A stretch of DNA of 64,000 nucleotides from a virus. The notes below the pieces were generated by a model. It was not told the DNA's origin, ran no database searches, and saw only the letters and a program-made list of their open reading frames with translations. Positions 1 through 64,000 of this stretch are shown in pieces (positions within the stretch are counted from its first letter, which is position 1; each line of letters begins with the position of its first letter). Made by a program: the position numbers and the translations under genes. The stretch covers positions 62,001 to 126,000 of IMG/VR virus record IMGVR_UViG_3300048029_000212; one strand, 5' to 3'.

Positions 1-1
1 G

Positions 2-100
2 TCTTTTCATACAGATGGTCAACCAGTCGAAATTGATTTGACACTTAACTTTGTAGAAGAGGTCACATTATCTCGCACGGATATAAGGAATAATTATTAA
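2..100 (+). CDS. gp48-like baseplate tail-tube cap, C-terminal fragment
   Basis: Only the last 32 codons are in the window; the gene enters from the left edge in frame 2 and ends at the TAA at 98-100. The readable peptide (HTDGQPVEIDLTLNFVEEV, then LSRTDIRNNY) resembles the C-terminus of gp48/gp54-type baseplate tube-initiator proteins, which end in a 'DG.PV.IDL.L.F.E' strand followed by a short 'R.DI' tail. The stop overlaps the next start as TAATG, so the gene is translationally linked to the gp53 gene, an order common in marine T4-like phages. The role, capping the baseplate hub and starting tail-tube polymerisation, is inferred from this short match and from position. Confidence 0.5.
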   Translation, partial: SFHTDGQPVEIDLTLNFVEEVTLSRTDIRNNY

Positions 101-837
101 TGTCATACTTTCAAAGGTTTCCTTCATCTGTATATACATTCGCGAATGGAGAAAGAGCGGCCATACAAAATATCTCGGTATATGCTGAAATATTAGATGA
201 AATAAAAACAAACAGTTCTTTTTATAAAAACTACTACATTCGTAACGGCGATAGATCGGATAATGTTTCATATGAATTATATGACAACCCGTTGTTACAC
301 TGGACATTTTTTATGATGAACGACCATCTTCGCGAAAAGGGATGGCCACTTGATCATATTGAAATCGTAAATAAAGCAAAAAAGGATTTCCCGTACATAA
401 CATTGTCTACTGAGGATATTATACCTTCAACATTTGTCGTTGGATCGACGGTTGTCGCTTCACAGTCGGCCGACGGAAATCCCTCTGGTGCTACGGGAAA
501 ACTCATATCATATGACCTAGATTTAAAACAACTTGTTATAGAAACAACTAGTGTAACTTCTTTTAAGTCAACCGACATTGTCAACGTTCAAGGGTTTGTT
601 GATTCCGTTCAATTAACATCGGTAGAACTTCAATACCTATCAGCTCACCACTATTTACATGAGGATGAGTTGTACAGAAACAAGTCTGACTTACCAGACC
701 AACTAACTTATGTTGAGGTTACCAATTTAGATTTTTATAATCAAAAAAATGAGGACTTACGACAAATCGTTGTAATAAAACCAACTGCAATGAACAGGGT
801 TGTTCAATTATTCAGAGAGGCTATTAGTACACAATGA
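100..837 (+). CDS. 53: baseplate wedge subunit gp53
   Basis: 245 residues, compared with 196 in T4 gp53. The N-terminal half carries the family signature: a segment with SSFYKNYYIRNGDR (about residues 39-52), then YELYDNPLLHWTFFMMND (58-75) and KGWPL (80-84). This corresponds to the 'YGNPQLYWVLLMCND...GW' block of T4 gp53. The C-terminus (LRQIVVIKPTAMNRVVQLFREA) matches the T4 'LRQIKIIAKSDINSFMNDL' region. The extra middle part, about residues 100-180, is beta-rich and Ser/Thr-rich. gp53 joins neighbouring wedges during baseplate assembly. It starts at an ATG within TAATG and its TGA overlaps the next start (ATGA). The assignment rests on motif and position. Confidence 0.85.
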   Translation: MSYFQRFPSSVYTFANGERAAIQNISVYAEILDEIKTNSSFYKNYYIRNGDRSDNVSYELYDNPLLHWTFFMMNDHLREKGWPLDHIEIVNKAKKDFPYITLSTEDIIPSTFVVGSTVVASQSADGNPSGATGKLISYDLDLKQLVIETTSVTSFKSTDIVNVQGFVDSVQLTSVELQYLSAHHYLHEDELYRNKSDLPDQLTYVEVTNLDFYNQKNEDLRQIVVIKPTAMNRVVQLFREAISTQ

Positions 838-2273
838 GCGAGGTAAATCCGTCACCGCCCGAATCTGTTGATTCGGTGTCAATAAAATCTGTTTTTATTC
901 ATAGTCAACATTCTGAAAAGGTGGACATATCTGGTGTTGTCACTGACCTAGATGTATTTGAACATCTAGATAAACCGTATGTTACAGCTCTGCTTGGTTT
1001 TGTAGATATTCAGGACGTTGTTGGTGTTTTGAATATAAGCGGCGGCGAGAAAATAACAATTGTACTACAGTCAAATATGGAGAATGCTGTTCCTGTCGAA
1101 AAGGTTTTCTATATTGATAAAATTTCATCATCAAACAAAGTTTCTGACAACGAAGAATTTTTTGCTATACACCTAATAGAAGACATCGGATTTTTATCTA
1201 ATTTGATCAACTTGAACAGGTGTTATAGCGGTAAGCCTTCCTCTATTATTGAGGATATATCTTCTGAGTTTTTTGATATGGAAGTAAATAGACCAATAGA
1301 CAAAGATCAACAGAGTATAAAAGTCATCGTCCCCAACCTAACGCCCATTGATGCAATGTGTTGGATTAAAAATAGAACCACTACAGTAAAGGGATATCCT
1401 TTCTATCTCTATTCTACTTTAATAGATGAGAATTTAAACTTCGTTGATTTACAGAGTCTTTTGACGGCTCCCGTGATGAACCCAAAAAAGGGAAGAGAAT
1501 ATACGTATTATGAATCTCAGATAGGGTCTCCATCAGCGGGCGATAGACGTAGAGTGATTATGGCTATGCAGTCTAAAGATAGTTATGACATGTATAATTT
1601 AATTGACAAGGGACTTTTAGGATCGGAATATCAGTATATTGATACGATAAAAAAAATAAAAGAAGAAGAAGATACTTCTCTAGAAGAGGTTACTTCTTTA
1701 GAAGCTCTAGAAGAGGTTACTTCTTTAGAAGCTCTAGGAGAGGGTACTTCTTTAGAACAAAAGTACAAGAAGAAATTTAATAGGTTTCTTTTTGATATTG
1801 AGACTGACGTAATCGAGACACTCGAAGAAGACGGCATTGTTGAAAAGGGAAGATTGCCAATATATGATAAGTATCGATATGATTGGTCAACTTCAACTAT
1901 CAACTCAAGAAAAATTACACGAGTAGGCAGTTCAAAGGTTTTCGATGATAAGAAATCTATATCCGAAGAAACAGAAACTGGCGACTATAGATTGAATGAA
2001 CGTTCACGTACATTTTCTAGATTGTTGACGACAGACCCTGTCGCCTTCATCGTTCATGGGGTAGATTTCTTATACGGTGATTATAATGTAACCATAGGAA
2101 ATAAGTTAAGAGTAAAAGTTTTACGTAATACCAAGGTCGGAGATCCTACAGATCGGTTTGATAAAAAGAAATCTGGCGACTATCTTATATTTGCCTGTAA
2201 ACATTCATTCACTCCACGTGAATATACACTAACATTTTCTGGTGTTAAATTATCAAATGGTGATATCACATGA
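834..2273 (+). CDS. 27: gp27-like baseplate hub protein
   Basis: 479 residues (T4 gp27 has 391). It lies directly before the gp5 spike gene and overlaps its start by 4 bases, as expected for partners in the central hub. The N-terminal region has alternating beta-strands (VDISGVVTDLDVFEHLDKPYV, about 31-51, is the start of the first tube-like domain). A middle segment with TPIDAMCWIKNRTT (about 171-184) resembles the 'P...i.wl..ra' block of gp27, gpD and VgrG hub proteins. The C-terminus (YLIFACKHSFTPREYTLTFSG) fits a closing beta-barrel. Residues about 281-309 are a low-complexity Glu/Leu/Ser insertion made by a 27-bp tandem repeat. The hub family is inferred from order, size and these motifs; the sequence is divergent. 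Confidence 0.6.
   Translation: MSEVNPSPPESVDSVSIKSVFIHSQHSEKVDISGVVTDLDVFEHLDKPYVTALLGFVDIQDVVGVLNISGGEKITIVLQSNMENAVPVEKVFYIDKISSSNKVSDNEEFFAIHLIEDIGFLSNLINLNRCYSGKPSSIIEDISSEFFDMEVNRPIDKDQQSIKVIVPNLTPIDAMCWIKNRTTTVKGYPFYLYSTLIDENLNFVDLQSLLTAPVMNPKKGREYTYYESQIGSPSAGDRRRVIMAMQSKDSYDMYNLIDKGLLGSEYQYIDTIKKIKEEEDTSLEEVTSLEALEEVTSLEALGEGTSLEQKYKKKFNRFLFDIETDVIETLEEDGIVEKGRLPIYDKYRYDWSTSTINSRKITRVGSSKVFDDKKSISEETETGDYRLNERSRTFSRLLTTDPVAFIVHGVDFLYGDYNVTIGNKLRVKVLRNTKVGDPTDRFDKKKSGDYLIFACKHSFTPREYTLTFSGVKLSNGDIT
1683..1758 (+). repeat. 27-bp tandem repeat inside the gp27-like gene
   Basis: Two near-identical 27-bp units (1683-1709 and 1710-1736) and a degenerate third (from 1737) encode the nonapeptide EEVTSLEAL twice and then GEGTSLEQ. 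A weak fourth relative, EEDTSL, precedes them. The unit length keeps the frame, so copy number can change without breaking the hub protein. Confidence 0.85.
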
Positions 2274-2959
2274 TACCTCAGACCTTTATAGATTATTATG
2301 GTGACCAGACCCGCTGGTTTATTGGAGAGGTCATTAACGTAGCTGACGATCCTTTGCAGTTGGGTCGCGCACAGGTACGTGCGTTTGGCGTGTATGACAA
2401 TATCAAAGACGAAGACCTACCTTGGGCCCAGATAGTTGTGCCCGTTACTACAGGTATCCACGAAGGTAAAGGACAGAACCTAGGCATGTTAGTGGGTACT
2501 CAGGTTTTCGGTATCTTCTTGGATGGACAGAACTCTCAGTTACCGATGGTGATTGGTGCAGTACCAAAAGAAGGTGACACAAACGAGAAGGCGAAAGAGA
2601 ACTATCCCCTCAATAAAGTGTATGAGACTGAACGTGGCCACTTCAAAGAGTATGACGACACCGAAGGTAAAGAACGTATCCGCGAACAACATAGGTCGGG
2701 CACTAACTACGAAATATTTAAAGAAGGTGATAGAACAACTTTAGTAGTAAAAGATGAACGCCTCGTTGTTTTGGGCGACAAGTACACTGTAGTCGCTGGT
2801 CATGACGAAGTGAATGTGACTGGTAACGTTAAGATCAACGTCACTGGTAATGCGCTGATCTCTGTAAAAGAAGATGTTAAGGTCACATCTGCAGTTTCTA
2901 TTGACGTATCCGCCCCCAGTGTAACTCTTAGAGGCGACACAATTAAACTTAATTCATAG
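2270..2959 (+). CDS. 5: gp5-like central spike (OB fold plus beta-helix, no lysozyme)
   Basis: 229 residues, much shorter than the 575 of T4 gp5. Residues about 15-100 look like the OB-fold domain that sits on gp27: FIGEVINVADDPLQLGRAQV, then DLPWAQIVVPVTTGIHEGKG and VGTQVFGIFLDGQ. A linker rich in charged residues follows (about 100-155). The C-terminus (about 158-229) is a short triple-stranded beta-helix with an eight-residue rhythm (VNVTGNVK, INVTGNAL, ISVKEDVK and so on), as in gp5C and VgrG tips. The lysozyme domain that T4 has between these parts is absent. The protein forms the membrane-piercing tip of the tail. Start ATG overlaps the hub stop (ATGA). Confidence 0.85.
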   Translation: MIPQTFIDYYGDQTRWFIGEVINVADDPLQLGRAQVRAFGVYDNIKDEDLPWAQIVVPVTTGIHEGKGQNLGMLVGTQVFGIFLDGQNSQLPMVIGAVPKEGDTNEKAKENYPLNKVYETERGHFKEYDDTEGKERIREQHRSGTNYEIFKEGDRTTLVVKDERLVVLGDKYTVVAGHDEVNVTGNVKINVTGNALISVKEDVKVTSAVSIDVSAPSVTLRGDTIKLNS

Positions 2960-2966
2960 GTAGATT

Positions 2967-4268
2967 ATGACAGACAATATACAACAACTAGATTCCGATG
3001 ATGGATTAAATGTAGTACAGATTGACGGTACCGTGATTGAACCCATGCTACCGGCATTTGACAAAATTAACTCTAATTTTGAAACCGTAGATGCTGCAAT
3101 TCGTAATGAGTTCTCTACAGCTGATGATGCGGTGCTTGCAGATGCGAGTGCAGACGCAACCACTAAGGCAGACGCTGCAGAGTTGGCGGCCAAGACTTAT
3201 GCTGATGGCATTCTCGCGACCGAAACATCCGATCGTGATGCTGCAGATACTGTTCTGCAGAGTAACATAGATGCAGAGATTGCTCGCGCCACGGCGATAG
3301 AGTCTGGGTTACGTACGGATGTAGATAGTGTACAATCACAAGTCACCGCAAACGACTCTGACATTCTCTCTCTACAGAACTCCGTGGGTACAGATGTAAG
3401 TGACCTACAGTCTCAGTTAGACGCAGAGATTTTTCGTGCAACCACTAATGAAGGCATTAACGCAGACGCAATCGTCGCAGAAAACACTCGTGCAACGGCT
3501 ATCGAGGCGGGTCTACGTACAGATATAGATCAAAACGCATTTGATATTTTTGATGCGGATTCGGACATCCTTGCTCTACAGAACTTAGTGAACAACGACG
3601 TAAGTGATTTACAGTCACAGTTGACTGCAGAGATCTCTCGTGCAACTGCCGCAGAAGGTGTTAACGCCGCTGCTGTTGTTACTGAAAAGAATCGTGCAGA
3701 AGGTATCGAGTCCGGTCTACGTACTGACGTTGATGTCGTAACAGGTCGAGTTGATACAATCATTGGATCATCTCCAGAGACTCTGGATACGATTCAGGAA
3801 ATAGTTTCCGCATTTGAAAATGCTGACAGTGATCTACAACAGGTCATCACCAACAACTCCGGCCGGTTGACGACTGCAGAGACTGATATCGTTGCGGTAG
3901 AAGTTCGCACTACAGACCTAGAGACTGCCGTAACCCAAAACCAATCCAAGGTTGGTACAGGTTCTTTTAACACCACTGCACAGAACAATGTTGATGCTGT
4001 TAATGAACTTCACGGAGAGTTAGATGCGTCGGTTTCTCGCATAGATGGACACGACACTGTTGTTAGCGATCTACAGACACAAATCACGTCAGAGGTTAAT
4101 CGTGCGACAGCTCAAGAGACAACCATACTTTCAGAACTGGCTGCATCAAGTGGAGTGTTAGACAATCAAAACAGTTCGGGGAATCCTGTTAAACTATGGA
4201 CGGGTACCCAAAGCCAATATTCTGCATTGACACCAGATCCAGATACACTGTACTTTATCACAGGGTAA
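2967..4268 (+). CDS. coiled-coil tail-fibre protein with KINxNF N-terminus
   Basis: 433 residues. The N-terminus contains FDKINSNF (about 31-38), a version of the KIN.NF motif found at the start of T4 gp9 and gp10 and of two other fibres in this window. Most of the rest is an Ala/Asp/Glu-rich helical coiled coil with repeats of the type 'ARATAIESGLRTDVDSVQSQV'. One block, SSPETLDTIQEIVSAFENAD (about 271-290), is shared with the two giant fibres downstream. The C-terminus (LWTGTQSQYSAL then DPDTLYFITG, about 411-433) is a short tip motif common at the ends of phage tail fibres. It begins 8 bases after gp5. Likely a baseplate-attached fibre; its partner and receptor are unknown. Confidence 0.7.
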   Translation: MTDNIQQLDSDDGLNVVQIDGTVIEPMLPAFDKINSNFETVDAAIRNEFSTADDAVLADASADATTKADAAELAAKTYADGILATETSDRDAADTVLQSNIDAEIARATAIESGLRTDVDSVQSQVTANDSDILSLQNSVGTDVSDLQSQLDAEIFRATTNEGINADAIVAENTRATAIEAGLRTDIDQNAFDIFDADSDILALQNLVNNDVSDLQSQLTAEISRATAAEGVNAAAVVTEKNRAEGIESGLRTDVDVVTGRVDTIIGSSPETLDTIQEIVSAFENADSDLQQVITNNSGRLTTAETDIVAVEVRTTDLETAVTQNQSKVGTGSFNTTAQNNVDAVNELHGELDASVSRIDGHDTVVSDLQTQITSEVNRATAQETTILSELAASSGVLDNQNSSGNPVKLWTGTQSQYSALTPDPDTLYFITG

Positions 4269-4280
4269 TAGGCATCACCT

Positions 4281-6122
4281 ATGCCAGTCATTAACGGGTC
4301 GGACAATCACAACGTTCTACTTGGCGATCAACCGATCGTCGAAGTCCGCCTGGGTGATGAACTGGTATGGTCAACTTATGTTGCGTTTTTAGGTGATGAA
4401 CCAATCATTGAAATTCGGTTGGGTGATCAACTCTTATGGTCCGCGCAGACGCCAGAACCACAACCGGAGCCAGAACCTGAACCGGAACCACAACCGGAAC
4501 CTGAACCGATAGTAGAGGTAGAACTCCCTACACTCAATATCAGACCTGTTCCTAATTCTACCCTTCCCGCTCTTAAGAAAGAGGACGCAGACTTCCTTAG
4601 CAAACTCGCTTCGGGTGGTTTGTCTTTGGCTGGTATTGCATTACCCGCTCTCGCATTGCCTGCGATCGGTGGCATACAAATACCGTGTGATGGTAACACT
4701 CTACCTACCCGCGCCGATATCGTTAACGAGTTCAATAAACTTGCGCAGATACCAAGTAAACTACAGGTCTACATTGATTCATTGCCGGACATCAAGGCAG
4801 AGGTAAAGGCCGAGAAGACGCGACTAGAAGCAGAGGCGCGAGCGAAGGTAGAAGACTTAGACTCTGACGTACGGAACTTTGACATACAAGCAGAAATAGA
4901 ATCTCAGATTGAAGGCGAGATTGCGCAGATAACAGAACAGTTACAAGGCATCATTGATCAGGTAGAAGAGATCATGGATTTGATCGCCGACATTCTATCA
5001 CCGTATTGGAAGAAGGGTCAGGTCCGAAACTGGCAGAAGGAAGCTGACGACGCATGGAATGAGTTGATACAAGAGTTCCATATCTTTATTCCTGCCAAGA
5101 TGTTAGAGATGATCTCAAAAGTCATTCCTATTAACTTCAGTGTACCTGTCCTTGGTATATCAATTAACGTATTAAAGATACTTGAAGAAGAAGAACAGAA
5201 TCGCATTGTCTCTCAAATCTCAGGTATGACCGGAGAATACACTGCAAAGATAGATCAACTAAAAGCGGACTTTGAAAGTGGTAAACTGGAACAAGACGCA
5301 TATGATTCTGTGTTGAATCAACTAGACGAAGAGAAGAATGCGATCATTGATCAGTTCTTCTCCTTATTGCCGCCGGAGTACCAACAGTTCAATGGCGAGT
5401 TTGGTGTTGTCTGCAACGAATGGAAAGCTAAACTTACATGGCAATACATCAAGACCGAAATTGTCAAGTTCTGCACCAATGCTTTACACGGAGCCTTCGG
5501 TGCACTAATTGGCAAGTTCAAAGAGATATGGGATGCGTTAGGTCTACCTTCGTTAATTGATTTATTGAACTTTGACGTTGAGTCATTTATCAAGGCACAA
5601 ATTGAGATCGCTAAACAGAAAGCAGAACAGTTTAAGACGGACGCTATCGCTGAAGTAGAACAGGTGCAGTCGGACATAGAGAATATGGACCAACTGATTC
5701 AACAAGAGATTGACGACCTAGAAGCTGACGTAGACAACTTAAAGAAGGAGTTTGAACAGGAACTTAAAAACGCCGAGGATAGAATAAAGAACTTTGATTT
5801 GCAGGCAGAGGCATACAGTATGATCATTGATCACCTTGAAGGTGTGTCATTATTTGGCATGTCTTTGCTTGATATTATAGGTGGCGAAATAGAAGAGACA
5901 GTAAAGACAGCAGAGAAAGACATTGACAACTTGATCAAGGCTGCACGTGACTTTGCTGCGAACTGGGAGAAGGAACTGTTCAACATATGGTTGAAGAAGA
6001 TTAAGAAGTTCCTTGATGCAATTGGTTTAGGAAAGTTAATGGACTTACTCACTTTGACACTTTGTGATGTTTTACCGTTGATTGGCATACCAACTTCATT
6101 TGATGTAGAACTTCCTGTATAA
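4281..6122 (+). CDS. virion protein with duplicated N-terminal motif, Pro-Glu linker and long coiled coils
   Basis: 613 residues, family not recognised. The N-terminus holds two copies of a short motif (LGDQPIVEVRLGDELVWS and LGDEPIIEIRLGDQLLWS, about 14-31 and 37-54). A (PE/PQ)n linker follows at residues 58-76. Residues about 105-140 are hydrophobic (LSLAGIALPALALPAIGGI). Two long charged coiled-coil segments (about 150-240 and 425-520) flank a more globular centre, and a second hydrophobic stretch closes the protein (LMDLLTLTLCDVLPLIGIP). It lies between the gp5/fibre pair and gp25, so it is probably part of the tail or baseplate. Helical content and hydrophobic patches would also fit a tape-measure-like protein, but this is not demonstrated. 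Confidence 0.6.
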   Translation: MPVINGSDNHNVLLGDQPIVEVRLGDELVWSTYVAFLGDEPIIEIRLGDQLLWSAQTPEPQPEPEPEPEPQPEPEPIVEVELPTLNIRPVPNSTLPALKKEDADFLSKLASGGLSLAGIALPALALPAIGGIQIPCDGNTLPTRADIVNEFNKLAQIPSKLQVYIDSLPDIKAEVKAEKTRLEAEARAKVEDLDSDVRNFDIQAEIESQIEGEIAQITEQLQGIIDQVEEIMDLIADILSPYWKKGQVRNWQKEADDAWNELIQEFHIFIPAKMLEMISKVIPINFSVPVLGISINVLKILEEEEQNRIVSQISGMTGEYTAKIDQLKADFESGKLEQDAYDSVLNQLDEEKNAIIDQFFSLLPPEYQQFNGEFGVVCNEWKAKLTWQYIKTEIVKFCTNALHGAFGALIGKFKEIWDALGLPSLIDLLNFDVESFIKAQIEIAKQKAEQFKTDAIAEVEQVQSDIENMDQLIQQEIDDLEADVDNLKKEFEQELKNAEDRIKNFDLQAEAYSMIIDHLEGVSLFGMSLLDIIGGEIEETVKTAEKDIDNLIKAARDFAANWEKELFNIWLKKIKKFLDAIGLGKLMDLLTLTLCDVLPLIGIPTSFDVELPV

Positions 6123-6125
6123 ATA
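6118..6125 (+). promoter_or_regulatory. T4-type late promoter before gp25
   Basis: Perfect TATAAATA box overlapping the stop codon of the preceding gene and lying 21 bases before the gp25 ATG. In T4 this octamer is the recognition element of gp55-directed RNA polymerase on late genes. Confidence 0.7.
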
Positions 6126-6146
6126 CAAAGAAAAGAGTTTAATGTA

Positions 6147-6590
6147 ATGCCAAACGTATTTTCAGTACAAGATGGAAATCTGCAGAATAAACCGATCACG
6201 GTATCTATTGACCGTGAGTATTCGGATATTGATTGCACTTTCGTGGTTAAGCCTACAACCAAAGACATCTATAAAAAAACAAGTGCATCAGCAGTACGTC
6301 AGTCTGTTAAAAATCTTCTTTTGACTGAACGCGGGTCTGTTCCATTTAGACCAGAATTTGGCGGTGGTTTAGAAAGTTTGTTGTTTTCATTGTCTACCGA
6401 ATTTTCAGAAGAAGAACTTGAAGATACTATAAGAAGAACTATTAATAATTATGAACCTCGTGCAAAAGTTCGTGAAGTCAATGCAACATTTAACGAGAAC
6501 AATTACACTTTAAGCATACAGTTGATATTTGCGGTCGTTAATACTCCAAAAGTCGTCACTATGAATTTAACTATTTCAAGGTCAAGATAA
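6147..6590 (+). CDS. 25: baseplate wedge subunit gp25
   Basis: 147 residues (T4 gp25 has 132). It has the family hallmarks: AVRQSVKNLLLTERGSVPFR (about 49-68), then PEFGGGLESLLF, and the EPR motif (Glu103-Pro-Arg105) within NNYEPRAKV. The EPR motif is shared with the type VI secretion baseplate protein TssE. gp25 clamps gp6 dimers and starts sheath polymerisation at the baseplate. It follows a perfect late promoter box and an AAAGAGT ribosome-binding region. Its stop overlaps the gp6 start as TAATG, matching the usual 25-6 pair. Confidence 0.93.
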   Translation: MPNVFSVQDGNLQNKPITVSIDREYSDIDCTFVVKPTTKDIYKKTSASAVRQSVKNLLLTERGSVPFRPEFGGGLESLLFSLSTEFSEEELEDTIRRTINNYEPRAKVREVNATFNENNYTLSIQLIFAVVNTPKVVTMNLTISRSR

Positions 6591-8431
6591 TGACAATCAA
6601 TACATCTAAACTAGATTTTAATGATATTAAGTCTAAACTAAAAACTCATTTGAGATCAAATTCTGAGTTTGAGGATTATGATTTTAATGCGAGTGGACTG
6701 TCTAATATTTTAGATGTACTTGCTTATAATACACACATTAATGCAATTACAGCTAACCTTGCAATCAACGAATCTTTTTTAACCACTTCTCAAATAAGAC
6801 AGTCTGTTATTTCTCATGCCGAGGCATTAGGATATTCTGTAAAGTCACGCACCTCTGCCCGAGCAACAATAAATGTTGAGATAACAATTCCAAACTCACC
6901 ATCAACTTTTAGTTTATTGAGAGGAACTGAATTCCTAACATTTATTGATGATGTTGGATATACCTTCTATACATTAGAATCTAGAACAGCTAGTATTAAA
7001 GACGGCAAGTTTACATTTGAAGATTTACACATTGCTGAAGGAAAAATGAACACGCGTACTTTCGCGGCAAATAATTCAGTAGATGTGAGTTATGTTATAA
7101 TGGACGAAAAAATAGATACGTCCACTTTATCTGTAAATGTACGCGATAACTCAACCTCAACCACTTCGTCCGCATATCAAGATTTACAGACTGTCGTCAC
7201 TATTAATGATGATTCTAAAGTCTATATGGTGAATGAAACGCCTAATGGATATTATGATATATTATTCAGTGATGGTAATATCTTAGGCAAAAGACCTATT
7301 CAGGGTAATATGATTGATGTTTCGTATGTATCCACTAAAGGTGCGGCCGGAAATGGTGCGAAGACATTTACTTTAAATGACTTTGGTGAACTTGGATATA
7401 CGGTTAAGGTTGATACCGTAAGTTTTTCTGCAGGAGGTTCTGGTAAAGAAAGCATTTCTTCTATTAAGATGAATGCTCCTCGTGCATATACTGCACAAAA
7501 TCGTCTTGTTACTGCTGATGACTATCAAGCTCTTATTCAAGCAAAGTATTCTTCCTACATTCGTGATGTTGTTGCTTGGGGCGGTAATGATAACACTCCC
7601 CCAGAGTATGGTAAAGTTTTCGTTAGTCTTAATTTTATTGATGATGTAGATGAAAATGTTATTGAAAATGAACAAACAAAAATACGACAAGAACTGACTT
7701 CTAACTTATCAATCATGTCGATTGATTTGGAATTTATAAAACCACAAAAAACCTATCTAGAAATAAACACAACATTCAATTTAGATGCCCTAAAGGTAAC
7801 TAAATCACAAAGTTTAGAGACAGATGTTAAGGCATTAATTAATACTTATGTGCGATCGGAGATGTCAACTTTTAACGCTATCTTCCGTCGTTCAAATCTA
7901 CTAACAGAGATTGATAACCTATCACCTGCGATTCTAAACTCGCGCATGGATGTACGAGTACAACAAAGAATTCCTGTCGCAGAAATGTTAACCGAACTGA
8001 ACGAGAAGAGACAAAACGAACAGTTGGAGATCGTCGATAAAATAGAACAGGACTTTAAAGTGAAATTCCCTGTTTTCTTATCGAATCCAGACAAAGATGA
8101 CCATGTTATCACTTCGTCTGTTTTTAAATCAAACGGACATAACGTTATCATCAAGAACAAACTTGGTTCTACTAAGCTGCAGTTGTTGGATATGGATAAT
8201 GTGGTTAGAGTAGATAATATCGGATATTACGAACCCGCAAAGGGGACGGTGTTTTTATCTGCACTCACTGTAGATGAAAATAGTTACGTCGATGGGGTTA
8301 TCAAGATAAGTGGCACTCCAGCGAATCAAAGTACAATATCGCCTTTGAGAAATTATATTCTGACGATCGATGAGGACTTATCGACAACTTATTCCAACGT
8401 AGATACGGGTGTAGTAAAGGTTGATTTGTAA
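6590..8431 (+). CDS. 6: baseplate wedge subunit gp6
   Basis: 613 residues (T4 gp6 has 660). The N-terminus (LDFNDIKSKLKTHLRSNSEF, then DYDFNASGLSNILDVLAYNT) is the conserved opening of gp6 / baseplate J-like proteins. The middle has the family segment APRAYTAQNRLVTADDYQAL (about 292-311), followed by SYIRDVVAWGG. The C-terminal third is beta-rich. gp6 dimers form the inner ring that ties the six wedges around the hub. The gene is joined to gp25 and to the next gene by TAATG overlaps on both sides. Confidence 0.93.
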   Translation: MTINTSKLDFNDIKSKLKTHLRSNSEFEDYDFNASGLSNILDVLAYNTHINAITANLAINESFLTTSQIRQSVISHAEALGYSVKSRTSARATINVEITIPNSPSTFSLLRGTEFLTFIDDVGYTFYTLESRTASIKDGKFTFEDLHIAEGKMNTRTFAANNSVDVSYVIMDEKIDTSTLSVNVRDNSTSTTSSAYQDLQTVVTINDDSKVYMVNETPNGYYDILFSDGNILGKRPIQGNMIDVSYVSTKGAAGNGAKTFTLNDFGELGYTVKVDTVSFSAGGSGKESISSIKMNAPRAYTAQNRLVTADDYQALIQAKYSSYIRDVVAWGGNDNTPPEYGKVFVSLNFIDDVDENVIENEQTKIRQELTSNLSIMSIDLEFIKPQKTYLEINTTFNLDALKVTKSQSLETDVKALINTYVRSEMSTFNAIFRRSNLLTEIDNLSPAILNSRMDVRVQQRIPVAEMLTELNEKRQNEQLEIVDKIEQDFKVKFPVFLSNPDKDDHVITSSVFKSNGHNVIIKNKLGSTKLQLLDMDNVVRVDNIGYYEPAKGTVFLSALTVDENSYVDGVIKISGTPANQSTISPLRNYILTIDEDLSTTYSNVDTGVVKVDL

Positions 8432-9381
8432 TGTCAGATTTAAGAATAGATCCTAAATTTCACCAATCAAAAGTATCTCAAGTACTGCCTCCGTTTTTTC
8501 AGGAAGAGTATCCGTTGTTTGTTTCTTTTCTAGAAACATATTATGATTTTGAGAAAGAGGAATCCGTAGATCATATAATCAAAAACTTGATTGATATACG
8601 TAATATCTCAACTACCGATTTAGAATATTTGGATTTGTTGTTAGGAGAAATCAGCGATGGTTTAGATACCGATTCGTTTGATCAGAATGTAAATGCAGAC
8701 CCAAGATTTATGACGCGCCTTCTATCAAGGTTCTATAGATCCAAAGGCACACAACTATCTGCAGAACAATTTTTCAAAGCCTTCTATGGTGTGGACATTG
8801 AAGTTACATATCCAAAGAAGAACATTTTTAAGCTAAACGATAAACCAAACGGGTCTCTGATTGGACCAAGTTCATTGAAGTACATTCAAGACGACAGACG
8901 ATATCAGATCTTTTCAGTTCTTTTAAAAACACCTCTATCGTTCTCTGATTACGAAGCAATGTACAAGAAGATGGTACACCCTGCGGGGTTCTATCTGGCG
9001 GGCGAGACAGAGACTCAAGGGTTTAGTGACCTAAATGTAATGGCAGGTCAGACGACCGATCCATTAGAAATCCCTAACTACCCAGTCGTTCTTGAAACAA
9101 CTCAGTCAGGCAGCCTCGCTCCGACCTACTCTCTACTCGTTATGGAAGAGAACGATCCGGTCGACGCACGTACGCAGGCGCAGAAGGACGATGGTACAGG
9201 TATTATCATTAGTTCGCTTGAGACTCTTGATAAGTACGATACAATTACACTGCAACAACTATCCGACGACTTCGGTACGGTCGGAGAATGGGCTGGCGTG
9301 AAACCACCTACACTAGATGATGGTACACTTGATTTATCACAAACCTACGAAAATCTAGACGCAGAAGAACACGGCGGGTAA
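8431..9381 (+). CDS. putative baseplate wedge protein in the gp7 position
   Basis: 316 residues. The opening (LPPFFQEEYPLFVSFLETYY, about 19-38) resembles a wedge-protein N-terminus common in marine T4-like phages, where the gene next to gp6 is often taken as the gp7 counterpart. The sequence continues with FMTRLLSRFYRSKGTQLSAE (about 93-112), a helical segment seen in that family. The last 100 residues are acidic and end in EEHGG. It overlaps the gp6 stop (TAATG) and is followed after one base by the next fibre gene. T4 gp7 is far larger (about 1,030 residues), so a strict gp7 name is not justified; a wedge role is inferred from position. Confidence 0.55.
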   Translation: MSDLRIDPKFHQSKVSQVLPPFFQEEYPLFVSFLETYYDFEKEESVDHIIKNLIDIRNISTTDLEYLDLLLGEISDGLDTDSFDQNVNADPRFMTRLLSRFYRSKGTQLSAEQFFKAFYGVDIEVTYPKKNIFKLNDKPNGSLIGPSSLKYIQDDRRYQIFSVLLKTPLSFSDYEAMYKKMVHPAGFYLAGETETQGFSDLNVMAGQTTDPLEIPNYPVVLETTQSGSLAPTYSLLVMEENDPVDARTQAQKDDGTGIIISSLETLDKYDTITLQQLSDDFGTVGEWAGVKPPTLDDGTLDLSQTYENLDAEEHGG

Positions 9382-9382
9382 A

Positions 9383-12300
9383 ATGACAAGAAGAATTCTA
9401 AACACTGGTGGATCAGCAAACGACGGTACGGGAGATACACTCCGCGAAGCCAGCGAAAAGATCAATCTTAACTTCCAAGAACTCTATGAGATCACTACAT
9501 TAGGTGATGTGACCGTTGAGTTTTTATCTAACTACGTGACGAATGCTGTAGATGATGCCATGGACGGTGTTGATCTATCCGGAATCATCGCAAACCAAAG
9601 TTCAATTACTTTGCTGAGCGCTAGGGTTGATAATCACGACGCGATCCTTATCGGGATGCAGTCTGCTATCGATAGCGCCGGACTAGATTCATCACAAGTT
9701 CTCGCATTGATTCCTGAAGGTCTAGATTCTGCAGATATTATTGCATTATCTAATGCGAATTTAGATACTGCGACGATTTTAAGCATAGTTGATAGTGACT
9801 TTATTCAACTTCAACAGCAGATCACCGAATTAAATACATCATTAACAACGGATATCGGCGAAGCAGTATCAACGGCGACCACAAGTCTTACATCATTGAT
9901 ACAAGAAACCGACTCCGACGTCACGGTATTGGCACAGCAAGTAACAGATTTAGAAGTTTCATTAACAAACAATACAAACTCAGCGGTCGCCACTGCTACT
10001 GACAGCCTCACCGCAATGATTAATGCGAATGATTCTGAGTTAACGATACTGTCGCAACAGATCACTAACTTAGAGTCTTCCTTATCTAATAACACAGATT
10101 CTGCTGTCGCGTCCGCTACGAACTCTTTGACCGCACTAATTCAACAAACAGATTCTGACTTACAAATATTGTCTGAGGACGTGACTTCACTGTCCGCAAC
10201 GTTGTCCCAAAATGATTCGGATTTAAATCAACGATTAGATGCGGCAGCAACTTCCCGAGATGCGTTATCTTCTCAGATCGTACAAAACACAAACAGCATA
10301 TCTGTAGAGTCTCAAAGAATCACATCGTTGAGTAGCGAATTAAATCAACTCGACTCAAACTTAGGTACGTCCATTTCTGCGAACTCGACGGCGACAAATT
10401 TATTAGAAACACGTGTTGAACAGACAGAAGGCAATATAGTCTCTCAGTCTTCTCAAATTACTAATCTAGGTTCACAGATCGCATCGATAGATTCAGATCT
10501 AGGTGTGCGCATCGACGCAGAAGCCGGAGCCAGACAGTCACTTGAAACGTTAGTTCAACAAAACGATAGTGGTATATCGATATTATCACAAAGCGTCACT
10601 CAACTAGAAGTTTCTTTGGATGCTATTGATGAGAGCGACTTACGTGCAGGAATTCAAGCGAATGGACTTGCCCTTGATAGTATGGCAACTCAAATCATAC
10701 AGACAGATAGTGACTTAGTTGTTATCTCTCAAAGGGTCCTGCAATTAGACGCGGCTTTGCAAGAAGGTATAGATTCTGATTTGGTGGTTGCTATTTTATC
10801 GAGCACTACTGATGATCTCTATGCTCTTGTTGGACAAAACTCAGATGAACTGTTTGCGTTAGGCGGTAGGGTAACTTCAGTAGAACAAGAATTACTTAAT
10901 GCGATAGATTCCGATTTTGTCGTTACAGCGACTACTTCTGTCGAAGATGCATTAAGGTCTGAGATAAGATCGGACTCCGAAATCACATCAATTGTCAACA
11001 GTAAGATTACAGAGTTTAGTAGTTCACTAACATACGAACAAGCAGGTGTCGCTGCAACTTTAGTCAGTGATGCCAAGGATGAATTGCGGTCTGAGATACG
11101 TACTGATGGCGAAATCAATTCTTTAATTGATACTAAGATCACAGAAATAAATCAGGGTGTTTCTTATGCTACTGATTCTGAAGTAACTGTATTAGTCAAT
11201 GATGCGACTGATCAGCTACGTAGTGAAATACGTACTGATGGGGAAATCAATAATTTAATCAACACTAAAATTACTGAGTTTGATCAGTCTCTTGATCGGG
11301 TAACAGATGGTGAATTGACTTCCGCAACGAACACGGTTAAAGATGAGCTTAGAGCAGAACTATTAGACAATGCTGAAGCAACCGCTATTGTCAATACTAA
11401 GATCACAGAGTTCTCAGGCACACTCAATTATGAAACTGCTGGAGTGGCCGCTACATTAGTCAGCGACGCTAAGGACGAGTTGAGATCTGAAATACGAACA
11501 GATGGAGAAATTAATACTCTAATCGATACTAAGATCACGACATTCGATCAGTCACTTGATCGGGTAACAGATGGTGAATTGACCTCTGCGACAAATTCAG
11601 TTAAAGATGAACTTAGGGCAGAACTATTGGACAATGCTGAAGCGACAGCAATCGTTAATACTAAGATCACAGAGTTTTCTGGTACCCTGAATTACGAGAC
11701 CGCTGGAGTCGCTGCAACTTTAGTTAGCAATGCAAAAGATGAACTGAGGTCTGAGATACGCACCGACGGTGAGATTAATACTCTAATCGATACTAAGATC
11801 ACGACATTCGATCAGTCACTTGATCGGGTTACAGACGGAGAACTAACGAGTGCCGTCAACAGCGCCAAGGATGAACTTAGGTCAGAACTATTAGACAATG
11901 CTGAAGCAACAGCAATCGTTAATACTAAGATCACAGAGTTTTCTGGAACTTTAAATTATGAAACAGCAGGTGTCGCAGCTTCATTGGTCAGTGACGCCAA
12001 AGATGAACTAAGATCTGAAATCCGAACCAACGGCGAGATTAATTCTTTAATCGATACCAAGATCACAACATTCGACCAAAGCTTAGACCGAGTCACGGAT
12101 GGAGAACTAACCAATGCTGTCAACAGCGCCAAGGATGAACTAAGATCTGAGTTATTAGACAATGCTGAAGCAACCGCTATTGTCAATACTAAGATCACGG
12201 AGTTTTCTGGTACCCTGAATTACGAAACAGCAGGTGTTGCTTCATCTCTAGTTAGCGCCGCTAAGGATGAACTTCGGTCAGAAATTCGAACCAACGGCGA

Positions 12301-13258
12301 GATTAATTCTTTAATCGATACCAAGATCACAACCTTTGACCAGTCTCTTGACCGAGTCACTGACGGTGAATTGACTTCCGCCGTTAACAGCGCCAAGGAT
12401 GAACTAAGATCTGAGTTATTAGACAATGCTGAAGCGACAGCAATCGTTAATACTAAGATTACTGAGTTTTCTGGAACACTCAACTATGAGACCGCTGGAG
12501 TCGCTGCAACTTTAGTTAGCAATGCAAAAGATGAACTTCGGTCAGAAATTCGAACAGACGCTGAGGTCAATAGTTTAATCGATACTAAGATCACAACCTT
12601 TGACCAGTCTCTTGATCGGGTGACAGGCGGAGAACTAACAAGTGCCGTTAATACTGCGAAACAAGAACTAGAATCTCAGATACTTTCTTCCGAAGCAATA
12701 ACTTCAATCGTTAACGCTGAGATAACATCTTTTGAATCTGAATTAGACTTAAACGGAACTTATGCTACAGTAGGAACGACCAGCACATTATCCGGAAGAA
12801 TCGACGCCACGGAAGGTAATATCGCTACCATTCAGAGTGCGGGTTATGTTCTAGACGCTGACGTGGAAGGTGTCGTCGCGACGGCTACACAATCTCTTGA
12901 AAACCGCGTCACAGCAAATGAAAACGGATTAATCAATATCGATCAAAGATACACAGTTGGGCTAAACGCTAACGGAGAGTTCACTGGGTTTGAGTTGAGA
13001 AACTCTACCGATGGAGCATCAACTGACAGTGTTTCTGAGTTTATAATCACCGCACGTGACTTCCAAGTAAGAACAGGTAGTGGTAATGGTACCGCACCAT
13101 TCAAGGTCACTGACGGAGTGGTAGAACTACAAGACACTCAGGTAAAAGGAAACCTAAACGTCGGTGTCGGACAGTCAGGTGCGCGTACAGAAATTACCGA
13201 TGACGGTATTAAGATCTATGATGGATCTGGTCTTCGTGTCAAAATCGGTTTATTATAA
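9383..13258 (+). CDS. large repeat-built tail fibre with gp9/gp10-type N-terminus and DUF1983-like C-terminus
   Basis: 1,291 residues. The N-terminus (NDGTGDTLREASEKINLNF, about 13-31) closely matches the N-terminal motif of T4 gp10 and gp9 ('GTGD.L..G..KIN.NF..LY'), which anchors those proteins in the baseplate. Residues about 130-270 contain 40-residue repeats, and about 660-1,100 contain five copies of an 88-residue repeat, each made of two 44-residue halves. The C-terminal 120 residues (GNGTAPFKVTDGVVELQDTQ, then DDGIKIYDGSGLRVKIGLL) resemble the DUF1983 / lambda gpJ-type end and are shared with the fibre at 20.5-22.0 kb. The body is a predicted coiled coil or stacked helical fibre. It is probably a baseplate-attached host-recognition fibre. 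Confidence 0.75.
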   Translation: MTRRILNTGGSANDGTGDTLREASEKINLNFQELYEITTLGDVTVEFLSNYVTNAVDDAMDGVDLSGIIANQSSITLLSARVDNHDAILIGMQSAIDSAGLDSSQVLALIPEGLDSADIIALSNANLDTATILSIVDSDFIQLQQQITELNTSLTTDIGEAVSTATTSLTSLIQETDSDVTVLAQQVTDLEVSLTNNTNSAVATATDSLTAMINANDSELTILSQQITNLESSLSNNTDSAVASATNSLTALIQQTDSDLQILSEDVTSLSATLSQNDSDLNQRLDAAATSRDALSSQIVQNTNSISVESQRITSLSSELNQLDSNLGTSISANSTATNLLETRVEQTEGNIVSQSSQITNLGSQIASIDSDLGVRIDAEAGARQSLETLVQQNDSGISILSQSVTQLEVSLDAIDESDLRAGIQANGLALDSMATQIIQTDSDLVVISQRVLQLDAALQEGIDSDLVVAILSSTTDDLYALVGQNSDELFALGGRVTSVEQELLNAIDSDFVVTATTSVEDALRSEIRSDSEITSIVNSKITEFSSSLTYEQAGVAATLVSDAKDELRSEIRTDGEINSLIDTKITEINQGVSYATDSEVTVLVNDATDQLRSEIRTDGEINNLINTKITEFDQSLDRVTDGELTSATNTVKDELRAELLDNAEATAIVNTKITEFSGTLNYETAGVAATLVSDAKDELRSEIRTDGEINTLIDTKITTFDQSLDRVTDGELTSATNSVKDELRAELLDNAEATAIVNTKITEFSGTLNYETAGVAATLVSNAKDELRSEIRTDGEINTLIDTKITTFDQSLDRVTDGELTSAVNSAKDELRSELLDNAEATAIVNTKITEFSGTLNYETAGVAASLVSDAKDELRSEIRTNGEINSLIDTKITTFDQSLDRVTDGELTNAVNSAKDELRSELLDNAEATAIVNTKITEFSGTLNYETAGVASSLVSAAKDELRSEIRTNGEINSLIDTKITTFDQSLDRVTDGELTSAVNSAKDELRSELLDNAEATAIVNTKITEFSGTLNYETAGVAATLVSNAKDELRSEIRTDAEVNSLIDTKITTFDQSLDRVTGGELTSAVNTAKQELESQILSSEAITSIVNAEITSFESELDLNGTYATVGTTSTLSGRIDATEGNIATIQSAGYVLDADVEGVVATATQSLENRVTANENGLINIDQRYTVGLNANGEFTGFELRNSTDGASTDSVSEFIITARDFQVRTGSGNGTAPFKVTDGVVELQDTQVKGNLNVGVGQSGARTEITDDGIKIYDGSGLRVKIGLL
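9770..10186 (+). repeat. 120-bp repeats in the 1,291-residue fibre gene
   Basis: Units starting at 9887, 10007 and 10127 are exactly 120 bp apart and encode 40 residues each, of the form LTxLIxxTDSDxxxLxQQV followed by TxLExSLxNNTxSAVAxATxS. A degenerate half unit precedes them and a truncated one follows. Confidence 0.8.
11366..12685 (+). repeat. five 264-bp tandem repeats in the 1,291-residue fibre gene
   Basis: The segment 'gacaatgctgaagc' recurs at 11366, 11630, 11894, 12158 and 12422, exactly 264 bp apart. Each unit encodes 88 residues made of two related 44-residue halves, one with DNAEATAIVNTKITEFSGTL and one with GEINxLIDTKITTFDQSLDR. Each half begins with DELRxE. More diverged 44-residue copies extend upstream to about 10960, and a decayed copy follows at about 12686. 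Synonymous differences between units are common, so the array is not a very recent expansion. Confidence 0.9.
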
Positions 13259-13314
13259 TATAAATTTTAACAAACCCCCTATATATAAGATAAGGTTTTT
13301 TACAGGAAAAGAAA

Positions 13315-14706
13315 ATGCCAGCTATAGTAAGACAAACAATGAGCAGGACTCTGGCGCGTGATCTTCTGACAGATGTTCAGAATTCTAGCAATGAGTATTA
13401 TATCGGTATCGGTAAATGCGATACCTTTAATCAAGCCGACTCTGTGATTGACCCTGTCGATTGTTTACGGGAAGAACGTGAATTCAGAAACAACCTACAG
13501 TCGATCAAAAAGGTCGAAGGATCTACTCTGGTTGTTAAACGTGTAAACTGGTCATATGGTTCAGTCTACTCTGGATGGGACGATAGTGTTAAATCAGATA
13601 TTGATGAGAACTGGACGCCCTTCTACGTACTGACGGACGCGAAAGAAGTTTATGTGTGTCTATCTCCATCCTTTAATGCAACAGGTGACCCAGTACCATC
13701 GATTATCGAACCTAATTATGGGTTAGATGCAGACAGAAATGCGGATAATGAAGCAGAGTATTGGAAACCTTTTACTACTTCTGACGGGTACGTTTGGAAG
13801 TTTCTATATTCTCTAACACCAGAAAACATCTACCAATTTTTATCTTCTAACCATATGCCTATACAGGAATCTGAAGATTCTTTAGCTGTGGGTGACCCGA
13901 TCGAAGATTTACAGTATCAGGTAAAATCATCTGCAGTAGGGGGACAAATTATTCGAGCCCGGATCGTAACAGCAGGTACCGGATATTCACAATCTAATCC
14001 CCCAACAGTTTATATTCATGGTGATGGTGATGGAACCGCGGCCGCAGTATCAGTCATTGACGAAGAGGGAAACCTTGTCGGGGTAAACATGACAAACTAT
14101 GGATCTGGTTATACGTATGCATCCTTTGAAATTGTGGACGGATCATCGCCTTCTGTAGTAGAAGCGGTCGTTACGACCATGAAAGGTTTGGGCTATGATC
14201 CTATAGACGATTTAAAAACAAGTTCTGTAATGGTCAATATCAAACCAGACGGCACCGTAGCAGATACATTTATTGTACAGAATTCATTTCGTCAAATGGG
14301 ACTTATTAAAAATCCATTGTCTTTAGATTTAGATACCGAAGGTAATCCAATTCCTTATACCAACACTTCTGCAAAAGTGTTATCTTCACTTGTACTGGTC
14401 AATGATTCTCCATTTGATAAAGGCAAAGAAATCGTAGGCGCACAGTCTGGTGCACGTGCATATGTTGATGATAGTTTAGGAAATGAAGTTTTTTATCATC
14501 AAAACCTATCGACAGGATTTGAACAATTTGTATCTGGCGAAGCTGTTACTCAAACAGGGGTCGTTTTAGTTGGAGAAATTGATAGCATTAATTTAAAAAA
14601 TGTCATTGATCGTTCCAGTGGTGACGTGCTATATATTGAGAATCGAGCGCGCATTCGACGTGATGAAGAGCAACAAGAAGACATTAAAATAGTAATTACT
14701 GTATAG
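13315..14706 (+). CDS. 8: baseplate wedge subunit gp8
   Basis: 463 residues (T4 gp8 has 334). The C-terminus ([19 protein letters not shown], then DIKIVITV) corresponds to T4 gp8 'GEMIYMENRPPIIMAMDQTEEINILFTF'. The middle has [20 protein letters not shown] (about 160-179), matching 'GDGYVWEYLFEIPPD', and the N-terminus has [16 protein letters not shown], like the 'fitfGRsepW' region. The extra length is an inserted domain at about 210-290 (Gly/Tyr-rich, '[20 protein letters not shown]'). gp8 is a dimeric wedge protein bound to gp10 and gp6. It starts at ATG after AGGAAAAGAAA. A TATAAATT box (13259), one base from the late consensus, lies upstream. Confidence 0.88.
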
Positions 14707-14714
14707 GATTAATC

Positions 14715-17700
14715 ATGGTAGATTTTACAAACAAAACGTTCAGAGAAACATATCGCGATTTCTATGACGCGAATGACGGTTACTATCGTGTCCTATACAA
14801 TTCCGGTCGTGCGCTTCAAGCTCGTGAACTAATCGAACAACAAACAATCATTCAAGAAGAAATCGCACGATTCGGTCAGAACATCTTTAAAGAAGGTGCG
14901 ATGGTCAATCCAGGCGGTGCGACTGTAGATAATGGATTGGAGTATATTAGATTAACGTCCGGCAGTGATATTACAAGTGCTTCCGTTGGGGATGTGTTGA
15001 CGAATGGTGAAGTCGAGTTTAAGATTATAGAGTTGCATGATGCGGTTGTTCCCAATCCATCAAATCCTACAGGCGATCCAGCTACACTATACGTACAATA
15101 TACAAGCACATTAGGTGTTACTGATACAACCATTTCTCCTCGTGTAGACGCCACCAATGTTCTATCTTTTGCAGATGGCACTGGTGGAGTTAACATGGTC
15201 GTAGGTCCAGATACGATAGTCACTGGAGATGATGGACTAGATCTTGTTATTCCAGCTTCGGGTAAATCGACTAAAGCATATTTTTCGTCGGGGGACTTTT
15301 TTGTACAAGGACATTTTGTATATCTAAGTGGCGGCAGCACATTCGTTGACAAGTATAGTGGCACTCCCACAGTAGACTTTGGATTTAAGATAGAACAGAA
15401 TATAGTCAAAGCGGGTGGACCGTCATCAAACGAAGATCCAAAGTTATACGACAATCAAGGCGAAGTTCCTGATAGAACCGCCCCAGGCGCAGATCGTTAT
15501 CAGATTAAACTAATTCCGTCTACACGTAAAGAGGCCGGAGAAGATAACTTTGTATTCGTTGCTCGTATCGTTAACGGCGTGATTACACGAGAGATTAGTA
15601 CATTTGACGCATATAATCGTGTCAATGATCTACTGGCACTTCGCACGAAAGAAGAATCTGGCGACTATGTTGTCGAAGAGTTTAGAGCTATCTTTGAAGA
15701 CCTAGAAGAAGATGGCACAAGTCTAAACTTAGACGTTACAGAGGGTGTCGCGTACGTAGACGGTTATCGTTTAGAAGTAGGTACTACTGACATAACTGTA
15801 CCTAAAGCCCGTGAGACGCGAACACAGACACAAGAGGCGGTACCTGCTGTATATGGAAACTGGGTATACATTGATCCAGATCGTACTGAAGGGTTCGGTC
15901 AACTAGGCACATTTGGCAAAGTAAACTTATTTGGAGTTTATCAAGAAGTCACACAATTGTTAGGAACCGCACACATTAGAGGAATTCAAAGAGATGGTGT
16001 AGGTTATCGCTTGTATGTCTTTGACATTAAAATGGATAAAATTGAGTATACTGACAGCGACGGCCAGACTGTCGTAACTAGTGCTCGTTACCCATTCTCA
16101 GGTGTAAGATATTTACAGGATGAATTTGGAAATGATATCCCACTAAGACCTTTATCTTTCGATACAGATTCAGACCAAACACCGCTTACATTTGATACCA
16201 CACTATATGGAACATCTAATAACGATCTGTTATTCGCGTTGCCATATAAATCTCCGGAACAAAACAGCATTCAAGGCGCTTCTTACACATCACAAAAATT
16301 TAGAACAGACCAGCCATCTGGCGGGGTAATTACTATTGCGGGTGTTGAATCTTCTAGTTGGATAATTTCAGAAGTAAACGGACCAATTCTTAAAATTGCC
16401 CCTACACCCAATTCTGATAATTCATCAACGTATTCCGGATTAGATGACAATAAGACATATGCGATCGCATACTTTAAGCAAGAGTCTATCTCCCCTAAAA
16501 CAAAAACAGTCACTACGGGGTCGAAAACAATAAATGTGACTCAAGAAACAACGCATATTTCTTTGTCGGTTGTCGACGCGATTTCAATAACATCTGTCCA
16601 ACTAACTAACGGTAGTACAACTACAGACATCACATTCCAGTTTGATTTAGATGGCGGTCAACGAGACAACTATTATGATATCGCAAAAGCTTTCGTAAAA
16701 GAAGGATACACTATCCCACACGGACCTAACGTATCAATAGAAATTTCCTTTGAGTACTTCGAACGTATAGATGGTGGCAAATTCTTTGCTGCGAGTTCAT
16801 ACACTGGACTAGCATATGAAGATATCCCTTCACACACCACAATTAGCACTGGAGAGACAATCTCTTTACGCGATGTACTAGATTTCAGACCAGATAGAGA
16901 TGTTGTTCAGCCACAAGACTCTTTTGATATCATCGAGTTGCCACAGAACGCCTCATCGATTATAATTAATCAAGTTGATTACTACTTACCGCGTACGGAT
17001 ATTCTTGTAGTGAACTCTACAGACAGTCGTGGAGATATAGGTTTTGGGGAATTACAAGTTATTCAGGGTCAACCATCTATTGATCCACGCGAACCAGAGA
17101 CGCCCGCAGGATCATTAGCGTTATACAAGTTCACGTTGAACGCATACACATTCGACCGTTCGGATGTGATCAGCACATACATACCTAATCGCCGGTTCAC
17201 AATGAAAGACATCTCTAAGTTGTCTGATCGCGTAGAGACATTGTACGAGTTGACTGCATTGAGTTTCCTTGAGACTAATACCAACGTCTTACAAGTATTA
17301 GATGCGAACGGCAACCCTCGTACCAAAGCGGGATTCATTGCGGATAACTTTAGCACACTGAACTTTTCTGACGTGCATAATCCTGCTTATAGAGCATCGG
17401 TAGATCCGGATGGTTTATTGCGTCCATCATTCGTGGAAAATTCTGTACGTTTAATGTATGATGCAACCAACATACAAAATACCGCCTCTAAGAAAGGAGA
17501 CCTTGTTACTCTACCTCATACAAACGTTACAATAATATCTCAACTATTAGCGACTGGTACAGACAACATTAACCCTTTTGCGGTTATCACTTCTAACGGA
17601 CATATGACATTGTCTCCGTCATCTGACGAATGGGTAGAGACTAAAAGACTGCCCGATATAATGCAGAATGTTGTACGTCGTATTACGACTTATTTGCCTA

Positions 17701-20294
17701 CTTTCTTCTCAAGACCTAATAATAAAATTAGATCTAAAGTAACGTCAAAAACAATTCAAGAATTTATAGGAGAACGCATTCTGGATGTGGAGATTATTCC
17801 TTTCATGCGTTCTCGCAAAATATCATTTAGGGTACAGGGATTGAGGCCTAATAGTCCTATGTGGGCTTTCTTTGGCAACAAAGATGTGAATGATTGGGTA
17901 AGACCAGAGTCTACTTATGTCAACTTCTCTGACGACCCAACCGAATACGGCAATCAATATTCTAATGCAACCGAATATCCTACCGAATTAGGCGGCAAAG
18001 GCGACCTAGTAACTGACGATAAAGGAGAACTGATAGGTTCTTTCTTCTTACCCAACACTCCAGATATTAGCTTTAGAACTGGTCGGCAAGAATTTAAACT
18101 ACTTGACATCAGCAAAAACAATGAAGAAGATTCTACTGCGGTCAGTCGCGCAGGATACACTTCGGTGGGTACTATCGAGACAATACAACGTACTATGCGT
18201 ACAACGCGTATTGTTGAAACAACTTATTGGCGAGATCCACTTGCGCAGACATTCTTTGTTGATCAAGTAGAAAATCCAAACGGCATCTTTATCACCAAAG
18301 CACATGTTTATGTTGAGAGTAAAGACTCTGTCATTCCTATGCAAGTTCAAATCCGAGCAGTAGAGAATGGCGTACCTACAAATCGTATTGTACCAGGCGC
18401 AGTAAAGTTTGTCAATTCAGAAGATATCATGGTGACACCTTTAGCAGACGCACAAGAACAGGGTATAGATTACCTGTCTGAAAGAGGAACAGAAGTTGTA
18501 TTTGATGAACCAATTTACTTGACTCCTGGCGAAGAATATGCTATAGTACTACTTGCTGAGTCTGTAGATTATAATGTATATACCGCACAGACTTATGAGT
18601 TTGTTGTAGGACCTTCTCGTGAAGCCAGAGTATCACGTCAACCAACACTAGGTTCTCTGTTCTTGTCGCAGAACGGATCAACGTGGACTCCAGATCAAAC
18701 TAAGGATTTGATGTTTAAACTGGATCGCGCAGAATTTGCTCCTTCTGGTGTACTACACTTAGAGAATGCAGAGTTACCTAAAGTGACTTTGATTCAGAGT
18801 CCGTTTGAAACTATTGAAGCAGGATCAAATAAAGTTAAAGTGCAACACCAAGGGCATGGATTTAGTAGTGGTGATGTTGTCGTCTTATCAGACGTATCAA
18901 GTAATGTGGGCGGACTTACTCCCGACAAACTTACAGGATCATTTGTTGTAGAATCTCCGACGTGGGAAGGGTATACCATTACCGCACCGGCTGCAGCAAC
19001 AAGTTCTGCGCAAGGTGGTGGTAATAACGTCACGGCAACTCAACAGGTGGTTTATGATCAATATATTCCACAAGTGCAGTCTTTCTCACCTAGGTCTACA
19101 AGTATTCAACCTACCGTAACTAAAGCTCTGGCGGATTCGTATGGGTCTAGTCGTACATTTCAACAACACTCATATACACAGGATCCTCCTGTAAGTAAAA
19201 TACAAAGCGTGTCGCTCAATGACCTAAATGTAAATACGAATCCGAATGTTGTCGCTACCTCAGACAACTCTCCCGTAAAAACATTAAAATTCAAATTAGA
19301 TATGTCAACGGGCGACCCTAAAGTTTCCCCTGTGATTGATCTACAAAGAGTTTCTGTAGTTACTCTAGAAAATGTCATCGATAATGGAAACGCAACTCAA
19401 CACATTACAACACCTGTGATCATTGATGAGTTGTCAGAAGGTCTCAAAATTATCTTCGCAGCGAACCGAGCACGTGGTGCAGAGTTTGAAGTGTACGCAC
19501 GTACATCTCTAGATGAGAACGCATTTGCTGATGCGTTGTGGGCGAAAATTGAAATTGACACACCAATGCCTACAGATGAGAATCCGGACATTTTCCGTGA
19601 CTATGAGTACACACTAGACGCAGAACCATTTACTGTGTTCCAAGTCATGATTGTAATGAAGTCTGACAATTCATCTAAGTCTCCGATGATTACAGACCTT
19701 CGTGCAATCTCTTTGATCACTGCTAGCGGACTGCAGAAGTTTGGAGAGTTGTTTGACCTAGACTTGAACCCAGTAGATACTCCTGCTCCAAGTCCAGAAC
19801 CCGAACCACAACCTGAACCAGAACCCGAACCAGAACCGGAACCTGAGCCAGGTCCTGAACCAGAACCAGAGCCCGAACCTGAGCCAGGTCCTGAACCAGA
19901 ACCAGAGCCCGAACCAGAACCTGAACCGGAACTCGATTTCTATTCTAGAACAGCACCTCAGTATTATTTCTCTATCTCTCAAATAATAAGCGGCGGTGAC
20001 GAATTTAATATAGCTAGCATTTATTGGAATGGATCTAGTATAACATATGACCTTTCTCAAACACAAGGTCTTGATGATACACAAATTGTATCTATTGACG
20101 CTAATGATGGGTACACTTACTTCAAGGGTGATCTAGAAGAATTAGACCAGAGTAATCCCGGCATCTCAATATTCTATCACCGCATCTCTAGAGAGTTAAC
20201 CCCAGCACAAAGTTCTGGCACTTCGGGTGCAGGAGGCAGTGGTGACAGTACAGGGTCAGATTCCGAAGATGGAACTGACGTTGCGCATCACTAA
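14715..20294 (+). CDS. large DUF4815-like baseplate/fibre protein with Pro-Glu linker and C-terminal tip domain
   Basis: 1,859 residues. The N-terminus ([20 protein letters not shown], about 21-40, then [16 protein letters not shown], about 53-68) resembles the DUF4815 proteins that follow gp8 in marine T4-like phages. Most of the protein is beta-rich and nonrepetitive, with features such as [12 protein letters not shown] at about 345-356. Residues 1694-1739 are a Pro-Glu repeat linker with three Pro-Gly-type interruptions. A roughly 90-residue domain ([14 protein letters not shown], then GYTYFKGDL) follows; it is related to domains in two downstream genes. The tail is Gly/Ser/Asp-rich. It probably links the baseplate rim to fibres, a place gp10 holds in T4; this is inference from position and family. 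Confidence 0.65.
19794..19931 (+). repeat. Pro-Glu repeat linker
   Basis: Forty-six codons alternate Pro with Glu, with one Gln early on and Gly replacing Glu at two points (residues 1694-1739 of the 1,859-residue protein). The nucleotide repeat uses ccagaa, cccgaa, cctgaa and ccggaa interchangeably. It separates the main body from the C-terminal tip-like domain. Confidence 0.9.
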
Positions 20295-20299
20295 GTCTT

Positions 20300-20533
20300 A
20301 TGAATAAACACTTAAAAGTAGAGGGACATAGTAATTTAGTACGAGACAGTCGTACTGGAGCTATACTAAATACAAACAGGTCCGAGATAGATAACGCGAG
20401 AAAACGTGATAGAATATATCACGAACGACAAAATCAAATAGAATCTCTCACGAAAGATGTCAGAGGATTAAAAGAAGATATGAGTCAAATAAAAGACTTG
20501 CTCTTAAAATTAGCAGGTAATGCAAATGAGTAA
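20300..20533 (+). CDS. small conserved virion-cluster protein
   Basis: 77 residues. The N-terminus (HLKVEGHSNLVRDSRTGAIL, about 4-23, then NTNRSEIDNARKRD) is of a type found as a small protein near baseplate genes of marine T4-like phages. The second half (IESLTKDVRGLKEDMSQIKD) is a predicted coiled coil. Function is not known. It begins 5 bases after the preceding stop without an obvious strong ribosome-binding site, and its end overlaps the next start, so it is probably translated with its neighbours. Confidence 0.75.
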   Translation: MNKHLKVEGHSNLVRDSRTGAILNTNRSEIDNARKRDRIYHERQNQIESLTKDVRGLKEDMSQIKDLLLKLAGNANE

Positions 20534-22028
20534 CATACAAGTAGTCAATCTTGCAGACAATATTAACGCCGCTGTTCTAAAAATAAATCAGAACTTCGAT
20601 GGTATTGTAACGGGAGATATTCCTTTACCGACACCGACCGAGTCTGGTGGTGTAGATACTGGAGAGACGAATAATTTAATCAATAATTATTTGGATTCTT
20701 CGGTCTTCAACGACTTCATGGCGACGTTCCTTGATTCGAACTATTTCCTAACAGTGATCAACGAAGATTACCTTCAACAGTTCACGATCAATACAAACGT
20801 AAATGATTCTGATATTCAAGCGAACGCCTCTGCTATCTTTACATTAGAGTCCCGTATCGATAACACCGATTCTGGAATTCTTGTTTTATCACAAGCCTTG
20901 ATCCAAACCCAAGCTTCTTTAGATAATATGGTCCTTGGTGGGATAGACTCTGACCTTCTCGCATCAGCCATCGCTAGTGCTAATACTTCAATCATCTCAC
21001 GCATCGAAGCAAACAGCGATCAGATTGTTTCTTTCGCTGGCATCATCGACAGCGTTGAGAACAACCTATTACTATTTAATTCGGACACCAACGAAAGAAT
21101 TGATATCAACACTAGCGCAGTCTCCTCGTTGACTTCTAGGATTAATGTGAACTCAGATGGTCTGAGTGTAATTCTAGAATCGGTCGACTCTCTAGGACTT
21201 ACTTTAGATCAGTTTATTCAAGACGGCATCAACATTACTCCAGAGATGATCGACTCTGCAATGGCAGGGGCAGGAGACACGTTAACAATTCGCATGAACG
21301 CGGATAGTGACAAACTGGTAATTGAAGCGGCAAAGATTGTAGAATTAGAGACGGGACTAGCGGTTGTTGATTCAGATCTAAACACAAGAGTTGAAGCTTT
21401 ATCTGAAGCACAATCAGAATTAATTTCTCGTACAGAGTACGATTCCTCTGAAAATAGAGTCACTGCACTGGCGTCGGATATAACAACTCTTAATAACAAT
21501 GTATTCGTGACAGATGAGAATGGTAATGTAACGACAGCGGTTGCCGAAGCAAAGAGTGCTTTAGAAAGTCAGATTACTACAGTCGATGGAAAAATCACTT
21601 CCGTCACCACCCAAATGCAGACCGACTTAATTGCTAAAATTGATAGTGACATCTCACAAGCAACGCAAACGCTTACTGCGTTGATTGACTCGGAAGGTAA
21701 TACTACAGCAACGTGGGGTATCGATCTTGTTGCAGGAACCGAGAGCAATCCAAAGGTTGCAGGTATTAAGTTCGGTAACAACGGTACCACGGCAGACTTT
21801 GAAATTACCGCAGATACATTCAAGATTCTACCTACAGATGGAACTGGTAATGGTACTGCTCCGTTTAGTGTTACTGCTGAAGGTGTAGAACTTTCTAATG
21901 CGAAAGTGACAGGCGAAATCGACGTTACTACTTCAGATGACGACGGTTCTATGAACATCAAAGGAAACTTGATCACTATTAGTGACGCGAATGGAGCCAC
22001 AAGAATTAAGTTAGGGAAGTTAACATAA
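20526..22028 (+). CDS. tail fibre with KINxNF N-terminus and DUF1983-like C-terminus
   Basis: About 500 residues. Two in-frame ATGs exist (20520 and 20526); I prefer 20526 because AGG at 20515-20517 is well spaced for it and too close to 20520. The N-terminus has KINQNFDGIV, the docking-type motif also seen at 2.97 kb and 9.38 kb. The middle is a Ser/Asp-rich helical coiled coil without strong repeats. The C-terminus (GNGTAPFSVTAEGVELSNAK, then GNLITISDANGATRIKLG) parallels the end of the 1,291-residue fibre. It is followed after one base by the tip-protein gene, so it may be the shaft to which the next two products attach. Confidence 0.75.
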   Translation: MSNIQVVNLADNINAAVLKINQNFDGIVTGDIPLPTPTESGGVDTGETNNLINNYLDSSVFNDFMATFLDSNYFLTVINEDYLQQFTINTNVNDSDIQANASAIFTLESRIDNTDSGILVLSQALIQTQASLDNMVLGGIDSDLLASAIASANTSIISRIEANSDQIVSFAGIIDSVENNLLLFNSDTNERIDINTSAVSSLTSRINVNSDGLSVILESVDSLGLTLDQFIQDGINITPEMIDSAMAGAGDTLTIRMNADSDKLVIEAAKIVELETGLAVVDSDLNTRVEALSEAQSELISRTEYDSSENRVTALASDITTLNNNVFVTDENGNVTTAVAEAKSALESQITTVDGKITSVTTQMQTDLIAKIDSDISQATQTLTALIDSEGNTTATWGIDLVAGTESNPKVAGIKFGNNGTTADFEITADTFKILPTDGTGNGTAPFSVTAEGVELSNAKVTGEIDVTTSDDDGSMNIKGNLITISDANGATRIKLGKLT

Positions 22029-22029
22029 T

Positions 22030-22980
22030 ATGTCGTTTCAATATTCAAGGACAACTGCTCCATATTACTATTGGGTTTCTAGTCAATTTGGTGCTTTCAT
22101 TGCATATGATGGTGTTAGTGCCACAGTTACTCCGTCAGACGCATCTTCTTTTGTATTCGAAGGTACCACTTACACAAGAGGTGATGTTGAAGAAACAGTA
22201 ACAACCACCAGTCCATTTGTTGGAACTTCCACTTCGACTTACTACTCTATAAGCAATAGTGCTAGTAGTGGTGGGGGCGGTGGTAGCGGTTCCACACCTT
22301 CTATCACTACAATTTCTCCTAGTAATGGATCAGCTTGGCATTCTGAAGGTGATACAATAAGTTTTGATGTCAATACTGCCAATTTCCCTTCGGGAACAAC
22401 TCAACTTAACTGGGCGATTAATAATGTAACGACCTCTAACTCTGACTTTTCTTCAGTGACAGGAACAGTAAACATATCTAATAATACTGGTACCTTTTCA
22501 GTTGTATTATCGACTGATTCATTGAGTGAGTCGAATGAATCATTTAAAGTTACTGTTTCTGGGACAGTGTCTGGTACATCTTTAACCAAACAGTCTGGTA
22601 CTATGAACATCGTTAATGTTGTTGATGGTGGTGGTGGAACAACAACGAATAGTGATGCGGACGAAAGACCAACACCTATAGGTTCGGGCACAGGGTATGG
22701 ATTGGAGATTTTTAATGAAAATCAAACGTTAATAATATCTTCTAAAGTTGATGTTGTGTTAAACAAACAAGAATTAAGTTTTGCTGCGACAGCTACTGCG
22801 GGCGGAACTACTCAAATAACAATACCAAACGTCACTAACACCTCTCAATATGCTGTAGGATTATTTCCTAGTGCCGACCCGAATGGGATATCATCATCTT
22901 TTTCTGGTAATACTATAAGTATTACTAATCAAAGTTCAACCGATGTTGCCTTCAATATTGAAATTTTTAGGTTGTCATAA
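22030..22980 (+). CDS. putative fibre tip / adhesin protein (TYxRG and YGLxIFN modules)
   Basis: 316 residues in three parts. Residues about 1-75 form a small domain with YSRTTAPYYYWVSSQFG and GTTYTRGDV, related to the end of the 1,859-residue protein and to two inserts in the 1,800-residue protein. A Gly-rich linker follows (SGGGGGSGS). Residues about 90-200 look like an Ig/Calx-beta-type beta-sandwich (GDTISFDVNTANFPSGTTQ, then NESFKVTVSGTVSG). After a second Gly-rich hinge the C-terminus has GYGLEIFNENQTLIISSKV, a module repeated in the next gene. Overlap TAATG with that gene suggests joint assembly. A receptor-binding role is inferred from position and modular make-up. Confidence 0.65.
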   Translation: MSFQYSRTTAPYYYWVSSQFGAFIAYDGVSATVTPSDASSFVFEGTTYTRGDVEETVTTTSPFVGTSTSTYYSISNSASSGGGGGSGSTPSITTISPSNGSAWHSEGDTISFDVNTANFPSGTTQLNWAINNVTTSNSDFSSVTGTVNISNNTGTFSVVLSTDSLSESNESFKVTVSGTVSGTSLTKQSGTMNIVNVVDGGGGTTTNSDADERPTPIGSGTGYGLEIFNENQTLIISSKVDVVLNKQELSFAATATAGGTTQITIPNVTNTSQYAVGLFPSADPNGISSSFSGNTISITNQSSTDVAFNIEIFRLS

Positions 22981-23723
22981 TGTCATACGGATTACAAGTA
23001 TTTAATGATGCAAACGGTTTGATGTTCGATTCATCAAACCCGCTGAGTAGTTATATAGTTACTCAGGCTGGTGTTGCTTCATCCATTACACTGACTTCGG
23101 GTGAAATATTATTTGTCCGAGCAGATCCTTCTCTGCACACCTCGGGAAGTTCAATTTATAATTTTTTTGTAGAACCAACGAACGGTCAATCTTTTCCTAC
23201 ATCCAGCACAAACTCTTTTAGTTTTTATAGATACGTTTCAAACAATGACAATAAATATCCGGTATCTTTAGATTACTTCGTTATAAAAAAGGCTGGTCAA
23301 ATTAGTTCCACCGATGACTATGGACTTATCATTTATAATGAAAACGAAAGTGTTCAGTTTGACTCTAGGGCAGTTGGTTCTAATCATTTCCAAATCACAG
23401 ATTCACATTCATATCCAGATATAACTTATGGGTATGATTTAGGGCATAGATCTAAATATATTTCAGTAAGTGATTTAGAATCTTCTCTGCCTTGGGTTTG
23501 GACTTACTATAACCCAAGTCCTACTGATTTAGCATCACAGGAACAATGTTTCACATACACTTCTTCTCTCACGGTACAAGCTAATGAGGTAACAGTTATA
23601 AACTCAACAGGACAATCGGGGAACGAAGAAGACGATAGGTCTGGTTCTAATCCATTTGGAGATGAATACTTTACATCATATGGAAGAATCAGAAATCAAA
23701 TTTTAATAGGAGAATTATTATAA
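22980..23723 (+). CDS. putative fibre tip protein with two YGLxIFN modules
   Basis: 247 residues. Two copies of a module start at residue 3 (YGLQVFNDANGLMFDSSN) and at about 115 (YGLIIYNENESVQFDSRA). The same opening occurs at the end of the previous protein. This type of domain (similar to DUF6453) is found in distal fibre proteins of several phages. The protein is rich in Ser, Thr and Tyr, has no signal peptide or membrane segment, and ends with FGDEYFTSYGRIRNQILIGE. It overlaps both neighbours by TAATG. It probably sits at a fibre tip next to the 316-residue protein; direct evidence for receptor binding is lacking. Confidence 0.6.
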   Translation: MSYGLQVFNDANGLMFDSSNPLSSYIVTQAGVASSITLTSGEILFVRADPSLHTSGSSIYNFFVEPTNGQSFPTSSTNSFSFYRYVSNNDNKYPVSLDYFVIKKAGQISSTDDYGLIIYNENESVQFDSRAVGSNHFQITDSHSYPDITYGYDLGHRSKYISVSDLESSLPWVWTYYNPSPTDLASQEQCFTYTSSLTVQANEVTVINSTGQSGNEEDDRSGSNPFGDEYFTSYGRIRNQILIGELL

Positions 23724-24172
23724 TGGTAAATCATATTGCATACATTAAAGATCAACAAATAATAAACCTTCAAACTGCATATGGAAGATTGCCTGAACAA
23801 GGATTTCAGGAAGATGGATCTTTAATCCTTCATTTAGACTTTCCTATTGAGAATGGGTTTGAGTTTATAAAAAGAAATTATTTTGATGATGGAAGGTTTC
23901 ACCCTCGTGAGGACGCACCAAATCAATACTGTCGATGGGATACAGAATCACGAAACTGGGTATGGGATCTTGAGGATCTAATAAAAGATATTCGTACACG
24001 AAGAAATGGTCTTCTTGCGGGAACAGATTGGACACAAATTCCAGATGCTCCACTGTCAGAAGATATGAAGAATGCGTGGGCGGGTTATCGTCAAGAACTA
24101 CGTGATATCACAGACGTTCTAGACGGAATTGAAAGTTTGGACGATGTTCCATGGCCTGACGCCCCAGCATAA
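23723..24172 (+). CDS. tail-fibre assembly chaperone
   Basis: 149 residues. The C-terminal half carries the signature of phage tail assembly chaperones: RTRRNGLLAGTDWTQIPDAP (residues 91-110), WAGYRQELRDITD (119-131) and a final VPWPDAP (142-148). Proteins of this type sit directly after fibre-tip genes and help fibres fold and trimerise; some remain bound as the tip adhesin. The N-terminus (about 1-80) is a less conserved beta-rich part. The gene overlaps the previous stop (TAATG) and is followed by a terminator, closing this fibre cluster. Confidence 0.85.
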   Translation: MVNHIAYIKDQQIINLQTAYGRLPEQGFQEDGSLILHLDFPIENGFEFIKRNYFDDGRFHPREDAPNQYCRWDTESRNWVWDLEDLIKDIRTRRNGLLAGTDWTQIPDAPLSEDMKNAWAGYRQELRDITDVLDGIESLDDVPWPDAPA

Positions 24173-24196
24173 CTAATTGTCATAAATATTTTTACG

Positions 24197-24233
24197 AAAT
24201 GTGCGCAGACTTTGGTTTCCGCACATTTTTTTT
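24197..24233 (+). terminator. rho-independent terminator after the chaperone gene
   Basis: Perfect 9-bp stem aaatgtgcg / cgcacattt (24197-24205 and 24220-24228) with a 14-base loop, running into eight Ts. Confidence 0.85.
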
Positions 24234-24235
24234 AT

Positions 24236-24243
24236 TATAAATA
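24236..24243 (+). promoter_or_regulatory. T4-type late promoter before the 1,800-residue fibre gene
   Basis: Perfect TATAAATA immediately after the terminator, 49 bases before the GTG start. A 13-base palindrome (ATTAAC-C-GTTAAT, 24253-24265) lies between the box and the gene. Confidence 0.75.
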
Positions 24244-24292
24244 AAGTACGTTATTAACCGTTAATTTCAACTTTTACAAGAGAGCAATTATT

Positions 24293-27200
24293 GTGTCAGC
24301 ATCTAGTATCCCACTAAAAATTAAAAATACTAATGGTGACCTACAGGAATTTACACCGCTAGAAGAGAACTATCTTTCTTATGCGGTGGGACAAGCATTA
24401 GCAGATGCATCTGCTGGTGAAGTCGGAGATATCAGTTTAACTGGTGATGTTAATATTGGTTCATTTACGGACGCGTATTTTAATGAATCTGCGGGTACTC
24501 ACCCAATTACTAATATCACATCTACAACTGTAACCACACCTCTACGTCAGGTGGGCGGTGTTGCAGATGAAACTGGTGCCGATTTTGTTCGTCCTGTGGG
24601 TTATTATGACTCAGGCCCAAATCCAGGCTTCTACGAAATGGTAGATCCAGATTTGGATAATCTTGCAAGTCGTGTACTCAGTAACATGGTCCAGAATGAC
24701 TATGTCGGTACATTCAAACTTTCTAGTACATCACCTGGCGCAGACTATACGGTCTTCCTCGCAAATGTCTTCTCAGACACACACGGTGATGGTACAGTAA
24801 CAAATTACAACATCTATCAACGTGTAACGATGCCTGTGGTTAACGCAGTGCGTCCCGTTGCTATTTGTTACGATGGGTCATCCAACTTTGACGGATTCAA
24901 AGAAATGTCGGATGATCAGATCAAATATACTATTGGTCAACGTGTCAAATCCCTCCGTGCGACGGCCGGTGCGATCGGATCTTATCAGTTCCGTTCAGCT
25001 GCGCAAGGTGTACCAACACTGCCTGGAACATGGTCTGTTGTTGGTGATGCAACTAACACCCGACGTACTATTGTAAATAGTTCATACTCTCGCACACGTA
25101 ACTCATCATACGCACGTACGCGTATTTCGGCTTACACTCGCGATAGAGTTTCAACATACACACGTAATAGTGTAGATACATTCTCCCGCACCTTTGTTGG
25201 AGACTACACAGGAACATATAATAGAGATTTCGTAGGTAACTATTCTCGAGATTTCGTCGGAGAGTACACTCGTACGCGACCATCTTCATATGAAGGGACT
25301 TATATTCGCAATCGTGTTTCTACTTACTCGGCTGATTACACTCGTACACGTGTTTCCTCTTATACAGGAACCTACTCACGAACTCGTACATCCGCGTATT
25401 CAGACACTTATGCGAGAACCCGTGTCTCAACATACGTTGGAACATATTCGCGCACACGCACATCTGCGTACTCTGGCGCGTATGCTCGTAACCGTATCTC
25501 TACATATTCTCGTAATAGACTAACTGCATTTACTGGTTACTTTGCGGGAACTTACTCACGCGCACGTGTTTCTACTTACACACGTAATCGCGTACAGAAC
25601 TTTACTGGTACGTTCACGCGTTCTCGTTCTTCTGCATACACTCGTGGTCGTGTTTCTGCTTATGCAGGTACATATGCACGTACTCGTAACTCTGCCTATT
25701 CAGGCACTTACGCTCGTACTCGTGTTTCTTCATACACAGGTACATACTCTGGTACATATTCACGAAACCGTGTATCAGCTTATGCCGGAACATACTCACG
25801 TACTCGTAACTCAGCTTATACAAGAACTTCAACTCGTACACGCACATCAGCATACTCTGCAGATTACACACGAACCCGCATCACTAACTACACTCGCGAC
25901 CGTGTCACTAACTTTGCAAATGCTTATGCTCGTGCCCGTGTTTCTACTTACACACGCAATCGTGTGACTAACTTCACGGGTGAGTTTACTCGTGGCCGTG
26001 TTTCTTCATATGTTCGCGATCGTGTGACCGATTTTGCTGGCAACTTTATTGGAAACTACTCACGTTCTTTCCAAGGCAACTATTCACGTAACTTCGTAGG
26101 TAACTACTCACGCGGATTTGCAGGAAACTACGTAGGCAACTATGCTCGTGTTTCTACTCGTACTTCTGCGAGAACACGTTACTCAGCTTATGCGCGTACA
26201 TCTACCCGTACTCGTGCATCTGCATACACACGTGACCGTGTTACTAATTACGCTGGTAACTTCGTGGGTAACTACACTACAGTATTCACCGGAGATTTCG
26301 TAGGAAACTATGCACGTACATTTGTGGGCAACTACGGTGGCGATTTCGTAGGTAATTATACCACAGTATTCACCGGAGATTTCGTAGGAAACTATGCTCG
26401 TGGATACGCTGGTGACTTTGCAGGTAACTACACAGGCAACTATACAACGACATTCGCAGGTAACTTTGTTGGTAACTACGCCCGAAATTATGTCGGAGAC
26501 TATGTAGGCGACTTTGTAGGCAACTATGCTCGAGGATTCGCAGGCAACTACGGTGGTGATTTCGTAGGTAATTACGCGACTACATTTACTGGCGACTTTG
26601 TAGGCAACTATTCTCGTGGTTTTGCTGGTAACTATGCTGGTGATTTTGTAGGAAACTATTCACGCACATCAACACGTACTTCAACACGTACTTTGAACTA
26701 TCAACGTACACTGTACTATGTCGGCGACTTCACTGGCAACTATGCACGTAACTATGCTGCAGACTATGCACGTACCCCAGCTTATACTCGTACACTATAC
26801 TACGCAGGCAACTTTGTAGGTAACTATGCGCGTACACGAACCGGATCTTATTTGGGTAACTATACTCGCGAACCAGATGTCAACTACGCAGGCAACTTTG
26901 TAGGCAACTATGGCCGTACTCGTACTGGATCTTATTTGGGTAATTATTCGCGTAACTTCGGCGGAAACTATTCAAGAAACTTTACTCGAAACCGAACGGG
27001 ATCTTATTTAGGTAACTACACTGGAACTCCAACTAGTACAGATTTCACCCGAACTTCTACTCGCGTTTCTACGGGTTCTGGTGGTGCTACTGACGATTAT
27101 TCGGAGAGTCCTTTCAACACAGTGACAGATGGTTGGGTTATTGATAATGAATCCAGTACTGTAATTGTTTATGTGGGCGGTTCTTCTGTCGCTATAGCGC

Positions 27201-29695
27201 AAGGAACCACCATGACATCAATAACCAATGGTGGTGTCACGTATAATCGAGGCACTTTCCGAGAGAACTTTGGGCTGGAAACTCGTTACGGCGTTACTTA
27301 CAGTGGTTCTGGCGGTTCTTTTACAGGAAACTTTGTAGGAAACTATACTGGAGTTACGGGCGGTACTTCGTATGTAGGCAACTACGCACGCACATCAACC
27401 CGAACTTCTGTTAATTCGGGAAGTACTACTCAGTACGCCCAATATGTCACATATTGGTTAAAGAGTACTGCGGGAGCTTCTGTTGTTATTAACGCTACGA
27501 CTATTGCGACCAGCACTAACGCCAACGCAACTTCAATTACGCACAATGGAGTGACCTATTCAAGAGGCACTCTCCAAATGCAACTTTTTCAAAATTATTA
27601 CTATGGGTTGGTTACTCAAGGCACGGCTGGTTCTTTTACCGGCAACTTTGTTGGGGACTATGCCCGAACTCGTGTATCCGCAGAGGATTATACTCGCAGT
27701 CGTGCATTCTCTTACGCTGGAAACTACTCTCGCGACTATACGCGCACCCGTACTTCTACGTATAATCGAAGTCGTGCGTTCTCATACGCTGGAAACTACT
27801 CACGTGATCGTGTAACCAACTTTACTGGTGATTTTGTAGGAAACTATACTCGTAGTCGTCCGTTCTCATATGAAGGCAATTACAGCCGTACGTCAACACG
27901 TACGGGTACAGGTACTGGTTACTACACTCGTACATTGTACTACACAGGTAACTACGCTCGTGCGTTCACTCGTAATCGTGTTCAGACCTTTACCAATACA
28001 GGTAACTACACACGTACTGGATACTATGCTGGTGACTTCGTAGGTGAATATGCTCGTACGTCAACACGTACTTCAACACGTACTCGTTACAGTGCCTACT
28101 CACGTACTCGTATTACTAACTATGTTGGTGACTTTACTCGTACATCTACGCGCACATCTACTCGTACTCGTTACAGTGCTTATGCAAGAACTCGTGCAAC
28201 AAACTATACTCGTACACGTAACTCAGCTTACGCTCGTGATCGCGTAACAAACTACGTAGGCAACTTCACACGTGTATCGACAATTACTTCAACACGCACA
28301 CGTTACTCAGCTTATGCACGTACACGAATTACTGATTACACAGGTAACTTTACTCGTACATCAACACGTACATCTACGCGTAATCGCAACTCTTCGTATG
28401 CACGTACACGAATTACTGATTACACAGGTAACTTCACTCGTGATAGAGTAACAAACTTCGCTGGTAACTTTATCGGTAACTACGCCCGTAACTATGCAGG
28501 TGACTTTGTAGGTAACTACTCACGTGGATTTGCTGGTGAATATGCCGGTAACTTTACTGGTGAGTATACTCGTACATCTACTCGTACTCGTTACTCTGCA
28601 TATGTCGTGACTCGTGTTTCTGCATACATCCGCAACCGTGCATCAACATATGCTCGTGATCGTGTGACTAACTTTGCAGGAAACTTTGCTGGTAACTATT
28701 CACGTACATTCACTGGTAACTACTCGCGTGACTTCGCTGGAGATTTTGCAGGCAACTACTCACGCACATTCACTGGTAACTACTCTCGTAACTTCGCTGG
28801 TAACTTTATCGGTGATTTTGTTGGAGACTTCGGAGGAAACTACGTAGGAAACTACGCACGTGACTTTGGTGGAAACTTTGCGGGTAACTATTCACGTGGA
28901 TTTGTTGGCGAATACGCAGGAACTTATAACCGAACATTCGTAGGTGAATACACAGGCGCATACACTGGTACTTACAACAACAACTTCGTTGGTGAATATA
29001 CTGGTGCTTACTCACGTGGATTTGTTGGTGAGTATGCGGGAACATATAATGCCACATTTACTGGTAACTATGCAAGAACATTTGCTGGTAATTATGCACG
29101 TGATTTTGCTGGAGACTTTACTGGTAACTATGCAAGAACATTTGCTGGTGAATACACTGGGGCTTATGCAAGTGACTTTGTCGGCGACTTCGTAGGTAAC
29201 TATGCTCGTGGATTCGCGGGTGAATACACTGGCACATATACTCGAGACTTCTCTGGTCAGTATGCGGGCAACTACTCACGCGGCTTCGCTGGGGAATATG
29301 TAGGTAACTACTCCCGTGACTTTGCTGGTGAATACACTGGCACATATACTCGCGACTTCGGTGGTAACTATGTCGGTGATTATTCACGCACATTTACTGG
29401 TGAATATACTGGCACTTACTCACGCGACTTCGTAGGTAATTACTCTCGTGTCCGTGTCTCTGCATATGCTCGTGTCCGTACTTCTGCATACTCTGGTGCA
29501 TACTCACGTAATCGTGACTCTGCCTATGTTGGAGACTTCACAGGTAATTACTCACGTACATTTGGTGGTAATTATGCTCGAGATTACGTTGGTAACTATG
29601 CAAGATCTTTCTTGGGTAACTACGTGGGTGCAACGATTTCAGATACGCTTACAGAGGTTACTGAAACATATACATTATACGTACGTGTTGCATAA
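24293..29695 (+). CDS. 1,800-residue fibre-like protein built of aromatic/Arg-Gly tetrapeptide repeats
   Basis: It starts at GTG (24293) after AAGAGAG. Residues about 1-260 are an ordinary globular N-terminus (PLKIKNTNGDLQEFTPLEEN, then YYDSGPNPGFYEMVDPDLDN). From about 262 to 1,777 the sequence follows a four-residue rhythm, [Y/F/R]-x-[G/R/S]-x, in two flavours: an Arg/Ser-rich form (YTRNRVSTYTRTR) and a Gly/Asn-rich form (FVGNYARDFAGNY). Two 70-residue domains with GVTYxRG interrupt it (about 934-1,005 and 1,047-1,108). The C-terminus is TLTEVTETYTLYVRV. No known family fits the repeat. The gene lies between a fibre chaperone and a terminator, with its own late promoter, so a virion fibre or surface filament is most likely; function is unknown. 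Confidence 0.75.
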   Translation: MSASSIPLKIKNTNGDLQEFTPLEENYLSYAVGQALADASAGEVGDISLTGDVNIGSFTDAYFNESAGTHPITNITSTTVTTPLRQVGGVADETGADFVRPVGYYDSGPNPGFYEMVDPDLDNLASRVLSNMVQNDYVGTFKLSSTSPGADYTVFLANVFSDTHGDGTVTNYNIYQRVTMPVVNAVRPVAICYDGSSNFDGFKEMSDDQIKYTIGQRVKSLRATAGAIGSYQFRSAAQGVPTLPGTWSVVGDATNTRRTIVNSSYSRTRNSSYARTRISAYTRDRVSTYTRNSVDTFSRTFVGDYTGTYNRDFVGNYSRDFVGEYTRTRPSSYEGTYIRNRVSTYSADYTRTRVSSYTGTYSRTRTSAYSDTYARTRVSTYVGTYSRTRTSAYSGAYARNRISTYSRNRLTAFTGYFAGTYSRARVSTYTRNRVQNFTGTFTRSRSSAYTRGRVSAYAGTYARTRNSAYSGTYARTRVSSYTGTYSGTYSRNRVSAYAGTYSRTRNSAYTRTSTRTRTSAYSADYTRTRITNYTRDRVTNFANAYARARVSTYTRNRVTNFTGEFTRGRVSSYVRDRVTDFAGNFIGNYSRSFQGNYSRNFVGNYSRGFAGNYVGNYARVSTRTSARTRYSAYARTSTRTRASAYTRDRVTNYAGNFVGNYTTVFTGDFVGNYARTFVGNYGGDFVGNYTTVFTGDFVGNYARGYAGDFAGNYTGNYTTTFAGNFVGNYARNYVGDYVGDFVGNYARGFAGNYGGDFVGNYATTFTGDFVGNYSRGFAGNYAGDFVGNYSRTSTRTSTRTLNYQRTLYYVGDFTGNYARNYAADYARTPAYTRTLYYAGNFVGNYARTRTGSYLGNYTREPDVNYAGNFVGNYGRTRTGSYLGNYSRNFGGNYSRNFTRNRTGSYLGNYTGTPTSTDFTRTSTRVSTGSGGATDDYSESPFNTVTDGWVIDNESSTVIVYVGGSSVAIAQGTTMTSITNGGVTYNRGTFRENFGLETRYGVTYSGSGGSFTGNFVGNYTGVTGGTSYVGNYARTSTRTSVNSGSTTQYAQYVTYWLKSTAGASVVINATTIATSTNANATSITHNGVTYSRGTLQMQLFQNYYYGLVTQGTAGSFTGNFVGDYARTRVSAEDYTRSRAFSYAGNYSRDYTRTRTSTYNRSRAFSYAGNYSRDRVTNFTGDFVGNYTRSRPFSYEGNYSRTSTRTGTGTGYYTRTLYYTGNYARAFTRNRVQTFTNTGNYTRTGYYAGDFVGEYARTSTRTSTRTRYSAYSRTRITNYVGDFTRTSTRTSTRTRYSAYARTRATNYTRTRNSAYARDRVTNYVGNFTRVSTITSTRTRYSAYARTRITDYTGNFTRTSTRTSTRNRNSSYARTRITDYTGNFTRDRVTNFAGNFIGNYARNYAGDFVGNYSRGFAGEYAGNFTGEYTRTSTRTRYSAYVVTRVSAYIRNRASTYARDRVTNFAGNFAGNYSRTFTGNYSRDFAGDFAGNYSRTFTGNYSRNFAGNFIGDFVGDFGGNYVGNYARDFGGNFAGNYSRGFVGEYAGTYNRTFVGEYTGAYTGTYNNNFVGEYTGAYSRGFVGEYAGTYNATFTGNYARTFAGNYARDFAGDFTGNYARTFAGEYTGAYASDFVGDFVGNYARGFAGEYTGTYTRDFSGQYAGNYSRGFAGEYVGNYSRDFAGEYTGTYTRDFGGNYVGDYSRTFTGEYTGTYSRDFVGNYSRVRVSAYARVRTSAYSGAYSRNRDSAYVGDFTGNYSRTFGGNYARDYVGNYARSFLGNYVGATISDTLTEVTETYTLYVRVA
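25075..29625 (+). repeat. 12-bp / tetrapeptide repeat tract
   Basis: About 4.5 kb in which nearly every fourth codon is Tyr, Phe or Arg and the codon two later is Gly, Arg or Ser. Examples of the tetrads are YARD, FAGD, FTGN, YTRN and RVSS. Codons vary freely at third positions (ggtaactac, ggcaactat, ggaaactac), while the residue pattern is kept. The tract creates long open frames in other phases and on the other strand that are by-products. It is interrupted at about 27085-27315 and 27425-27620 by nonrepetitive domains. Confidence 0.9.
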
Positions 29696-29726
29696 TCAAC
29701 CGTACTGTGTTATAATATAGGAAATG

Positions 29727-29754
29727 CGGGTCATTCACTTGACCCGTTTTATTT
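29727..29754 (+). terminator. rho-independent terminator
   Basis: Seven-bp stem cgggtca / tgacccg (29727-29733 and 29740-29746) with a six-base loop, followed by ttttattt. It ends the 1,800-residue fibre transcript. Confidence 0.8.
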
Positions 29755-29801
29755 CTACACTATATACATTTGAATTGAATTGAACTCTTTGGAGATACTT
29801 A

Positions 29802-30263
29802 ATGAGTTATAAGCGTTGGATGGATAATGCGTTCTGGGAAACAGACGAAAAGAAAGAAATAAACTGTATTCTAGAACTTGAAGATGACGTTGGTAGAGTG
29901 ACGCGCCAACAAATGTTTTTACATCGTCATGATAAGGATGGTAGTGAGAACGAACTGTTTAATGAAGTTGTTGATGCCCTAGGTGAAGATGCGATTGATA
30001 AGGAAACATCTGATCGTGTTGTTCGCAAGAAGGCAGAAGCTGAAGAAGAAAAGATACGTGAAGAAGAACATCAAAAGGCACGTAAGCTTGAAAAACTGTT
30101 CAACTACAAACTAGAAGCGTTTGAGGTTGAGGAGATTAAAAACTCTAAGAACCGCAAGTTAAAGGCAAAACTGCGTCGGGCGAAGTCAAAGATTGAAGTA
30201 GATATGTACTCAATTATGATTCTGCAAGAACAACTAGAGGCCGAAGACAGTGGAGAAGAGTAA
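29802..30263 (+). CDS. conserved charged coiled-coil protein, function unknown
   Basis: 153 residues. The N-terminus (YKRWMDNAFWETDEKKEINC, then DDVGRVTRQQMFLHRHDKDG) is compact and charged. From about residue 60 on it is helical and very rich in Lys and Glu (KKAEAEEEKIREEEHQKARK), a predicted coiled coil. I do not recognise the family. It has a clear ribosome-binding site (GGAG, 11 bases before the ATG), follows a terminator, and overlaps the next gene by 14 bases. No perfect late box is seen in the 50 bases upstream. It could be a small structural or assembly factor; this is open. Confidence 0.7.
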   Translation: MSYKRWMDNAFWETDEKKEINCILELEDDVGRVTRQQMFLHRHDKDGSENELFNEVVDALGEDAIDKETSDRVVRKKAEAEEEKIREEEHQKARKLEKLFNYKLEAFEVEEIKNSKNRKLKAKLRRAKSKIEVDMYSIMILQEQLEAEDSGEE

Positions 30264-30978
30264 AGGATTTTTATTAGTTGCGTCTAAGAAACGCAACTTT
30301 TATTTGTACGCATTGAATCTTGCCGAATCCATTAGAGATTACTATGAGGATTGCAAGATTTGTTTAGTGACCGAAGAACGGTTTATTGATGATCGTGGTC
30401 GCGAAGTCGCGGATGATATCATCTTTTGTGATGATCACTACCGTGCGAAGTTGTGGGGGATGGCAAAGTCTCCGTATGACTTGACAATGTACATTGATGC
30501 TGATATGGAATGTGAGCACGAAGACATTGTAAAAGTTTGGGATGAGATGAAAGACCACGATGTGGTGTTTTCTGCGTTAACAGATGATAGAGATTACATC
30601 TACGCAGAACGCGACTTCTCTACACCAGAGGGTATGGCGAAGTTTACATTATGCGGTGGCGTTTGTTTGTATGATATGAGTAAACCGATTGTACGTGAAT
30701 TCATGGACGATTGGTGGGACTTGACATTCAGACAGATGAACGACTCTTGGTGGCCGGAAGGGTATGCAGACAGTCTCAAGTCTTGGGATCAGTTCTCGCT
30801 CTGGTGGTTAACTGAGAAGGAAGAAAAGTATAAGGACCTCAAGGTTGGTATCTTTGATGATGACTTGAGGTGGAATTATTACAATGCCCTCAATTGGGCA
30901 AGAACACGACCTGAGACGGGACCCGTAATTTTAAGACACTTCTCGGCTGGGTTGAACAAGGATACTCCAATCGTATGA
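30250..30978 (+). CDS. glycosyltransferase (GT-A fold, GT8-like)
   Basis: 242 residues, starting at GTG (30250) inside the previous gene's end. The N-terminus (GFLLVASKKRNFYLYALNLA, about 6-25) is a Rossmann-type opening with the spacing seen in nucleotide-sugar transferases. Asp83-Ala-Asp85 in MYIDADMEC is the DXD motif that binds the metal and nucleotide sugar. LCGGVCLYD (134-142) and ILRHFSAG with His230 fit the later acceptor and metal-binding elements of GT8-like enzymes. There is no signal peptide or membrane segment, so it acts in the infected-cell cytoplasm. The substrate is unknown: fibre proteins, surface polysaccharide or DNA are all possible. Its stop overlaps the next gene (ATGA). 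Confidence 0.75.
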   Translation: MEKSKGFLLVASKKRNFYLYALNLAESIRDYYEDCKICLVTEERFIDDRGREVADDIIFCDDHYRAKLWGMAKSPYDLTMYIDADMECEHEDIVKVWDEMKDHDVVFSALTDDRDYIYAERDFSTPEGMAKFTLCGGVCLYDMSKPIVREFMDDWWDLTFRQMNDSWWPEGYADSLKSWDQFSLWWLTEKEEKYKDLKVGIFDDDLRWNYYNALNWARTRPETGPVILRHFSAGLNKDTPIV

Positions 30979-31679
30979 CACAGGTAAACGACCAATATCT
31001 AAAGCACGTAGAGGTAAATAACCCAGAGTTGCTAGAGGTTTTAGACCAGTATGCCAAATTGCATACTATGCAGGGTTTTGAAAAGAACTGTCACTTGACT
31101 GCAGCAGAACATATTCGTCAACGTTCATACTACGTTGGTGAAGGATACATGAATGACATCGTTGCAATGGGCAAGGGACATGATGGATTTCCCGAAGAGA
31201 TGGTTGGATATAACTTCAAACTATCTGACCGCGCACATAAGATGTTTGAAAAAGATGCAGACCCAATCTTTAAACGTGACATGACTCATCACCTACGTGA
31301 TCTAAACGACAAGATGATGAACTTCTTGTCTGTTAAACACAATGCACTTGCAGCAGTCTATCCACCGGGCGGGTATATCTCATGGCATAACAATGCAAAT
31401 GCGCCAGGTTTTAATCTTATCTTCTCTTACTCAGAAGATGGTTCTGGTTACTTTGACTACATTCATCCAGAAACGAAAGAAGTTGTTCGTTGTCAAGACG
31501 CGCCAGGAGTATGGACTTGTAAGGCTGCATACTTCGGACACTATGACGAACCAGAAAAGTTAATGTATCATGCCGCATCTACAGATGACTGGCGTGTTAC
31601 CGTTTCTTATGTATTTGACTGGTCAGAGACTTCTGAAGAATTTCGTGAGATGGTTCTTGACGACATTTCTGCAGTTTAA
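30975..31679 (+). CDS. 2-oxoglutarate/Fe(II)-dependent oxygenase
   Basis: 234 residues. The C-terminal half looks like the double-stranded beta-helix core: YPPGGYISWHNNANAPGFN (about 129-147) holds His138; His199 in MYHAASTDDW is the distal metal ligand; and Arg207 in WRVTVSYVF would hold 2-oxoglutarate. The usual HxD second ligand reads His138-Asn-Asn140, so the acidic ligand appears replaced by Asn, as in a subgroup of phage enzymes of this kind. The residues before 110 are helical. It overlaps the glycosyltransferase by 4 bases, so the two are co-expressed and may modify the same target. Hydroxylation of a protein side chain is plausible; the substrate is not shown. Confidence 0.75.
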   Translation: MTQVNDQYLKHVEVNNPELLEVLDQYAKLHTMQGFEKNCHLTAAEHIRQRSYYVGEGYMNDIVAMGKGHDGFPEEMVGYNFKLSDRAHKMFEKDADPIFKRDMTHHLRDLNDKMMNFLSVKHNALAAVYPPGGYISWHNNANAPGFNLIFSYSEDGSGYFDYIHPETKEVVRCQDAPGVWTCKAAYFGHYDEPEKLMYHAASTDDWRVTVSYVFDWSETSEEFREMVLDDISAV

Positions 31680-31713
31680 GTGTTATAAATAGAAACAGAA
31701 GTTTATAACACTT
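31678..31713 (+). repeat. 12-bp inverted repeat enclosing a late promoter
   Basis: Left arm aagtgttataaa (31678-31689) and right arm tttataacactt (31702-31713) are perfect reverse complements separated by 12 bases. The left arm contains most of the TATAAATA box at 31684-31691. There is no T-run after it, so it is not a standard terminator. Confidence 0.8.
31684..31691 (+). promoter_or_regulatory. T4-type late promoter
   Basis: Perfect TATAAATA, 36 bases before the ATG at 31728, lying in the left arm of an inverted repeat. Confidence 0.75.
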
Positions 31714-31727
31714 AGGGTTTAACCATA

Positions 31728-32078
31728 ATGGCGACTTACGAAGATTTTACAATTGATCAAGGTGCGGACCTAGCTCTACAGATAGAGTTAGTGAATCCGG
31801 ACGGATCTAAGAAAGATCTTACTGGTTATTCAGCGGCCGCCAAACTGAAAAAAACTTACAGAAGTACAGAGTCAATTGACTTCACGGCTGTAATACCCAC
31901 TCCTCCTTTAGAGGGCATCGTTACAATATCCTTAACTAACTTGCAAACCGATGCCCTATCCACTCGTGGTAGATACGTCTATGATGTTGAGATCAGTTTC
32001 GTTGATGAAGACGGACATACTATCATAGAAAGAATACTAGAAGGTAAGATAAAAGTCAACCCTTCTGTAACGAGGTAA
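31728..32078 (+). CDS. small structural protein (BppU-N/Ig-like)
   Basis: 116 residues. The sequence (FTIDQGADLALQIELVNPDG at about 6-25, DLTGYSAAAKLKKTY, then TRGRYVYDVEISFVDEDG and ILEGKIKVNPSVTR) has the strand pattern of a beta-sandwich. It resembles the N-terminal domain of BppU-like baseplate proteins and small virion proteins common in marine T4-like phages. It is first in a late transcript and is followed after four bases by another structural gene. Probably an adaptor between baseplate or fibre parts; the exact role is unknown. Confidence 0.7.
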   Translation: MATYEDFTIDQGADLALQIELVNPDGSKKDLTGYSAAAKLKKTYRSTESIDFTAVIPTPPLEGIVTISLTNLQTDALSTRGRYVYDVEISFVDEDGHTIIERILEGKIKVNPSVTR

Positions 32079-32082
32079 CGAC

Positions 32083-32964
32083 ATGCCTATACGTAGAATC
32101 GGTGGAGTCACAGGCGTATCGTCTATCAGTGGGTTTGGTTCTGGAACCAAGGTTAAGAGAGTCACGGTCGGCCGACCTATCAGTAATGTCGTACAGAACA
32201 TCGGTGCGAACATCAAGACGTTTGACGGTCTTGGTGATATTCCCAGTATTGAAGAGTTAAAACTGGGCGAGATCGGTATAAATACTCAAGACGGAAAGCT
32301 CTACATCAAACGAGAGTATGATGGTGGAGTTCAAACGATTGTAGAGATTGGCGCTGTAGGGGACGATAGTCTCTCTGCGACAACTACATTCAACGCATAC
32401 ATTTATACCTCTGACGGAACATTAGAAGTTATAACGGGTGCAGATGACGCTGGGAACGTACTACAGTATGACCCAGACCCAAACAGTCCATCAAGAATTC
32501 AAGTATATTTGAACGGTGTCTTACTCCATCAAGGAATAGACTACGTTGCGAATGACGGAGACACGATCTCCCTTACACACATTGTAGGCGATGAACAGGT
32601 AGTTCAGGTAGCAGCCTACAATTCTACTGGCGTTTCTTTTGGAAACGACCTCATCATAGATGACCACTTTGCCTTTATTGTAGGCACCAACGAAGAAACT
32701 CGTTTTTATCATAATGGTACTGACACTATTATTAAACACTTAGGGTTTAACGATAGTCAGTTCAAGATACAACACCAAAATGATGATAGACTTGTTCTGG
32801 ACGATACTGGAGTTCAACTTCTTGGTAACTATACATTGAATGGCCAGAGTGTCACTACACAAACTGAAGTAGACGTATTACACGCCAGAATTAATAATCT
32901 GGACAGTGATCTACAAGATGTCACAGAGTTATTACAAGAATTACTACAGTTCAGGCAGTCATAA
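32083..32964 (+). CDS. tail-fibre-like structural protein
   Basis: 293 residues, with a good GAGG ribosome-binding site. The N-terminus is Gly/Val-rich (GGVTGVSSISGFGSGTKVKR). Next comes IPSIEELKLGEIGINTQDGK (about 64-83) with KLYIKR, a motif frequent in fibre proteins of marine phages. A module with IQVYLNGVLLHQGIDYVAND (about 139-158) recurs in the next two genes. The last 30 residues are a coiled coil (VLHARINNLDSDLQDVTELL), suggesting trimerisation or contact with a larger fibre. Probably a fibre connector or short fibre. Confidence 0.7.
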   Translation: MPIRRIGGVTGVSSISGFGSGTKVKRVTVGRPISNVVQNIGANIKTFDGLGDIPSIEELKLGEIGINTQDGKLYIKREYDGGVQTIVEIGAVGDDSLSATTTFNAYIYTSDGTLEVITGADDAGNVLQYDPDPNSPSRIQVYLNGVLLHQGIDYVANDGDTISLTHIVGDEQVVQVAAYNSTGVSFGNDLIIDDHFAFIVGTNEETRFYHNGTDTIIKHLGFNDSQFKIQHQNDDRLVLDDTGVQLLGNYTLNGQSVTTQTEVDVLHARINNLDSDLQDVTELLQELLQFRQS

Positions 32965-32996
32965 AAAATAAAAATACGCTTTGAACTCGTTTTTAA

Positions 32997-33004
32997 TATA
33001 AATA
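32997..33004 (+). promoter_or_regulatory. T4-type late promoter
   Basis: Perfect TATAAATA, 37 bases before the ATG at 33042. Confidence 0.75.
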
Positions 33005-33041
33005 AAGACAGTATATTAATCAGACGTAGTATTCCAAAGAT

Positions 33042-33401
33042 ATGATCAATAATAAATCCTTCAACAGGGTACTTGCCGAAAGTCTTTTCAACTTAGCTAA
33101 ACAAAAACAAGAAGAAGTTTCTGCGACACCCGGCCAAGAAACCGCATTATTCGATTATATCGAAGGTACCTCTTCATCAACCAATGAACGCACTGTCATT
33201 CCTGAAGCACAGTCTATCATTGCTCCAGGCGACACTGCAGTATTTACTTTGAATGGTATCCCATCTCGTGATGATCTAATTGATGTCTGGGTTAACGATG
33301 TTCTTCAGCATCCTGAAGAAATCTATGAAACAATTGAGAATACTATTCAGTTTTTTGAGATCCCCCCAGTAGGGACGGACATCTACATTAAATTTCGTTA
33401 G
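33042..33401 (+). CDS. small virion-associated protein with fibre-type module
   Basis: 119 residues. The N-terminus (NNKSFNRVLAESLFNLAKQK) is a helical segment; the middle is a flexible Ser/Thr/Pro-rich stretch. The C-terminal half (DDLIDVWVNDVLQHPEEIYE, about 86-105, then FEIPPVGTDIYIKFR) matches the 'V.vNGVlQ....Y' module found in the preceding and following genes. It sits right after a late promoter and just before the 1,541-residue fibre gene, so it may be an adaptor for that fibre. No enzymatic motif is seen. Confidence 0.65.
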   Translation: MINNKSFNRVLAESLFNLAKQKQEEVSATPGQETALFDYIEGTSSSTNERTVIPEAQSIIAPGDTAVFTLNGIPSRDDLIDVWVNDVLQHPEEIYETIENTIQFFEIPPVGTDIYIKFR

Positions 33402-33407
33402 TATATT

Positions 33408-33421
33408 ATTAAACGTTTAAT
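33408..33421 (+). repeat. 14-bp perfect palindrome upstream of a large fibre gene
   Basis: ATTAAACGTTTAAT is its own reverse complement and ends 30 bases before the ATG at 33452. A closely related palindrome (24253-24265) ends 27 bases before the GTG at 24293. It could be an operator or mRNA element; nothing further supports this. Confidence 0.6.
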
Positions 33422-33451
33422 TCCAAAACCACTAACCTAGGAGATTACCTA

Positions 33452-36400
33452 ATGGCATTTAGGCAAATTAAATCACCTGCTCTGGCCGACAAGGCCGTCA
33501 TCAATACAAAACTTGATGAGAGCGCGGTACAGGGGCAAGCCGAACTACAGGGAATGGTTAACCCTGCAGATTGTTTTACCCTATTGTACGATGTAGGTTC
33601 AGACTCACTTAAGAAAATTGGCGCAGATGACTTCATCGCATCGTTCTCTACGGACGACATCTCTGAAGGCACTACCGAAAATTCATCTAAGTACTTCACT
33701 GACGCACGTGCTAAAGAAGCAGTCGCACAAGATATCGCAGACGCGGTAGCAACTGAATCTTCACGCGCATCAGCGGCTGAAACTCTACTACAACAAAACA
33801 TTGACGCGGAAGAAGCTGCTCGTATCGCTGCTGACGCAACACTCACTGCTGATCTTGCTGCAGAAGTTACTCGTGCAGTAGCACGTGAAGATGCAATTGA
33901 ACTTGCATACCAAACTGCAGATTCAGCTCTAACCACTCGTATTGACAACATTGTTAGCAATACTGACCCAGCTGCACTTGACTCACTTGCAGAAATCGTC
34001 GTTGCATTCCAAAACGCAGATAGCGTATTGACTGCATCTACTATTGCAAACTCAACTGCAATCTCTAACGAGGTTACACGTGCAACAACTGCAGAAGCTG
34101 ATCTACAAGGTCAGATCACTGCAGAAGTATCTGCACGTACTGCTGGCGACACTGCACTTCAGACTGCACTTACTGCAGAAGAAGCTGCTCGTATCGCTGC
34201 TGACAACGCACTAAACGTTCGACTAACCACAGAAGAAGGTAATGTAGACACTCTACAATCTGACCTTGCTGCTGAGATCGTTCGTGCAACTGCGGCTGAA
34301 GCGGTTAACGCTCAGGATATCGCAGACGAAGAAACTCGTGCAACAGCGGCAGAAGCTGCAAACGCACAATCTATCCAAGACGAAATCTCTGCACGTGCAA
34401 CTGCTGACACACAAGTCCGCACTGACATGACTGCATTGATCAACTCTGGTGACGCTGCAACTCTAGTATCTGCAAAAGCACACGATGATCTATTGATCGG
34501 CGATGCGACTGTAGATGGTACTACAGGAAACACTGTAACTGACCGTATCGCATCTGCAGAAGCTGCATCTAAGTCACACGCTGATTCAGGTGTTGCTGCA
34601 GAAGAAGCTGCACGTATTGCAGGCGACTCTGACCTACAAGCAGGTCTTGACGCTGAAATCGCTCGTGCGACTGCTGCGGAAGGCGTACTAACATCTGACC
34701 TAGCGGCAGAAGTTGTTCGTGCAACTGGTGTTGAATCTGGTCTACGTACTGACGTTGACGCTGTTCAATCACAAGTTACAACAATCCTTGGTGCTTCACC
34801 AGAAACTCTAGATACACTAGAAGAGATCGTCTCTGCATTTGTAGATGCGGACTCAGACATCTCTGCACTAGTATCATCTAACACTACTGCTATTTCAACG
34901 GAAGCGTCTGTACGTGCTTCTGCAGACACTGCACTACAGAACGCGATTGACGCAGAAGCGGCGACTCGTGGTACTGCAGATGCTGGTCTACAGACACAGA
35001 TTGATAACATCACTCTAGATTACATCGATCGCGACTCAGACGTACTATTCGCTGCAAAAGCATACACTGATCAAGAAGCAGATCTACATCAAGCGGCTGC
35101 AATTGCACACGCTGATGCACAAGACGCTGCCCTAATCGGTGACGCAACAGTAGACGGAACTGTCGGTAACACTGTTACTGCACGTATCCTAACTGCTAAG
35201 CAAGAAGCAAACGACTTCACTACTGCACAAGTTACTGCAGAAGCTGCAACTCGTTCAGCTGCAGACGACGCACTTTCTCTACGCACTACTGCGCTAGAAG
35301 GTGAGATGGATGCAGTAGAAGCACTTGCTGATCAAAACGAAACTGATCTACGTGCAGAAGAAGTTGCTCGTGCTGCTGGTGATGCGACTCTACAGTCTAA
35401 CATCGACGCAGAAGCAGTTGCTCGTGCAAACGCAGACACTGCATTGCAGAACAACATTGATGCAGAAGCCGTTACACGTGCTAGCGCAGACTCCGATCTA
35501 ACAGCATCACTTGCAGCAGAAGTTGCTCGTGCTACTGGTATTGAAGGTGGTCTACGTTCAGACGTTAACACAAACACTGCTGCAATCGCACAGAACGCAG
35601 CTGATCTAACAATTGAAGTTACACGTGCACAGGCTGCAGAACAAGCCAACGCTACTGCAATCGCAGACGAAACTACTCGCGCTACTGGCGTTGAAGGTGG
35701 TCTACGTACTGACGTTGACGCAGTAACTGGTCGTGTTGATGCGATTGTTGGTACTTCACCAGAAACTCTAGACACACTACAAGAAATCGTAGCTGCATTT
35801 GAAGACGCAGACTCAGACCTACAGAATGTTATTTCTGCAAACTCTGGTCGTCTAACAGTCAACGAAGCAGACATCGATGCTCTTGAACTACGTGCAACTG
35901 ATCTAGAATCTCGTTCTACTTCACTAGAAGGTCGTGCGACTGCTCTAGAAACAGAACAGGGTCTACAAGCAGGTCGTCTAACAGTTAACGAAGCAGACAT
36001 CGACGCTCTAGAAGCGAAGATCGGTTCTGCAGAAGAAACTCTAGACACAACTGCACAGACTCTAACTGGTGCAATCAACGAAGTACACGGCGAGACAGAC
36101 GTTAACACTGCAGGTCTTGCAGCTGCTGTTGCTCGCGCAGACGCAGATTCAGATGCTCTTGTTTCTGAAATTGCAACACGTGTCCTAGAAGACTCTGCAA
36201 TCCGTTCTGAGTTCGCTGCGGCAGATGTGGTAGTAACTAACGCATACATCGCGGCAGACGCTGTAGTCAAGTCAGAAGCGGCAACAGACGCTACTACTAA
36301 GGCTGACACTGCAGAAGCAAATGCTAAGACTTACGCAGACGGCATCGTTGCAAACGAAGCTACTCTACGTGAGAATGCGGATAACGTCCTAGACGGTAAG

Positions 36401-38077
36401 ATCACTACAGAAACAAACGCACGTCAAGTTGCTGACAACGCTCTAGACTCACGTCTAACAGTCGTTGAAGGTGAAATGACTGCAACACAAACAGCTGCTG
36501 GCGTTAATGCTGACGGCACTTATGCAACTCCATCCGGCACTAACTACATCAATCTATCTACATCTCTTGCAGATGCAGACCAGAAGTTGGACGCAGCGAT
36601 CAAAGCAGTAGATACTGGTCGTTTATCAAAAGAGTCTTCACTTCAGGCACAGATTGATGCAGAAGAAGCTGCACGTATTGCTGGCGATTCAGATCTAACT
36701 GCATCTCTAGCGGCAGAAGTTGCCCGTGCAACGGCTGCTGAAGTTGCAAACGCAGGCGACATCGCAACTAACGCTGCAGCAATCGCTGCTGAATCAACTC
36801 GTGCACAGGGTGTTGAAACATCTCTACAGTCACAAGTTGACTTCATTAAGTCAAACACTGACTCTGCTGCACTAGACTCACTAACAGAAATCGTTGCTGC
36901 TTTCCAAGCTGCAGACGGTACTCTAACAGGTCTAGTATCACAGAACCAAACAGACATCGCTGCTAACGCGACTGCAATTGCTACTGAAACTTCAACACGT
37001 GTTTCAGAAGACGCTGCGATCCGTGCAGAGTTTGCTGCTGCTGACGTAATTCTACAAGCTGCAGTAGATACTAAGGTATCAAAGTCTGGCGACACAATGA
37101 CTGGTGTTTTGAACATGGGTTCAAACAAGGTTGTTGCGGTTGCAAACGGTACTGACGCAACAGACGCAGTCAACAAAGGTCAGATGGATGCAGGACTTGC
37201 TGCACAGCATATCTCTGTATTCTCAACTACTGATCTAAGTGAAGGCGATAACGAATACTTTACTCCAGCACGTGCTCGTGCTTCAATCTCTGTCACAGAC
37301 GTAGATGGTGAAGGCGACGTATCTTACAACAGTTCAACAGGTGTTCTATCAGTATCAACTGGTAAGGCATTCGTTGAGTTGGAAGACGTTACTGATTCAT
37401 CTCTAGGTACTGCAAAGGCAGGATATGTTGCTCGCGTACGTACAGACGGTACTGGTATCGAGCTTGTTGATCCAACTCAACTTCAGTTCAATGACGCACA
37501 ACGTCAGACACTAAGCGGTGACGGTTCACAAACAGTATTTGCACTAGATTTCGCAACTACTAACCAGAACTCGTTCGTGTTTGTTGGTGGTGTTATTCAG
37601 GATCCAACAACTCACTACACAATTGATGGTCCTAATCAGACAATCACATTCACTTCTGCTATCCCAGTCGGTACACAGGCGGTTGTTATCGCTCAGTCTA
37701 CTAACTCGGTTGGTGTCCTAGATCCTAAGTCTGTTGGTGCTGAAACACTAGCTGACGAAATCAAGGCATTCATTCAGGGTGAAGATGTTGCTGTAGGTAC
37801 ATCTGCTGTTGTCGTATCTTCGTTTGATTCAACTGTCCATCGTTCTGCTAAGTTCATCGTAACTGTAGATCTAGGCGGTCAACACGAAGTACGTGAGTGC
37901 ATGGTAATCCACGACGGAACCAATGCATATATAACAGAGTACGGAATCGTTTATACAGGCGCAGGTCTGCTAGGTGATACCGACGTTCAAATGACAAATG
38001 GTTCAGTAGAACTAACATACACAGCTGTAAGTGCTGGTGCAACCGTTAAGGTCACTGCCACTCACGTTGACGTATAA
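33452..38077 (+). CDS. 1,541-residue alanine-rich coiled-coil tail fibre
   Basis: It starts after a strong ribosome-binding site (TAGGAG). The N-terminus (FRQIKSPALADKAVINTKLD) is a fibre-type opening, followed by a TDDISEGTTENSSKYFTDAR motif (about 66-85). Residues about 90-1,190 are an Ala/Glu/Asp/Thr-rich coiled coil (pattern 'EEAARIAADxxLxxxLAAEV') that contains four copies of the SPETLDT-type block. The C-terminal 330 residues are beta-rich: NMGSNKVVAVANGTDATDAV, a second LSEGDNEYFTPARAR, then the FVGGVIQDPTTHYTIDGPNQ module and a terminal sandwich ending in VKVTATHVDV. One segment parallels the 433-residue fibre at 2.97 kb. It is a long rod-like fibre; its attachment site and receptor are unknown. 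Confidence 0.8.
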   Translation: MAFRQIKSPALADKAVINTKLDESAVQGQAELQGMVNPADCFTLLYDVGSDSLKKIGADDFIASFSTDDISEGTTENSSKYFTDARAKEAVAQDIADAVATESSRASAAETLLQQNIDAEEAARIAADATLTADLAAEVTRAVAREDAIELAYQTADSALTTRIDNIVSNTDPAALDSLAEIVVAFQNADSVLTASTIANSTAISNEVTRATTAEADLQGQITAEVSARTAGDTALQTALTAEEAARIAADNALNVRLTTEEGNVDTLQSDLAAEIVRATAAEAVNAQDIADEETRATAAEAANAQSIQDEISARATADTQVRTDMTALINSGDAATLVSAKAHDDLLIGDATVDGTTGNTVTDRIASAEAASKSHADSGVAAEEAARIAGDSDLQAGLDAEIARATAAEGVLTSDLAAEVVRATGVESGLRTDVDAVQSQVTTILGASPETLDTLEEIVSAFVDADSDISALVSSNTTAISTEASVRASADTALQNAIDAEAATRGTADAGLQTQIDNITLDYIDRDSDVLFAAKAYTDQEADLHQAAAIAHADAQDAALIGDATVDGTVGNTVTARILTAKQEANDFTTAQVTAEAATRSAADDALSLRTTALEGEMDAVEALADQNETDLRAEEVARAAGDATLQSNIDAEAVARANADTALQNNIDAEAVTRASADSDLTASLAAEVARATGIEGGLRSDVNTNTAAIAQNAADLTIEVTRAQAAEQANATAIADETTRATGVEGGLRTDVDAVTGRVDAIVGTSPETLDTLQEIVAAFEDADSDLQNVISANSGRLTVNEADIDALELRATDLESRSTSLEGRATALETEQGLQAGRLTVNEADIDALEAKIGSAEETLDTTAQTLTGAINEVHGETDVNTAGLAAAVARADADSDALVSEIATRVLEDSAIRSEFAAADVVVTNAYIAADAVVKSEAATDATTKADTAEANAKTYADGIVANEATLRENADNVLDGKITTETNARQVADNALDSRLTVVEGEMTATQTAAGVNADGTYATPSGTNYINLSTSLADADQKLDAAIKAVDTGRLSKESSLQAQIDAEEAARIAGDSDLTASLAAEVARATAAEVANAGDIATNAAAIAAESTRAQGVETSLQSQVDFIKSNTDSAALDSLTEIVAAFQAADGTLTGLVSQNQTDIAANATAIATETSTRVSEDAAIRAEFAAADVILQAAVDTKVSKSGDTMTGVLNMGSNKVVAVANGTDATDAVNKGQMDAGLAAQHISVFSTTDLSEGDNEYFTPARARASISVTDVDGEGDVSYNSSTGVLSVSTGKAFVELEDVTDSSLGTAKAGYVARVRTDGTGIELVDPTQLQFNDAQRQTLSGDGSQTVFALDFATTNQNSFVFVGGVIQDPTTHYTIDGPNQTITFTSAIPVGTQAVVIAQSTNSVGVLDPKSVGAETLADEIKAFIQGEDVAVGTSAVVVSSFDSTVHRSAKFIVTVDLGGQHEVRECMVIHDGTNAYITEYGIVYTGAGLLGDTDVQMTNGSVELTYTAVSAGATVKVTATHVDV

Positions 38078-38105
38078 TATATTATAATTTCTAAATCATA
38101 ACTTC

Positions 38106-38132
38106 GGGGGTGGAATCAGTCCACCCCCATTT
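38106..38132 (+). terminator. stem-loop terminator between the two giant fibre genes
   Basis: Perfect 9-bp stem gggggtgga / tccaccccc (38106-38114 and 38120-38128) with a five-base loop, followed only by attt. It may attenuate rather than fully stop transcription, because no perfect late box lies before the next gene. Confidence 0.65.
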
Positions 38133-38159
38133 CCCACATAGCCAAAAAAGGTATAAGCA

Positions 38160-41100
38160 ATGAATACTAACAAAAAGTTTAGGATTCAGAACGGCGTTGA
38201 CGTAAAAGGTGAATTAACCGTCAATGATGTCGTTATAATCCGAGCTGATGGTACTATAGTTGCAGGGGCCATCGCAGACGCAGTCTCATCTCTAGTAGAT
38301 GAAGGTGCACTCACTGGTTCAGGCAGTTCTATCGTCGACTCAGATTCACAAATTTTCATAGATGTAAACAGTAACACAGTTGCAATCGCATCTGAAACAG
38401 CAACACGTATTTCAGATATTGCATCCCTACAAACTCAGATTGACTCACTAGGAGTTAACTCCGACACTCAAGCAGCAGTAGATTCACTACAAACTCAAAT
38501 TGACTCCATCTTAGGCGCTTCACCAGAAACACTTGATACTCTTGTCGAGATCGTTTCCGCTTTTGAAGGTGCAGATAGTGACATTCAATCACTTCTAGCT
38601 GCAAACTCATCTCAACTAACAGCCAATTCAACACAGATAACTTCTGTTGCGAATGATCTTGCAGTTGAAACAACTCGCCGTATTGCCGGCGATAACGCAC
38701 TGCAAAATAGTTTGAATGCTGAGATCGCACGTGCGATAACGGCAGACGATCTAAACGCGGCCGCAATTACTGCTGAAGCAGTTGCACGTCAAGCAGACGT
38801 TGCAAGTTTGCAAGCATCACAGTTCACGTATAACGACAGTGACGGTTGGGCAGGAAACCTAATTCCATCATTGGATAACGAGTACACACTAGGTTCTCCA
38901 GATCGCGTATGGAAAGATCTATACATCGGTCCAGGCTCTCTGTACATTAACGGTACTAAGATTCTAGAAGACAACAGCGGTACAATCACTATGTACGCAG
39001 ACGCAGGTCAGAACCTGTCGTTCGGCGCAACAGGTGGTGGTAACATTGATCTAAACGCTGGCGACGAAAGTGTCCAGTTGAAGTCAGATCTAGTAATGTC
39101 CGTTGGAGAAACAATTTCTACAGTCGGCGGCGAACCAACTAAGTTTGGTGGTGCTGTTGATATGGGAACACACAAAGTTACAAATGTCGGTGTTCCAGTA
39201 GATGCTTCAGACGCTGCAACAAAAGAATATGTTGACAGTTTAAATGCAGACGGTACAATCACTGGCGATAAAGTCTTTGAAGATAATGTAACCATCGAAG
39301 GCAATTTGACCGTCGAGGGTACTACAACAACTCTAGACAGCCAGACCTTAAAAGTAGCTGACAACATCATCGATCTAAACAGCAATGTTTCTACAGGTGC
39401 TCCGGTACTTAACGCAGGTATTCGTATCATGCGTGGTGACGAACCTGCAGTTCAACTACGTTGGAACGAACTAGACGATCGTTGGGAAGTATACGACGGC
39501 GTTACAGCAACTCCAATCGCAGTAACAAGCACAGACGCTATTGCTGAAGGTGACAATAAGTTATTCTTCACAGTCGTACGCGCACGTGAGGCAGTATCTC
39601 AGGATATCGCTGATGCAGTCGCTGCGGAAGCAACGGCACGTGGTGCTGCAATTGATGCAGAAATTGCTCGTGCAACATCTGCAGAACAAGCAAACGCTGC
39701 GGCAATAGAAACAGAAAAGACTGCTCGTGAAGACGCAGTAACTGCAGAAGCGGCCGCTCGTGTTGCTGGCGATGCAACAGTACAAGCTGCAGTAGACGCA
39801 GAACAAGCAGCACGTATTGCTGCTGACCTATCAGAAGCACAAACACGTGCAGCTGCGGTCTCTGATCTACAATCACAGTTGAATACTGTAACTGGTAGCG
39901 ATTTATCAAGCATTCAATCACAACTAGACGCAATCGTTGGAACATCTCCAGAAACACTAGACACAATTCAAGAAGTTGTGGCGGCGTTTGAAGGTGCAGA
40001 TAGTGACCTTACAGGTCTAATCACAGGCAACTCTTCTACTATTGCGGCAGTAAATGCATCATTGACTCAAGAAGTCTCTGAACGTACATTCGCTGTTCAA
40101 GCAGAAGCAACTGCACGTGAAAACGCAGACGATGCATTACAGTCATCTATTGATGCAGAAGAAGCATCGCGTATCTCTGGCGATTCAGATCTAACCGCAT
40201 CACTAGCAGCAGAAGTTTCAGCTCGTGAAGCGGCAGATACCGCAGAGTCAAGTGCTCGTGTTGGTGCAATTTCCGCAGAAGCAACCGCTCGTGTTGCAGG
40301 TGATGCAACAGTACAGGCAGCAGTAGACGCAGAAACGGCTCGTGCAACAGCGGCTGAACAAGCAAACGCTACAGCAATCTCTGCAGAAGAGACCCGCGCT
40401 TTAGCGGCAGAAGCCTTGTTGCAAAACAAGATTGACCAAGTTGAGGCGGGTGGACAAGCTCACCCATTGTTCTCTACTATGGGAGATCTACCAGACGCAT
40501 CTGCAAATCACGGTATGTTTGCACACGTCCACGCAGAAGGTGCGGCATACTTTGCACACGGTGGTCAGTGGGTAGAACTAGCGAAGTCTTCGGATCTAGC
40601 AAACTTAGATCTATCAAGCATCCAGTCACAGATTGATGCGATCTTGGGTTCATCTCCAGAAAATTTGGATACACTACAAGAGATCGTAGCTGCATTCCAA
40701 AGTGCTGATGGTGATCTACAGACATTGATGACTGCAAACTCATCCGCGATTGGTGATGTTAGTTCTCTAGACACATCTGCCTCAACACTAGTTGATGCGA
40801 TTAATGAACTACACACTGAGTTATCAGATACAGCTGGTGCAGATGCAGCACTTCAACAAGAAGTAGACGCACGTATTGCAGCCGACACTTCAGAAGCAAC
40901 TTCTCGTATCGCTGGTGACGCTGATCTTGCGGCGGACATATTAGACGAGAAGACTCAACGCATCGCACAGGCGTCTATCGAGACGACTGCACGTATGTCT
41001 TCTGACAGCGCTCTACAAGCACAGATAGATGCAGAAGAATCTGCACGTCTAGCTGGTGACGCTTCCTTACAGACATTTATTAACACACAGTCGCAAAACC

Positions 41101-44100
41101 TTACAGACGAAACAACTTCACGTATTGGTGCTGATGGAATTCTACAGAACCAAATTGACGATATTGTTGCAGATAACGCAGCTCGAACTGCAAGTGGCGC
41201 AACTGTCGCCGAACTCAATGCTGTAGAAGATGCATTGGACGCAGAAGTTGTTCGTGCTCAGTTGGCAGAACAGGCTAACGCAAGTGCAGTCGTCACAGGT
41301 GACGCAGCACTACAAGCACAACTAGATGCAATTATCGGTACGTCCCCAGAGACATTAGATACTCTACAAGAAATTGTATCTGCATATGAAAGTGCTGATA
41401 ACAGTCTACAGAATCTAATCAACACAAACACTGGTACACTAGCTGCACTACAGACAACAATTGGTGCTGAAAACGTTCCTCTAATTACTCCAGACATCGG
41501 TGAGACAATCACCTATGAAGTAGAGTATGCGGGTCGTCAGTTCTATGCGGTTGCTGATAGTTATAACGTCTATGTGTATGATAGCGCAAGATCAAATCCA
41601 AGGGTTCCTGTTGCAACAATCTATAATGGTGGTAACAGTGTTCACATAATGGATATGAACAGTGAAGCAGTATTTGTTCGATGGAATTCTAACGCACACA
41701 TAGTTTACAGATATGAATTATCAGACCTAGTTTTAGGTATAACTTCATCTTCTAAAAATTACAGACCAGCTGAAGCTGGCGGACAAAGCGTCTCAGCCTT
41801 TGCCGTTTCTGAAGATTACATTTATGTGCACGAAACTAGTGGAACAGACCAAATCTGGAGACAACCGCTATCAGAAGGCGGAACTACAGGTGCTGTCTCA
41901 ACATATACTATTAACGGACTTAATACGTATAAAATGCGAGTTTTCGGTGATAAGTTATATGCGCTTAGAACTTCTGGTACTGATACTCTTTGGGTCTGGG
42001 ATATTGACGCAACCGATGGTTCTTTGAGTAATGCACATCAATTAACTTCTAGTGATTTGAACTCAGATACTATTGCTTGGGGGTCAGGCGAACTTACTGG
42101 CGCATTCGAAGCTTCATCTACTCTTATTGCTGTAGGTGCTCCGAACGATGATACGCAAGGAATCAATCATGGTTCTGTTTATTTGTTTAATCCGGATAAC
42201 CTAAATGAACCACACACTAAGTTATATGCGCCACCCGAATACGCATCTTCCAATCTTCAATTTGGACATTCTATCGCTTTAACAGATACTCGATTGATTG
42301 TTGGTGCTTTAGATGCTAGCAGTATGAGCACAACTCCAAGTTCTAATGGACTTATGTTCATTTACGACTCTACAAATTTGATTTTACCACCTTTAGTTGT
42401 AGAATCGCCTGATGAAGGTGTTAGTAACTTTGCACGATCCATACACGAAGAAAGCAACCGGTTGTTGGTAAGAAGTGCTTCAGAAACTGGCATTTATGTC
42501 TATGATCTAACAAATATGGATCAAGATCCTATTAATTTGATAGAACCTACCAACAGTACTGCGGGCGGCACATTCGGTAATCGTATGGCAATCTCGCCAG
42601 CGGCAACTGTTACGCAGTCAATCACTGACACAATCATTCCAGCTGCTGGTCTAGGTAACTCGATCAACTACTTGGAATCTAAGCGTCAGGAACTACGTGC
42701 AGATCTAGAAGCAAACTTGGCAGCAATTCAGTCAAATGATGCAGATATCGCTGCAGTAGCAGCAGACGTTGCAACTAACACTGCAAACATTGCAACTAAT
42801 GCAGCTGCAATCGTTGCGGTAGATGCAGATCGTACTGCATTCGAAGCATCTGTAAACGCGGAGCGTCAAACACACCGTGATGCAGTTCAAGCTGATATTG
42901 ATCAGGTGAATGCTGATCGTACTGCGTTTGAGAATACAGTAAACGCTTCTCAAGCAGAGTTTATCTTAGATCACGATTCTGATTATACCTCGTTCACATC
43001 AAGTGTAGAAAGTGCATTTGCGACAACGAATGAACTTCAAGAAGAAATTCGTACTCGCATGGGCGTGGGTCACGTTGCTTTACCACAAGACACAACCTCT
43101 ATCACTTATGATAGGCAGATCCCAGATCAGTACTATGTTGTGCGTCGTGGCGATGATGAGACTTATGTTTACACTTCAGCCAATTGGTCATCAACTGGTC
43201 AAAACGTTGGTGTAAGTACAAGAATTCAGTTCCCAGACGAATATACGTCGAATAATGCAACAGATCAGATGGTCGTAACTCGCGATTATGCAATATTCCT
43301 TGTGGATAAGGCAAATGTCTCGGGCGAACATTCGTTCTTAGTATATGATTTAGAAACAATCAATGTCTCATCAACACCAATTGCAGTCGTAGATTGTGAA
43401 GGATTTGATAGAAACTTAGAGTATGATGGTGGAACCAAACTAATGGTCACCAAGTATCAAGATCACTCGGACGATAGTTTAGGCGGCGTAAGGGTTTATG
43501 ATATTCCATCATTAGCCTCAGGCAGTGCAATCTATGTCGAATCTATGGTCGACGATCTACCTTCTTCACTTAATATACCAGGCCCTGATGTAACTGATGG
43601 GGATCTTTGGTATGGTAATCATGCAGCTTGGAACAGTACGCACATATTCGTTGCTCTAGGAGGACAAAGAAAGGTTGTTGTTTACAATAAGTCTGATCTG
43701 TCTTTCGTAACTACATTGTCGGATACCGTAACCAATGGCAGCGATTTTGGTCGTGTATCTGTTCGTGCAAGTGATACGATGGTGGCAGTCACTTCTCGTA
43801 ATGGTCAATATAATTGGTCTGATGGTACAGGTAAAGTTGCTGTCTTTGATGCAACTGACTTATCCATACCACCTGTTATCATAACTGATAACAATATGGT
43901 TCGACATTACAGTTCGTCAGATCGTCCAGATAACCATTATTACTATGCATTTAATTCTCAAGATCAAATAGCAGTTCATGACGATTATCTTTTCTTAGGT
44001 AATACTGGGCATTTCTACTACGGTAACAACGGCAGAGTATACGTAATCCCTAAAGCTATTGCCTTACAAGGCGATTCGGCTATGCCAAGCAACGGTACCA

Positions 44101-47100
44101 ATTCTGCTGGTCTATTAAGTTGGAAAGATACAACTTGGGGGCACTCAGATAATGGCAGTGATGCCAGATATGCTCATGAGATTTCTGTTCATGGAGATTT
44201 GTTCGTCGTAAATGCTCATGACTACAGACAACATTCGTTTAATCGTACTAATTTGACGATGATCCATGATATTAATGATCTATCTCTTGCTCCGGTAAAA
44301 ATTGAAGAAATTGATGATGGAACAACTTCGTATGCATCTACTGTTATTTCTCCTCGTGCAACAATCACAGAATCTTACACTGAAACATTCAATCCGAATG
44401 ACAGTCTAACGTCTGCGGTTAACTACTTAAATGCTAAGAAAGAAGAACTTCTTACTGCGGTAGGTGCACTAACGGGATCGGCCTCATTCGTTGAAGACGT
44501 ACAAGCAATCGAAGACAATATTGACTTCAAACTTGCTGCACAAGATCAACGTTTCGATTCTGATAAAGCAGAACAGGTTGCGATTTATGCACAGGCTAAC
44601 TTAGATCAGTCTGCGGTATATGCTGCTGCAAACGCAGAGCAAGCGTCAATTTATGACAGTGCAAACGCGGCACACGTAGCATACTTCGAACAGTATACTG
44701 ACGGAGAAACTGCTGCACGTGAAGCTGCAGACACAACTTTGCAGACAAACATTGATACTGAAGAATCAGCACGTATTGCTGGTGATTCAAATCTACAATC
44801 TCAGATCGATGCTATCCTAGGGGCAAGTCCAGATCACCTAGACACTATGGTAGAAATTGTATCAGCATTTGAAAATGCCGATTCAGATATATCTAATCTA
44901 CTTTCAACAAACGCAACAAACAACGCTGTTAACGCGACTGCTATTTCTGCACTAGAATCTAGTGTTGAGGCAATTGCTTCTGCGACAGAAGTTGATTTAG
45001 ATGCGAAAGTTCCTTTTGTCTTCGTTAAGAAGCCAGAAGCAAACACAGTACTTGCTTACAACGGTAATAACCTAAACCTATCACCTATCGAACTAACTCC
45101 AAACCGTGAGTCTGGTGAGACAGTAGATGCGGATATGGGTTATGGTGTTGACGTTGCGGTATCATCAACTAAGGTTGTTGTTGCAGCATCAAACGGCGAG
45201 TTCTTTGTGTATGACGCATCGGATTTGTTCTCTGCTCCGACTATCATCAACAGTGGCGTAACTTCTGGAGACTTCGGTTCTTCAATTGTTATGACTGACG
45301 ACGTTATTGCTATCAGTAGTGTTTCGGACAGTTCATACGGAACTGTGAAACTATACGACGCAAGTTCTTACGCTCTATTAAGCACAATAGAACCTTCTGT
45401 AGGTTCTGCGGGTATGGGCTATGGACACTCTATGGCAATCAGAGGAACTACTTTGGTAGTCTCTTCACCTAAGCAACAAATGACTATGGAATCGGTAGTT
45501 TCTGTTGGTTTCCTTTATGTCTATGACATCACCAATCCAGCATCTTCATCTTTAGTTGCGACTCTAAGAGGTCCAAACTCAGATGTGGGTATTATCGGTG
45601 GTTCAGTAACTATGAACGATCGTTGGATTGCAACATCATTGACTGATAAGGCTGTTGTTTGGGATAGATTGAACCTGTCAGAATCTCCAAAAGTATTCAG
45701 TACTGGTGGTCTAGAATCTGGTCTAACCCAAGGTGGTCTATGGGGAGCGAAGAGAAGCGGACAAGGAGGATGGTCAAGCGGTATTGACATGCCGTTGTCA
45801 AACGCTAGCCTATACACCAATCAGATTAACCTAGGTGATGAAGGTGACTACTATAGTTACCAGTTTGTTGGTTACTTTAAAGCTCCAGAAACAGCAAACT
45901 TTACTTTCAGAATAAATTCTGATAACCAAGGGTTGATGTGGATCGGTGAAAATGCATTAATGAACACTTCAAATAGAGGTACTGCCGAAGCAATCATATA
46001 TCAGACTAACGTTGGTACAGATACTGCAACAGTCTCAATGGTTGAAGGTGAAATGTATCCTATCTTGTTGTCTTTCACCGAAAACGTTGCTGGCGCTTGG
46101 TTCCAGTTTACATGGCAGGGTGGTGCACAGACAAGTTACACTTATGATCTGACACAGCACTTCTACTACTATGCTGACGAAGCAAACTTCTCACCAGCAC
46201 ACATTCCTGTCAACTCTATTGAACCAATCATCTTAGAAGATAACAAGATGTACATCGGTTCATACAATGGCGTTAGCATCTGGAATGATATCTCAACAGT
46301 TAATACAACAGATTACACTGATTGGAAACAAGCTGTTGCTGCTGACTCGCAAGTTGTTGCTCCTAACAACGAAGATCAGTTTGGTGTCGCGATTGGTTTG
46401 ATGTCCGGATTCCTATTCGTAGGTTCTAACTCACAGTCAATCTCTGTATTTGAGGTTGCAAACCTAGACAACCCACCAAACGTTAAGTTGATCGATTCTG
46501 TTTCACGTAATCTTGAATCAGTACCTGCTGAACTTGCTCCGCCTGTTGCGGAAGGTCTACTGACTAATGCAGATTCAACGATCGGTGCGATTAACGAAGT
46601 TCACAACGAACTAGACGCTGAAGTAGTACGTGCACTTGGTATCGAAGCTGGTCTACGTACCGATGTCGATGCAAACGCTGCAACTATCAATACTAACATT
46701 GTAGATATTGCAAATGAGACTTCGGCTCGTGTTGCTGGTGACTCAGTTCTACAAGCACAGATTGATAACATTGTCGGAACGTCTCCAGAAACTCTGGATA
46801 CAATCCAAGAAGTTGTTTCTGCATTCCAGAATGCTGACAACGACATTCAGACATTAATCTCAAACAACTCTACACATCTATTAAGTCTAGAGAATGAGAT
46901 TAGTGGTGGTGCAGGACTAACAAACCTACCTAATGTGATGACAGAAATTTCACGTACGGTCTATCAAGATCAGTATATGATTGTTTCTGGTAACAAAAAT
47001 AGTGGTTCAGTCTACGTCTTTGATGCAAACAATCCAACTGAACAGCCAGTTAAGTTAACGCACCCAGACGGAATTACAGGTGGTTACTTTGGTCACGCAG

Positions 47101-50100
47101 CAGCTGTTGTTCGCGAATATCTGGTTATCAGTGACCCATACGATGACACTATAGTAAGTAATCAGGGCGCTGTATTTGTATATGAAATAGCGGACTTGAC
47201 TATTCCTCCAGTTAGACTACATCCTAACATCACAAGCGAAGCTGACATGCAGTTTGGTTGGGATGTTACTGGTACCGATGAGTTCATTATTGTCGGTTGT
47301 CCGGGCGATGACTATACCGTACCTGAAGCATCTAATACCAATACGGGTTCTGTTTATCTATTTGACGTTAATAACTTAGGATTAAGTCCTACTGTACTAA
47401 CCCCTACTCACTCTCAGATTGAGCTATATGGAAACTCAAACGATGCAGACAATGACGATAACACTTACTTTGGTCGAAGAGTAGAAGTTATCGACAACAT
47501 GTTAGTAGTCGGTGCTGATAACTACGGCGAAAGGGACGGTTTTACGGGCGAATATTCAGGCGGTCACACCGAGCAATATTCAAGTGGGTCATTACGCGGA
47601 TATTATGGTGCCATATACACATATGACCTAACGAACCTTTTGAACAGTGGATCTTCAATCTCTAATCTTAGTGCTATAAACTGGCATAACGATAATTACT
47701 ACAACAAGTATTACGCTTCGGGAGAAAGTCCGAGTCGTGGATATGGTCAGTATGGTATTGCCATGAGCAGTACTCATATTTTCGTAGGTATGCCTTATGA
47801 CGACTATGATCCTGATGGAGGAAAATACGATGTTGGACTCATATCAATACACCCAAGATCAAATGATTATGGAGTTAGTAGTGATTATAGGTTCATTAGA
47901 GCTCCCGATTGGTATGAACAAAATCAAAATTTTGGTTGGGACCTAGCGACCGACGAAAACTACTTGTATGTTGGTGTTCCATACGATGATAATCCTTATG
48001 GCGTCAACGCAGGACAAGTTCTTGTTTATGAACTAGAAGGACTTTACGATAACGCTACTCAGGCTGGATCATATGCTCCACCACCAGTGTTTACACTGAA
48101 TGCACCAGATGCTTCGGCAGGTGATAACTTCGGTTATAAGATTTCTGTTAACGGCGGTAAGTTAGCCGTTGCTGCTCCTTACGATGATGATCAAGGAACT
48201 AACTCTGGTGCTGTATACATTTATCAGACAAATCTGTTAACTGGTGTTCCAGTCAAGATCACTCCAAGCGATTTGGTAGATCAAGACACAACTACTACAG
48301 AACAGTCATTCGGATATAGAAGTTTAAGCTTGACACTGGCTTCTGGTGCAGTAGAGATCACAGAACACGTTCTACCGAACTCTGGTATCTCAACAGGTAT
48401 GAACTACTTGATGCATAGAACCAATCAGTTAGAACAGTTGGCAAATGATGTTAACGTTAACGCTTACAATTATGCTAACAATATTTCTGTTGCACAGGAA
48501 GGATACGGCATAGGTATTGCAGACAACGCTGCGGCAATTGCTACAGAAACGACTGCACGTGCTGATGGTGATGCAGCTCAACAAGTTGAGATCGATTCAT
48601 TAACTACGATCACAACAGATCTAACATCACAATTGAGTGCAGAGATTTCTCGTTCAACGACCGAAGATACAATCTTAACTCAAAGAGTAGATATCCTTTC
48701 TAGCGCACTACAACCAGACTCAGACGGAGATATTAGAGTCGAAGGTTTGGCAACGTTTAGTGATGGAATCTCGGTTGGTACAAGTGGTGGTGCGATCGGA
48801 CACGATCCATTAAGTGACGCGATTACTATCATGTCTGATCTAGACATGAATGAGCATCAAGTCCTTAACATTGCAGAACCTACAGTTGATAAGGATGTTA
48901 CTACTAAGTTGTATGTTGATACGCAAGTTTCCAACGAAGAAACTCGTGCGACAACTGTGGAAACAGATCTACAGGCTCAGATTGACCACATCGTTGGTAC
49001 ATCACCAGAGACTCTAGACACGTTCCAAGAGATCGTCTCAACACTTCAGGGTTCAGATAGTGATCTACTAGCACTAATGACCTCTAACGCAACAGGTGTT
49101 GGCGGTTTGAATGCATCTCTAACTACAGAGACTGCAAACCGCGAAGCTGCAGATACTGTTCTACAATCTAACATTGACGCTGAAGAAGCATCACGCATTG
49201 CGGGTGATTCGGATCTACAATCGCAGATTGATTCGAACGACACAGACATCTCCAATTTGGATTCAGATGTCGGTGCAGTATCATCGTTGGCAACAACTGC
49301 AACAACTGTTGTTGGTGCGATCAACGAAGTTCACTCAGAACTAGATGCTGAAGTTATTCGTGCTGTTTCTGCAGAAAATGCAGAAGAGACACGTGCTCTA
49401 GCGGCAGAAGGTGTGCTACAGTCTAACATCAACACTGAGTCTTCATCTCGCATCGCGGGTGACGCAAGTCTACAGTCTCAGATTGACGGATTGTCTAACA
49501 CACAGGTCGCTGATAAGGGTGGACTAGAAGTATCTCTAGCTACTGAGGTCGCTCGTGCTACTCTCGCAGAAGGTGCGCTACAAAGTGCAATTGATGCAGA
49601 AGAACTACGCGCAACAACTGCAGAAGGTGTAAATGCTGCCGCTGTCGTAACTGAACAGTCTCGTGCAGAAGCAGTAGAAGCAGGTCTTGCTGCGGATATC
49701 GCGGTAGAAACTGCTCGTGCAACGGCTGCAGAAACTCAACTTGCAAATCATCTAGGCGCAAACTTTACTGACGGATCTATCACAGTTGACGGTCTAGCGA
49801 CATTCAACGGTGGTCTATACTTCGGTGACGGAACTGGTACTATCGGATTCAACGCTGACGTTGACAATCTGCAGGTACTTTCAAACCTAGACCTAATGGG
49901 CAACAGAATCATTAACTACCCAACTCCGGTAGATTCTGGTGACGTTACCACTAAGGGATATGTTGATGCAACTACACAAGCAGTAAGTGATCGTGTTGAC
50001 GCAATCCTACAAGGTGCTGGTGAATCACTAGACACTATTGTTGAGGTTGTTGCGGCATTTGAGAACGCGGATAGTGATATCCAGTCTCTGATCACATCTA

Positions 50101-53100
50101 ACAGCACAAGCGTAACGGCTAACACTGACGCAATTAATGCAGAAGTGGCGGCACGTCAACAGGCAATCACAGATGAAGCATCTGCTCGCAGAAACGCTGA
50201 CTCTGACTTGAGTGCTGGTTTGTCGAACGAAACATCTCGTGCTCTATCGGCAGAAGGTGTACTAACGTCTGATCTAGCTGCTGAAGTTGCCCGTGCAACA
50301 TCTGCAGAAACAGGTCTTGCGTCAGACATTGCTGCTGAAACATCACGTGCAACAGCTGCTGAGGGTGTTAATGCTCAGGCAATTGCCGATGAGACAACAC
50401 GTGCGACTACGGTCGAAGCGTCACTTGCTCAAGACATTGCTGATGAGTCACTACGTGCACAAGGTGCGGAAGCGGTATTAACTTCTGACGTATCTGCAAA
50501 CGCGACTGCGATTTCAGGTTTACAATCACAGGTTGCTGGTGTAAGCACATCTTCTGGTTCATCTAACATTGAGATGAGTGCTGAAGTTGACATGTCTGGT
50601 AACAAGATTACTGATATGGCTGATCCAACTGCCGCACAAGACGCTGCAACTAAGTCATACGTTGATGCAACTGTCGCGACAGAAGCAACTAGTCGTACAA
50701 CAGAAGACACTTCACTGCAGTCTAACATTGACGCTGCAAATGCTCGTATCGACGCGATTCTAAATGGTTCTGTTGAATCACTAGACACCGTCGTTGAGGT
50801 TGTAAGTGCATTTGAAGGTGCGGATAGCGATATCCAAAACCTAATTACTGCGAACGCTTCAACAATTTCGCAGAATGCTGCTGCAATCGCAACTGAAGCA
50901 ACTGATCGTGCGAACGCTGACTCAGATGAGGCTGCACTACGTGTTGCTGGTGACGCAGTACTAACTGCTGATCTTGCTGCTGAAGTTGCTCGTGCACAGA
51001 CTGCAGAATCTGCAGAGACAAGTGCTCGTGTTGCTGCTGACTCTGACTTGCAGACACAGATTGACTTCATTAAGGAAAATACTGATCCAGCTGCATTGGA
51101 TTCATTGACTGAACTAGTCTCTGCATTCCAAGACGCAGATAGTGACGTTACCACAATGGTGGCCTCAAATGCAAGCGCAATTGCTGCAACGAACGCACGT
51201 ACTGCAGGTATCAGTGTAGATTCCGACTCTAATGTCGCATTGTCAGTAGGCATTGAGATGGGTCAGAACAACATCAAGGATGTTAATGATGTTTACGCTA
51301 ACCGTGCATTCATTGACACGATTGAATCGAATGACCTGAAAGTTCAAACAGGAACTGTTGATTTCGAAGGTTCTATAGTAAACTTCGGTTCATCAACAAT
51401 CATTGGTGGTGGTTTCGGTAATGCTACTAAGGCAGAGATCGACCAACACTTGAATGTTTCTGCTGCGGATTCTGGTGAGTTCTTGAAGTGGAACGGAACG
51501 GACTACGAGTTCACTGATTACATTCAAGGTCGTATTGCTTCTAACCAAATCGTAGTTGAAGGAACACTAAAGGTAGAACAGCCAGGATCAACTATTGATT
51601 GGCAAGATGGTCTAGTACACTTCGGTGGTTCACAAGTAATCGTTGACGAACCAACTTCAGCAAATCTTGCTGCAAACAAGCGATATGTTGATGAAGCTGA
51701 TAGTGATCTAAATGCACTACTTTCTACTGCGATTTCAAACGAGGAATCTCGTGCGACAACTGCAGAAGGTGTATTGACAACTAACTTGGCTAACGAGATC
51801 TCTCGTGCAACGTCTGCGGAAGCGACACTTGCATCTGACATCTCTGCGGAAGAGTCACGTGCTCTAGCGGCAGAAGCTGCAGAAGCAAGTACTCGTGCTG
51901 ACGCTGATTCGGACCTACAGTCTGCGATCGATGCTGAAGTTGCTCGTGCAACTGCGGCAGAAGCGGTTAACGCACAAGCGGTTGTTGACGAAGGTACAGC
52001 ACGTACTACTGCAGATAATACTCTACAGTCTAACATCGACACAGTAAGTGGACGTGTTGACGCGATTCTAAATGGTTCTTCGGAGTCACTAGATACAATC
52101 GTAGAAGTTGTCGCTGCATTTGAGAACGCAGATTCTGATCTACAAACACTAATCTCATCTAACGCAGGATCACACACAGCGAATGCTGCTGCGATTACTG
52201 CAGAAGAGACACGTGCCCTAACTGCTGAAGGTGTACTACAAAGTGCAATCGACGCGGAAGAGACACGTGCGACTGGTGTTGAAACAGATCTACAATCTCA
52301 GATCACTTCTGAAGTTGCGGCACGTTCTGCTGCAGATCAGTCAATGAGAGAAGATCTAGACTCAGACATCGCTGCTGAAGCTGCACTACGTGTTGCTGGT
52401 GATGCGTCGTTACAGTCTGGACTAGATGTAGAAGTTGCCCGTGCAACTGCTGCGGAAGGTGTTCTACAGTCACTACTAGATTCAGAACAGTCTGCTCGTA
52501 TCCTATCTGACCAAGGTCTACAGTCTGCAATCACTGCAGAAGAGAACGCACGTATCGCGGCTGATGCAGTACTTCAGTCTGCAATTGATGCTGAAGAGTT
52601 AGCAAGAACATCTGCTGACAATGCACTTCAGGCGAACATCAATGCGGTAGATGCGGCAGTAACTGCAATCACAAACGGTTCTCCAGAAACTCTGAACCAG
52701 TTGGTTGAAGTTGTCGCGGCATTTGAAGATGCTGACTCTGATCTACAGACCGTAATCTCTAATCTAGGTGGTGACGCAAGTGCATTGACTGCACGTGTTT
52801 CAACTCTAGAAAGTGAGATGGACGCAACTGAACTTGCAACAACGTCTAACGCAAACGCTATCTCTGCTGAGACAGTGGCGCGTGTTGCTGCGGTACAGGT
52901 GAATGCGGATGCGATTACTGCAGAATCAACTGCTCGTGCTGCTGCGATTACCGCAGAACAGAACGCACGTGCGGCTGCAATCGTTGCATCTGAATCTGAT
53001 CGTGATTCTGCTGACGCAGAACTACAATCTCAGATTGACGCATTGTCTGCGGAAGAGACTGCAGGTAAGAGTTCACTACAGTTCCAGTTAGGTCAAGAAG

Positions 53101-53657
53101 AAGATGCTCGCATCGCGGGTGATTCTGATCTGACTGATTCACTAGCTGCTGAAGTTGCCCGTGCGACTGCTGCAGAAAGTGCACTGTCAAGTGATATCTC
53201 TGCTGAAGAAAGTGCTCGTGTATCTGCAGACGCAAGTCTACAGTCTCAGATTGACTTCATCGTATCTAACACTGACTCTGCATCACTAGATTCTCTAACA
53301 GAGATTGTTGCAGAATTCCAGTCAGTAGATGGAACGTTATCTGGTCTAATCAGTAGTAATGGTTCACGCATCACTTCACTAGAAACAAATGTTGGAACTA
53401 TCAATAGTTGGACAACAGACAACCTATCAGAAGGATCAATCAACAAGTACTGGACAGAACAACGTACTAAGGATTGTCTATCTGGTGGTCTATGTATCGA
53501 CTACAACTCAACAACTGGTGAGATTGCAATTGACGAAGTAGAAGCTGCTTCATCACTAACAGTTGCGGAATCGCATGACGCGAACGCACTGGGTGGACAA
53601 GCTCCTACATACTACCGTATCAACGTCTATGACGCTGCCGGTAACCTAGTCAACTAA
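38160..53657 (+). CDS. 5,165-residue giant tail fibre with four beta-propeller-like blocks and a PA14-like domain
   Basis: One uninterrupted 15.5-kb frame. The N-terminus (KFRIQNGVDVKGELTVNDVV, about 6-25) is a fibre-type opening. Ala-rich coiled coil with thirteen SPETLDT-type blocks forms the rod. Four propeller-like blocks lie at about residues 1,100-1,495, 1,633-2,090, 2,284-2,794 and 2,914-3,404. They repeat strands of the type 'LVVGAPYDD...G.VYVYD' with FG preceding, as in FG-GAP repeats. The third block is interrupted by a PA14-like domain at about 2,517-2,657. Several 'M..N.I....P...DAATK.YVD' motifs follow. The C-terminus (DANALGGQAPTYYRINVYDA) is a fibre-end motif. The gene ends before a strong terminator. 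It is probably a very long receptor-binding fibre; no experimental role is implied. Confidence 0.85.
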   Translation: MNTNKKFRIQNGVDVKGELTVNDVVIIRADGTIVAGAIADAVSSLVDEGALTGSGSSIVDSDSQIFIDVNSNTVAIASETATRISDIASLQTQIDSLGVNSDTQAAVDSLQTQIDSILGASPETLDTLVEIVSAFEGADSDIQSLLAANSSQLTANSTQITSVANDLAVETTRRIAGDNALQNSLNAEIARAITADDLNAAAITAEAVARQADVASLQASQFTYNDSDGWAGNLIPSLDNEYTLGSPDRVWKDLYIGPGSLYINGTKILEDNSGTITMYADAGQNLSFGATGGGNIDLNAGDESVQLKSDLVMSVGETISTVGGEPTKFGGAVDMGTHKVTNVGVPVDASDAATKEYVDSLNADGTITGDKVFEDNVTIEGNLTVEGTTTTLDSQTLKVADNIIDLNSNVSTGAPVLNAGIRIMRGDEPAVQLRWNELDDRWEVYDGVTATPIAVTSTDAIAEGDNKLFFTVVRAREAVSQDIADAVAAEATARGAAIDAEIARATSAEQANAAAIETEKTAREDAVTAEAAARVAGDATVQAAVDAEQAARIAADLSEAQTRAAAVSDLQSQLNTVTGSDLSSIQSQLDAIVGTSPETLDTIQEVVAAFEGADSDLTGLITGNSSTIAAVNASLTQEVSERTFAVQAEATARENADDALQSSIDAEEASRISGDSDLTASLAAEVSAREAADTAESSARVGAISAEATARVAGDATVQAAVDAETARATAAEQANATAISAEETRALAAEALLQNKIDQVEAGGQAHPLFSTMGDLPDASANHGMFAHVHAEGAAYFAHGGQWVELAKSSDLANLDLSSIQSQIDAILGSSPENLDTLQEIVAAFQSADGDLQTLMTANSSAIGDVSSLDTSASTLVDAINELHTELSDTAGADAALQQEVDARIAADTSEATSRIAGDADLAADILDEKTQRIAQASIETTARMSSDSALQAQIDAEESARLAGDASLQTFINTQSQNLTDETTSRIGADGILQNQIDDIVADNAARTASGATVAELNAVEDALDAEVVRAQLAEQANASAVVTGDAALQAQLDAIIGTSPETLDTLQEIVSAYESADNSLQNLINTNTGTLAALQTTIGAENVPLITPDIGETITYEVEYAGRQFYAVADSYNVYVYDSARSNPRVPVATIYNGGNSVHIMDMNSEAVFVRWNSNAHIVYRYELSDLVLGITSSSKNYRPAEAGGQSVSAFAVSEDYIYVHETSGTDQIWRQPLSEGGTTGAVSTYTINGLNTYKMRVFGDKLYALRTSGTDTLWVWDIDATDGSLSNAHQLTSSDLNSDTIAWGSGELTGAFEASSTLIAVGAPNDDTQGINHGSVYLFNPDNLNEPHTKLYAPPEYASSNLQFGHSIALTDTRLIVGALDASSMSTTPSSNGLMFIYDSTNLILPPLVVESPDEGVSNFARSIHEESNRLLVRSASETGIYVYDLTNMDQDPINLIEPTNSTAGGTFGNRMAISPAATVTQSITDTIIPAAGLGNSINYLESKRQELRADLEANLAAIQSNDADIAAVAADVATNTANIATNAAAIVAVDADRTAFEASVNAERQTHRDAVQADIDQVNADRTAFENTVNASQAEFILDHDSDYTSFTSSVESAFATTNELQEEIRTRMGVGHVALPQDTTSITYDRQIPDQYYVVRRGDDETYVYTSANWSSTGQNVGVSTRIQFPDEYTSNNATDQMVVTRDYAIFLVDKANVSGEHSFLVYDLETINVSSTPIAVVDCEGFDRNLEYDGGTKLMVTKYQDHSDDSLGGVRVYDIPSLASGSAIYVESMVDDLPSSLNIPGPDVTDGDLWYGNHAAWNSTHIFVALGGQRKVVVYNKSDLSFVTTLSDTVTNGSDFGRVSVRASDTMVAVTSRNGQYNWSDGTGKVAVFDATDLSIPPVIITDNNMVRHYSSSDRPDNHYYYAFNSQDQIAVHDDYLFLGNTGHFYYGNNGRVYVIPKAIALQGDSAMPSNGTNSAGLLSWKDTTWGHSDNGSDARYAHEISVHGDLFVVNAHDYRQHSFNRTNLTMIHDINDLSLAPVKIEEIDDGTTSYASTVISPRATITESYTETFNPNDSLTSAVNYLNAKKEELLTAVGALTGSASFVEDVQAIEDNIDFKLAAQDQRFDSDKAEQVAIYAQANLDQSAVYAAANAEQASIYDSANAAHVAYFEQYTDGETAAREAADTTLQTNIDTEESARIAGDSNLQSQIDAILGASPDHLDTMVEIVSAFENADSDISNLLSTNATNNAVNATAISALESSVEAIASATEVDLDAKVPFVFVKKPEANTVLAYNGNNLNLSPIELTPNRESGETVDADMGYGVDVAVSSTKVVVAASNGEFFVYDASDLFSAPTIINSGVTSGDFGSSIVMTDDVIAISSVSDSSYGTVKLYDASSYALLSTIEPSVGSAGMGYGHSMAIRGTTLVVSSPKQQMTMESVVSVGFLYVYDITNPASSSLVATLRGPNSDVGIIGGSVTMNDRWIATSLTDKAVVWDRLNLSESPKVFSTGGLESGLTQGGLWGAKRSGQGGWSSGIDMPLSNASLYTNQINLGDEGDYYSYQFVGYFKAPETANFTFRINSDNQGLMWIGENALMNTSNRGTAEAIIYQTNVGTDTATVSMVEGEMYPILLSFTENVAGAWFQFTWQGGAQTSYTYDLTQHFYYYADEANFSPAHIPVNSIEPIILEDNKMYIGSYNGVSIWNDISTVNTTDYTDWKQAVAADSQVVAPNNEDQFGVAIGLMSGFLFVGSNSQSISVFEVANLDNPPNVKLIDSVSRNLESVPAELAPPVAEGLLTNADSTIGAINEVHNELDAEVVRALGIEAGLRTDVDANAATINTNIVDIANETSARVAGDSVLQAQIDNIVGTSPETLDTIQEVVSAFQNADNDIQTLISNNSTHLLSLENEISGGAGLTNLPNVMTEISRTVYQDQYMIVSGNKNSGSVYVFDANNPTEQPVKLTHPDGITGGYFGHAAAVVREYLVISDPYDDTIVSNQGAVFVYEIADLTIPPVRLHPNITSEADMQFGWDVTGTDEFIIVGCPGDDYTVPEASNTNTGSVYLFDVNNLGLSPTVLTPTHSQIELYGNSNDADNDDNTYFGRRVEVIDNMLVVGADNYGERDGFTGEYSGGHTEQYSSGSLRGYYGAIYTYDLTNLLNSGSSISNLSAINWHNDNYYNKYYASGESPSRGYGQYGIAMSSTHIFVGMPYDDYDPDGGKYDVGLISIHPRSNDYGVSSDYRFIRAPDWYEQNQNFGWDLATDENYLYVGVPYDDNPYGVNAGQVLVYELEGLYDNATQAGSYAPPPVFTLNAPDASAGDNFGYKISVNGGKLAVAAPYDDDQGTNSGAVYIYQTNLLTGVPVKITPSDLVDQDTTTTEQSFGYRSLSLTLASGAVEITEHVLPNSGISTGMNYLMHRTNQLEQLANDVNVNAYNYANNISVAQEGYGIGIADNAAAIATETTARADGDAAQQVEIDSLTTITTDLTSQLSAEISRSTTEDTILTQRVDILSSALQPDSDGDIRVEGLATFSDGISVGTSGGAIGHDPLSDAITIMSDLDMNEHQVLNIAEPTVDKDVTTKLYVDTQVSNEETRATTVETDLQAQIDHIVGTSPETLDTFQEIVSTLQGSDSDLLALMTSNATGVGGLNASLTTETANREAADTVLQSNIDAEEASRIAGDSDLQSQIDSNDTDISNLDSDVGAVSSLATTATTVVGAINEVHSELDAEVIRAVSAENAEETRALAAEGVLQSNINTESSSRIAGDASLQSQIDGLSNTQVADKGGLEVSLATEVARATLAEGALQSAIDAEELRATTAEGVNAAAVVTEQSRAEAVEAGLAADIAVETARATAAETQLANHLGANFTDGSITVDGLATFNGGLYFGDGTGTIGFNADVDNLQVLSNLDLMGNRIINYPTPVDSGDVTTKGYVDATTQAVSDRVDAILQGAGESLDTIVEVVAAFENADSDIQSLITSNSTSVTANTDAINAEVAARQQAITDEASARRNADSDLSAGLSNETSRALSAEGVLTSDLAAEVARATSAETGLASDIAAETSRATAAEGVNAQAIADETTRATTVEASLAQDIADESLRAQGAEAVLTSDVSANATAISGLQSQVAGVSTSSGSSNIEMSAEVDMSGNKITDMADPTAAQDAATKSYVDATVATEATSRTTEDTSLQSNIDAANARIDAILNGSVESLDTVVEVVSAFEGADSDIQNLITANASTISQNAAAIATEATDRANADSDEAALRVAGDAVLTADLAAEVARAQTAESAETSARVAADSDLQTQIDFIKENTDPAALDSLTELVSAFQDADSDVTTMVASNASAIAATNARTAGISVDSDSNVALSVGIEMGQNNIKDVNDVYANRAFIDTIESNDLKVQTGTVDFEGSIVNFGSSTIIGGGFGNATKAEIDQHLNVSAADSGEFLKWNGTDYEFTDYIQGRIASNQIVVEGTLKVEQPGSTIDWQDGLVHFGGSQVIVDEPTSANLAANKRYVDEADSDLNALLSTAISNEESRATTAEGVLTTNLANEISRATSAEATLASDISAEESRALAAEAAEASTRADADSDLQSAIDAEVARATAAEAVNAQAVVDEGTARTTADNTLQSNIDTVSGRVDAILNGSSESLDTIVEVVAAFENADSDLQTLISSNAGSHTANAAAITAEETRALTAEGVLQSAIDAEETRATGVETDLQSQITSEVAARSAADQSMREDLDSDIAAEAALRVAGDASLQSGLDVEVARATAAEGVLQSLLDSEQSARILSDQGLQSAITAEENARIAADAVLQSAIDAEELARTSADNALQANINAVDAAVTAITNGSPETLNQLVEVVAAFEDADSDLQTVISNLGGDASALTARVSTLESEMDATELATTSNANAISAETVARVAAVQVNADAITAESTARAAAITAEQNARAAAIVASESDRDSADAELQSQIDALSAEETAGKSSLQFQLGQEEDARIAGDSDLTDSLAAEVARATAAESALSSDISAEESARVSADASLQSQIDFIVSNTDSASLDSLTEIVAEFQSVDGTLSGLISSNGSRITSLETNVGTINSWTTDNLSEGSINKYWTEQRTKDCLSGGLCIDYNSTTGEIAIDEVEAASSLTVAESHDANALGGQAPTYYRINVYDAAGNLVN

Positions 53658-53676
53658 TCACACATTAGTGTTTAAC

Positions 53677-53704
53677 AAGGGAGTCTTCGGACTCCCTTTT
53701 TTTT
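53677..53704 (+). terminator. strong rho-independent terminator after the giant fibre gene
   Basis: Perfect 9-bp stem aagggagtc / gactccctt (53677-53685 and 53690-53698) closed by a UUCG tetraloop and followed by a run of eight Ts. A smaller hairpin (ACTAAT/ATTAGT, 53653-53669) overlaps the stop codon just upstream. Confidence 0.95.
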
Positions 53705-53717
53705 ACTTTAAAAAACG

Positions 53718-53725
53718 TATAAATA
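53718..53725 (+). promoter_or_regulatory. T4-type late promoter before the neck/packaging cluster
   Basis: Perfect TATAAATA right after the terminator and 28 bases before the gp13 ATG. Confidence 0.8.
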
Positions 53726-53753
53726 GAACAGTAAACCAATTTCGGAAACTGAC

Positions 53754-54524
53754 ATGTATTCTACAACTAGAGAAGAGTTAATTGATTACTGTCTACGCGC
53801 ACTGGGCCATCCAGTAGTAGAAGTAAACATTGACGAAGAACAGTTAGATGATCGTATTGATGAGGCGTTGCAGTGGTTTCGTGAAAATCACCCCGATGGT
53901 TCTAAAAGATATTATCTAAAACACCAATTAACCGAACAGGATATTGAGAATCAGTATGTTGATTTTCCAGATAATCTAGATCTGTCTGCGGTTGTTCGTA
54001 TGGTGCCAGTAACATTTAGTTCTGCACACTCAGGGTGGTTTAGTGATGCGTGGCAAGTTATGGCCTACACTATGTCAGACTTTACACGAAATGGTGGGAT
54101 CTTAGGAGATCTTGCACACTACGAACAAATGCAACAACAGTTATCACTCCTAGATATGAAACTTGGTGGTATGCCTCAGATCACATTTGATCGTCAGTAT
54201 AATCGTGTTAATCTACACGTTTCTAAAACGAAATTAGAACTGCATGATTATATTGTATTTGAGGTCTACACTATTCGTGATCCAGATGAGTCTGTTACAG
54301 AATATAACTCACTTTGGAATCATCGTTTTCTAAAAGAATATGCAACCGCACTGATAAAGAGACAGTGGGGACTCAACCTAATCAAGTTCGATGGTATGGC
54401 ACTGCCTGGCGGTGTTACTGTCAACGCACGTCTTATTTACGAAGATGCACTTTCAGACATCGAGAGAATAATTGAACGTTTTCGTACGGACGAAGATGAA
54501 GGTCCAATGTTCTTCATGGGGTAA
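53754..54524 (+). CDS. 13: neck protein gp13
   Basis: 256 residues (T4 gp13 has 309). The N-terminus (TREELIDYCLRALGHPVVEV, about 5-24, then NIDEEQLDDRIDEALQWFRE) is the typical opening of gp13 in marine T4-like phages. Near the C-terminus EYATALIKRQWGLNLIKFDG (about 198-217) and LPGGVTVNARLIYEDALSDI are also family features. gp13 forms the neck with gp14 on the portal after DNA packaging and receives the finished tail. It is first in the transcript of the conserved 13-20 cassette. The next gene starts 3 bases after its stop. Confidence 0.88.
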   Translation: MYSTTREELIDYCLRALGHPVVEVNIDEEQLDDRIDEALQWFRENHPDGSKRYYLKHQLTEQDIENQYVDFPDNLDLSAVVRMVPVTFSSAHSGWFSDAWQVMAYTMSDFTRNGGILGDLAHYEQMQQQLSLLDMKLGGMPQITFDRQYNRVNLHVSKTKLELHDYIVFEVYTIRDPDESVTEYNSLWNHRFLKEYATALIKRQWGLNLIKFDGMALPGGVTVNARLIYEDALSDIERIIERFRTDEDEGPMFFMG

Positions 54525-54527
54525 GAC

Positions 54528-55409
54528 ATGGCTACTAATCCATATATTAGTTTAAAAAACAGACAAGAACAGAACCTCTATGAAGACATTCTCATTGAGG
54601 CAATTCAGTTCTATGGTCAGGATGTTTACTATCTCCCACGCGAAGTGGTCGAGAGAGAAGACATCTTCTTAGATAGTATTCAGTCTCAGTTCTCTGACGC
54701 CTACAAAGTTGAGGTGTACATCGAGAACGCAGAAGGTTTCGAAGGCGAAGGCGATCTGTTCACTAAGTTCGGCATCGAGTTGCGTGATCAAGCTACATTT
54801 GTTATCGCACGACGCAGATGGAAAAGTTTGATTGGTGATCGTCTTTCTGACGCACAGTTCCGTCCACGTGAGGGCGATGTAATATACTTGCCTCTATCAG
54901 AATCTCTTTTCGAGGTCAAACGCGTCTATACAGAATCTCCGTTTTATCAACTATCCCAACTGCCTCTTTTCCGTATGCAATGTGAGTTGTTTGAATTCTC
55001 CGATGAGGACTTTGATACTGGCATTCCGGGCATTGACAACGTTGAGGTTGAAGGCGCATTCCAATACGAACTCAAGATGCCAGACGAAGGCATGGGTCGT
55101 GAAATCTATTACCTTGTCGGTGAAGATGTTTATCAAGAGTTTGATGACTTCCGACTTGAGGGTGAAGTCACTTATTGGAACCACGACACACGTGTCCTCA
55201 AGATTGCACACACGGGCGCAACAGACGGTAAGTATCACGAGTGGGCGACAAACAGACCTGTTATTGGCGAGAACGCATCATTGACACCTATCTCTGAAAA
55301 AGAGGGAGTCAACGAGATTGATCGTTTGGCACAGAAAGAAGTGTTTGATGATTGGGCAAATGACTTTGTTGATTTCTCAGAATCCAATCCGTTTGGAGAT
55401 ATATTCTAA
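54528..55409 (+). CDS. 14: neck protein gp14
   Basis: 293 residues (T4 gp14 has 256). The opening NRQEQNLYEDILIEAIQFYG (about 11-30) followed by QDVYYLPREVVERED is the recognised N-terminal block of gp14. The middle contains FTKFGIELRDQATFVIARRR (about 78-97) and a beta-rich segment FRPREGDVIYLPLSESLFEV (about 110-129). The C-terminus (FDDWANDFVDFSESNPFGDI) is an acidic tail. It lies between gp13 and gp15 in the T4 order, and its TAA overlaps the gp15 start (TAATG). Forms the head-to-tail connector together with gp13. Confidence 0.9.
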   Translation: MATNPYISLKNRQEQNLYEDILIEAIQFYGQDVYYLPREVVEREDIFLDSIQSQFSDAYKVEVYIENAEGFEGEGDLFTKFGIELRDQATFVIARRRWKSLIGDRLSDAQFRPREGDVIYLPLSESLFEVKRVYTESPFYQLSQLPLFRMQCELFEFSDEDFDTGIPGIDNVEVEGAFQYELKMPDEGMGREIYYLVGEDVYQEFDDFRLEGEVTYWNHDTRVLKIAHTGATDGKYHEWATNRPVIGENASLTPISEKEGVNEIDRLAQKEVFDDWANDFVDFSESNPFGDIF

Positions 55410-57463
55410 TGATGGGCGGACACTTTTATCATAAACGAGTTAGGTCTTGCGTGGCTTTATTCGGTTCTATGTTTGATGATATTAATATTTTAAGAACAAA
55501 CTCTGCGGGTAAAGTGTTGTCGCAGGTAAAGGTTCCTCTATCTTATGCACCGGCTAGATCGTTTATTGAACGACTAGAAGAGATGTCACAAGGAGAAGGG
55601 GCTGAACGTAGAGTCGCTTTAAAATTACCACGTATGTCATTTGAGATCGTTTCTATTGCATACGACGCACAGAGACAACTGCCCAAACTTAATCACTTTA
55701 CCGTTTCAGACGGCAGTCAATTTGCAGACAAATACTATGTCGGCGTACCATATACTTTGTCATTTCAGTTAAGCGTTTACGCACGATCACAAGATGATGC
55801 GCTTCAGGTGGTAGAACAAATCCTACCATACTTCGCTCCTCAGTATACGTTGACAGTCAAACCTTTCGTTGATTTGCCTGATATCAAAGAAGACATTCCT
55901 ATTTCACTAACGAGTGTTGATTTTCAAGACGACTTTGAGGGTCCCGTAGAACAGAGACGTACTATCATATATAACATGACATTTGATATGCGTGTGAACT
56001 TCTATGGCCCAGAAAATCCAACTCCAATTGTTCGTGAAGTGAACACCAATATCAATCTTATTACTACCGAAGGTTCAGATTTTGTTGAAACTGTTAGAGT
56101 TACTCCAGATCCTATTGATGTAAGCCCAGACGGAGACTATGGGTTTAATGTTGAAATAATAGAAGCTTCGGAACCCGAACCGGAACCCGAACCCGAACCG
56201 GAACCCGAACCGGAGCCAGAACCCGAACCGACATACGATTATATCATCACTGGCGTAACAGAAGATCCGACATCTATTGATTGGAGAACGCATTACGCAC
56301 CGCCAGGATATGTTTGGACTCCAAATGTAGGTTTTACTACAGACGAACCATTGATGCACACTGACTGGATGTTCTTCGATGAGTCTTCTCAGACATCTAC
56401 TTTGGGTAGTGCAAATATCACCAATTTAGATATGTCCCAAGTCGTAACCGCAAGAGAGATGCTTAGAGAATCGGACTTTGCATCTAACACGAGTGATATT
56501 ACTGGGTGGGATGTTTCTAAAAATAGAGACTTCACATCTATGTTCCGTGAAGCAGTATTCAATCAGGACATTAGTGGATGGACTATTTGCGCAGATAAAA
56601 CTACACCTATCACTGACGTAGTTGCATCTTACTGGACGGACTCTGGTGTCACAATCAATCAAAACACTTACTCAGACTTTGATTACATGCATGATTGGGA
56701 CGATTACGCTCCGACAGGTGGTTACCCACTTAGCAGCGCTGGTGTCCACGGTGTTATTTTACAATCAATGTTTTATGACAATGTCACTTTCAACCAACCT
56801 ATTGGTAGTTGGGACACTTCAGCTGTATTCAGATTTGATGAAACCTTCCTCAGAGCGGCATTCGATCAAGACCTAAGTGGATGGGACACTTCCAACGCAA
56901 GAACAATGTCAGATATGTTTGATGCATCTGAATTTACGGGTCAAGGTGTCGGTAGTTGGGATGTGTCTAATGTGATTAGTTTTTATGACACGTTCAAAAA
57001 TACTTATTTCAATGCCACAGTAACAAACTCAGATATTTCTAGTTGGAACACAGGAAGTGCTGTCAATATGTCGGGAATGTTTGCCGTTGCTGGTTCTGTG
57101 TGGACTGGTGTTCCAGCTCCTTTCGGTGCAGATATCGGTGGATGGGATGTTTCTAATGTCAAAGATATGTCAGAGATGTTTGAAGAGAACGAAGACTTTG
57201 ACATCAACATCGGTGCGTGGGACGTATCTAACGTAGACACCATGAACGAAATGTTCCAAGACTGTCCTTCGTTCAGTAATAACGGAAGCGCAGATATCGC
57301 CAACTGGGACACATCCAGTGTAACAGATATGGGCGAGATGTTCGAAAACGCAACATCATTCAACCAAGATTTGAGTGGATGGAACGTGTCTAGTGTGACT
57401 TCATATGATCAGTTTGATAACGGTGCGTCGAGTTGGACGTTACCGAAACCTAACTTTATTTAA
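55409..57463 (+). CDS. 15: proximal tail sheath stabiliser gp15 fused to a DUF285/BspA-like repeat domain
   Basis: 684 residues; T4 gp15 has 272. Residues 1 to about 235 are the gp15 part: GGHFYHKRVRSCVALFGSMF (3-22), RMSFEIVSIAYDAQRQLPKL (about 85-104), YYVGVPYTLSFQLSVYARSQ (about 110-129) and IIYNMTFDMRVNFYGP. A Pro-Glu repeat linker occupies residues 255-274. The remainder contains about ten imperfect copies of a roughly 25-residue unit, (D/N)IxxWDxSxVxxMxxMFxxxxxF, the pattern of DUF285 (BspA-type leucine-rich-like) surface repeats. gp15 forms the hexameric ring that ends the tail tube and contacts the neck, so the extra domain should protrude around the collar. The fused domain is unusual; binding to a host or other surface is inference. 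Confidence 0.85.
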   Translation: MMGGHFYHKRVRSCVALFGSMFDDINILRTNSAGKVLSQVKVPLSYAPARSFIERLEEMSQGEGAERRVALKLPRMSFEIVSIAYDAQRQLPKLNHFTVSDGSQFADKYYVGVPYTLSFQLSVYARSQDDALQVVEQILPYFAPQYTLTVKPFVDLPDIKEDIPISLTSVDFQDDFEGPVEQRRTIIYNMTFDMRVNFYGPENPTPIVREVNTNINLITTEGSDFVETVRVTPDPIDVSPDGDYGFNVEIIEASEPEPEPEPEPEPEPEPEPEPTYDYIITGVTEDPTSIDWRTHYAPPGYVWTPNVGFTTDEPLMHTDWMFFDESSQTSTLGSANITNLDMSQVVTAREMLRESDFASNTSDITGWDVSKNRDFTSMFREAVFNQDISGWTICADKTTPITDVVASYWTDSGVTINQNTYSDFDYMHDWDDYAPTGGYPLSSAGVHGVILQSMFYDNVTFNQPIGSWDTSAVFRFDETFLRAAFDQDLSGWDTSNARTMSDMFDASEFTGQGVGSWDVSNVISFYDTFKNTYFNATVTNSDISSWNTGSAVNMSGMFAVAGSVWTGVPAPFGADIGGWDVSNVKDMSEMFEENEDFDINIGAWDVSNVDTMNEMFQDCPSFSNNGSADIANWDTSSVTDMGEMFENATSFNQDLSGWNVSSVTSYDQFDNGASSWTLPKPNFI
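56171..56230 (+). repeat. Pro-Glu linker in gp15
   Basis: Twenty codons alternate Glu and Pro (residues 255-274), between the gp15 core and the DUF285-like repeats. The same kind of linker occurs at 4452-4508 and 19794-19931. Confidence 0.9.
56430..57430 (+). repeat. DUF285-like repeats in the gp15 extension
   Basis: About ten imperfect copies of a 25-30 residue unit. Clear ones read DITGWDVSKNRDFTSMF, DLSGWDTSNARTMSDMF, DIGGWDVSNVKDMSEMF, NIGAWDVSNVDTMNEMF, DIANWDTSSVTDMGEMF and DLSGWNVSSVTSYDQF. Trp and the final Met-Phe are the best conserved positions. Spacing is uneven, with inserts of a few residues between some units. Confidence 0.85.
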
Positions 57464-57478
57464 GACATAGATATATTT

Positions 57479-57865
57479 ATGAGAGACAATCGTAAACCGC
57501 CAGGCCTGTTTGACGAAGAACAGAAGAAAAACTTCGTGCACGAGCAGGACTATGAGTACTCTCGTGATACTTACTATGACCTAATTGAGAAAGGTCGTGA
57601 GTCACTAGAACTCATGATTGAAGTCGCACGTGAGAGTGAACACCCTCGTGCGTTTGAGGTTCTGTCTGGCATGATCAAAGGCATCGCAGATGTCAATGAC
57701 AAGCTGATGGATCTCAACAAGAAACAGAAAGAACTTCAGAAAGAAGACAAACCTGCCGAAGCAACAACTACTAATAATAATCTATTTGTCGGGTCTACTA
57801 CAGAATTACAGCGTATGCTGATGGGTGATGAAAAAACTATAGACCACGACGACGAAGATGAGTAG
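57479..57865 (+). CDS. 16: small terminase subunit gp16
   Basis: 128 residues (T4 gp16 has 164). A central helical hairpin (YYDLIEKGRESLELMIEVAR at about 32-51, then HPRAFEVLSGMIKGIADVND) corresponds to the oligomerising coiled coil of gp16, and the later motif NLFVGSTTELQRML (101-114) matches T4 'ATVFMGSPTELMDEI'. The C-terminus is acidic (DHDDEDE). It recognises DNA and stimulates the gp17 motor during head filling. The gene starts 15 bases after gp15 and overlaps gp17 by 8 bases, as expected for partner subunits. Confidence 0.92.
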   Translation: MRDNRKPPGLFDEEQKKNFVHEQDYEYSRDTYYDLIEKGRESLELMIEVARESEHPRAFEVLSGMIKGIADVNDKLMDLNKKQKELQKEDKPAEATTTNNNLFVGSTTELQRMLMGDEKTIDHDDEDE

Positions 57866-59465
57866 TTATACAAAGAACTCCTACCTAGGTAATCCGTTAG
57901 TTAAGAAAGATGGTGTCGCAGAAGAATGGGACGCCAAGAAGCTGCGCGAGTATAAGAAATGCATGAAGGACCCATCGTATTTCTGTCGCAAGTACGTCAA
58001 GGTCATTCACCTAGATAAAGGTCTCGTGCCATTCAAGCTCTATCCATATCAGGAAAAGATGTTTGAACACTTCAACGATAACCGATTCAACATCGTATTG
58101 GCATGTCGTCAGTCGGGTAAGTCTATCAGTTCGGTTGGTTATCTGTTGTGGTACGCACTCTTTCACCCAGAGAAGACTATCGCGATCCTCGCGAACAAAG
58201 GTATGACCGCACGTGAGATGTTGGCACGTGTCACACTTATGTTAGAGAATCTGCCGTTCTTTCTTCAGCCAGGGTGTAAGGCACTCAACAAGGGGTCTTT
58301 GGAATTCAGTAATAATAGTCGTATTATTGCAGCTGCAACCTCTGGTTCATCTATTCGTGGTATGTCGGTCAACTTATTGTTTCTAGATGAGTTTGCGTTC
58401 GTAGAGAATGCCGCTGAGTTCTACACATCCACATATCCAGTAATCTCATCTGGTAAAGATACAAAAGTTATCATAACAAGTACTGCGAACGGTATCGGAA
58501 ATACCTATCACAAGATATGGGAAGGTGCCGTACAAGGAGTGAACGAATACAAACCATTCCGTGTAGATTGGTGGGATGTGCCTGGCCGAAATGAAAAGTG
58601 GAAAGAACAAACCATTGCCAATACCTCTAGTTTACAGTTTGACCAAGAATTTGGCAACACTTTTTTTGGTACTGGCAATACTCTAATTGAAGGCCAGATA
58701 TTATTAGATTTACGGGCTAGAGAACCTAAACGTAGACTAGAAGGTGGCGACTTATTAGTTTATGAAGATGTTATTGAAGAACACCAGTATATCATGACAG
58801 TAGATGTCTGTCAAGGCCGTGGCCAAGATTATTCCACATTTAATATAATAGATGTTTCGGTACAACCTTTCAAACAGGTGTGTGTATATCGTAACAATAG
58901 AATATCTCCAATACTTTTTCCGAATATAATTTACAAGTACGCCACTCTTTATAACGAGGCATACACTGTCATTGAGAATAACGATCAGGGTATGGTGACT
59001 TGTGTGGGTTTGTATCAAGATCTAGAGTACGAGAACATTCACCTTGAGTCTGCAGTGAAGGCCGATGCGATCGGCATTCGTATGGACCGCAAGGTAAAAC
59101 GTATCGGATGTTCCGCCATCAAGGATATTATCGAGAATCATAAACTTGATATCGTAGATGAGAATACGATTATGGAGATCTCTACGTTTGTGTCTAAGGG
59201 ACAGTCGTTTGAGGCCAGTGACGGCAACCACGACGACTTGATGATGAACCTAGTGATGTTCGGATACTTCGTAGGGACACAGTCTTTCGGTGATATGACA
59301 GACGTGAATATAAAGCAGATGTTATTTGATCAACGGATGAGGGAGATTGAAGACGACGTGCCTCCGTTTGGTATTATAGACGACGGAAACCATTACGTGC
59401 CTCCGTCAGAACCATATGATCCATATAGTATGCAATGGGCTAAATATGACCCCGAAGATTGGTAA
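57858..59465 (+). CDS. 17: large terminase subunit gp17 (packaging ATPase and nuclease)
   Basis: 535 residues (T4 gp17 has 610). N-terminal ATPase: Walker A CRQSGKS (83-89), Walker B LLFLDE with Asp177 and Glu178, and the coupling motif TSTANG (207-212). C-terminal RNase H-type nuclease: Asp316 in YIMTVDVCQG, Glu373 in VIENNDQG and Asp459/Asp460 in GNHDDLMMN are the three acidic metal ligands. All key residues are present, so the enzyme should be active. It docks on the portal, cuts concatemeric DNA and pumps it into the prohead. It overlaps gp16 by 8 bases. Confidence 0.97.
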   Translation: MSSYTKNSYLGNPLVKKDGVAEEWDAKKLREYKKCMKDPSYFCRKYVKVIHLDKGLVPFKLYPYQEKMFEHFNDNRFNIVLACRQSGKSISSVGYLLWYALFHPEKTIAILANKGMTAREMLARVTLMLENLPFFLQPGCKALNKGSLEFSNNSRIIAAATSGSSIRGMSVNLLFLDEFAFVENAAEFYTSTYPVISSGKDTKVIITSTANGIGNTYHKIWEGAVQGVNEYKPFRVDWWDVPGRNEKWKEQTIANTSSLQFDQEFGNTFFGTGNTLIEGQILLDLRAREPKRRLEGGDLLVYEDVIEEHQYIMTVDVCQGRGQDYSTFNIIDVSVQPFKQVCVYRNNRISPILFPNIIYKYATLYNEAYTVIENNDQGMVTCVGLYQDLEYENIHLESAVKADAIGIRMDRKVKRIGCSAIKDIIENHKLDIVDENTIMEISTFVSKGQSFEASDGNHDDLMMNLVMFGYFVGTQSFGDMTDVNIKQMLFDQRMREIEDDVPPFGIIDDGNHYVPPSEPYDPYSMQWAKYDPEDW

Positions 59466-59477
59466 AAATCGCGTTAT

Positions 59478-59485
59478 TATAAATA
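59478..59485 (+). promoter_or_regulatory. T4-type late promoter before tail sheath gene
   Basis: Perfect TATAAATA, 64 bases before the gp18 ATG. It would give extra transcription of the abundant tail proteins. Confidence 0.8.
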
Positions 59486-59549
59486 GTTACATTGAAATAA
59501 TTACTCCGTATTATGATCTCTTATTATACCTTAACAAAAGGAAACTATT

Positions 59550-61226
59550 ATGGCTCTTAAATTTTCAGAGTCGCCAGCAGTAAATGTTCGTGAGATTGAC
59601 CTAACTGGAGTTGTTCCATCGGTCACATCTACTACGGGCGCTTTTGTCGGTGACTTCAACTGGGGCCCTGTAAACACGCCTGTTCTTGTCGGTACAGAAT
59701 CAGAACTAGCGTCCACTTTCGGGTCTCCTCTCGCGGGAGAAGCATATGCAGGCGATTTTTTGTCTGTCGCGCATTTCCTAAAATACTCTTCAAGCGCATT
59801 CGTTGTACGCGCATCCAAAGACGGTTCTGCATCTGCAGTTTCAGGACAATTCACAGCAAAGTATCCAGGCACATTAGGCAACTCTATTACAGTAGAAGTC
59901 TGTGACGCTGCTCATTGGTTAGATACTTCAGACACTCTAGTTCAAGCTAGAGACTCGGACGGTCAACTTGTTTTTGAAACTGTTCCTGTACTTGATTCAG
60001 ACGGCACACCTGTACTTGATTCGGACAATCAACCTGTCACACAGGAAGTTCCTGTGATGATAAATCCACCTAATCCGTGGGAATATCAAAAGCTTTTCAC
60101 CTCGGCGCCGGTTGGTGATGAACTTCATATTGTTGTTTTATCAAAAGCAGGCACTGACGATGAATCAGTTCTAGACACCTTTGAATACGTATCTACAACC
60201 AAAGGTTCTATTCTAGATAATGGTTTGTCTAATTATTTTGTCGAAGTTGTAAATAAAAACTCATCTTGGATAGTCATGAACGAAGGTGACGAAGTTCCAG
60301 ACGTTGGTCGTTATGTGTTACAAGGCGGAAAGGATGGTGATGAAGACGTTCAACCAAATTATGTTGATGCATATGGTGAGTTCGAAGATAAAAATACTAT
60401 CCAGATCGATTTCTTGGTTCCACCAGCAGGTGGTCAAGGGAGTTCTATTGCAATTCATCAAAAATTGGTAAACATCGCAGAATCACGTAAAGATTGTATT
60501 GCAGTTATTTCACCATCAATAACAGGAGAGTCAACAGTTATAGACTCTATGTTAGCGCACGTATCATCTTTAAATAAAAGTTCATCGTACCTAGTTGTCG
60601 ATGGAAACTGGTTGAAAGTATACGATAAGTATAACGATAAGTACGAGAATATTCCAGCGGCATCATCAACTGCAGGCATCATGGCGGCGGGTGACGTAAC
60701 AGATGCGCCTTGGTTCTCACCAGCCGGTTCACGTCGTGGTCAATACTTGGGTGTTACTGACATTCTAGTCAATCCATCCAAGACAGACCGTGATCGTCTA
60801 TACAAAGCAGGCATTAACCCAATCGTCAGTTTCCCTGGCCAGGGCATTATGCTTTACGGTGACAAGACTCACTTATCACGTCCATCTGCGTTTGATCGCA
60901 TCAACGTACGTCGTTTGTTCCTAGTTCTAGAACGTGCAATTTCTGCAGCGGCCGAGAACGTTATGTTTGAGTTCAACGACGATTTCACACGTGCAGAGTT
61001 TGTCAATACCGTAGAACCATTTCTACGTGAAGTTCAGGGTCGTCGTGGTATCACTGACTTCCGTCTTGTTTGTGACGAAACAAACAACACGCCAGAAGTT
61101 ATTGACCGCAACGAATTCGTCGCATCTTGCTTTATCAAACCAGCACGTTCAATCAACTACGTAACTCTAAACTTCGTAGCAGTGAGAACTGGTGTTGACT
61201 TTGAAGAAGTCGTCGGACAAGTATAA
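59550..61226 (+). CDS. 18: tail sheath protein gp18
   Basis: 558 residues (T4 gp18 has 659). The N-terminus (FSESPAVNVREIDLTGVVPS, about 5-24, then TTGAFVGDFNWGPVNTPVLV) is the standard sheath opening. The C-terminal conserved domain has INPIVSFPGQGIMLYGDKTH (about 423-442), then INVRRLFLVLERAISAAAEN, FNDDFTRAEFVNTVEPFLRE and GVDFEEVVGQ. The middle domain (about 130-350) is variable and has a short DSDGTPVLDSDNQPV duplication. About 140 copies of such a protein form the contractile sheath in T4. It has a good AAAGGAAA ribosome-binding site and its own late promoter, fitting high expression. Confidence 0.97.
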   Translation: MALKFSESPAVNVREIDLTGVVPSVTSTTGAFVGDFNWGPVNTPVLVGTESELASTFGSPLAGEAYAGDFLSVAHFLKYSSSAFVVRASKDGSASAVSGQFTAKYPGTLGNSITVEVCDAAHWLDTSDTLVQARDSDGQLVFETVPVLDSDGTPVLDSDNQPVTQEVPVMINPPNPWEYQKLFTSAPVGDELHIVVLSKAGTDDESVLDTFEYVSTTKGSILDNGLSNYFVEVVNKNSSWIVMNEGDEVPDVGRYVLQGGKDGDEDVQPNYVDAYGEFEDKNTIQIDFLVPPAGGQGSSIAIHQKLVNIAESRKDCIAVISPSITGESTVIDSMLAHVSSLNKSSSYLVVDGNWLKVYDKYNDKYENIPAASSTAGIMAAGDVTDAPWFSPAGSRRGQYLGVTDILVNPSKTDRDRLYKAGINPIVSFPGQGIMLYGDKTHLSRPSAFDRINVRRLFLVLERAISAAAENVMFEFNDDFTRAEFVNTVEPFLREVQGRRGITDFRLVCDETNNTPEVIDRNEFVASCFIKPARSINYVTLNFVAVRTGVDFEEVVGQV

Positions 61227-61237
61227 GGAGAATTATC

Positions 61238-61762
61238 ATGTCATTAAGAGTAGACGATTTTAAAGCAAAACTAAAAGGTGGCGGTGCACGTCCTAATTTA
61301 TTCCGTGTAACCCTAAATTTCCCAGCGTATGCCGGTGGTAACGCAGAACTAACTTCATTTATGTGCAAAGGCGCACAGTTGCCTGCATCAACAATCAATG
61401 CTGTTGAAGTACCATTCCGTGGTCGTCAGTTGAAGATTGCTGGTGATCGTACATTTGAAGATTGGTCAGTTACAGTAATCAACGATACAGGTTTTGAAGT
61501 TCGTAACGCAATGGAACGATGGATGAACGGAATGAACGGTCACACCGCTAACACAGGATTCACAAACCCTGTAGCTTATCAAGCGGATCTTATTGTAGAT
61601 CAACTAGATAAGGACGGTAGTGTGTTAAAGAGTTATAACTTCCGTGGAGCATTCCCTAACAGCGTTGCTGCAATCGACCTATCATACGATACAGTTGATA
61701 CAGTAGAAGAGTTTGAAGTAGCATTTTCAATCCAATACTGGGAGTCAAATACCACTAGTTAA
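61238..61762 (+). CDS. 19: tail tube protein gp19
   Basis: 174 residues (T4 gp19 has 163). Family features: an N-terminal ARPNLFRVTLNFPAY, TSFMCKGAQLPASTINAVEV (about 39-58), PFRGRQLKIAGDRTFEDWSV (about 59-78), then FEVRNAMERWMNGMNGH and a closing EEFEVAFSIQYWES. It polymerises into the inner tube through which DNA passes. An AGGAG site lies close to the start, 11 bases after gp18. A stem-loop terminator follows the gene. Confidence 0.96.
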   Translation: MSLRVDDFKAKLKGGGARPNLFRVTLNFPAYAGGNAELTSFMCKGAQLPASTINAVEVPFRGRQLKIAGDRTFEDWSVTVINDTGFEVRNAMERWMNGMNGHTANTGFTNPVAYQADLIVDQLDKDGSVLKSYNFRGAFPNSVAAIDLSYDTVDTVEEFEVAFSIQYWESNTTS

Positions 61763-61783
61763 AGGTATTATAAGTAAGTTGAC

Positions 61784-61810
61784 AGGGGGTGTTAATCCAC
61801 CCCCTCATTT
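61784..61810 (+). terminator. stem-loop terminator between gp19 and gp20
   Basis: Perfect 8-bp stem agggggtg / caccccct (61784-61791 and 61798-61805) with a six-base loop, followed by catttatt. It probably reduces read-through from the highly expressed sheath/tube genes into the portal gene. Confidence 0.75.
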
Positions 61811-61827
61811 ATTATTACGAGGATTTT

Positions 61828-63336
61828 ATGGCAGACGAAAGAAATATTTTCCAAGCATTCGGATTTGAACTAAAACGCGTTCAAAAAATGAAAGACGAAA
61901 ATGACAAGACGCCCTCTATCGTACCGAAGGTCGATGAAGATGGCGCTGGATATGTTACTGCTTCTGGTTCTTATTTTGGTCAGTACATCGACATGGACGG
62001 TGGCGCAGCCAAAGACAACGCAGAACTCATCAAAAAATATCGTTCGGTCGCTGAACACCCAGAGTGTGATGCTGCGATAGAAGATATTATCAATGAAACA
62101 ATCGTTTCATCCGAATTAGAATCTTCGGTCACTCTTAATTTAGATAAAGTTGAGGCCGGAGATAAAATCAAAAAGACTATTACAGAAGAGTTTGACAACA
62201 TCGTCGGTATGTTAAACTTTGAAGAATATGGACACGATATGTTCCGTTCTTGGTATGTAGATGGTCGCATATATCACCACTTAGTTGTTAATGAGTCTAA
62301 CCTAAAGGCTGGAATCCAAGAGATTCGCCCTATTGACGCAACTAAGATTCGTAAAGTCAAAGAGATAAAACATAAGAAAGATCCGAAAACTGGGGCAAAG
62401 TTAGTAGATAAAGTTAATGAGTTTTACATCTACCAAGATAAGGGTGGTGCATCTACTGGCATTAAGTTAACACCAGATTCTGTGTCTTATGTCACTTCAG
62501 GTCTTTTGGATGCGTCAAAAAAACGCGTCCTATCCTACCTACAGAAAGCAATCAAACCTGTAAACCAATTGCGCATGATGGAAGACTCATTGGTCATCTA
62601 TCGTCTCGCACGTGCGCCTGAACGACGCATCTTCTATATTGATGTTGGTAACCTGCCGAAGGGTAAGGCCGAACAACACATCAAAGATATTATGGCGCGA
62701 TACCGTAACAAGATTGTGTATGATGCGAACTCTGGTGAGATCAAAGACGATCGTAAACATATGTCAATGTTAGAGGACTTTTGGTTGCCACGTCGCGAAG
62801 GTGGTCGTGGAACAGAGATAAGTACTCTACCAGGCGGCGAAAACCTAGGACAGATTGACGATATCATTTATTTCCAAAAGAAGTTGTATCGTTCGTTAAA
62901 CGTGCCTTTGAACCGATTGGAACAAGAATCACAGTTTTCTTTGGGTCGTACAACAGAAATTGGCCGTGACGAAGTAAAGTTCCAAAAGTTTATTGACCGA
63001 CTGCGCAAAAAGTTTGCGCACCTGTTCCTTGGTGTTCTTAAGAAACAACTTATTCTTAAGGGCGTATGTACAGAACAAGACTGGGAAGAATGGAAAACTC
63101 AAATTCAGGTTGACTACACTAGAGACAACCACTTCGCAGAACTAAAAGATTCTGAGTTGTTGCGAGAACGACTAGCCACTATGGATCAAATCGCCAGTTA
63201 TGTGGGAGAGTATTTCTCACGTGAGTGGGTAATGAAAAACGTAATGATGTTTAATGATGAAGACATCGAAGAGATGTCAAAACAAGTCGAAGCTGAAAAC
63301 GAAAAAAGCGGAGACGTGGATGATATGGAGGTATAA
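61828..63336 (+). CDS. 20: portal protein gp20
   Basis: 502 residues (T4 gp20 has 524). I choose the ATG at 61828, with ACGAGGA upstream, over an in-frame GTG at 61789, which would lie inside the terminator hairpin. Family features: the N-terminal FFxxFGF-like NIFQAFGFELKR, then EHPECDAAIEDIINETIVSS (about 75-94), MMEDSLVIYRLARAPERRIF (about 251-270), DVGNLPKGKAEQHIKDIMAR and SMLEDFWLPRREGGRGTEIS (about 312-331). It forms the 12-fold ring at the head vertex through which DNA enters and to which the neck attaches. It nucleates prohead assembly. Confidence 0.97.
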   Translation: MADERNIFQAFGFELKRVQKMKDENDKTPSIVPKVDEDGAGYVTASGSYFGQYIDMDGGAAKDNAELIKKYRSVAEHPECDAAIEDIINETIVSSELESSVTLNLDKVEAGDKIKKTITEEFDNIVGMLNFEEYGHDMFRSWYVDGRIYHHLVVNESNLKAGIQEIRPIDATKIRKVKEIKHKKDPKTGAKLVDKVNEFYIYQDKGGASTGIKLTPDSVSYVTSGLLDASKKRVLSYLQKAIKPVNQLRMMEDSLVIYRLARAPERRIFYIDVGNLPKGKAEQHIKDIMARYRNKIVYDANSGEIKDDRKHMSMLEDFWLPRREGGRGTEISTLPGGENLGQIDDIIYFQKKLYRSLNVPLNRLEQESQFSLGRTTEIGRDEVKFQKFIDRLRKKFAHLFLGVLKKQLILKGVCTEQDWEEWKTQIQVDYTRDNHFAELKDSELLRERLATMDQIASYVGEYFSREWVMKNVMMFNDEDIEEMSKQVEAENEKSGDVDDMEV

Positions 63337-63338
63337 CC

Positions 63339-63674
63339 ATGAATGAATTAGATACAGAATTAGATTTAGAACTAGAAGTGGCAGAGACTGAGGTAGAAGT
63401 TGATCCTACTCTAAGTTTTGTTGATGCACTTCAGAACGGCAACTTCAATGGAGCTGAAACTCTATTTAATGACATTTTGGGCAATAAAGTCCAAGATGCT
63501 TTAGATGCTGAGAAAGTTGCGGTCGCTGATCAGATCTTTAATGGCGTTGAACCGGAAGAGATGGATCTAGACGACGAAGTTGAGGTTGACGATACTTCGG
63601 AAGTCGAATACGGCGAAGAAGCTGAAGATTTTGGTTCTACAGATTCTGAATTGGAAGAAACCGAAGAGTCGTGA
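63339..63674 (+). CDS. 67: prohead core protein gp67
   Basis: 111 residues (T4 gp67 has 80). The middle (LSFVDALQNGNFNGAETLFN, about 24-43, followed by KVQDALDAEKVAVADQIF) aligns with T4 gp67 'LIEAIKSNDLVAARKLFAEA...LIKEEKIAIARNF', and both continue into a strongly acidic tail (EPEEMDLDDEVEVDDTSEVE here). gp67 is part of the scaffold core and is cleaved to small peptides during head maturation. It follows the portal gene by 2 bases, the same order as in T4. An acidic N-terminal extension of about 20 residues is extra. Confidence 0.88.
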   Translation: MNELDTELDLELEVAETEVEVDPTLSFVDALQNGNFNGAETLFNDILGNKVQDALDAEKVAVADQIFNGVEPEEMDLDDEVEVDDTSEVEYGEEAEDFGSTDSELEETEES

Positions 63675-64000
63675 ATATAGTTAAAAGCATGTGTCACATA
63701 TGGATAGGGCATTTAAGCCCACCATTGCAGTGGATGGATACATGGAAAGAAAAACACCCCGACTGGGACTATTATATTTTTACAGATGAGATGTTACGAG
63801 CCAGACAATGGCACAATCAACATCTAATCGCAAAGTATTATAATCAGGGGGCGTACGCAGGTGTTGCGGATTTAATCCGATATGAACTACTGTATGAACA
63901 AGGTGGGTTTTTACCGCCAGCTGATGCAGTTTGTTTACGTAATACGGATGAACTATTCACTGCGCCTGCGGATCATGCATACACTGTATTTGAGAGTGAG
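63671..64000 (+). CDS. glycosyltransferase, GT32 (Gly_transf_sug)-like, N-terminal part
   Basis: The gene runs off the right edge; 110 codons are visible. GTG at 63671 overlaps the gp67 stop (GTGA) and gives VNIVKSMCHIWIGHLSPP, which fits the usual 'IPKIIHQIWIG..P' opening better than the later ATG at 63689. Next come WKEKHPDWDYYIFTDEM (about 25-41) and the sugar-nucleotide site block AGVADLIRYELLYEQGG (about 63-79). The DXD position that normally reads 'D-A-D' here reads Pro-Ala-Asp within GGFLPPADAVCL, so the first Asp appears to be lost. It takes the place where T4 has 68 and 21. Substrate unknown. Confidence 0.7.
   Translation, partial: MNIVKSMCHIWIGHLSPPLQWMDTWKEKHPDWDYYIFTDEMLRARQWHNQHLIAKYYNQGAYAGVADLIRYELLYEQGGFLPPADAVCLRNTDELFTAPADHAYTVFESE

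Follow-up and report, generated by a model that had tools for sequence, protein, structure and literature searches.

In a marine T4-like phage, one uninterrupted gene of 15.5 kb encodes a protein of 5,165 residues in which a helix-rich rod is broken by four propeller-like blocks. We consider it probable that this protein is an exceptionally long, presumably trimeric virion fibre with four lateral, exchangeable adhesion modules. Profile, fold and family evidence support the reading as a fibre with propellers, most strongly for block 4, moderately for block 1 and more weakly for blocks 2 and 3. The window, that is the whole stretch of 64,000 nucleotides analyzed, corresponds to positions 62001-126000 of a 160,050-base virus record.

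Integrity of the giant gene

38160..53657, + strand: giant fibre gene, ATG start, 5,165 aa, calculated 542 kDa per chain

An earlier note on this DNA described a single open frame filling almost one quarter of the window, and this was borne out: from the ATG through the stop, the 5,165 codons contain no internal stop. The same note had considered that a sequencing error might have merged several genes. Against this speaks IMGVR_UViG_3300048136_000075 (contigs L002/L125, referred to below as the relative), which comes from another sample: its collinear frame runs for at least 4,635 residues and is still open where the contig stops. In addition, when the two genes were compared, dN was lower than dS in each rod and propeller segment tested (the propeller segments being those other than block 3), as under purifying selection, and a search for long near-identical repeats within the gene found none. 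Because of these three results, we regard misassembly or a fusion of several genes as a highly improbable source of the frame; the nearest complete family members are indeed 3 to 10 times shorter, but those with one propeller still reach 1,570-1,679 aa.

The rod and its conserved ends

38160..38264, + strand: conserved N-terminus, residues 1-35, NKKFR.QNG... (alignment A9, family search)
38835..39599, + strand: conserved core, residues 226-480 (alignment A1; found in family members adjoining gp13)
39600..41459, + strand: proximal rod, helix-rich, with the repeated motif GTSPETLDTLQEIVxAFExADSD
48432..53321, + strand: distal rod (composition, comparison with the relative)
53322..53657, + strand: conserved C-terminus, ...LGGQxPxYYRINVYDxxGxLVN (family alignments)

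The core of the giant fibre follows the pattern LGSPD.VWKDLYIGPGSLY.NGTKILEDNSGTI...ADNIIDLNSN...RWNE. Outside the four blocks, the composition of the protein is helix-like and rich in Ala, Glu and Gln. Long helices were seen between the blocks in single-chain AF2 models, and predicted helices flank blocks 1, 2 and 4. The hydrophobic periodicity of the rod was a mixture of about 3.5 and about 3.6, with no clean heptad. The conserved N-terminus is likely to be the attachment end.

Gene slot and family

33452..38077, + strand: neighbouring fibre gene, 1,541 aa (C48C1 counterpart annotated as tail fiber protein)
53754..54524, + strand: gp13, head-tail adaptor Ad2, marker of the wac slot (PHROG 211)
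54528..55409, + strand: gp14, neck protein (PF11649)
55409..57463, + strand: gp15, tail sheath stabiliser, carrying a DUF285/BspA-like extension at its C-terminus

Baseplate and fibre genes lie upstream of the giant gene, and gp13-gp14-gp15-gp16-gp17-gp18-gp19-gp20 follow downstream (gp16 assigned by position; the annotation of Phage C48C1 was used). The giant gene thus occupies the slot of wac in T4, directly upstream of gene 13 (T4 order wac-13). In cyanophage S-RIM50 the same slot is taken by a structural protein of 5.2 kb; the cyanophage marker PF00124 (PsbA/PsbD) is absent from the phage studied here. The N-terminus of the 1,541-aa neighbour, MAFRQIKSPALADKAVINTKLDE, recurs in several relatives. 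As a side observation, ARAGORN placed a tRNA-Gln with anticodon CTG at 19817-19894 (minus strand), inside a structural gene of 1,859 aa (14715-20294), which is probably a chance match.

A family sharing the N-terminus, core and C-terminus of the giant protein is encoded beside gp13. This holds for more than 25 contigs, of which many are near-identical copies contributed by related samples. Its complete members range from 373 to 1,679 residues and have either no propeller or one (L004, L115 and L116; L117 by weak match only). In Phage C48C1, whose large terminase gp17 is 95% identical, the member has 594 residues and no propeller. Since the relatives are short and even C48C1 has only this small protein, we infer that the giant form arose recently by elaboration of a small fibre; loss in C48C1 is alternatively conceivable.

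Position in the wac slot might suggest a homolog of T4 fibritin. This was rejected, as no homology was detected by profile comparison or BLAST: hhalign of alignment A9 against T4 wac, whose N-terminal neck-binding domain comprises about 50 residues, gave a probability of 0.1%, and the first 60 residues of the giant fibre gave no BLAST match to T4 wac. Nor is the family assigned to tail or neck fibres by any profile with strong support. The lack of homology to fibritin is in keeping with a different reading, in which the protein is a counterpart of T4 gp34-37, a long tail fibre attached to the baseplate; its gene would lie beside gene 13 by chance, and its propellers would bind the primary receptor. 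Marine T4-like phages do encode fibres within this structural cluster, the neighbours at 24293-29695 and 33452-38077 are fibre-like, and an L-shaped tail fibre assembly protein is encoded close by. However, the strict adjacency to gp13 throughout the family mirrors wac, and the 594-aa protein of C48C1 is far below the size of a T4 long tail fibre. We regard a long tail fibre as possible, if on the doubtful side. A bolder interpretation would make the protein a neck whisker that has grown in this phage lineage from about 600 residues to over 5,000, forms a multivalent, module-swapping net and catches cells far from the capsid independently of the baseplate fibres. Each trimer would display as many as twelve lateral propellers, and its reach of about 480 nm is an upper bound that applies if all non-propeller residues are coiled coil. 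It is put forward tentatively, as a somewhat unlikely case.

Propeller blocks in the middle of the chain

41460..42695, + strand: propeller block 1, residues 1101-1512 (FG-GAP_2, 5.4e-9)
43059..44450, + strand: propeller-like block 2, residues 1634-2097 (homology to the other propellers on iteration)
44967..46529, + strand: block 3, residues 2270-2790 (FG-GAP blades split by an inserted PA14/GLEYA domain)
45855..46115, + strand: GLEYA/PA14 domain inserted in block 3 (Pfam GLEYA 4.3e-13, PA14 7.6e-10)
46899..48431, + strand: propeller block 4, residues 2914-3424, integrin-alpha-like (FG-GAP_2 1.1e-33, AF2, Foldseek)

Composition and homology delimit four blocks, low in helix and rich in Gly, Tyr and Asp, that interrupt the rod. 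They lie nearly where the earlier note had placed them (about 1,100-1,495, 1,633-2,090, 2,284-2,794 and 2,914-3,404), with slight adjustment by the homologous boundaries. The blocks are beyond chance, first, because Pfam FG-GAP_2 (PF14312) matched block 4, block 1 and, at the cut-off, block 3 (E 9.5e-5), and secondly, because a profile built from the phage's own blades scored 1.3e-46 on the protein and was silent on shuffled sequences (0 of 200 at E<=10). For block 2 there was no Pfam FG-GAP match. Strands of the type VGxPYDD...G.VYVYD, which had been attributed to all four blocks, are well formed mainly in block 4 and partly so in blocks 1 and 3. Block 1 terminates in a conserved exit linker, GLGNSINYLE.

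Structure prediction bore out the reading as propellers unevenly. Block 4 was modelled by AF2 with pLDDT mostly of 70-95, and its best PDB matches in Foldseek were the heads of integrin alpha-5 and alpha-V (E down to 3.3e-11; alpha-5, 3.5e-11). The alignment spans the whole integrin propellers, with a TM of 0.59 by target against integrin alpha-5 (4wjk). Its top viral structural match, from cyanophage S-TIM5, was a virion structural protein with 407 aa (E=1.1e-23, TM 0.76 by target). Block 4 is clearly a propeller of the integrin-alpha type, and closure of its ring is likely from the model. Blocks 1-3, on the other hand, were predicted with low confidence (mean pLDDT 61.5 for the model of blocks 1 and 2 and 57.5 for the second model), and block 3 was badly modelled. 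The top PDB matches of the model of blocks 1 and 2, which shows long helices between the blocks, were double-propeller proteins with a TM of just 0.1-0.2, a value that probably results in part from a different placing of the two blocks. Ring closure appears plausible for both. Homology together with the low-confidence model suggests that block 2 is also a propeller.

The calcium loops of integrins (DxDxDGxxD) are absent from all four blocks. Integrin ligand motifs of the RGD kind were also considered, and the single RGD, in block 2, was judged to be a chance occurrence. Neither the sequence of block 4 nor its profile matched anything relevant in the PDB. In viral contigs a single-sequence search with block 4 found no relative, whereas an alignment query did find relatives.

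An adhesin-type domain inserted in block 3

Block 3 had been taken for a plain propeller. A partial FG-GAP block is indeed present, but it carries an inserted GLEYA/PA14 domain that the first reading missed. The insert comprises about 100 residues, is the sole GLEYA match in the phage record and scored above the cut-offs for both GLEYA (49.8 bits; cut-off 26.2) and PA14 (39.2 bits; cut-off 24). Among its relatives in the PDB are 6qdi and, marginally, the Epa adhesins. At the putative position of the D-cis-D calcium/sugar site, which was placed by sequence motif, the insert reads INSDNQGLMWIG, that is Ser-Asp. Yeast adhesins have Asp-Asp at this site.

Divergence and exchange of the modules

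Comparison with the relative, which has three propellers in at least 4,635 aa, revealed that the propeller modules diverge faster than the rod. The end rods are 78% (residues 1-1100) and 74% (residues 3425-4905) identical and the inter-propeller rods 50-67%, while identity falls to 57% in block 1, 35% in block 2 and 39% in block 4. Block 3 is replaced in the relative by an unrelated domain. At L002:17228-17785 a different β-rich domain lies in its place, and the rod of L002 has further jelly-roll-like inserts at about residues 890-1040 and 3480-3590. In addition, dS ranged from 0.50 to 0.62 for the end rods, against 0.94-2.8 for the propeller-bearing middle, except for the linker between blocks 1 and 2 (0.63). 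This distribution suggests that the middle has been exchanged by recombination, to which alignment error in the diverged blocks and saturation may add. Faster divergence of the modules can also reflect relaxed constraint. A diversity-generating retroelement was considered as a source of the variation and rejected, the 160-kb record containing no reverse transcriptase.

Other surface proteins of these phages also vary in their modules. The extension of gp15 (55409-57463), about 440 residues long, combines DUF285/BspA-like repeats with an EPEP-repeat linker. The gp15 of C48C1 stops after 258 aa; there the DUF285 module forms a separate gene of 420 aa elsewhere, 47% identical over 416 residues. 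Outside the window (genome 15383-17966), the same phage encodes two adjacent stand-alone FG-GAP proteins of 440 aa (L028:5384-6706) and 413 aa (L028:6726-7967), with seven profile matches each. At the corresponding locus, flanked by genes of 87% and 91% identity, C48C1 has its DUF285/BspA-like protein just mentioned, the first 30 residues of which are 47% identical to those of the 413-aa protein (E 5e-9). Judged from these sequences, the two proteins would have kept the anchor and swapped the head. Apparently, then, surface proteins trade modules and retain their anchors. FG-GAP-profile matches are more numerous, 40-48 each, in proteins of other, related marine viral contigs: L110:2801-15508 (4,235 aa), L112:1905-13370 (3,821 aa) and L111:2-7894 (at least 2,630 aa). 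The first two, with 41-48 matches, begin with MRFRHLTSA and resemble a 1,480-aa gene of C48C1, in which 13 such matches were found.

It is plausible that the propeller blocks are lateral modules for adhesion with a putative binding function, because they diverge faster than the rod, are swapped in the relative, include an adhesin-type PA14/GLEYA domain, vary in number, and have counterparts in other swapped surface modules; moreover, these module families serve adhesion elsewhere. The propellers could instead be structural spacers or scaffolds, providing stiffness, hinges or fibre-fibre contacts and binding no receptor. Phage nozzles, such as that of SU10, do use propellers as structural platforms (PMC9509320), and the propellers described here have no known ligand. 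Nevertheless, a mere spacer would have to be reconciled with divergence above that of the rod, replacement in the relative, presence or absence among family members, the inserted GLEYA/PA14 domain and the stand-alone FG-GAP proteins of the same phage. A purely structural role is therefore unlikely.

Proposed action of the fibre

On the preferred reading as a long fibre with lateral adhesion modules, the conserved N-terminus would attach the protein to the particle, possibly at the neck in place of the T4 whiskers, a site suggested by gene order only. A mostly alpha-helical coiled-coil rod, probably trimeric, would bear the four lateral modules, FG-GAP propellers of which one has the PA14/GLEYA insert. 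The modules may act as adhesins that hold glycans or proteins of the host surface reversibly through several weak, spaced contacts, so that binding would gain from avidity, and the committing contact would be made by the other fibres and the baseplate. Evolution may act on the modules through insertion, exchange and fast divergence, all inside a conserved rod.

If the fibre is built as predicted, a group of marine phages attaches through several spaced, exchangeable lateral modules per chain and not through one tip. Host range could then shift through cassette swaps inside a conserved rod, and the idea of neck fibres as primary adhesins, proposed for large fibritins (PMC3797505), would become testable. 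Adsorption could be compared across the family, in which the same gene slot holds 0, 1, 3 or 4 propellers as a natural series.

Comparison with known systems

The arrangement had been described as unknown from any characterised tail fibre. This does not hold for a propeller in mid-chain as such. In the crystal structure of Gp45 from Staphylococcus phage phi11 (PDB 5EFV), a trimeric coiled-coil stem is followed by a mid-chain beta-propeller, the proposed sugar-binding site, and a C-terminal tower (PMC4901313). The giant fibre, as known from sequence and models, shares the interrupted stem, the mid-chain propeller and a distal part; however, Gp45 has one five-bladed propeller per chain of about 636 residues, and the giant fibre has four FG-GAP-type blocks separated by rods in 5,165 residues. 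The PDB sequence search with block 4 found no sequence relation between them. A T4-like structural protein of Synechococcus phage S-MbCM6 (YP_007001806, 7,022 aa) likewise has a mid-chain FG-GAP propeller, at about residues 4456-4827, but a single one, in a protein that is not helix-rich and whose gene lies in the baseplate region, directly upstream of the tail-fibre-connector gene and not beside gp13.

T4 fibritin (gp wac) shares the slot immediately before gene 13 and has a segmented fibre build, as is predicted for the giant protein. It differs in its size (487 aa), in modules at the C-terminal end and in having no detected sequence homology. Fibritin variants of RB43 and Aeh1 contain Ig-like or long fibrous adhesin-like parts, for which a role as adhesin was proposed (PMC3797505). 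As for the modules, the S-TIM5 protein (H6WG31) has seven FG-GAP repeats and resembles block 4, but is a stand-alone propeller without a rod. The integrin alpha propeller has the fold of block 4 by Foldseek at 16% identity and differs in its calcium loops, so that the likeness does not imply integrin function. The insert of block 3 is like the PA14/GLEYA adhesins of yeast (Epa, flocculins) by profile, but is embedded here inside a propeller block. The open literature searched contained no paper dealing with FG-GAP propellers of phage fibres or of cyanophages, and we found no precedent for several spaced propellers per chain beside gene 13. Taken together, what is new here is the succession of spaced propellers along one chain in the wac slot, the insertion of a PA14/GLEYA domain and a family graded from no propeller to four.
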